Source of the DNA: a virus
IMG/VR virus record: IMGVR_UViG_3300004807_000102
Span: 1 to 27,121 of that record
Length of the DNA stretch: 27,121 bases
Strand: one strand, 5' to 3'
Made by a program: the position numbers and the translations under genes. The notes under the pieces are model-generated. The model ran no database searches and was not told the origin of the DNA. It saw only the letters and a program-made list of their open reading frames with translations. Positions within the stretch are counted from its first letter, which is position 1. Every line of letters starts with the position of its first letter. Shown piece after piece: positions 1-27,121 of this stretch.

Positions 1-132
1 AGTTACAATAGTCACAGGAATCTTCAAGTGCTTTGCAACACGGTCAGCCGCCATCACTGCCATATCAAAATAGATATGGTTTTCGTTATCAAACGCAGCA
101 ATAAGGCAACCAATATTAGAGTTGACGGGCAT
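1..132 (-). CDS. Partial gene, possibly glycosyltransferase-like (N-terminal 44 residues)
   Basis: An open frame starts at ATG 130-132 and runs off the left edge of the window. It begins MPVNSNIGCLIAAF and continues through FDMAVMAADRVAKHL to KIPVTIVT. A short beta strand, a helix rich in Ala and Arg/Lys, then a second strand ending IPVTIVT resembles the first unit of nucleotide-sugar glycosyltransferases found in phages, where the pattern is 'AVRLAESLRKH..IPVTLVTD'. This is recognition of a pattern only, and the catalytic DxD region lies outside the window. The start overlaps the last 17 bases of the preceding gene (116..463), which suggests translational coupling. The only upstream Shine-Dalgarno-like sequence is a weak AAAGA. 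That the frame is coding is fairly likely; the function is a guess. Confidence 0.5.
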   Translation of the reverse strand, partial: MPVNSNIGCLIAAFDNENHIYFDMAVMAADRVAKHLKIPVTIVT

Positions 133-463
133 TACGAATCTTTGTAAACTCTTCGTATTCTGCGGCAAACTCGTTCATGACTTCCCACCAACGACGCTGA
201 CAAATTTCTAATAGTTCATACGCAATAACTTTAACTGGAACATCATATGCATCCATCATATAAATTTTTCCATCAAAATCTGGTGAAACATATGGACTTG
301 GTATCCATGCATGTAAGAAAGCAATAAGTTCTTGGGTCACAATAAACATACCGCCATTATAATTCACGGTCATTCGTGATTCAATAGCAGTATTGATATT
401 TTGTTTTGCCAGTTCACGGTCATACGCTACTCTGGCTGCATCACGCAATTCTTCTGTGTTCAT
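116..463 (-). CDS. Small hypothetical phage protein, 115 aa
   Basis: I do not recognise this protein with certainty. It is acidic and soluble, with no signal peptide or membrane segment. Residues 1-30 look like a charged helix (MNTEELRDAARVAYDRELAK). Residues 32-60 read as short strands (MTVNYNGGMFIVTQELIAFL). The C-terminal third is helical and charged (ELLEICQRRWWEVMNEFAAEY). The ATG at 461-463 has no Shine-Dalgarno sequence before it. A perfect sigma70-type promoter places the transcription start at about this ATG, so a leaderless message is possible. An alternative start is Met32, but no good ribosome binding site precedes it either, and residues 1-31 look like genuine protein. The 3' end overlaps the next gene by 17 bases. 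Its promoter differs from those of the structural genes, so it may not be a virion part. Confidence 0.75.
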   Translation of the reverse strand: MNTEELRDAARVAYDRELAKQNINTAIESRMTVNYNGGMFIVTQELIAFLHAWIPSPYVSPDFDGKIYMMDAYDVPVKVIAYELLEICQRRWWEVMNEFAAEYEEFTKIRNARQL

Positions 464-469
464 AAGAGA

Positions 470-498
470 ATTATAACAGACTAGTTAAGTGTTGTCAA
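470..498 (-). promoter_or_regulatory. Consensus sigma70 promoter for the 115-aa gene
   Basis: On the minus strand, TTGACA (498-493) and TATAAT (475-470) are separated by exactly 17 bases. TG precedes the -10 hexamer with one base between, which is an extended -10 element. Both hexamers are perfect consensus. Six bases (TCTCTT) separate the -10 box from the ATG at 463, so initiation is expected at or within a base or two of that ATG. The whole element fits in the 41-base gap after the stop codon of 505..1392. Confidence 0.8.
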
Positions 499-504
499 AT
501 AATA

Positions 505-1392
505 TTAGGCTTGAGTATTAACCGTATTTGTAACAGTTGGGGTTCCCCAAGTATTAGTAATATAAGTTGTTTCTGGATAACCAATATTTATTGAGGCATT
601 GGTTGAACCAGTATTTGTATAACCAAATGCATTGGTATCATTATCTGTAAATGTTAGGGTTGCAGTAATAGTTCCACTACCGTTATAACTAAATTTCAAA
701 TCAATAGAGTTAGCATTATAGTTAGCATTACCAGTACCAGTTTCTGTCATTGTGAAAAATGAGGTCGGTGTTGAAGTTAAGTTAAAGTATCCACTTCCAC
801 TCAAATAAGTTCCACGAGTATATGTTCCAACAGTTCCTTGATGTGAAAATGCTATTGCGAGCAATGTAGTGGCATTATAACCAGTATTAACAAAGCTATT
901 CCAAGTTGCAGGTGTAATTGTATTGCCGTTTGAAACGACTTGAATATATCCGCCAGCATTGAAGAAATATCGTGCTTGTGCATCACTACCAAACGCAATA
1001 GTCCAAGTTTTTACACTACTTGTATGCCAAGAAGAACTATTACTTGTTGAAGCGTAATTTGTAACACTATTGGTATAAGTTGTAAAACGATTGTTTTGCA
1101 AACTTGTGATAGCAGTATCAACTGCACTCAAATATGTGATAATACTACCCGATGTTGGTTGTGCAGGAATACCAGTAGTATTGTTAAACTGATGTTGTTG
1201 CATGCTCTGCATACGAGCAATGAGTGTAGCCCAATCAGTTGCAGGAACAATAGAGCCAGCAGAATTAGTAGCGACAGTTGTGGATTGTCCATAACCATAG
1301 TTACCAGAACCCGTTCCCCACAACTGATTAACACTCGCTACACGAGTATTAAAGTCACTTGCTTGAATTAGTCCACCACTTGCATAAGTCAT
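505..1392 (-). CDS. Phage tail/virion structural protein, 295 aa
   Basis: The protein is rich in Thr, Ser, Asn and Gly, as expected for a beta-structured phage fibre or tail protein. The N-terminal part (about residues 1-70) reads 'GGLIQASDFN', 'WGTGSGNYGYGQ', 'W..LIARMQSM.QHQ'. The middle contains SSSWHTSSV, 'WTIAFGSDAQARYFFNAGGYI' at about 130-150. I recognise this arrangement from virion proteins of T4-like marine phages, where the 'ARYFFNAGG' motif is characteristic, but I know no experimentally assigned function. The C-terminal half (about 190-295) is a beta-rich, low-complexity segment. There is no signal peptide or membrane segment. An AATAAATA late-promoter-like site lies 19 bases upstream of the ATG, and GTGGGAA can serve as ribosome binding site. 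The gene closes the run of structural genes, and a host-type promoter follows it. Confidence 0.8.
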   Translation of the reverse strand: MTYASGGLIQASDFNTRVASVNQLWGTGSGNYGYGQSTTVATNSAGSIVPATDWATLIARMQSMQQHQFNNTTGIPAQPTSGSIITYLSAVDTAITSLQNNRFTTYTNSVTNYASTSNSSSWHTSSVKTWTIAFGSDAQARYFFNAGGYIQVVSNGNTITPATWNSFVNTGYNATTLLAIAFSHQGTVGTYTRGTYLSGSGYFNLTSTPTSFFTMTETGTGNANYNANSIDLKFSYNGSGTITATLTFTDNDTNAFGYTNTGSTNASINIGYPETTYITNTWGTPTVTNTVNTQA

Positions 1393-1411
1393 TGTTTAGT
1401 TCCCACACTTC

Positions 1412-1419
1412 TATTTATT
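1412..1419 (-). promoter_or_regulatory. Candidate T4-type late promoter for the 295-aa gene
   Basis: AATAAATA on the minus strand differs by one base from the T4 late consensus TATAAATA. It overlaps the stop codon of 1415..1813 and ends 19 bases before the ATG at 1390-1392. The same motif at a similar distance precedes three other genes here. Confidence 0.5.
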
Positions 1420-1813
1420 TAACGCCGACAGCAACTTCAATAATTTGAATACTGCTATCTGCAATGTCAGCCATTGCCTTACCAAGAATACAACCATGAA
1501 CAAACAGGGATGGGTCTAACTTTTGACCAACGCCTACCTCATCGCTTGTTACAACACAATCACCTTTGGCAATCGGTCCACGTACTTGAACACCAACACG
1601 ACCAATTACTGCATATGTTTCACAGGAAAAATAACCAAAGTTAGTTAGTACAAGTTCTGGATCACCTGTTTGATCAATTGCGACGCCAGCAACTCGTGGA
1701 TCATGTGATTGCGTGCTTAGTTCAATATCACGGTCGCCACCAAATACCACAATGCTGTTTTGTGGAATTTCTGTGCCATCTTCTTTATAAAATGATACTG
1801 CTACTACTGACAC
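1415..1813 (-). CDS. Free-standing copy of a fibre C-terminal domain, 132 aa
   Basis: Nearly the whole protein aligns with the C-terminal 110-120 residues of the neighbouring fibre protein (1824..3005). Shared elements in order are 'VV.GG', 'ST.SHD.RV.GV', 'GRV.V.V.GP..KGDC', 'SD..GVG.KLD', 'GCI.GK' and 'EV.VG'. It lacks the N-terminal module, the shaft and the TTAKYADLAE motif seen in the two full-length paralogues. It also lacks the 'PAYLMNS' segment, having 'DPELVLTNFGYF' there. The start is GTG (1811-1813), supported by a strong AAGGAA six bases upstream that overlaps the stop codon of 1824..3005, so the two genes are probably co-translated. It may pair with, cap or chaperone the C-termini of the fibre proteins; that role is inference. 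I judge it a real gene because the conserved residues are intact. Confidence 0.85.
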   Translation of the reverse strand: MSVVAVSFYKEDGTEIPQNSIVVFGGDRDIELSTQSHDPRVAGVAIDQTGDPELVLTNFGYFSCETYAVIGRVGVQVRGPIAKGDCVVTSDEVGVGQKLDPSLFVHGCILGKAMADIADSSIQIIEVAVGVK

Positions 1814-1819
1814 AACTAA

Positions 1820-1825
1820 TTCCTT
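1820..1825 (-). promoter_or_regulatory. Strong ribosome binding site deciding a GTG start
   Basis: AAGGAA on the minus strand lies six bases before GTG 1813-1811 and overlaps the TAA stop (1826-1824) of the upstream fibre gene. It is the reason for choosing the GTG as the start of the 132-residue protein and implies stop-start coupling. Confidence 0.7.
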
Positions 1826-3005
1826 ATCTAATACCGATTACTACTTCTACTAACTTAATGCTATCATCATCAATACTATCAAGTGTTTTTCCAACAATGC
1901 AACCAGGCGTATACTTAAACATATCTAGTTTTTCACCAACACCAGCAATATCGCTGCTAACAATACAATCACCTTTATTCACTGGACCTTTAACACGAAC
2001 AGGTACACGACCAGTTAAAGCAATAGCACTTCCAATATCACTTATTGTGCTATTCATAAGATAAGCAGGATTTTTAGACATAACACCAATTACACGAGAA
2101 TCATGTGATCTAGTAGAAACGGTTACTTCTTCACTTCCGCCAATTACCATAATATCATTAGGACCAGCAATTGTATCTGAAATATAATTTTCAGCCAAGT
2201 CAGCATATTTTGCAGTAGTAGATACACCACTAAAGGTCGTACCAACAAAATTTGCAGCATAGATATTATTAAAATATTGACTACTAGTGCCGCCAATATT
2301 AATGCTTGCGTTGCTGCTTGGAACAATTGCTCCGCTTACTGTTAAACTTGTTAACGTACCAACACTTGTAATATATGGTTGAGCATTTGTTAAAATTTGT
2401 CCAGTTACAGGTGGTGCACCTGTAAAAATATTTGTACTAACATTATAACCAGGTTGAACGGTTGTAAATCCACTTATATTTGTAACAGGAGTAAAAGTAG
2501 CACTTCCGCTCAAAATACCTATAATAGTATTACCAATATAAAAAGCAAGAACTGTTGGCGAACCACCACCAACCGCTGGTATGCTTAATGCAGACGCTGT
2601 GGTTTTTTGTTGTGATGCAGTATATGTAGGACCAACTATAACCCATGCACTGCCAGTATAAACATTTATTTGCTGATTTGTTGTATCATACCACAAATCA
2701 CCCTGTATTCCATTAGTAGGCGCAGTAGTTGAACTTGTAATACTGCCAATACTTCGCCAAGCAGCACCATTATAAATTTGTAGCAAACTTGTTCCATAAT
2801 TGTACCACAACTGTCCAGTAACAGGATTAGTTGGTGCCCCAGAACCTGCAAAATTTTGCAAAAGATTAACTAAATCTTGTTGTAATAATTGACCATAGTT
2901 TGGATAATTTTTACCAACCAAGGTTAAACTGGTGCTATTATCAGATACGCCCTGTTGAATGTTTATAGGAGCAGCTTGGTTTGCAACTGTAATTGTATAA
3001 GTCAT
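1824..3005 (-). CDS. Fibre-like virion protein with KYADLAE C-terminal domain, 393 aa
   Basis: The N-terminal module (about residues 1-95) has 'STSLTLVGKNYPNYGQLL', 'LVNLLQNFA' and 'GQLWYN', shared with the two fibre paralogues upstream. A second 'GDLWYDTTNQQINVYTG' unit follows at about 100-125. The middle is a beta-rich shaft, including 'TNAQPYITSVGTLTSL', also present in 3045..4241. From about residue 230 come 'ASINIGGTSSQYFNNIYA' and 'TTAKYADLAENY'. The C-terminal module holds 'SHDSRVIGV', 'NPAYLMNS', 'GRVPVRVKGPVNKGDC' and 'GCIVGK'. This C-terminal family is common at the ends of phage fibre and adhesin proteins, where I take it to be an assembly or tip domain. A GATAAATA site lies 22 bases before the ATG, with GGTGAT as a possible ribosome binding site. 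Likely part of a baseplate-attached fibre; the exact role is inferred. Confidence 0.85.
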   Translation of the reverse strand: MTYTITVANQAAPINIQQGVSDNSTSLTLVGKNYPNYGQLLQQDLVNLLQNFAGSGAPTNPVTGQLWYNYGTSLLQIYNGAAWRSIGSITSSTTAPTNGIQGDLWYDTTNQQINVYTGSAWVIVGPTYTASQQKTTASALSIPAVGGGSPTVLAFYIGNTIIGILSGSATFTPVTNISGFTTVQPGYNVSTNIFTGAPPVTGQILTNAQPYITSVGTLTSLTVSGAIVPSSNASINIGGTSSQYFNNIYAANFVGTTFSGVSTTAKYADLAENYISDTIAGPNDIMVIGGSEEVTVSTRSHDSRVIGVMSKNPAYLMNSTISDIGSAIALTGRVPVRVKGPVNKGDCIVSSDIAGVGEKLDMFKYTPGCIVGKTLDSIDDDSIKLVEVVIGIR

Positions 3006-3028
3006 GTTATCACCACATTAATAAAAGT

Positions 3029-3036
3029 ATTTATCA
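3029..3036 (-). promoter_or_regulatory. Candidate T4-type late promoter for the 393-aa fibre gene
   Basis: GATAAATA on the minus strand, one base from TATAAATA. It lies in the 39-base gap between two genes and ends 22 bases before the ATG (3005-3003). Confidence 0.55.
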
Positions 3037-3044
3037 AACCAAAC

Positions 3045-4241
3045 TTATATTATGATTGCTTCAATCAGACCTATGCCGCTATCACTGTAATCTTCTAATG
3101 CAATACCAAACATCCACTGGGAATCATCAGTTTGAGCGACAGCAAGACCATGTGCTGTTCCAATAAGTGATTGTCCTTTTGTAACTGGACCAACAACTTT
3201 AACAGGAACACGTCCCTTAAGTGCCACATAAACGCCACCATCAAGGTCGCTGTTCATTTTGTAAGCAGGATAAGCAGATATAACACCAATTGCACGAACT
3301 TTTGCACCACTGTGTTTAGTAATTTCTGCTGCACCACCAACCATCATAACAGTGCCAACATCATAATCAGCATCAGGTAAATATTTTTCTGCTAAGTCGG
3401 CATATTTTGCGGTAGTACTAGTTCCAAGAAAGTTTACTGCATATACGTTATTCCAATACCCAGAACCTGTGCTGCCAAGATTTAGGCTTGCATTTGCACT
3501 TGGCACAACACTTACTGCCACAGCACCAAGATAACTTGCAACATTAGAATTGCCATAATTTGAACTTACAAACGGTGTGCCATTTGCAAAATAGTATGCA
3601 CTGCTATATGTTGCAGTATTTGCTATGTGGTTTGCGCCATAAACGTTTGCAGTTTGTGCTGTAATATTACCACTGCTTGAAATCGATGACAAAGTTCCAA
3701 CGCTTGTAATATATGGTTGTGCATTTGTCGCAATAACACCATAATGTGAGCTACCAACATTACCAACTACATTAGCGTTGATAGTAGGTGAAGCAATAGT
3801 ACCTTGTGAATTAATAGTACTCGTAGTTGTTATTGTAGTAAATGCACCACTATTTGGTGTATTAGCACCAATTGCGCCAGTAAGATAACCACTTACTTGC
3901 CCACCGTTACTTGCCGTGAGGCTACTAAATGCAACTGCACCATTAACTGTCAAACTGCCTAATGCACCATAAACTGTGCGCCAAGTAGTTCCATCATAAA
4001 CATTGAGATATTTGAATGTGTTATCCCACCATAGCTGACCTTGTACAGGATTTGGTGGATAGTTGCCAGCACTATTACTAAAATTTTCTAGAAGATAAAC
4101 AAAATTTTCATTTAAAGCGGTGCCATAATTAGTTAATGCATGACCTATAAGTGTCAAACTTGTTGCACTTGAATTAGCAGTTCCATCTGCAACTGTTGCT
4201 AACGAAGAACCGTTATAGTGATTTATTATATATGCCGTCAT
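3045..4241 (-). CDS. Fibre-like virion protein with KYADLAE C-terminal domain, 398 aa
   Basis: A paralogue of 1824..3005. The N-terminal module (about 1-95) has 'SSATSLTLIGHALTNYG', 'LNENFVYLLENFSN', 'GQLWWDNTFKYLNVYDG'. The shaft (about 95-260) is rich in Thr, Ser, Asn and Gly, and includes 'TNAQPYITSVGTLSSI'. The C-terminal part starts with 'ASLNLGSTGSGYWNNVYA' and 'STTAKYADLAEKY' (about 265-290). It continues with 'GTVMMVGG', 'AYKMNSDLDGGVYVALKGR' and 'GPVTKGQ', and ends 'GLIEAIII'. The C-terminal domain is diverged from that of 1824..3005, for example KGQSLIG instead of KGDCIVS and no Cys pair. Two ATGs occur in the leader. The first is followed by only one codon and a stop (ATG-CAA-TGA), and the TGA overlaps the ATG of this gene. 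A CATAAATA site lies 20 bases upstream. It is probably an adhesin or short fibre on the baseplate. Confidence 0.85.
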   Translation of the reverse strand: MTAYIINHYNGSSLATVADGTANSSATSLTLIGHALTNYGTALNENFVYLLENFSNSAGNYPPNPVQGQLWWDNTFKYLNVYDGTTWRTVYGALGSLTVNGAVAFSSLTASNGGQVSGYLTGAIGANTPNSGAFTTITTTSTINSQGTIASPTINANVVGNVGSSHYGVIATNAQPYITSVGTLSSISSSGNITAQTANVYGANHIANTATYSSAYYFANGTPFVSSNYGNSNVASYLGAVAVSVVPSANASLNLGSTGSGYWNNVYAVNFLGTSTTAKYADLAEKYLPDADYDVGTVMMVGGAAEITKHSGAKVRAIGVISAYPAYKMNSDLDGGVYVALKGRVPVKVVGPVTKGQSLIGTAHGLAVAQTDDSQWMFGIALEDYSDSGIGLIEAIII

Positions 4242-4261
4242 TGCATTTGAATCCCACTAAC

Positions 4262-4269
4262 TATTTATG
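4262..4269 (-). promoter_or_regulatory. Candidate T4-type late promoter for the 398-aa fibre gene
   Basis: CATAAATA on the minus strand, one base from TATAAATA. It lies in the 31-base gap between the two fibre genes and ends 20 bases before the ATG at 4241-4239. Confidence 0.55.
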
Positions 4270-4272
4270 GGT

Positions 4273-5223
4273 TTAACCAACTAAACGAATACCCATATTA
4301 CAGTTTTGATTGCTTATCTGACCACCAGTGTCTGTTGCAAATACTAATTGCAGATAATCACCAGCATTGCAGCTTATGTATCCACTTGCATGAAGTGGAA
4401 TAACTGTATTATCGCTTGTTCCACTAACAGTATTAGCATTTACTGATTTACAATTTATACCGCTATCGCTTTGATTTTTGTTCCACGTCAACAAATGTGT
4501 TATATTTGCATAGGCTGAGTTTGGATTGCCAAGTGCTATAACACTACCAGTAACATGATATATACCACTTACAGGACATGTAAACACACCAGTTGTAGTA
4601 TTCATATAACCACCAATATTACAAAGGGTATTTGTAGGAATAAATGGATTTGGTGTTGTTAAACCACTTCCAACAAAATTTCCACCTGTTAAACCTGTTC
4701 CGCTGTAGACAGGATTATATGGTGTATTAACTCTACCATAAGCGTCTACAATCAATAAATTATTACCACCTATTTGAACTATAAAACTATTAGTGCCACT
4801 TACACGATTTAAACCATCATTTGATGTAAGTGGACCGATTGTAATCCACTTTAAATCATCATACATTTTTAGCTGTTGGTTTACTCCATCCCACCACAAA
4901 TCATAAATTTGTGGACTTGATGGTGTTGTATCACTAAAAATAATATTTGGCAAGTTTTGCCAATAATTTGAATTGGTTCCACCTCGATAAAATTTCAATG
5001 CATTATTAGCACTATCATACCATATTTGTCCAACAAGCGGAGAATTAGGTGCAGTTGGATTAGAAAAATTTTCAAGCATTTGTACCAAATTTGTATTAAG
5101 CAACTGCCCATATGTTGGAAAATTTTTTCCTATAAGTGTAATACTGCTTGCGCTAGTATTAACTGTACCATCTGCAATAGTTGCTAGTGCCGCTCCATCA
5201 GTAAGATTTATATAAAATGTCAT
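4273..5223 (-). CDS. Fibre-like virion protein with C1q-like C-terminal domain, 316 aa
   Basis: The N-terminal module (about 1-95) matches the two paralogues downstream: 'SASSITLIGKNFPTYGQLLN', 'LVQMLENFSN', 'GQIWYDSANNALKFYRG'. A second 'DLWWDGVNQQLKMYDDLKW' unit follows at about 105-130. The C-terminal 115 residues differ from the paralogues. They read 'CNIGGYMNTTTGVFTCPVSG', then 'IYHVTGSV', 'HLLTWNKNQ', 'IPLHASGYISCNAGDYLQLV' and a final 'NMGIRLVG'. This is the pattern of the C1q/TNF-like jelly roll (G.FTCPVSGIYH, then GD.L.LV), a fold used in trimeric receptor-binding tips. It therefore probably binds a host surface ligand as a trimer; that is inference from fold. The ATG is three bases after the stop of 5227..5907, with only a weak AGG before it, suggesting coupled translation. 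Confidence 0.85.
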   Translation of the reverse strand: MTFYINLTDGAALATIADGTVNTSASSITLIGKNFPTYGQLLNTNLVQMLENFSNPTAPNSPLVGQIWYDSANNALKFYRGGTNSNYWQNLPNIIFSDTTPSSPQIYDLWWDGVNQQLKMYDDLKWITIGPLTSNDGLNRVSGTNSFIVQIGGNNLLIVDAYGRVNTPYNPVYSGTGLTGGNFVGSGLTTPNPFIPTNTLCNIGGYMNTTTGVFTCPVSGIYHVTGSVIALGNPNSAYANITHLLTWNKNQSDSGINCKSVNANTVSGTSDNTVIPLHASGYISCNAGDYLQLVFATDTGGQISNQNCNMGIRLVG

Positions 5224-5226
5224 CGG

Positions 5227-5907
5227 TTACGCCTGTGAAGTTAAATTGGTTAAGGTTTGAATACGAACAGTATAATCAATTTGAATTAAACGGTTTAGAC
5301 TTTTTTGAATTGGGTGAAAAATAACATGCGTAATTAAATTACCAGCATCAACTGTGTTACCATTCCAAACTTTAAGACCAAGTTCGTCAAAAACAAAAGT
5401 ATCATTAAAATTAGTTGTATTATCAAAAGCTTGTTGTCCACTAGGTTCGCCATAATCTAGTGTACATGTTACAAAAATATCACTATAAACAGTTCCAGTA
5501 GTATGGCGAATCTGTATATTATTTCTAGTAGGGTCTAAATTATAAACACTGTTTGGATCAACTACCTTATAATAAGTTTGATTATACAGGGCACTATTGC
5601 TGCCGCTTGTATTTGTTGGAAGATATGTAATAACACCAGTTGGGTCTACACTGGTTCCGCCATTGCCAAACGCCATTTCACTAATCCAACCCTGTCCGCC
5701 ATTACTCATTGCATTAGCTATTGCTAATGAAAAATTTTCATAATGAATTGCATTACGTTTATTAAGTAATACTTCTCCAGTATTTGGATCATGTATTTTA
5801 ATATGTCCCTGCAATAATAAACCGCTAGTTTCATTTGGTTTGTTCATTTTTTTGTTTCCATTAGATTCATTTGTATTTATTGGTTTTTTATCCGCAGTTT
5901 TATTCAT
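5227..5907 (-). CDS. Conserved-type virion/baseplate-associated protein, 226 aa
   Basis: The first 28 residues are Lys/Asn-rich and probably disordered. The globular part begins at 'LLLQGHIKIHDPNTGEVLL', followed by 'NAIHYENFSLAIANAMSNG', 'EMAFGNGGTSVDPTGVI', 'VTCTLDYGEP', 'FVFDELGLKVW' and 'LITHVIFHPIQKSLNRL'. I recognise this arrangement from structural proteins of T4-like marine phages but cannot give it a T4 gene number; gp8 is one possibility I cannot support. Its ATG (5907-5905) overlaps the stop of the 5088-residue gene by one base (TAATG), with AAGAGAA just upstream, so translation is probably coupled. Met21 (5847-5845) is an alternative start, preceded by TGGAAAC and by an AATAAATA site inside the coding sequence. 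A shorter form lacking the disordered leader is therefore possible. Confidence 0.8.
   Translation of the reverse strand: MNKTADKKPINTNESNGNKKMNKPNETSGLLLQGHIKIHDPNTGEVLLNKRNAIHYENFSLAIANAMSNGGQGWISEMAFGNGGTSVDPTGVITYLPTNTSGSNSALYNQTYYKVVDPNSVYNLDPTRNNIQIRHTTGTVYSDIFVTCTLDYGEPSGQQAFDNTTNFNDTFVFDELGLKVWNGNTVDAGNLITHVIFHPIQKSLNRLIQIDYTVRIQTLTNLTSQA
5874..5881 (-). promoter_or_regulatory. Possible internal late promoter in the 226-aa gene
   Basis: AATAAATA on the minus strand lies within codons 9 to 12 of the gene and 26 bases before Met21. In an AT-rich genome this can occur by chance; the distance to a plausible second start makes it worth recording. Confidence 0.25.
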
Positions 5908-8900
5908 TATAGTTCTCTTATAAATTGTGCATAACTTGTTTGACTAGTTTGTAAACTTTCACCGACACCCGTGAATGAAACACCTTGATAAAAACTTTGA
6001 CCTGGGTTAAGCAGAATATTTTTACCAGCATTATTAGTTATATATGTTGGACCTTGGTTGAAATTATTAACTGCGGTCCAGTATGCAGCATTAGTTGGAA
6101 TATTTCCTACAGTTTGAGCAGTAGCTTGATATATTACTCCATTATACGATACAACAGAATTTCTTGGGTATGTTGTTACTTGTGAAAAACTTTTAACATT
6201 TGTATAATCTGGTATTGTAATGAGCACATCACGGCTATTTGGTATTTCCAAAGATGAGCTACCATCAATTATTTGTGTTCCTGAAGAATGTACTTGTGGT
6301 GCACCTGTGCCCGCAGTTCCACGTCGCAATTGCCCAAGACGATTATTAACAACATCTTTGATGCCATATATTATTCGCTCGCCATTAATAAAAACAACAC
6401 CAGCTAAGTTATGTATTGGATCGGGGCTACTTAAATTAGCCACAGTTTCACAATAAATCCATTCATCAGCTAAATTTAAATCAGTTGCCAAGAATGTAGA
6501 TTTACTAGGGCGAACAGCATAATATCTAGTATTATTTTGTAAATCTTTAAAGATTCTATACTCAATTGCTTCTTCACGTATCACATTATTCCAAATACGA
6601 ACGCAGAACACATCACTCGCACTTACATTTAAGCTCGCACTTAATTGAATAGTTGTTGGATTTATTAAAATAAAGTCAACATATGGAATAAGTGGTGTGC
6701 CGCCAGTTGCTCCAGTAATTTTACGTGTAATATATATTTGATTTATATTATATACTGGTGCTGGTATAACATAGTAAGTTCCAAATGGCAAATAAGAATT
6801 TAACTCATTATCAAATCCATACAAGTCAAAGCCAAAAGTATCTATACCATCATCAATTGCAGCAGATGAAGATGTACTACCGCTAAACAATTTTACATAC
6901 ATAGTTGTAGCGTCATGATTGCCTTGTGTCATAACTGTTAATCTTGAATTATTTGGTATAATTAGATTTGGATTTAACCATAATTTATTTTTGTCATAAA
7001 TTTTGAAATCGCTTTGACTACTATCACTAATGATAATTTTGCTTCCAATAATTGGTGCGGTTGTAAATTGAATAACTGGCATTGCAACATTTGTTGGATC
7101 ATGATAAACAGTATAATCAACCCCACGATTGGCAATAACACCATTAACCGTAACTATAATTTCACCATCTGTAATTCCTGCAATATTTTCAACCCACGCG
7201 CTTGTCAAACTAAAATTAGTAGTCAGCCCATCAGCAGTATAGTAACTTTGTTGTGGCGGCAATAGGTCACTGCCGTTTAAACGCACCATTGACCACATGC
7301 TGTAAGGTTGTAGATATTCCTCTGGGTTAGAAAGTGTAAAATTATAACCATTGGGATAAGAAGGATTAGTAATAACAAACGTTTGTTCAAATATTTCGCT
7401 GTAAGCACGAGTTCCTAAAGAAACACCATACAAATGAACTTGAATGTAACTACCTGCTACAGGTGCTGTAGCAAATCTTACTACCAGAGTATTGATACCA
7501 TTTATCAGACTATTCACTAATGTCCAATTACTTACTGCTTGACCATTAACTTTGACATATGCTTGTTGCACTGTAGTAATAACATTATCAGGTATAGCAA
7601 AATCAGTAGTTACTCCATTTGCAACATACTCTTGATCAAACAGCGGATTAATACCGTTACTACCAATCATTAATACATACCAGAATGTACCACGAGTTGG
7701 CGTATAATTAAGATTTACAGTAAATTGCTGCCAATTAACTGTATAATCAACGCCTTCAGCTATAGTTCCAAGAGATTTATCTACAATTAATAGTTTTTCA
7801 ATACCACCTACTGGCAAAGAAACACCAGTAATACTTGGATCAAAACTAAAATATTTTTGACCTTGATATGTTGATATTATAGTTTTTATATCTGCGTTGC
7901 CGCCTTGAACTGGTAGAGTGCGAACTTTAATGTTGAGTGTATCAAATGTGCTTGCTGGAATCAATTCTTCAGGAGCATTGCTACTATAAGTGTCAATGAA
8001 ACCACCACCTAACACCACAATATCTTCTGTTCGTAATCCTAGTCCAGTATCTTTAAATGAACTTTGAATAATTGTGTCTTCGGTTTGATCACCATATATA
8101 TCGATTACGTTTTCTATATTTTTTGTAACATAATCATAAGTCAAAGTGTCATAATTATTGATATCATAATTTGGTAGTGTTTTAAAATTTGGTCCTTTAA
8201 TTTTATTTCCACCGTACTCTATTCCTAACATTAATTGAGCTAGGTCACGACCAGCCATACCTGAAAGGGGAGAATAGTATGCCCATATACGATCAGCAGC
8301 ATTATCTAAAAATAAACCATTATACGGAGTTAAGTTATTAGTATCAAAGAGTAAGCCACTTGTAAAATTGTTTGCTGCAAGATAAGCACTATTTTGATAA
8401 ACAACTATATCAAATTGTGGATAACTGGTTTCTGGATACCATATTTTGACACGTAGCAATAAAAATTTAGTAATATCAAAAGTATTAGTGCTTGTGTGCG
8501 CAACAATTACACGATATGGTTCACTATTATAAACTACTACAGTATCAATAGCATAGTTAGTATTTTTTTGCCAATCTTGAATATTGTTGAAATAAGTGTA
8601 ACGATCAAATTTAATATATGTATCAAGATTACGCACAACACCGTTGTTGAAAATAGCAACAGCAGTTGCGCCGCTGCCTGGTCCAATTACTTTTACTTTT
8701 GCATATGTAAAATCGCTTGTGCTACTAGTTACAGTGATAGTATATATAGTGCCATTTAAGATATGCGGCACTGCGGTTGCACTTTTACCATCACCTTCAA
8801 TAAGAACAGTAGTAGTACCATCATACCCACTGCCACCGTTGCCAACATCAATGCGTACAATTTGATACCCATGGTTTGCAACCCAAGGTTGATATACTGA

Positions 8901-11900
8901 GGTATTTGCAAGAACGCCAGAATCCAAAATATTGCTTTGTTGCGGACTGCGATATTGTTTAATACTAGCATTATAATAGGGTTGTAAGTCAAAGTCTGTT
9001 GTATTTGTTTGTACAATATCTAAATTATTATTATTATCATATTTTGCAATATATTGTTTTAATTTAGTATGATATGGTTTAACTTCTGCAAAAAAATCTG
9101 TTACAATATTTTCTGGTTGTGGAAGATATACTGGCAATTGATCAAGTCCGCGAACTCGATTGTATATGTCAATAAATGAAGTTTTCATTAACCAATCTGT
9201 AGAAATATTTTGTTGCACAATAGTATCAAGCATAAGTGAAATTATCGATTTAAAACTTGTACGATATTCATTGTTTAAAAGATAATCACGAATTATATCA
9301 AATATTTTTGAAAATTCTAGGTTACTGTCTGTATCAAATCCTACAGTTTCAAAACTATTAGTTTGGAATCCTTGTTTTGCAGATTGCAAATCATAAAGAT
9401 TACTATTAAACTGTATTGTTGCATTTTGTTGTGCAAGCAATTCTAAACTGTTGGTTGTTACAACAACAAGTTTCCACCCACCGCTATTACTATTTTTGAT
9501 ATAAATTATATCATTAACATTTAATTTTAGCGTACTGATTTCACTTTCCTTATCGACAGTACTAGTTATTGGTGTTTGGGCATTATAAGCTGAACTATAC
9601 CAATCGCTATAACTCCAATAATTGTTTAAATTATAGGATTGAACTTGGATAGTTTCCCAAATTCTTGTATTTGGAAAAGTAACATTAAGTTTGTATAGAC
9701 TCCAACCACCATTCCAAGATGAACTATCGCTTTCTACTAGAACTAAATCACCGTTATTATATGCATTTTTATCTAGATATCCCAATTCTGTTAAATTTTG
9801 AACTTTAATTTTATAAGAATCTGAATTTGGTAGCGGATCACGGGCGTTAAGTTTTAATATAGTTTCAGGGCGAGTTAATGCCATAGGATAAGTTGCGCAT
9901 ATTTTATTAACTTGTTCTATGTAAAGTTTACGTGCAGTATAATGCCCAACAAAAAGACTTTGGCGTGGACGAATGTCTAAACCGTATTTTTGTTTTTCTG
10001 GAAGTTTTGGGTCTGGAACAATTCTACCGCTGCTATCCTGTCCTGTCAAACTATCATTTAATTTGTTGATAAATTCAGTAGCAACACCAAATTCTGTACC
10101 ATCATCGAACATGGTCCATTCACTGTGTATAAGTTGTGGTTTTAAGGTATTTTTATATTCAATTACTAAATTTGTATTATCACTGACTAAATTTTGCGCA
10201 TTATACAACGCTACTGCACTTGGGCTGATAACGGCTGCAAACGGTTGATTACTAGAACGAGGATTTGCAATACTATTTTGAATTTCTAATGCACTTGGTC
10301 TAATATTATTAATATCTGGTAAAGTTGAATTTTTAACCCAGAAATAATATTTGGTTACCGCTACACCACTTACTGGATCAACTACTACACGAGTACTATA
10401 AACATCGTTAACAGTATAAAGAGGACCACTTAAACGATGTCTTTTTGCATATTCTTTAGGCAATAGATCGCTTTCTACCCATTCGTAAACATTAACAATG
10501 CTTTCTGGAAAAGCCAATCCCCAATAATTAAATTTATTCAGAGTTGTGCCTTGACGATTATCATAATACTTTATAGAATTGGTATCCCACCATAACTTGC
10601 CCACATGCTCCGAACCCCAATTATTTTTAGTATCAAAAGAAAAACTTATAGTACTTGGAACATTGCTATACACTGCTGGATCATAGTTAATTACATAATC
10701 AATATACTTTTCACTACTTTCTGGTAACTGATTATATGCTAAATCAACTACTGGCAGATCAGCTATAAGCTGTTGTGTAGTATCATTATAGATATAAATT
10801 CTATCAATCATACGACTATCATATTCTGCGCCTTGATTTCGAATAGTGTTCCAAATACGATTTTTGTACTGGTTATAATAAACATACATTGAACCAGTTG
10901 GGTTGTTTAACACATGTGCATGTGGTGCTCCCACAAGTATAAAATTATCACTTATGTCAATAGCAGTAGAATATGCATCAAGACTGTTTGCAGAATTGTT
11001 CATTAACATTCTGCCATAGGCAAACAACCCCTGATTAGTAGCAGTTTCAGTTTGACTTGGCTGATACTCAAATACGTGTGCTGCGCCGCTTCGATAAATG
11101 ATACTGTAAAATTGTATAGTTTTCTGATCAAATGTAGTATTTCCACCATCAAACATAGTTACTATTTTAGAATTACCGATAGTTGCCCCAACTACAAGAG
11201 TATTATTATCTGGGCTAATTGCAATATGGTCACCAAAATTTTGTGTATCTTGTAACATTGGGCTGTATAGTTTTTGTGATAATTGCCAAGAAATTATTCC
11301 CATTGCAGCCAGTGGGTCACCATATTCGTTGCGCAATCTTAACTTATTATAATCAACAAGAATATCACTATTAATTTGGACTGTGCCAGTAGCAGTAAGA
11401 TTTGCATTCACGCCTGGAATTGCTGCAGAATTTATATCACGAACACATTGTGCAGCATTGCCACCAGTGAATGTAACTAGCCAATCATTAATGCGAAGTT
11501 TTGTACCACTAGGCATGTTAACATTTACAATAGTTCCAGTTGCAACACCATATTTGCGTGGAATATTAACAAAATGATAGACTGCTCCATTTTGGCTACT
11601 ACTCGTATTAACACCAGTAGCACCAACATAGATATCACAATCATTCTTATTAATTTTTACACTTTGTCCAAATTTTGCATTATTTTGACCAGTATCCATT
11701 GTAGCTATCTTAGTAACAACAAACTGATTAGTTGATACTGCTACTATGGAGCCACTACTTGGTAAACTAGTTACTGTAACGTTATTATTAGAATAATCAA
11801 ATGTGGCTGAAGCAGACACACCATCTATGGTGACACTAGGATAGGTTATAAGATTTGGCGTAGTTATTGTAGTGCTATTTGCAAATGCATTACTTAAGTT

Positions 11901-14900
11901 AAATGTAGCAACACTGCCATTTGCAATGAAATTTTCAACAGTGCGTTCAAAAACATAAGCTTTACCTGCACCAGTATAACTATTTACAAGCGTAGCACTG
12001 CTACTTGGTGCACCAACAATAACTTGACGACCATCATCAGTGCAATGTACTGTAGTTCCAAAACCGATTGATTCTGGATCATCGGTAATTATCTGATTAA
12101 TTTCTTTATAGTAATTTTCATAGGATATGTAAATGTTTACACCATTTGCAGGCGCAACTGCAAATGTGATACTATCTTGACCTGGTGTTCTTATATAATC
12201 AAGGTCTGGGATTTGTAATATGCCACCTGCAAAAACTTTAATATCTCTGCTACCAAGATTTTTTCCTAATGCAGTTGATGGATAATAAAAAGTTGTAGTT
12301 AAACCATCGCCGCTTCTTTTGCTATTGCTGCCATTTACTGTTTGGTATTGATAGACAAAAACTTTACCTACGGTTGGTTCACCAACAAACATCCATTTAC
12401 TATCATTGCTTAGCGCAACACCTCTACCAAATTGACTGTTTGGAGCAATGTTAGAGTATATTCCTATCTTTTGGTTAGCGGAAATCGTTGCATTATTAGT
12501 TAAACCAATAGTATTGTATGGCGAACCTCTGACTATACTAGTAATAACAGTGCCATTTGGAATAACACTTCCTATGATAGGGTTGCCAACAGAAACATTA
12601 GCAAGATTTTGAATTCCACTTGATATAAAATATGCATTTACATTGGGAGTTATTGCTGTCACTGCTTGCGCAATATAACTGTTTGAGGTAACAAAAGTTA
12701 ATATAGCATTATTGCCAGTAAGTACTTTATTTGAAAGAGTAAGAACATGGAATCCGCCAACATTTGGAATTATAATATCGCTGTTAATTTGTGAAATATA
12801 AGTTCCTGATGGTATCAAATTTCCTAAAACAGGCATAGTATTTGCTGTAATACCACTTATACTTTGTGTATTACTAATATAGATATTTGCATTACTGCTT
12901 GTTAAATTTGCATAAAGTGTTTTATAGATACCGGCGTTACTAGTAAGAATAGTTGCAGTTTGATAATAATCAATCGGCGCACTATTAGACATTGCAATAT
13001 AGCTTGGTGTAGCATTAGTAAGATTTGCAATTTTTGTACCGCTTGGAATTCCATTACCGCCAACGCTCATGCCTACTGCAAAATTAGAAAGATTATAACC
13101 GCCTTGCGTAGCAGCATTTGCAGTTGCATTTTGTATTGTAGTATTGCCAATTAGAATAAAAGAATTGCTTGTTGCAACAGGACCACTAATAATATATAAA
13201 TTATCATAGTGAACAGCTTGATTTAATGTAACCGAATCACTAACAACATTTGCTAGATACACTGTTCCTTTTGAAAAAGACGGAGCCGAAATAGCTGCAA
13301 TACCGCTGCTATTAATATCAACATTTGAACCAAAACTAACTGCACGACTATCTGGGGACAGAATTCCATATTCTTGCCAAATATTATCGTTAGATTTTCC
13401 ATAAACAAATGCTTGACCGGTTGTGTTTTTCCCGCTTGCACCAACTATGGCAAAGCCCTGTGTGCTGTTTATTTTAATACTACTACCAAAATAATCACTT
13501 GGGTTGGTAAAAACTGGACTACGATATCCATCATATGCCCAACTATCTGTATTTTGTTTTACTTCCCAACCAGTTGGACCATTGTCAATATAAACAATTT
13601 CACCTAAATCCCAACCACGAACAGGTGTAAACTTAGTCCAATCTGTAATTGTACTATAACGAACATTAGTTAGCTTAAAGAGCGTTGCGCGTAAACTTCC
13701 GCTAGCAACCGTAATGTTATTAAGAATTTTTACAGTAAATGTATTGCCCGATGCGCTGCTTATGCGATAAAAACCACTTAAATCAAGAACACCAGTAGAA
13801 CTACTTGCATTTACAATTGTGCCATTCTTAATCATAATATAATCATACTTGACTAGATTATGTGCTGTATTTGTAGTAAAAGTTAATTCACTTGGAGATG
13901 TTTGGTTAACATTTGTTAAGTAAACTGCTCCTGTTCTGCTTAAGCGATATACTCCCCATTGATTGGCGGTATCTGCGGCAATCCATATTTTACTTGCTTC
14001 ACCTAATACTGGGTTTAAACCACTAATGTTATAAATTTTATTAATATCATACACACTAGCATTAGCATCTAATGGGCTTACTGGACCAGCATATGGAATT
14101 ATTTGTTTAGAAATTTCAGTTTGTGCAAATGGTGTGGTTGTATAACTCTGTGGAATTTGCGGAGTCAAAAGCAAATCACTTGGCTTAATTGAGTTATATT
14201 CAGTATTACGAGAATCATTTTGATTAATAAATTCAAACAAATACTGACCATTTATTGTATTTGAATTGCCAATATTAAACTCAATTTTGCTAATATTATT
14301 TGTGCCACCATAATTGCCAAGTTTAATTGCCCATTGTTCTACAAGAGTAATGTCACTATCAAGATTAGTCTGATTATTGCGCAAGAAAGCATTGATAACC
14401 GCTTGAGAACCTTTTTGGTTTATCATGCCCAAATAAAATTTATACTGAGTGGTTAAATCTGAGCCAAGGTCCGTAAAATATTGACGTTGTTGGAAACCAG
14501 TTGCATGTTTACCTAGTAAATCTGCTGCACTGTTAAGATCAGCATTATCTGGATCATAAAAATTAGTAAATTGGGCAGCACCACTTGCCATATTTGGAAT
14601 AAGTTGTTTGTTTAGCAAAGTGCCATTAATTAGATACCAATCACTGGCAACAAAATTTGCCGTACCTGGTATAAAATTTTGTGCAGCATAATATTGTGTT
14701 TTGAATAGTACAATATCGCCTTTATAGTAATCAGTAAATGTTTGCCAATTTGGAATTTCGCTTACATTTACAAAGAAACCAGGCGCATATAAACTACCAT
14801 TCCAACCTTGTGTTTTAATTCCATCTAGTCGTAAACGAAATTGGCGACTGCCAACTTGTTCATCATATAAGATGTCATTGAACACAGTTTGATTATCAAA

Positions 14901-17900
14901 TATAATGGCATGCTCATATTGTACAATAGAAATATCTAATAAGTGAATTCCTTTGCGTGTATTTTTTAAATCAATAACAAAACTATTATCTTCACGATAT
15001 ACACGATAATCTTTGCCAGAAAGAGTTGTTCCATCACTATCTACAACTTTAGTATAATTGTTTGTATTTGTTATCTTATCAACAACACCAAATGGACTAG
15101 AAAATTTGATACTTGTACCGGCAGGCGTTAACCCAATGACTGTATTGTCTCCCCAATTTTGCTGGTCCCAGAATAAAAATTCTTTTGCAGCAAGAGTCCA
15201 ATCAGCTACAGTTTGAGTATTTGGAACATTGTCTGTAAAGACAAAGCCTTGATTTACAAGATGACGCCCGTAACTTACTAGAAAATCAACTGTTTGTTGA
15301 GCCGTTGCAAAAAATGTACCATATGGATACGTAACAATATTATTACTGCTATCTTCATAAATTACTGCACTGCTATTGCCAACACGAATAGTAAAGTTAT
15401 TGCTGCTTACTCGGCTAGGTACGGTAAGAAAATATGGTCGTAGCTTATCAAATCCACTTACTTGGTATCCACCTGTTACTTTTTGCACTACAACTGCGCT
15501 GTATATTGCACGAGAAACAGGTGCACCTTTAGTAACTTTAACTTTATAATTTTCGCTTGGAATTAAAATACTTACATTTTTACTTTGTGGGCTTACTTGA
15601 TCTGCAGTTATGGTTAAGTAACTTTGATCAGTAAAGCCAGCAATTTTATAAACAAGATTAAATGTACTGTTATTTGCTACATCAATCCAATTTATTGTAG
15701 GATCAAGATTATTACTTAAAAGATAATCACGAATCCAAACATTTATGCCCGGTATATACTGGTTTGGTCCGCTTACACTATAATCAAATATACGACTATT
15801 ACTATTAATATTAATAATTTGATTTAATTTTGAGTTGAACTGAATATCACGTGTATTATATTTTAGTGCACAATATTGCGCTGGTCTTGCTAAGAACCAA
15901 GCAAGTTGAATCGCAAAAGGATATGCACTGCTACGACGCCATGCAGTTTCTTGTGGACTTTGATCTCCTATAGTCCAAGCATTTCCGCCAGTATTAGCGT
16001 CATATGTGGCAATAACCGATTCTAGAGGAGGTAATAGATTGCCATGGCTATCAACTGGGATTATTTTACTTAAACCAGGTCTGCTGTAACTTGTGTTAAT
16101 ATAGGTTGCATTTGGATTACCATTATAGATTAACCCAAGTTCTAAATCGCCCCATAGTAATTTGTTTTCGCTGCTATATGGCGCTGGTCCATAACGAACT
16201 TGCCACCAACTTGGTTTTTGTACAAATCCTAACATTTCCCAAGGATGGGTATGTGGACGATCTGTGTCATAAAAATATTTGTATATACCACGCCAATAAC
16301 CTGGAACATTATTTCCAAACAAACGATCTATGCCAGTGGCATAATTGAAACTAAAAAAATCACCAGTAAGAGTATCGTTTTTAAAAATATCTACATTGTT
16401 TTGATTTGCCCAAGTAAGATAACTGCCACTTAGCAACTGAGTCCATTCAGCAAAACTATAATCAGTTGATCTAAATGCACCTGGTTCTACACTGCTTAAA
16501 TCATAATCACTGTTATTAGCATAAGTTACAGCGATATTATTATAAACACGTTTTTCAAATTCAAGTAAAATATAATCACGGTAGTCGCCCCAAGAGACAG
16601 TATAACTGCCATCATGACCAATAATCACTGTTTGTGGAGTAAGATAGGTATTGTCTTCAACAATCTCAGGTTTAAACGCTGGATAAAGACCAAGTTTTGT
16701 TGGAGTTGCTGGTACATTGCAACCAGTCGTGTCACTATATTCATAAACTGTAATTGTGTCAAGTCTTGATAGTGCAAGACTGCTAGAAAGAGTGATAGAA
16801 AGATCATTCAAAGTATAGTCTATACCATTAAGCAATAGTGTATTATTAAGATAAACAAGAACTGCTTTATAATTTTTTGACTTATTTGTATAGTTGTTTA
16901 CTAGGTTATATGAACGATAGTTGGTATTTTGAACAATATATTCATTAACAATATAATTATTTCCACCAGCAATCATATCAGTATACGCAAAATTTTTGTT
17001 ATAATTTGCAGCTTGAGCAAATTGCAATAGTATACTATCAACGCAAGCACGGTAATTATGTGGATCACTAAATTCTAAATTGTTAATAAAATCTAGCAAC
17101 TGAGATTTGAAATTTTGATAAGAATTACTGGCATGGGTAATAGTAAGAAATGGATCAACATCGCTATTTGATAACATAAGTGCCGCTGGTCGCAAACTTG
17201 CGCTATGTTGTAATAACTTACCACCTATATCGCTATAATTTAAATCACGGAAATTATTAATACCAGCGGGATTGCCAATCAACCCAACAGTATTATTGCC
17301 AATTTCAATTAAATGGTTACGAATTTGACCTAATGTAATTGTGCTAAATTCTGTATTTTCGCTGTTATTAACTAAATTTTTTGGCATAGTATAGGTTTGA
17401 CCATATACACTGCTTGTTCCATTTATTTTAACAAATAATCTATCACCACTTTGTAAATCATTATTAAATTTGATTACGCTAGTAGTTGAACTTGTTTGCA
17501 ATTGGAAATTATTAGATGTTTGTAATACTCCATTTACATACACAAATAAGTTATTTTCATAATAACTGTTTGTATAAACTACGCCTAAATCAAAATTATT
17601 ATTTTTGATATCGGTTGCAGTAAATGTTTTTGTAATAAATTGTTTACTTTTATCTGAAACCGCTGCCCAACCATTAGCAAAGTTGTAATTTTGCCAACCA
17701 ACTATGATTGCAGCAAAACCATGATTAACAGACAATTGTGTGTCAACATTATTCAAATTATAATTAAAAGTATCTGTAATATAATAATTATCAAATACTA
17801 TATCGCCAATGTTACCAATATTTTGATAAACTAAAGGAAAACCAAGTTCTTTATCTGCTGCTGTTGATGTTGAGCCTACTGCATAACCAAATAAACGACT

Positions 17901-20900
17901 GCCAGCAAAGTTGCTACTTGGATAAACATCTTTGTCAGCTAAACTATAGCCATTAATATCAACAAGATCAAATAGCGGAAATTGTGGGCGACTGTTACGA
18001 ACTTGTGCTAAATTCCACGTGTTGTTACTATAATAAAATACATTTCCCTGATTGATATCGCCTTCCATAGCAACAATATTATCGCCATCATTAATTGTCT
18101 GAACAGGAATCAAATGAATTTGAGTTGCACTGTTATCAAAATTAATTGTAGTATTAACTGCAATATCACTTGTTAAATTATTACTAATATAAACAATATT
18201 ATTTGTAGTATCAATGCTCTTAATAGTTGTATGCGGAGGTATTGCATTTGTATAAATTGCCCAATAATCGGTGTTTAATGGCAGTATGCCATATGAATTT
18301 TGTGTGGCAATAAATGTAGTGCCATTATAGTGAACAATTTGACCAGTGGTATAAGATGTAATATCACTATAAAGTGCACCAAAGCTTACTAGCTGACCTA
18401 TCGCTAGGTTACCGATATCACAATATAACTTATTTGTGCCCACTGCGCTGAAAGCATAGGTATTTTTATTTGAGTAGTTAGGTGTTACTCCGCTGCGAAT
18501 ATAATTAAGCTGAACTTGGTAAATCGTGCGACGAATAGTTGGATCATTTTCATTTACAAACAAAACTGTAGTGCCATCAAGTAGCTGAATACCATCACTA
18601 TTATAAACACCGTTTGTTTTTAATGAATAACTGTTTTGCCCTTCTACTTGCTCAAATGCATTTGTTGTAATGCTGTCAATACATGTTACACTGCCTGCAT
18701 AATTTGTGCCATAGTTCCATAATTTTAAATCAGGTTGAAATTCTACAATTGGGCGTTGAGCTTGTTGATTAGCATCAAATACAAATGTTTGATTAGTGTA
18801 ATTTGCTGCAGCTTGTAATGTATCACGGTGGAACCAACGATTGTTTCTGGTCCAACCATTTCCATCTACACTGGCACGATTGATAGTGATATAATCTTTT
18901 TCTTCAGGGCTATTAGTAGTTCCATCAAATCCACCAATGCCATATGGTCTATCTTCGCCAAAAAAATCACCTGAATTAGTATTGATAACTTCGGGCGTTA
19001 CTAAACCATTATAATCTATAAGTTTAATAGATGTACCTACGCCTTCAATGACATATGTGTTATCTTTGTAACTTGTTGGAGTGACAAGACCAGTAAATTG
19101 AATCTTTAAACCATTTGTAAACTGCACACCGTTTGGGCTTGTATAAACACTGCGACCTATAATATCATCTACATTTAATATACTTGAAGGATCAGCATCA
19201 ACTAAACGTATTTCTCCATAGATAAGTGGATCATCTGCGTCTACGTAATATAGAATGTTTTTTGATGCACTAAGGGTTGGAAATTTTGTAATATTAGATG
19301 CATTGTCTTTGAAACTATACACGTGACCATAGGTGTCACCCTGTCCTACAAGCGTTTTATATCCGGCCGCCCAATCAGTTACATACACCAAATTCATATT
19401 TCTATAATTTGGATTTGCAACGCTTTGATAGAAATTTATAATATTTGATCCAACAGTAGGAATAGTTTGATCTAGTGTTACAATATTTCCATAAGATATA
19501 TTATCAAATACTGCTCCATCCCATGGAGATGCATCTGCATCATATCCTGTATCGCTAGTACTTGCCGAAACCGTAGTGCCAACCAATATTCCAGTTCCGA
19601 TAGCTGCTTGTGTTACTAATATTTTAGAAATTGCAGCAGAATCTGAGATGTAAAAAAGATTTGTAGGAGATGTTACATTAGTATTATAAGTTACGACAGC
19701 ATCATTAGATGAAGCTGAAGTTGTAGCGTTACTTAAGGTAACAATTCTACCAGAAATATTAGTTATAGTTGTACCTTTTGGTATTCCAAATCCTGTAATT
19801 AACTGTCCAACTCCAACATTAGCTACGCTAGCAAGTTCTGCAGAATTAGAACCACTTGTATAAAATGCAGTAGTTGTACCGCCTAATGAAAGAGCAGTAG
19901 CTGTGGTAGATACTACGCTATCTACAGAATAAACTCCAACAGTAATATTATTACTTGCGCTGATTGTTTGATTATCAATTATAAGAGTGTTGCCTACTAC
20001 TTGTGCAATTCTAGTGCCATTCTTAATGCCAGAACCTACTATTAATTGACCAGCATATATGCCTGCTGTACTTGAAACAGAAATACTGCTTTGTCCGCTT
20101 GTAAATGACACTCCAGAAATTTTAGCAATTGTAGAACCAGTATACAATACTTGAGTATTGTCGATAGAAATTTGCCAAATTCCACCTCTTTGATTTACTG
20201 GAACGTTGTCCCACTCAACATCACTGTTAATTACAATATATTTTTTGTCAAAAGCACGAACACCATCTAAACTATAATTTAAAATGAAATTATCATAATT
20301 TTGATTTTGTAGTAGTGAATATGGAACATCAACAATCATATCAACTGATTGTTGTAAATTTGGCAAACTTAAAAGATAATCTTGTGCAGTAGAAAGTGGC
20401 ACATTAAATGTAATTGCGCCATTGCTAACACCATTGTTATCTAATCCTAGAATATCACGAGTAGAAATGTTAGATTGTGTGCTGCTTAAGCCACTAGTGC
20501 CAATCTCAGTTTGAATATAAAATTTGTGTCCAGTTTGCCCTAAATTAAATGTATAGGTTCCACCTCTTACTAGTGTAAGTGTTGGATTGATAGCATCTTT
20601 GTACCCATCAATTGTATAACCACTTTTGCCAATACTTGCACTTTGTAATTCTGTTTGATTATTGGCAACATACGCAATACGATGAAAATTATAAGATGCT
20701 TGTAAAGGCAATCCACCAGCAGTTACATCTACAGTAAAAGGTCCAGTAGGAACCCAGTAATATTGACGATAATTAGTAATTTTATCAAGATCAATGAATC
20801 CATTGTAACTATAATAACGATTAGTGAACAGGCGTTGATGATTATTGTTTAATCCGCCGTCTCCGCTTATCTGGTTAAGCAAATCTGGATAGTTATATAC

Positions 20901-21173
20901 ATTATCAATCTTATAGGTATTGCCACCATTTTGAGTTTTCTTAATTACAACACCTGGTTCTAATTGATAAAATTGACTGTAAGAATCGCCTTCTGCAATA
21001 TAATAATCGCTACTTTTAAAAACTGGGCTTTGATCTTGTTGACCAATATATCCGTAAATCTTCTTTAATGCTGGTTCTTCAATTAATTGATCTACTGTAG
21101 CATTTAAAAAACGTTTATTTGTAAGAGTTTGAAAAACACTAGGTAGAAAATTAATACTTTTACGCTTAGTCAT
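5907..21173 (-). CDS. Giant modular baseplate/tail structural protein, 5088 aa
   Basis: A single uninterrupted frame follows gp6, the place of gp7 in T4-like phages (T4 gp7 is 1032 residues). Residues 1-150 ('FLPSVFQTLTNKRFLNATVD', 'YGYIG', 'YQLEPGVV', 'DLDKITNYRQYYW') match large structural proteins of marine T4-like phages. So do 'RGGTYTFNLGQTGHKFYI' (203-220), 'YITINRASVDGNGWTRNN' (761-778), 'RPIVEFQPDLKLWNYG' (807-822), 'HPWEMLGF' (near 1645), 'WNGSLYAPGFF' (near 2124) and 'IRPRQSLF' (near 3735). Seven FG-GAP-type repeats lie at about 2555-3440. Carbohydrate-binding-like units start near 930, 2143, 4201, 4245 and 4995. Near the C-terminus are 'DGLTTNFSL' fibre-type units (4512-4720) and 'GQLRRGTAGTGA' (near 4946). 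No signal peptide or membrane segment is visible. AAGGTG lies four bases before the ATG and overlaps the gp6 stop. Probably wedge assembly plus host-surface contact; the latter is inference. Confidence 0.9.
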   Translation of the reverse strand: MTKRKSINFLPSVFQTLTNKRFLNATVDQLIEEPALKKIYGYIGQQDQSPVFKSSDYYIAEGDSYSQFYQLEPGVVIKKTQNGGNTYKIDNVYNYPDLLNQISGDGGLNNNHQRLFTNRYYSYNGFIDLDKITNYRQYYWVPTGPFTVDVTAGGLPLQASYNFHRIAYVANNQTELQSASIGKSGYTIDGYKDAINPTLTLVRGGTYTFNLGQTGHKFYIQTEIGTSGLSSTQSNISTRDILGLDNNGVSNGAITFNVPLSTAQDYLLSLPNLQQSVDMIVDVPYSLLQNQNYDNFILNYSLDGVRAFDKKYIVINSDVEWDNVPVNQRGGIWQISIDNTQVLYTGSTIAKISGVSFTSGQSSISVSSTAGIYAGQLIVGSGIKNGTRIAQVVGNTLIIDNQTISASNNITVGVYSVDSVVSTTATALSLGGTTTAFYTSGSNSAELASVANVGVGQLITGFGIPKGTTITNISGRIVTLSNATTSASSNDAVVTYNTNVTSPTNLFYISDSAAISKILVTQAAIGTGILVGTTVSASTSDTGYDADASPWDGAVFDNISYGNIVTLDQTIPTVGSNIINFYQSVANPNYRNMNLVYVTDWAAGYKTLVGQGDTYGHVYSFKDNASNITKFPTLSASKNILYYVDADDPLIYGEIRLVDADPSSILNVDDIIGRSVYTSPNGVQFTNGLKIQFTGLVTPTSYKDNTYVIEGVGTSIKLIDYNGLVTPEVINTNSGDFFGEDRPYGIGGFDGTTNSPEEKDYITINRASVDGNGWTRNNRWFHRDTLQAAANYTNQTFVFDANQQAQRPIVEFQPDLKLWNYGTNYAGSVTCIDSITTNAFEQVEGQNSYSLKTNGVYNSDGIQLLDGTTVLFVNENDPTIRRTIYQVQLNYIRSGVTPNYSNKNTYAFSAVGTNKLYCDIGNLAIGQLVSFGALYSDITSYTTGQIVHYNGTTFIATQNSYGILPLNTDYWAIYTNAIPPHTTIKSIDTTNNIVYISNNLTSDIAVNTTINFDNSATQIHLIPVQTINDGDNIVAMEGDINQGNVFYYSNNTWNLAQVRNSRPQFPLFDLVDINGYSLADKDVYPSSNFAGSRLFGYAVGSTSTAADKELGFPLVYQNIGNIGDIVFDNYYITDTFNYNLNNVDTQLSVNHGFAAIIVGWQNYNFANGWAAVSDKSKQFITKTFTATDIKNNNFDLGVVYTNSYYENNLFVYVNGVLQTSNNFQLQTSSTTSVIKFNNDLQSGDRLFVKINGTSSVYGQTYTMPKNLVNNSENTEFSTITLGQIRNHLIEIGNNTVGLIGNPAGINNFRDLNYSDIGGKLLQHSASLRPAALMLSNSDVDPFLTITHASNSYQNFKSQLLDFINNLEFSDPHNYRACVDSILLQFAQAANYNKNFAYTDMIAGGNNYIVNEYIVQNTNYRSYNLVNNYTNKSKNYKAVLVYLNNTLLLNGIDYTLNDLSITLSSSLALSRLDTITVYEYSDTTGCNVPATPTKLGLYPAFKPEIVEDNTYLTPQTVIIGHDGSYTVSWGDYRDYILLEFEKRVYNNIAVTYANNSDYDLSSVEPGAFRSTDYSFAEWTQLLSGSYLTWANQNNVDIFKNDTLTGDFFSFNYATGIDRLFGNNVPGYWRGIYKYFYDTDRPHTHPWEMLGFVQKPSWWQVRYGPAPYSSENKLLWGDLELGLIYNGNPNATYINTSYSRPGLSKIIPVDSHGNLLPPLESVIATYDANTGGNAWTIGDQSPQETAWRRSSAYPFAIQLAWFLARPAQYCALKYNTRDIQFNSKLNQIININSNSRIFDYSVSGPNQYIPGINVWIRDYLLSNNLDPTINWIDVANNSTFNLVYKIAGFTDQSYLTITADQVSPQSKNVSILIPSENYKVKVTKGAPVSRAIYSAVVVQKVTGGYQVSGFDKLRPYFLTVPSRVSSNNFTIRVGNSSAVIYEDSSNNIVTYPYGTFFATAQQTVDFLVSYGRHLVNQGFVFTDNVPNTQTVADWTLAAKEFLFWDQQNWGDNTVIGLTPAGTSIKFSSPFGVVDKITNTNNYTKVVDSDGTTLSGKDYRVYREDNSFVIDLKNTRKGIHLLDISIVQYEHAIIFDNQTVFNDILYDEQVGSRQFRLRLDGIKTQGWNGSLYAPGFFVNVSEIPNWQTFTDYYKGDIVLFKTQYYAAQNFIPGTANFVASDWYLINGTLLNKQLIPNMASGAAQFTNFYDPDNADLNSAADLLGKHATGFQQRQYFTDLGSDLTTQYKFYLGMINQKGSQAVINAFLRNNQTNLDSDITLVEQWAIKLGNYGGTNNISKIEFNIGNSNTINGQYLFEFINQNDSRNTEYNSIKPSDLLLTPQIPQSYTTTPFAQTEISKQIIPYAGPVSPLDANASVYDINKIYNISGLNPVLGEASKIWIAADTANQWGVYRLSRTGAVYLTNVNQTSPSELTFTTNTAHNLVKYDYIMIKNGTIVNASSSTGVLDLSGFYRISSASGNTFTVKILNNITVASGSLRATLFKLTNVRYSTITDWTKFTPVRGWDLGEIVYIDNGPTGWEVKQNTDSWAYDGYRSPVFTNPSDYFGSSIKINSTQGFAIVGASGKNTTGQAFVYGKSNDNIWQEYGILSPDSRAVSFGSNVDINSSGIAAISAPSFSKGTVYLANVVSDSVTLNQAVHYDNLYIISGPVATSNSFILIGNTTIQNATANAATQGGYNLSNFAVGMSVGGNGIPSGTKIANLTNATPSYIAMSNSAPIDYYQTATILTSNAGIYKTLYANLTSSNANIYISNTQSISGITANTMPVLGNLIPSGTYISQINSDIIIPNVGGFHVLTLSNKVLTGNNAILTFVTSNSYIAQAVTAITPNVNAYFISSGIQNLANVSVGNPIIGSVIPNGTVITSIVRGSPYNTIGLTNNATISANQKIGIYSNIAPNSQFGRGVALSNDSKWMFVGEPTVGKVFVYQYQTVNGSNSKRSGDGLTTTFYYPSTALGKNLGSRDIKVFAGGILQIPDLDYIRTPGQDSITFAVAPANGVNIYISYENYYKEINQIITDDPESIGFGTTVHCTDDGRQVIVGAPSSSATLVNSYTGAGKAYVFERTVENFIANGSVATFNLSNAFANSTTITTPNLITYPSVTIDGVSASATFDYSNNNVTVTSLPSSGSIVAVSTNQFVVTKIATMDTGQNNAKFGQSVKINKNDCDIYVGATGVNTSSSQNGAVYHFVNIPRKYGVATGTIVNVNMPSGTKLRINDWLVTFTGGNAAQCVRDINSAAIPGVNANLTATGTVQINSDILVDYNKLRLRNEYGDPLAAMGIISWQLSQKLYSPMLQDTQNFGDHIAISPDNNTLVVGATIGNSKIVTMFDGGNTTFDQKTIQFYSIIYRSGAAHVFEYQPSQTETATNQGLFAYGRMLMNNSANSLDAYSTAIDISDNFILVGAPHAHVLNNPTGSMYVYYNQYKNRIWNTIRNQGAEYDSRMIDRIYIYNDTTQQLIADLPVVDLAYNQLPESSEKYIDYVINYDPAVYSNVPSTISFSFDTKNNWGSEHVGKLWWDTNSIKYYDNRQGTTLNKFNYWGLAFPESIVNVYEWVESDLLPKEYAKRHRLSGPLYTVNDVYSTRVVVDPVSGVAVTKYYFWVKNSTLPDINNIRPSALEIQNSIANPRSSNQPFAAVISPSAVALYNAQNLVSDNTNLVIEYKNTLKPQLIHSEWTMFDDGTEFGVATEFINKLNDSLTGQDSSGRIVPDPKLPEKQKYGLDIRPRQSLFVGHYTARKLYIEQVNKICATYPMALTRPETILKLNARDPLPNSDSYKIKVQNLTELGYLDKNAYNNGDLVLVESDSSSWNGGWSLYKLNVTFPNTRIWETIQVQSYNLNNYWSYSDWYSSAYNAQTPITSTVDKESEISTLKLNVNDIIYIKNSNSGGWKLVVVTTNSLELLAQQNATIQFNSNLYDLQSAKQGFQTNSFETVGFDTDSNLEFSKIFDIIRDYLLNNEYRTSFKSIISLMLDTIVQQNISTDWLMKTSFIDIYNRVRGLDQLPVYLPQPENIVTDFFAEVKPYHTKLKQYIAKYDNNNNLDIVQTNTTDFDLQPYYNASIKQYRSPQQSNILDSGVLANTSVYQPWVANHGYQIVRIDVGNGGSGYDGTTTVLIEGDGKSATAVPHILNGTIYTITVTSSTSDFTYAKVKVIGPGSGATAVAIFNNGVVRNLDTYIKFDRYTYFNNIQDWQKNTNYAIDTVVVYNSEPYRVIVAHTSTNTFDITKFLLLRVKIWYPETSYPQFDIVVYQNSAYLAANNFTSGLLFDTNNLTPYNGLFLDNAADRIWAYYSPLSGMAGRDLAQLMLGIEYGGNKIKGPNFKTLPNYDINNYDTLTYDYVTKNIENVIDIYGDQTEDTIIQSSFKDTGLGLRTEDIVVLGGGFIDTYSSNAPEELIPASTFDTLNIKVRTLPVQGGNADIKTIISTYQGQKYFSFDPSITGVSLPVGGIEKLLIVDKSLGTIAEGVDYTVNWQQFTVNLNYTPTRGTFWYVLMIGSNGINPLFDQEYVANGVTTDFAIPDNVITTVQQAYVKVNGQAVSNWTLVNSLINGINTLVVRFATAPVAGSYIQVHLYGVSLGTRAYSEIFEQTFVITNPSYPNGYNFTLSNPEEYLQPYSMWSMVRLNGSDLLPPQQSYYTADGLTTNFSLTSAWVENIAGITDGEIIVTVNGVIANRGVDYTVYHDPTNVAMPVIQFTTAPIIGSKIIISDSSQSDFKIYDKNKLWLNPNLIIPNNSRLTVMTQGNHDATTMYVKLFSGSTSSSAAIDDGIDTFGFDLYGFDNELNSYLPFGTYYVIPAPVYNINQIYITRKITGATGGTPLIPYVDFILINPTTIQLSASLNVSASDVFCVRIWNNVIREEAIEYRIFKDLQNNTRYYAVRPSKSTFLATDLNLADEWIYCETVANLSSPDPIHNLAGVVFINGERIIYGIKDVVNNRLGQLRRGTAGTGAPQVHSSGTQIIDGSSSLEIPNSRDVLITIPDYTNVKSFSQVTTYPRNSVVSYNGVIYQATAQTVGNIPTNAAYWTAVNNFNQGPTYITNNAGKNILLNPGQSFYQGVSFTGVGESLQTSQTSYAQFIREL
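10854..13511 (-). other. Seven FG-GAP-type repeats, predicted seven-bladed beta-propeller (residues ~2555-3440)
   Basis: Inside the 5088-residue protein, seven repeats follow the FG-GAP_2 pattern 'FG..v.is.dg..lvGAp....g.vyvy'. The leading Phe-Gly falls at residues 2562 (FGSSIKINS), 2614 (FGSNVDINS), 2915 (FGRGVALSN), 3038 (FGTTVHCTD), 3168 (FGQSVKINK) and 3313 (FGDHIAISP). The seventh has Ala-Tyr instead at 3400 (AYSTAIDIS). Matching second motifs are VGAS, ISAP, VGEP, VGAP, VGAT, VGAT and VGAP. Each ends in a strand such as QAFVY, TVYLA, KVFVY, KAYVF, AVYHF, AHVFE and MYVYY. Seven is the blade number of integrin-alpha-type propellers. Blade spacing varies from 52 to 301 residues because of inserted modules. 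Confidence 0.75.
12444..13184 (-). repeat. Three 'G-IP-GT' repeats inserted between propeller blades 2 and 3
   Basis: Residues about 2664-2910 of the giant protein hold three copies of a 70-90-residue unit. Their cores are 'GGNGIPSGTKIANL' (from about 2705), 'GNLIPSGTYISQI' (from about 2784) and 'GSVIPNGTVITSI' (from about 2868). Each is preceded by Asn-rich strands and followed by a strand such as 'IAMSNSAP', 'LTLSNKVL' or 'IGLTNNAT'. The protein-level repeat is clear; the DNA copies have diverged. Confidence 0.65.
19434..20111 (-). repeat. Related 'G-I-GT' repeats near the N-terminus of the giant protein
   Basis: Residues about 355-580 contain two clear copies and one degenerate copy of the unit also found between propeller blades 2 and 3. 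Clear cores are 'GQLIVGSGIKNGTRIAQV' (about 375-392) and 'GQLITGFGIPKGTTITNI' (about 456-473), followed by 'LIIDNQTISAS' and 'VTLSNATTSAS'. The third copy, 'AIGTGILVGTTVSAS' (about 524-538), has a 20-residue interruption before 'IVTLDQTI'. Confidence 0.6.
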
Positions 21174-21177
21174 ATTA

Positions 21178-21183
21178 CACCTT
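21178..21183 (-). promoter_or_regulatory. Ribosome binding site of the giant gene
   Basis: AAGGTG on the minus strand lies four bases before ATG 21173-21171 and overlaps the stop codon of the gp6-like gene. This fixes the start and suggests that translation of the giant protein is coupled to gp6. Confidence 0.65.
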
Positions 21184-24100
21184 AATAAGTTATCATAGTT
21201 GTATTAATACCAGCACTATTAATACCACTTAAAACACCGTTCACCACTTGAATATTATCGACAGTAGCCGCACTTAAGAAAATTTCGTTTGGTTGGCAAC
21301 GAATTTCATATAGACTACCAAATTTAGCATTTGTATCTGCAGGCAACAAAATCACGCTGCTAATATACCCATTTAATTTTTCATGCAAATAACCAGATAA
21401 TTCACTAAAGTAGAAAGTATCACCAAAATTCCAATTATCTAATGCAAAGTACATGTTAATTGCATCTACGACACGGCTTTTTATTTCTGTATCACTTAAA
21501 GTTGTTGTAGAATTTTTTACTACTTGAATTGTTGCACGTAAACTAGGAGTTGCTTTGTTACCAAATAGCAACTTGTAAATACCAGCATTTAAAATCATCT
21601 CATCACTTATCATTTTATAATTAAACAATCCGCCATAACTACTGTTTAACGTAACGCTATCTAGGTCTGCTGGTTTTGCAATTGTGCCTGTATTATCAAT
21701 TACATAATTTCTATACGCTTCATCATAGCTACGAGTTAACACATATGTATCTATTAAATTTGTAGCAGCAGGATCAATTCTTCGAGTATTTTCTGCATTA
21801 TGTTGATATTCAAATATTAAATTTTGACGACCTGTATAAACCAAATAATTGTTGCTAACATTTACAACAGTGTTAATACCGTTTATACTTTGAATTTGAT
21901 AAAATTGTTGATCACTTGTAGCATAAAAAAGTGCATTTATTGGAAAGTTATTGCGCACATAATTGATTGCTGACATCGTAGAATATGCAATACTTACTGT
22001 GCCAATATCTAGTAATGAATAACGAATCAAGTTATCTGAATCGGTGTATAATTTAAAGAAAATATAACCAGTATTACTTGTTATTTCGCTGAATATATAT
22101 GGATCAGTGGGCAATCCACTTGTTTGACTAATTGGATAGGTAACATAGATTCTAGTTGTATCATTATACCCATCATTCATAATCATATTTTTGTATATGT
22201 TTAAGTTTACATTGCTTGTAACATTGCTGTTAACATCTAATACACGAATATTATCCTTTACCAGTGTATTATTTCTTGCATCATAAATTGCAGTTGGAGC
22301 AACACTGATAAAGCTTACCTGTGAACTGCTACCAAAAATATAATCAAGTTGACGATAGGTAGTAGTATATCTGATACCATCAGTGTTAAAAATTAATAGC
22401 CAACTTGTGTCATTAGCACTATACTGTGTTGTTAAATCAAATGGATTAACCTTATCAACATTTGTAATTGGAATAATTGTCCATGGGTCACGAGCACTTG
22501 TAGTTTTGGTATAATCATATACAAGTGCAAATTCTGTTTTATTTAAAATATAACTTACCATAGTATTAATAGTAGCATACTGCAGCGTATTTGCAAATGG
22601 CGGATATACTTGGCTAATAATAGCACCAGTTGGTATATTTTCACTAATAGTTACTGCACCAATTTTACGACCAGCAACCAACACAGTTGTTGCTCCGCTG
22701 CCTGTGATGCTCTGTATACTTGCCCAAATAACGGTTCTATCACTATCCACAAGAGGAGTTCCGCTTATAAGTGTATTGTTTGCATCAAAATAATAACCAG
22801 TAGGAGCAACAAATTTAATTAAACTGTTAATCTCTAGATATTTTCTATAGGAAGAAGCAGGCGCACTGTTTGCAATAGCAAGTGGAGTATTTGTTGTATC
22901 GCTAGGGCTTAAGAAAAATCCAGTAGATGTGCTTGTATCACTGGTGCTACGACTCCAAGTAGTAGGAGCAAGAATTGTAAAATCTAATGGCGTCCAATTT
23001 TCATAGTAGAAATGACGCATTGGATAATCTTCAATTGCCTTCATTACCTGTTCATTGATAGCGTTAATAATATCATTTCGACTTGTATAGCTAAAATTAA
23101 AACTACTAGTATGTTGATTCTTATAAAATACACCATCTTTTGCGTATAAATCAGTGCTTGTATACTTTCCAGTGGGGTCAGTAATATCAAGACCACGACT
23201 TACACCGCTAGCAAAACGATTTACAGATTTTACTTTAACAATATCACTATAATAGGTATATGGAAATACATTATAATCTTCGCCATTAACCATGCGGTTT
23301 TGTGTATAATAGGCTTGTGGCGCTTTTTGTTTGATTTCATTTGTCAAATCACGTCGCGAAGAATTACTTACAGTATATTGCAGTGAGCAACTAATAGTAA
23401 AGGTTTCAGTAGTGCCACTGCTACTAATATAAGGCATAGCTATTGAAATATTACTCATATCACTAGGTGTAATACGATAGGTTAAACCATTACTAACACG
23501 ATAATATGCACGATAATTGCCTAACGGAATCTCACTATAACTGCCGTCACCAAATATTAAATCAATTTGATCATTGATACGAGTATTAACACTGTATAGT
23601 GTACGTATACCACGAGCAACACTGTTATAGATAGCATTGCTGCCTGCAGTGCTTGCTACCTGTGTCCATTCAGTGCCAATTGTTCCATTTGTAATTTCAT
23701 ACATCCAAACATCGTTATTATTAATATTTGCAGTATTAATAGCAAATACACGATTTGCTACTTTTTCACTAATTGTAAAATCTGTAGAATTTAAAACACC
23801 TTGTTTAAAGAATACAAAAAATCCTGTGTTAGCACTAGCATTACCACGACTGTCATTTTGATAAACAATACCAAATTGACCACGGGTACCGGGATCATAT
23901 TCAGTAATTGTATCGGTTGTTAATATATTAGCACTCACGCTTTCAAAGTTTGTAGCCACTCCATTAACAAGAGTACTAAAAGTAAACACTGGCAGTATAG
24001 TATTTGGAATAGCAATATTATATTGCTCGGTACGAATGCCATTAATTATTTTGCTAGCATATGGCTTGCCAACTTTTTGACTAGAGGAGATTGCAGCATT

Positions 24101-24580
24101 TAATATTTGTGTGAACTGGCTTGCCCAATTAGCATTGTTAGGATCATTCCAATCAACTTTAACTCTGCTCAAGTTATTGCCATTAATATCTTGAATATTT
24201 TCGCTTGTGCTTACACTATTAATTTTTAAAAAGCCACTAGCAGCACGGTTACGATTTGGGCTATAATTTAATTGTTTTACTAGTTTCAGGACGCTATCAC
24301 GACGTTCTGCAGTTTCTAAGAAATTTTCACGAGCATTTAGGTCTGTACGAAATGCAACACTTTGTGCTGTAAATGCAACTAGATCAAGCAGTGCTACATA
24401 CTCACTGCTTTCAATAAAGTCATTAAAATCTTCTGCATAGTAGGTCTTGATATAATCAACCATAACCTTACGCAGCGTCTCAAAGTCATAGCTTTGAAAA
24501 TCTGCATTCGAAAAAGTTGTATATATTGTTTTCCAATCTTCTGCAGCAAATATATTTGTTTGGCGTGTACCAGCACTCAT
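21182..24580 (-). CDS. 6: Baseplate wedge protein, gp6-like, 1132 aa
   Basis: In T4, gp6 forms the ring that links baseplate wedges and belongs to the baseplate J-like family. The N-terminal part (about 30-120) has the family signature: 'YDFETLRKVMVDYIKTYY', 'DFNDFIESSEYVALLDLVAF', 'AFRTDLNARENFLETAERRD', 'VKQLNYSPNRNRAASG'. The C-terminal part (about 1000-1132) has 'VVDAINMYFALDNWNFGDTF', 'YFSELSGYLHEKL', 'FGSLYEIRCQPNEIF' and 'NIQVVNGVLSGINS', as in gp6 and other J-like baseplate proteins. It is well above the 660 residues of T4 gp6, with the extra length in the beta-rich middle. It follows gp25 with a 46-base gap that holds a late-promoter-like AATAAATA and an AAGGGT ribosome binding site. 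The order gp25-gp6 is that of marine T4-like phages. Confidence 0.92.
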   Translation of the reverse strand: MSAGTRQTNIFAAEDWKTIYTTFSNADFQSYDFETLRKVMVDYIKTYYAEDFNDFIESSEYVALLDLVAFTAQSVAFRTDLNARENFLETAERRDSVLKLVKQLNYSPNRNRAASGFLKINSVSTSENIQDINGNNLSRVKVDWNDPNNANWASQFTQILNAAISSSQKVGKPYASKIINGIRTEQYNIAIPNTILPVFTFSTLVNGVATNFESVSANILTTDTITEYDPGTRGQFGIVYQNDSRGNASANTGFFVFFKQGVLNSTDFTISEKVANRVFAINTANINNNDVWMYEITNGTIGTEWTQVASTAGSNAIYNSVARGIRTLYSVNTRINDQIDLIFGDGSYSEIPLGNYRAYYRVSNGLTYRITPSDMSNISIAMPYISSSGTTETFTISCSLQYTVSNSSRRDLTNEIKQKAPQAYYTQNRMVNGEDYNVFPYTYYSDIVKVKSVNRFASGVSRGLDITDPTGKYTSTDLYAKDGVFYKNQHTSSFNFSYTSRNDIINAINEQVMKAIEDYPMRHFYYENWTPLDFTILAPTTWSRSTSDTSTSTGFFLSPSDTTNTPLAIANSAPASSYRKYLEINSLIKFVAPTGYYFDANNTLISGTPLVDSDRTVIWASIQSITGSGATTVLVAGRKIGAVTISENIPTGAIISQVYPPFANTLQYATINTMVSYILNKTEFALVYDYTKTTSARDPWTIIPITNVDKVNPFDLTTQYSANDTSWLLIFNTDGIRYTTTYRQLDYIFGSSSQVSFISVAPTAIYDARNNTLVKDNIRVLDVNSNVTSNVNLNIYKNMIMNDGYNDTTRIYVTYPISQTSGLPTDPYIFSEITSNTGYIFFKLYTDSDNLIRYSLLDIGTVSIAYSTMSAINYVRNNFPINALFYATSDQQFYQIQSINGINTVVNVSNNYLVYTGRQNLIFEYQHNAENTRRIDPAATNLIDTYVLTRSYDEAYRNYVIDNTGTIAKPADLDSVTLNSSYGGLFNYKMISDEMILNAGIYKLLFGNKATPSLRATIQVVKNSTTTLSDTEIKSRVVDAINMYFALDNWNFGDTFYFSELSGYLHEKLNGYISSVILLPADTNAKFGSLYEIRCQPNEIFLSAATVDNIQVVNGVLSGINSAGINTTMITY

Positions 24581-24598
24581 TATGTTTTACCCTTGTAT

Positions 24599-24606
24599 TA
24601 TTTATT
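24599..24606 (-). promoter_or_regulatory. Candidate T4-type late promoter for gp6
   Basis: AATAAATA on the minus strand lies in the 46-base gap between gp25 and gp6 and ends 18 bases before the gp6 ATG (24580-24578). AAGGGT follows it as ribosome binding site. Confidence 0.5.
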
Positions 24607-24626
24607 TGTAAAATAATATGCGTATA

Positions 24627-25013
24627 TTAAACAACATAGAGTTTGTTTAAACTACGATCAAAGAGTACATTTAGTGCTGCAAGTTGATTGGTTCCTGAAA
24701 ATTGAAGCTGAAAGTTTAACAATAAACCTTTGCCATCAGGTGACTCTTGTATAAGAGCTTTACTAATAACAGAAAAGCGTGGATCATAAGCAATAATACG
24801 ATTAATATCTTGCGAAATTTCTGTTTGCAGAGCAGGCGTTAATGGATCAAATAATCGATTCCAAATAATAGTTCCAAAATTTGGATTCATTAATTTCTCA
24901 CCTTTGCGTATAGAAAGATGATTCAACAAATCTTGCACAATAAGATCGTTGTCGCTTAGTGCATAAGGACCAAAGTCACGATTAACAGTACTAAAACCTT
25001 TATAAAGAGCCAT
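24627..25013 (-). CDS. 25: Baseplate wedge protein, gp25-like, 128 aa
   Basis: gp25 is a small, widely conserved part of contractile-tail baseplates. It sits in the core bundle of the wedge, where sheath polymerisation begins, and is related to TssE of type VI secretion. The family pattern is plain: 'VNRDFGPYALSDNDLIVQDL', then 'LLNHLSIRKGEKLMNPNFGT' at about 29-48 and 'LFDPLTPAL' at about 55-63. The C-terminal 'LLLNFQLQFSG' strand and 'LFDRSLNKLYVV' complete it. Its length is close to the 132 residues of T4 gp25, and no part is missing. The frame begins with ATG (25013-25011), preceded by AGGT about ten bases upstream, and the gene starts 14 bases after the stop of 25028..27121. It is read before gp6, as is usual in marine T4-like phages. 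Confidence 0.93.
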   Translation of the reverse strand: MALYKGFSTVNRDFGPYALSDNDLIVQDLLNHLSIRKGEKLMNPNFGTIIWNRLFDPLTPALQTEISQDINRIIAYDPRFSVISKALIQESPDGKGLLLNFQLQFSGTNQLAALNVLFDRSLNKLYVV

Positions 25014-25027
25014 ATGTTATTTACCTA

Positions 25028-27121
25028 TTAACAACTTGCTGCACCTTGGCCAGTTGCCGCCGAACCTTGCGGCGTAGCTTGACCGCCACCACTGGTTGCA
25101 GCACCTGCACCAGGTGATAGGGTAGGTCCAGTTACTGCAGCAGTGCCGCCTGTTGCTAAATCACCAGGATTTCCTTGCGGTGCGCCATTAGGTCCATTTA
25201 CACTAGTATCATTGCCAGCATAAGCATTTAGCGTTTGCGTATTTGTAGTTTGTGTTCCACTTGGTCCAGTTAAATCTGGATTATTTCCTTGAGTTGCATT
25301 CAGTGTTTGACTTGTATATTGATTGCCTTGTTGAATACTATAATCAATACTGCCTCTATCTTCAACTGCATTAAGTGTTTGACTAGTATATGGCGTGTAG
25401 GTAGCATTGCCAGCGTTTAACGAGTTAGTTGGTGCATTTGCACTAATAACATCTGGATTTGAAGGCGGTGTTGGAACATAATTTCCACTTATACTTGCAT
25501 CATTTTGTTGAAGTGATGTGACAGTTTGACTTGTATACGGTGTATCAAATACAACAGGTTGATTTTGTCGTCCAACACTTGAATAGGCAGTATCAATTAC
25601 TACAGGTACATTTTGTCTACCAACACTTTGATATGGTGTATCAATTACTACAGGTTGATTTTGTCTTCCAACACTTGCATAAGCAGTGTCAACTGATGTA
25701 GGTTGGTCTGATGATTTTGTATAAAGATAACTTGTATCTGTAGCTTGCACAACCGAACCATCACCGCTTTGTGAAAGCGTTATAACTTGACCAGTTCGCG
25801 GATCATAATATGATTCACCAGGCGCAGTGTTTGTTGCATCTGTATTGGTTGCTGGTGTTCCAATGAAAGATGAACCGCTGCCACCGCCATTGTTAAGCGG
25901 TGTATTGGTTAGGTTTCTAGAATCATCAGAGCCTGAAGATATTGCTTTATCGCCTTCATTTGCCGTTGCAACTGTATTTTGAGCAGCATTTGTAGAATCA
26001 GCCGTATTAACTTGATCTTGTGTAATAGTTTGTGGTGCGCCATTTACAGTTACAGGCGTGCTGCCATCCTTAGTAACTGCACAGAAATTTTCTCCACTTT
26101 CTGCCGTGCCTTGACCATATGGGATAGTACGTACACCACAAGGATGACCTGCCCACTGATCTTGTACCTGAATACCAGTAATATTTCCATTCGAATCGTA
26201 GTTATAACCTAAGAAAATAGCAGCATGACTTTGACCTGGTATATTTTGATAGGTTCCATTACTTCCGAATGTTGCAATGACTGTGCCAGGTTGCAGTGTT
26301 CCACTAGTGACACTAGTGCCAGGTTGCCAAGTTGAAGTGGTGCCACAATTACTTGCTGCTTGAACAAGAGCTACACACTGACCGCTACCAACACTTTGTC
26401 CAATGTATGAAGTGTATGCTTGTCCGCCAGTAGCAAGACCTAGATTCACACCACTAGTATTTGCAACAGAACTTGCGCCACTTATTGCTTGACCAACTGA
26501 AGTGCCAATAGCATTAGAAACTGTTCCAACCACATTATTAAGAACATTATTAATAACACGATTTGCAATTTGCGTAAGTGGGCTATTGCCACTTAGAATA
26601 CCATTGCTACTGTTTGCTGGATTAATAAAGCCGCTATTAGGATTTACATTCACATAATTATTTGTTTGACCAACGCCATTATTGTTTTGCCAAGCTGTAG
26701 TTTGTGCTTGTGCTTTTTGTGCAAATGTGCTTGGATCAAGTCCAAGACTTATAGCGCAGCCTGCTACAACTTGATCATAGGTATAGATTACTCGACCTTG
26801 CACAAAACCAATCACTGCACTTGCCCATGCTATACGAGTTGCGGGATCACTTAGTGTTACAAAACTATTGCCATTGATACCTGTTAGGTTTTGAATATAA
26901 CGTGCCATACTTACAACATTATTATCTGTAAGTGAAGAAGCTTGCAAATATTTTTGACAATATTGTGCGTTTGTCAAATATGTAGTTCCGCCATATGAGT
27001 CAAACAATGTCATAAGTGCAGCAATGCCATTTTCTGGTTTAGTATATACAGCAAGATTATTACAAAATCCAACAGCATACTTGTCGCTAGTAGCATATTG
27101 TAAATTGCCTGGATTGTTTTG
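25028..27121 (-). CDS. Large virion protein with NPGN-type and BPSL0067-like hydrolase domains (5' end outside window)
   Basis: The frame is open to the right edge. The first ATG in view (27013) is not the start, because the 36 codons before it read as conserved protein: NPGN four codons from the edge, then 'YAVGFCNNLAVYTKPENG' running into 'IAALMTLFDSYGG'. That is the N-terminal pattern of phage virion proteins with an 'NPGNI...F.....GIRAL' domain. At about residues 205-317, counted from the ATG at 27013, is a BPSL0067/CHAP-like domain: 'GSGQCVALVQ' (Cys213), 'PGTVIATFG', 'QSHAAIFLGY' (His263) and 'IQVQDQW' (Asp285). These could be the nucleophile, base and third residue of a cysteine peptidase or amidase. 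The remaining half is low-complexity with tandem repeats and ends GAASC. It precedes gp25, so it is plausibly a hub or tail-tip protein that cuts peptidoglycan; this is inference. Confidence 0.8.
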   Translation of the reverse strand, partial: QNNPGNLQYATSDKYAVGFCNNLAVYTKPENGIAALMTLFDSYGGTTYLTNAQYCQKYLQASSLTDNNVVSMARYIQNLTGINGNSFVTLSDPATRIAWASAVIGFVQGRVIYTYDQVVAGCAISLGLDPSTFAQKAQAQTTAWQNNNGVGQTNNYVNVNPNSGFINPANSSNGILSGNSPLTQIANRVINNVLNNVVGTVSNAIGTSVGQAISGASSVANTSGVNLGLATGGQAYTSYIGQSVGSGQCVALVQAASNCGTTSTWQPGTSVTSGTLQPGTVIATFGSNGTYQNIPGQSHAAIFLGYNYDSNGNITGIQVQDQWAGHPCGVRTIPYGQGTAESGENFCAVTKDGSTPVTVNGAPQTITQDQVNTADSTNAAQNTVATANEGDKAISSGSDDSRNLTNTPLNNGGGSGSSFIGTPATNTDATNTAPGESYYDPRTGQVITLSQSGDGSVVQATDTSYLYTKSSDQPTSVDTAYASVGRQNQPVVIDTPYQSVGRQNVPVVIDTAYSSVGRQNQPVVFDTPYTSQTVTSLQQNDASISGNYVPTPPSNPDVISANAPTNSLNAGNATYTPYTSQTLNAVEDRGSIDYSIQQGNQYTSQTLNATQGNNPDLTGPSGTQTTNTQTLNAYAGNDTSVNGPNGAPQGNPGDLATGGTAAVTGPTLSPGAGAATSGGGQATPQGSAATGQGAASC
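25543..25686 (-). repeat. Three tandem 48-bp repeats in the large virion protein
   Basis: Units run 25543-25590, 25591-25638 and 25639-25686, and a decaying fourth begins at 25687. Each encodes 16 residues of the form 'ID T.Y.SVGRQN.PVV', for example 'DTPYQSVGRQNVPVV'. Differences between units are mostly single bases. After the array the protein has four looser 'YTSQT(L/V)NA' copies (codons within about 25230-25535). Length variation between relatives is likely here. Confidence 0.85.

Follow-up and report, generated by a model that had tools for sequence, protein, structure and literature searches.

A predicted 5088-residue structural protein beside the baseplate wedge genes, assigned to a family of giant proteins in Rak2/Atu_ph07/PA5oct-like jumbo myophages

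The stretch of viral DNA analysed here (27,121 nt, hereafter the window) carries on its minus strand a single gene for a protein of 5088 aa and 561 kDa, directly after the gene for the baseplate wedge protein gp6. By its sequence, this giant is assigned to phrog_10938, a family of Rak2/Atu_ph07/PA5oct-like jumbo myophages. We consider it probable that the giant is the outer-wedge (BW3) protein in the position of T4 gp7, with two conserved cores as rim and inserted modules that would dock fibres or touch the host. The domains of the giant and its neighbouring genes are as follows.

5907..21173, minus strand: giant wedge-associated structural protein, 5088 aa, matched by phrog_10938 on its three thirds
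20256..21173, minus strand: conserved N block, residues 1-306, with LPxxFxTxTNxKFLxATLDQLxxxP...GYIG at its start
19404..20156, minus strand: recent insert, about residues 340-590, with 'VGxxIxGxGIPxGTxI'-type segments, mostly missing in the ~70%-identity relatives
18204..18362, minus strand: CBM5/12-like module 1, residues 938-990
17427..17624, minus strand: DUF4183-like beta-sandwich repeat, residues 1184-1249
13854..16733, minus strand: core 1, residues 1481-2440, ~960 aa, of near-constant length in the family
14622..14762, minus strand: CBM5/12-fold module within core 1, residues 2138-2184, Z 7.6 to 8fqc_P1
10884..13493, minus strand: insert slot with seven FG-GAP_2-like segments (PF14312) and beta domains between them
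8634..10859, minus strand: core 2, residues 3439-4180, conserved
8643..8858, minus strand: GGSGY..PTV module, residues 4106-4177, common to cyanophage giants and resembling part of T4 gp18
8316..8588, minus strand: tandem CBM5/12-like modules, residues 4196-4286 (Foldseek, Pfam)
5910..6626, minus strand: C-terminal block, residues 4850-5088, with the fifth CBM5/12-like module at residues 4990-5038
21182..24580, minus strand: gp6-like baseplate wedge protein (BW2), directly upstream of the giant (phrog_10646 E 5e-276, phrog_219 E 1.5e-17)
24627..25013, minus strand: gp25-like baseplate wedge protein (BW1; PF04965 E 2.4e-8)
5227..5907, minus strand: conserved 226-aa protein, phrog_11259, directly downstream of the giant

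The frame opens with an ATG at 21173, eight bases from the end of gp6 at 21182, contains zero internal stops and takes up 56% of the window, which establishes on the minus strand the uninterrupted frame that the first-pass annotation had described. The chance of such a frame staying open is ~10^-157 at its base composition. Codon-position GC is near-even across all 500-codon blocks (e.g. 0.43/0.40/0.16). Against four relatives of ~70% identity, dN/dS was ~0.1-0.5 per 300-codon block, except in block 301-600, which is largely missing from these relatives; dS was near saturation in this comparison, making the values rough and their direction alone meaningful. An 86 kb contig from a separate IMG/VR record (L010) has the giant at the identical length of 5088 codons, with 260 nucleotide differences from the window, 193 of them at third positions. 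The giant is a real single gene, and purifying selection acts on almost the whole of it. That it is a real protein and no chance fusion, as first proposed, is supported by the even codon signature, the selection throughout, the L010 copy and the family match on all thirds. An assembly artefact or a fusion of neighbouring genes might be suspected in a 27-kb IMG/VR record. Misassembly is rejected because L010 has the giant at equal length with mostly synonymous differences, and similar intact single genes occur in dozens of contigs and eight isolate genomes. We give an artefact next to no chance; at the level of the family it is already refuted.

The family phrog_10938, annotated as 'virion structural protein', matches the giant's three thirds with E 2e-129, 5e-107, and 1e-69; an NCBIfam search gave no match on the giant. 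Relatives recovered by tblastn were solely jumbo myophages: PA5oct-like phages, Atu_ph07, Phosso, SCTP-2, Vibrio 2.275.O, and the Rak2-like group. Each of the eight isolate loci covered holds a single gene of 3326-4555 aa in the giant's slot (RaK2 3326, GAP32 3341, CBB 3340, PA5oct 3857, SCTP-2 3807, Atu_ph07 4449, Phosso 4555, and AP-J-162 4455 aa), the last of which has been reported as a 'structural protein' at this location (PMC11242549). In seven of the eight, gp6 was recognised upstream of the giant with gp25 above it. SCTP-2 was the exception: its gene upstream of the giant (L005 17272-24001; record 139271-148561) encodes 3096 aa, went unrecognised as gp6 in a tblastn search of the part covered, and is perhaps a wedge gene that has fused or diverged strongly. 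The isolate proteins and the window giant have in common their sequence, the wedge-adjacent slot, and the order N block-core 1-core 2, but the window giant is 500-1800 aa longer, is ~25-30% identical to them over the cores, and differs in that seven FG-GAP-like segments occupy its middle slot. CBB_236 (3340 aa) was detected in virions with 21 unique peptides at 7.7% coverage (PMC5259590), and the PA5oct homologue is marked ESI-MS/MS in its record; these two are ~25-30% identical to the window giant, and their peptide coverage is low. With gp25-gp6 upstream and homologues in CBB and PA5oct virions, the earlier description of a structural protein in the baseplate cluster at the T4 gp7 position holds.

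At least 329 IMG/VR stretches encode a relative of giant residues 1601-2300, which are part of core 1. Complete single-frame giants of 3690-6086 aa were found in 49 IMG/VR loci (L010 included), the longest being L036 (6086 aa, locus 3812-22072). tblastn found gp6 in 71 IMG/VR loci, usually no more than tens of bases from the giant start. From relatives such as a 338 kb contig (L027), we infer that the window's genome is that of a jumbo phage. Four bacterial MAG contigs (L100-L103; Pelagibacter, TMED41, Porticoccaceae, and Endomicrobia) also carry relatives of the giant and are probably phage contigs binned with bacterial MAGs.

The 58 complete members comprise 49 from IMG/VR, the eight isolate proteins, and the window giant; they run in the order N block, spacer, core 1, insert, core 2, tail, with three slots of variable length alongside the constant N block and two cores. 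Residues 1-150 of the N block occur in all relatives, and the block has only 60 matching records in the phage collection. Core 1 spans ~830-1140 aa among the 58 members, and ~100 of its residues are invariant across 46 sequences. The middle slot ranges over ~95-1500 aa (~95-100 in Rak2-like phages, ~1500 in Atu_ph07 and Phosso), a length that computes as negative where the core 1 profile also matches a second CBM-like module downstream; in the window, this insert spans about residues 2440 to 3439.

One lineage (L066, L070, L071) encodes the giant as two genes, the first of ~2270 aa and the second of 1268 aa in L070 and L071, while in L066 the second frame leaves the contig end. The split represents two sequence types, not three, because the second gene has the same sequence in L070 and L071. 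It lies exactly at the middle (propeller) slot, between window residues 2537/2542 on one side and 3441 on the other. Over its first part, the protein of these split relatives is ~35% identical to that of the window, whereas the complete relatives at ~70% identity are all unsplit; close relatives with several genes here, named earlier as grounds for doubt, are thus matched only by this distant lineage, and there by two genes. The short gap between the halves in L066 and L070 holds a AGGATAAATACATA-like sequence, which resembles a T4-type late promoter or ribosome site. A further break, in L078 (2742 + 1916 aa, 16-nt overlap), was rejected as a real split, being found in a lone contig with unbroken genes in its near relatives; it is more likely to reflect a frameshift or an error in sequencing.

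In the middle slot, Pfam returned PF14312 (FG-GAP_2) on the giant's middle third with E 7e-13, and seven FG-GAP_2-like segments (residues 2561, 2613, 2914, 3037, 3167, 3312, and 3400) each matched PF14312 with E 5e-4 to 0.07, singly under the Pfam cut-off. Inspection by eye found no canonical DxDxDG calcium loops in the seven segments. We read them as a putative inserted seven-bladed propeller; a literature search found no report of FG-GAP in jumbo phage tails. The giant also has five CBM5/12-like modules (PF02839 E 1e-9) and six DUF4183-like copies altogether, the others lying at residues 1410-1478, 2946-3036, 3080-3178, 4515-4580, and 4637-4720.

Modelled with AF2 from 46 and 30 sequences respectively, core 1 and core 2 reached pLDDT 68 and 72; the models are mediocre, with matches to solved structures confined to small modules. 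In Foldseek and VIA-align searches with both models, CBM5/12, an Ig-like piece, and the gp18-like module alone stood out, and the remainder was barely covered; no BW3-like wedge fold (a bundle with two gp6 chains) was matched by the core models, large parts of which were barely covered. The CBM5/12 module of core 1 aligned with the N-terminal part of the Milano tail-spike gp124 (8fqc_P1; 45 aligned, rmsd 1.0) and the GGSGY..PTV module with the T4 sheath gp18 (3fo8; Z 6.9, 72 aligned, rmsd 2.6). Z values of this size are often seen between unrelated folds; we retain the CBM5/12 call on account of its agreement with Pfam. Foldseek paired the tandem CBM5/12 modules with a Vibrio chitin-oligosaccharide deacetylase (COD; E 5.8e-4). 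PDB sequence searches with the halves, core 1, and the N block returned CBM5/12 modules or noise only, and a Pfam scan of 35 N blocks returned noise only. The baseplate-anchoring ends of the Milano tail spike and the 7-7-1 fibre have an alike small chitin-binding-type fold (Z 7.3-7.6), but unlike either of them the giant carries five copies along one chain. The long fibre of phage 7-7-1 is anchored to the baseplate through its first 120 residues, and the CBM5/12 fold match falls at residues 73-119 of a 7-7-1 fibre chain. Because the matched region serves as an anchor there, a purely structural role is possible for the giant's modules, which by this analogy need not bind sugar.

The phrog_11259 protein downstream of the giant is present in 49 IMG/VR loci and in five of the eight isolate loci. 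Further downstream (1415-5223, minus strand), the genes resemble related fibre-type proteins: three have in common a GQLWWD/GQLWY N-terminal motif, two have a 'TAKYADLAE'-type C-terminal domain, a similar tail occurs in a short GTG-start ORF, and the gene at 4273-5223 has a C1q match (E 5.5e-5). Upstream of gp25, a 661-aa protein (25028-27013, minus strand) contains a BPSL0067-family domain (NF033857, E 3e-17, residues 207-290) and is possibly a tail-associated cell-wall amidase, as judged from this domain; the domain protein was matched in 15 IMG/VR loci. The coding part of this gene includes a 48-bp tandem repeat at 25542-25692 (3.1 copies, 80% matches).

Both jumbo phages and marine cyanophages were already known to carry giants in a slot adjoining the wedge genes, and the window giant is a long, module-rich new member. 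The cyanophage post-gp6 giants, like that of the window, directly follow gp25-gp6. With lengths of 6817 aa in ACG-2014d, 6378 aa in S-RIM2, and 3032 aa in S-CAM1, and with the L036 relative at 6086 aa, the size of the window giant is not exceptional. In S-CREM2, the inner wedge proteins are followed by one of 1937 aa that was detected in virions and has been given the label of intermediate wedge protein (PMC10665884). Yet the window cores have no detectable relation to the cyanophage giants, and small modules alone are in common: the core 1 profile gave a best E of 0.004 over a short stretch, the C-terminal tile showed a weak common module, and the GGSGY..PTV module, present in about a dozen copies in the ACG-2014d and S-RIM2 giants, has one clear copy in the window. 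The first-pass annotation had recognised motifs of marine T4-like structural proteins along the chain. This is right for the ~75-aa GGSGY..PTV module and the weak C-terminal module and wrong for the main body, which shows no such relation, and descent from those proteins is not upheld, since the family belongs to Rak2-like phages and related jumbo myophages.

The gene order gp25-gp6-giant points to BW3. In the Milano baseplate, the wedge is built as BW1-BW2-BW3, and receptor-binding proteins attach to BW3 in previously studied baseplates (PMC10811340). Gene order is the basis for the BW3 role, because no relation to T4 wedge proteins was found and sequence searches gave no solved relative of the cores beyond CBM5/12. 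T4 gp7 (BW3) occupies the same post-gp6 position at one fifth of the giant's length, without a profile match: the giant has no phrog_964 match, and among the matches listed, all hhalign tile matches to gp7 were below 1% probability. When 13 giant tiles were compared by hhalign with T4 gp53, gp5-gp12, Wac, and five HTVC008M proteins, the GGSGY module was all that matched. Profiles of gp7 and gp8 had no match in ten jumbo genomes, and that of gp53 matched weakly in seven of the ten. The gp7 negative has limited weight because the same profile also misses S-CAM1 and matches ACG-2014d no more than trivially.

Placed in the third, outer wedge position (the T4 gp7 slot) of a Rak2/Atu_ph07/PA5oct-like jumbo myophage, the giant would most likely act as a scaffold. 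Its conserved N block would dock on the gp6-gp25 wedge, and cores 1 and 2 would form the baseplate rim. The variable modules between and after the cores (propeller, CBM5/12-like, beta-sandwich) may project outward, where they would hold fibres or touch the host surface. That the giant takes on the tasks of several wedge and fibre proteins is plausible, because gp7 and gp8 profiles are unmatched, gp53 is weak in seven of ten genomes, and one lineage splits the gene. As a more tentative extension, possible although doubtful, one chain of ~560 kDa may replace gp7 and gp8 and perhaps fibre-docking proteins, with cores that might represent novel folds of the wedge; at the split slot, an integrin-like propeller would serve as an exchangeable cassette facing the receptor.

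The giant could instead be mainly a fibre or whisker, an adhesive chain of beta domains with one end on the baseplate, the true gp7-like wedge protein being encoded elsewhere and unrecognised. Its richness in N/T/S/G and repeated beta modules would fit such a chain, as would the branched fibres or whiskers on Rak2-like phages (PMC5259590, PMC3622015) and the match of its CBM5/12 folds to fibre and spike proteins. However, cores of near-constant size (~960 and at least 360 aa) with many invariant residues are unusual for fibres, the position beside gp25-gp6 is fixed, and the gp7 profile finds no match in ten jumbo genomes, all of which make a fibre or whisker unlikely. A polyprotein-like product, cut during assembly into separate wedge and fibre proteins, is still less probable, and we regard it as improbable outright. 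The two genes of one lineage, split between the cores, imply that the halves can work as separate chains, and chain length is left unsettled by the CBB and PA5oct mass spectrometry, but no cleavage evidence was found, and the RaK2 tail proteins discussed ran at their predicted mass, the giant not being among those named (PMC3622015).

An outer-wedge scaffold remains our preferred reading of the giant, a member of a family that occurs in isolate jumbo phages and in metagenomic virus stretches, yet is annotated only as 'structural' or 'hypothetical'. Its constant cores, exchangeable insert slot, and natural split mark out concrete domain boundaries that expression work and cryo-EM can use, and the family offers a route to asking how jumbo baseplates are assembled.

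Follow-up and report, generated by a model that had tools for sequence, protein, structure and literature searches.

Among the closest described counterparts of the protein analyzed here are giant proteins of isolate jumbo phages. Homologs are present in eight of them (Phosso, Atu_ph07, PA5oct, RaK2, SCTP-2, XaC1, CBB, and Vibrio 2.275.O), and in several of these the giant is encoded directly behind annotated baseplate wedge genes. The CBB homolog, CBB_236, was detected in the virion by mass spectrometry with 21 peptides (PMC5259590), and the PA5oct homolog, gp355, was found in the virion by the same method according to its annotation note. In phAPEC6, which is compared here by position alone, a 382-kDa protein (gp245) encoded beside the baseplate wedge gene gp244 was also detected in the virion (PMC7247149). 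Propellers have been reported in other jumbo phage proteins, namely the Kelch-type propellers of CBB_550, CBB_552, and CBB_554, one of which was detected in virions (PMC5259590). The relatives found in this study are represented solely by contigs from metagenomes.

Genomic Context of the Giant Protein

The whole stretch of DNA analyzed here (27,121 nucleotides, hereafter the window) constitutes a viral record of 27 kb. Its listed reading frames all lie on the minus strand but one, and it reads as a tail/baseplate cluster. All window features given below are on the minus strand. A gp25-type baseplate wedge protein (24627..25013; Pfam GPW_gp25, E 2.4e-8) is followed by a gp6-type baseplate wedge protein (21182..24580; PHROG 10646, E 4.8e-276), which adjoins the open frame of a 5088-aa giant structural protein (5907..21173; PHROG 10938, virion structural protein; 99% identical to a copy in L001) that hosts the propeller. 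By its place after gp25 and gp6 and by its shared backbone, this protein is a RaK2-like gp6-adjacent giant virion protein. The backbone is conserved upstream of the insertion site described below (residues 1480-2440; 13854..16736), as found by blastp with the giants of the eight isolates, and downstream of it (residues 3448-4100; 8874..10832), where it is common to RaK2-like giants. The initial annotation had assigned the protein to the phage baseplate, and this is supported by the gp25-gp6-giant synteny together with the homologs detected in virions by mass spectrometry. Identity with T4 gp7 or gp10 was ruled out, as hhalign comparisons of the backbone (A2 versus gp7, A2 versus gp10, and A1 versus gp7) gave probabilities of at most 0.3%.

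Elsewhere in the giant are two matches to carbohydrate-binding module 5/12, at approximately 8484-8573 (above the Pfam cut-off) and 18300-18365 (below it). Three adjoining genes at 1415-4241 (132, 393, and 398 aa) have a common C-terminal "GRV...V.GP..KG" segment and are probably tail-fiber paralogs. At the other end of the window (25028-27121) is a large protein without a Pfam or PHROG match, in which a possible CHAP-like segment was noted by eye along with short tandem repeats (e.g., "VVIDTxYxSVGRQN").

Seven FG-GAP_2 Units in the Giant Protein

The giant contains seven tandem FG...GAP...VYVY units within residues 2562-3446 and none elsewhere in its 5088 residues. Pfam FG-GAP_2 (PF14312) matches it at 66.1 bits (E 3.1e-18), above the curated gathering cut-off of 23, and scores 36.6-108.9 bits in relatives. 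With a family HMM iterated on the relatives, the seven units score 11.6-38.5 bits, compared to -2.4 for the highest-scoring stretch outside them and 6.6 for the top stretch in 200 shuffled proteins; as the window units were included in the HMM, the shuffling is a specificity control rather than an independent discovery. Chance spacing of the units is ruled out by these shuffles and by conservation in the relatives.

Together with its inserts, the propeller spans residues 2558-3447 (10833..13502), as delimited by Pfam, the family profile, the alignment, and AlphaFold2. HMM and AlphaFold2 place blade 1 at residues 2562-2609 (13347..13490), blade 2 at 2614-2655 (13209..13334), blade 3 at 2915-3030 (12084..12431), blade 4 at 3038-3157 (11703..12062), blade 5 at 3168-3303 (11265..11672), and blade 6 at 3313-3392 (10998..11237), of which blades 3, 4, and 5 each include an insert between strands 3 and 4. 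Blade 7, placed by the alignment as well, occupies residues 3401-3446 (10836..10973). The seven FG-GAP units claimed in the initial annotation are borne out by the Pfam match (the profile search it had called for) and by a 43-protein alignment, and its FG positions are exact for six of them (residues 2562, 2614, 2915, 3038, 3168, and 3313). For blade 7, it had read Ala-Tyr at residue 3400, which is one residue out of register; the alignment puts Tyr3401-Ser3402 in the place of Phe-Gly. Nor is there support for the suggestion of a degenerate closing blade, for the FG columns of blade 7 are 93% F and 95% G among the relatives. The Tyr-Ser replacement is lineage-specific, with a normal FG in nearly all relatives.

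A conserved-backbone search of IMG/VR yielded at least 583 confirmed relatives, of which the best 80 were kept. Among these best 80 of at least 583, the relatives that span the site mostly have five to seven detectable units. In a second sample, consisting mostly of downstream-flank matches plus six MAG loci, 69 of 88 frames, certain ones truncated, contain five to seven units. Both samples are best-scoring matches to the window, and the propeller-bearing fraction is accordingly biased toward the window's kin. The MAG contigs (L096-L101), which have related backbones, were left out of host inference, the binning of phage contigs being unreliable.

In the 43 aligned proteins, the others of which are 21-57% identical to the window protein, seven units are in register, providing independent support for their number. 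The glycine is preceded by F, Y, or L or, in a few cases, by a different residue. The median spacing of successive units is 54, 55, 120, 120, 145, and 91 residues, and in compact relatives (L057 and L066, for example) the first five intervals are 44-57 residues and the sixth 86. A tblastn search of the window propeller against the phage collection gave no match. A different type of FG-GAP protein was observed in Sinorhizobium phage Phosso (XYS97267.1; L094 3802-13317), a "hypothetical protein" of approximately 3,690 residues (3,172 read) separate from the gp6-adjacent giant, in which the local HMM detects approximately 37 FG-GAP units, equivalent to several propellers in a row.

Predicted Fold

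Searched against all PDB sequences, the family profile retrieved integrin alpha chains (alpha-4, M, 6, IIb, L, and X; best E 1.8e-12), and did so again when another alignment was used. In the AlphaFold2 model of window residues 2475-3500 (pTM 0.74), the blades are four-stranded and mostly predicted at pLDDT 85-97, while about a third of the model, including the large insert after blade 2, is disordered. Foldseek ranked integrin first for this whole-window model, but the superposition is poor (query TM at most 0.15), owing to the interruption of the ring by inserts and to the disordered third of the model. The compact homolog L066, which naturally lacks the inserts, was modeled with seven four-stranded blades (mean pLDDT 84.5, pTM 0.83). 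Its best solved match is the integrin headpiece 4wk2 (E 1.1e-12, TM 0.52/0.60), and it also matches the CIAO1 propeller (TMt 0.77) and other propellers of the seven-bladed kind.

A closed ring is thus well supported by modeling for L066, and on the strength of this homolog we strongly infer a closed ring for the window protein. The seven-bladed integrin-type propeller proposed initially is therefore supported as a prediction by the family profile, AlphaFold2, and Foldseek, with L066 standing in for the ring. The structural check proposed with it came out in part: confident four-stranded blades were obtained in the window protein and seven blades in L066, but not a good superposition of the whole window model. 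As for the suggested removal of the inserts in silico, relatives that are naturally insert-free (L057 and L066) keep seven blades.

Inserts and a Conserved Hairpin

For the most part, the extra modules in the AlphaFold2 model occupy the loops that join strands 3 and 4 in blade 3 (residues 2947-3020; 12114..12335), blade 4 (residues 3085-3142; 11748..11921), and blade 5 (residues 3207-3294; 11292..11555), a position that by propeller topology puts them on one face. The large insert between blades 2 and 3 (residues 2656-2909; 12447..13208) is modeled with low confidence and is shorter in most close relatives (79-97 residues versus approximately 250). The number and length of inserts vary among the closest relatives; L104 has an extra unit in blade 3, and L107 an insert near blade 1. 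The inserts that the closest relatives share are about as similar as the blades, and the faster divergence that would be expected for a host-contact module was not seen among them.

Between strands 2 and 3 of blade 6, the 43-protein alignment reveals a nearly invariant FD...TTFD hairpin (residues 3338-3363; 11085..11162), in which D3342, T3346, D3349 (within FDxxxTTFD), and G3363 are invariant in 43 of 43 proteins. The integrin-type calcium loop DxDxDG has no match in window residues 2475-3450, which rules out a calcium-binding propeller, and only three weak pattern matches were found among the 43 proteins.

The Insertion Site and Its Occupants

The propeller takes the place of a short loop that connects an anchor hairpin, GEIVYI...GWEVKQN (residues 2522-2543; 13545..13610; also seen by AlphaFold2), to the conserved downstream backbone, and the backbone of the isolate giants can be aligned on either side of the FG-GAP segment. 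At this site there are approximately 50-110 residues in RaK2, CBB, XaC1, and Vibrio 2.275.O, 340 in PA5oct, 520 in SCTP-2, and 1530 in Atu_ph07 and Phosso; no FG-GAP was found there by Pfam in the seven isolate giants tested. By eye, the approximately 520 aa of Salicola phage SCTP-2 (L010 18366-20012) appear LamG/concanavalin-like, with no Pfam match at E 0.01.

Among the metagenomic relatives, the site is empty in L063 and L112, where the anchor hairpin is kept ("RVWVN...GWAVYTYNG") and leads directly to "TWxRTRQQ..VDI". These two are sisters at 72% identity, placed beside the propeller-bearing L066. The loss is therefore no artifact of misassembly in a single contig, and it has lasted. In L052 and L065, the propeller site is occupied by a YHYH domain (PF14240; Pfam E 8e-31 and 4e-29). 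The L068 group has no FG-GAP units and carries a GDSL/SGNH-hydrolase-like domain just upstream of the anchor hairpin (residues ~2280-2440 of the L068 giant). By eye, L069, L082, and L091 also appear to have such an upstream domain and no FG-GAP units.

On a quick backbone tree of 90 rows, rooted on the RaK2 group, three changes of the propeller state are required, as would result from a single gain in a broad uncultivated clade followed by two or more losses. Taken together, the tree and the site occupants indicate that within this clade the propeller is old, inherited, dispensable, and replaceable.

Possible Role of the Propeller

We consider it fairly likely that this closed seven-bladed FG-GAP_2 propeller, at its one exact site in the baseplate-region giant, acts as a dispensable disc that contacts the cell surface or tail fibers. 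Such a disc would be held by both termini and would probably be exposed, displaying small extra domains that have grown within the linker between blades 2 and 3 and within the loops joining strands 3 and 4 in blades 3-5; disc and inserts together may then bind ligands on the cell surface or on tail-fiber proteins, while the blade-6 hairpin (FD...TTFD) probably provides the constant contact by which the disc is seated on the phage. As relatives have other modules or nothing at its site, the propeller probably serves the phage tail as an exchangeable platform for contact, and the receptor contact or assembly platform proposed in the initial annotation is plausible. More tentatively, the propeller may represent an undescribed host-contact organ of the whole clade, that is, a standing platform on the baseplate for exchangeable domains, seated via the blade-6 hairpin. 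A point against a contact role is the vertical inheritance of the propeller over great divergence, as a receptor-binding domain would more typically be exchanged among closely related strains.

The main rival is an internal assembly scaffold, in which the propeller would dock wedge or fiber proteins inside the baseplate and never meet the host, with the inserts as fillers that tune contacts between virion proteins. The long vertical inheritance fits a scaffold as well, as do the near invariance of the blade-6 hairpin and the shared inserts that diverge no faster than the blades. However, RaK2-like relatives with the same backbone lack the propeller, L063 and L112 have lost it cleanly, and L052 and L065 have an unrelated domain instead; as the propeller is dispensable, an essential scaffold is disfavored, and we regard a scaffold as rather unlikely. 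It is improbable that the seven units, although real, form an open or two-part propeller split by the 250-residue insert and the blade 3-5 domains: the disordered stretches and the poor global superposition of the whole-window model on solved propellers would agree with it, but the blade strands in the window are predicted with high confidence, the inserts are located in loops, which in propellers can accommodate them, exactly seven units are found in 43 relatives, and the insert-free L066 is modeled as a seven-bladed propeller. It is likewise improbable that the propeller is mere decoration, neutral or stabilizing and with no part in contact, in a protein whose loop at this site can take bulk. 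The site does accept insertions of diverse type and size and can also be empty, but the persistence of the propeller across a deep clade, its conserved blade glycines, and the invariant hairpin point to selection.

A propeller conserved across most of the clade can be treated as one named module with exact borders, and L063 and L112 serve as natural knock-outs that make its role testable.

Comparison with Known Systems

Integrin alphaI domains sit between blades 2 and 3 of the integrin alpha propeller, the same topological place as the largest insert of the window protein. The propeller further resembles the integrin alpha head in its seven four-stranded FG-GAP blades, in sequence profile, and in the best solved structural match of L066. 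Unlike in integrin alpha, it lacks DxDxDG loops, sits mid-chain in a phage structural protein, and carries unrelated inserts; no thigh or calf domains come after it, and the RaK2-like phage backbone follows directly. With the Pfam FG-GAP_2 proteins, among them those labeled "FG-GAP repeat" in uncultured phages (e.g., A0A6J5S3H5 in BFVD), it shares family membership by cut-off and a structural match, but differs in being fixed at one site of a gp6-adjacent giant and decorated with inserts. The integrin-type propeller is thereby extended to a phage baseplate-region protein. No such description, and no paper joining FG-GAP, phage, and baseplate, was found in the open literature (a scope beyond which most subscription papers and preprints lie), and none of its papers on FG-GAP and phage appears, from titles and abstracts, to describe such a propeller.

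Among phage proteins, T4 gp7 agrees with the window giant in gene position only, without sequence homology. The CBB Kelch propellers are likewise encoded by a jumbo phage, but belong to the Kelch family and to separate genes outside the gp6-adjacent giant. RaK2 ORF070, CBB_236, PA5oct gp355, and Atu_ph07 gp180 have the same gene order and a common backbone on both sides of the site, but have a short loop or other repeats there and no FG-GAP unit. What is new here, compared to these systems, is a propeller confined to one exact site where relatives have a short loop, an empty hairpin, or a YHYH domain.
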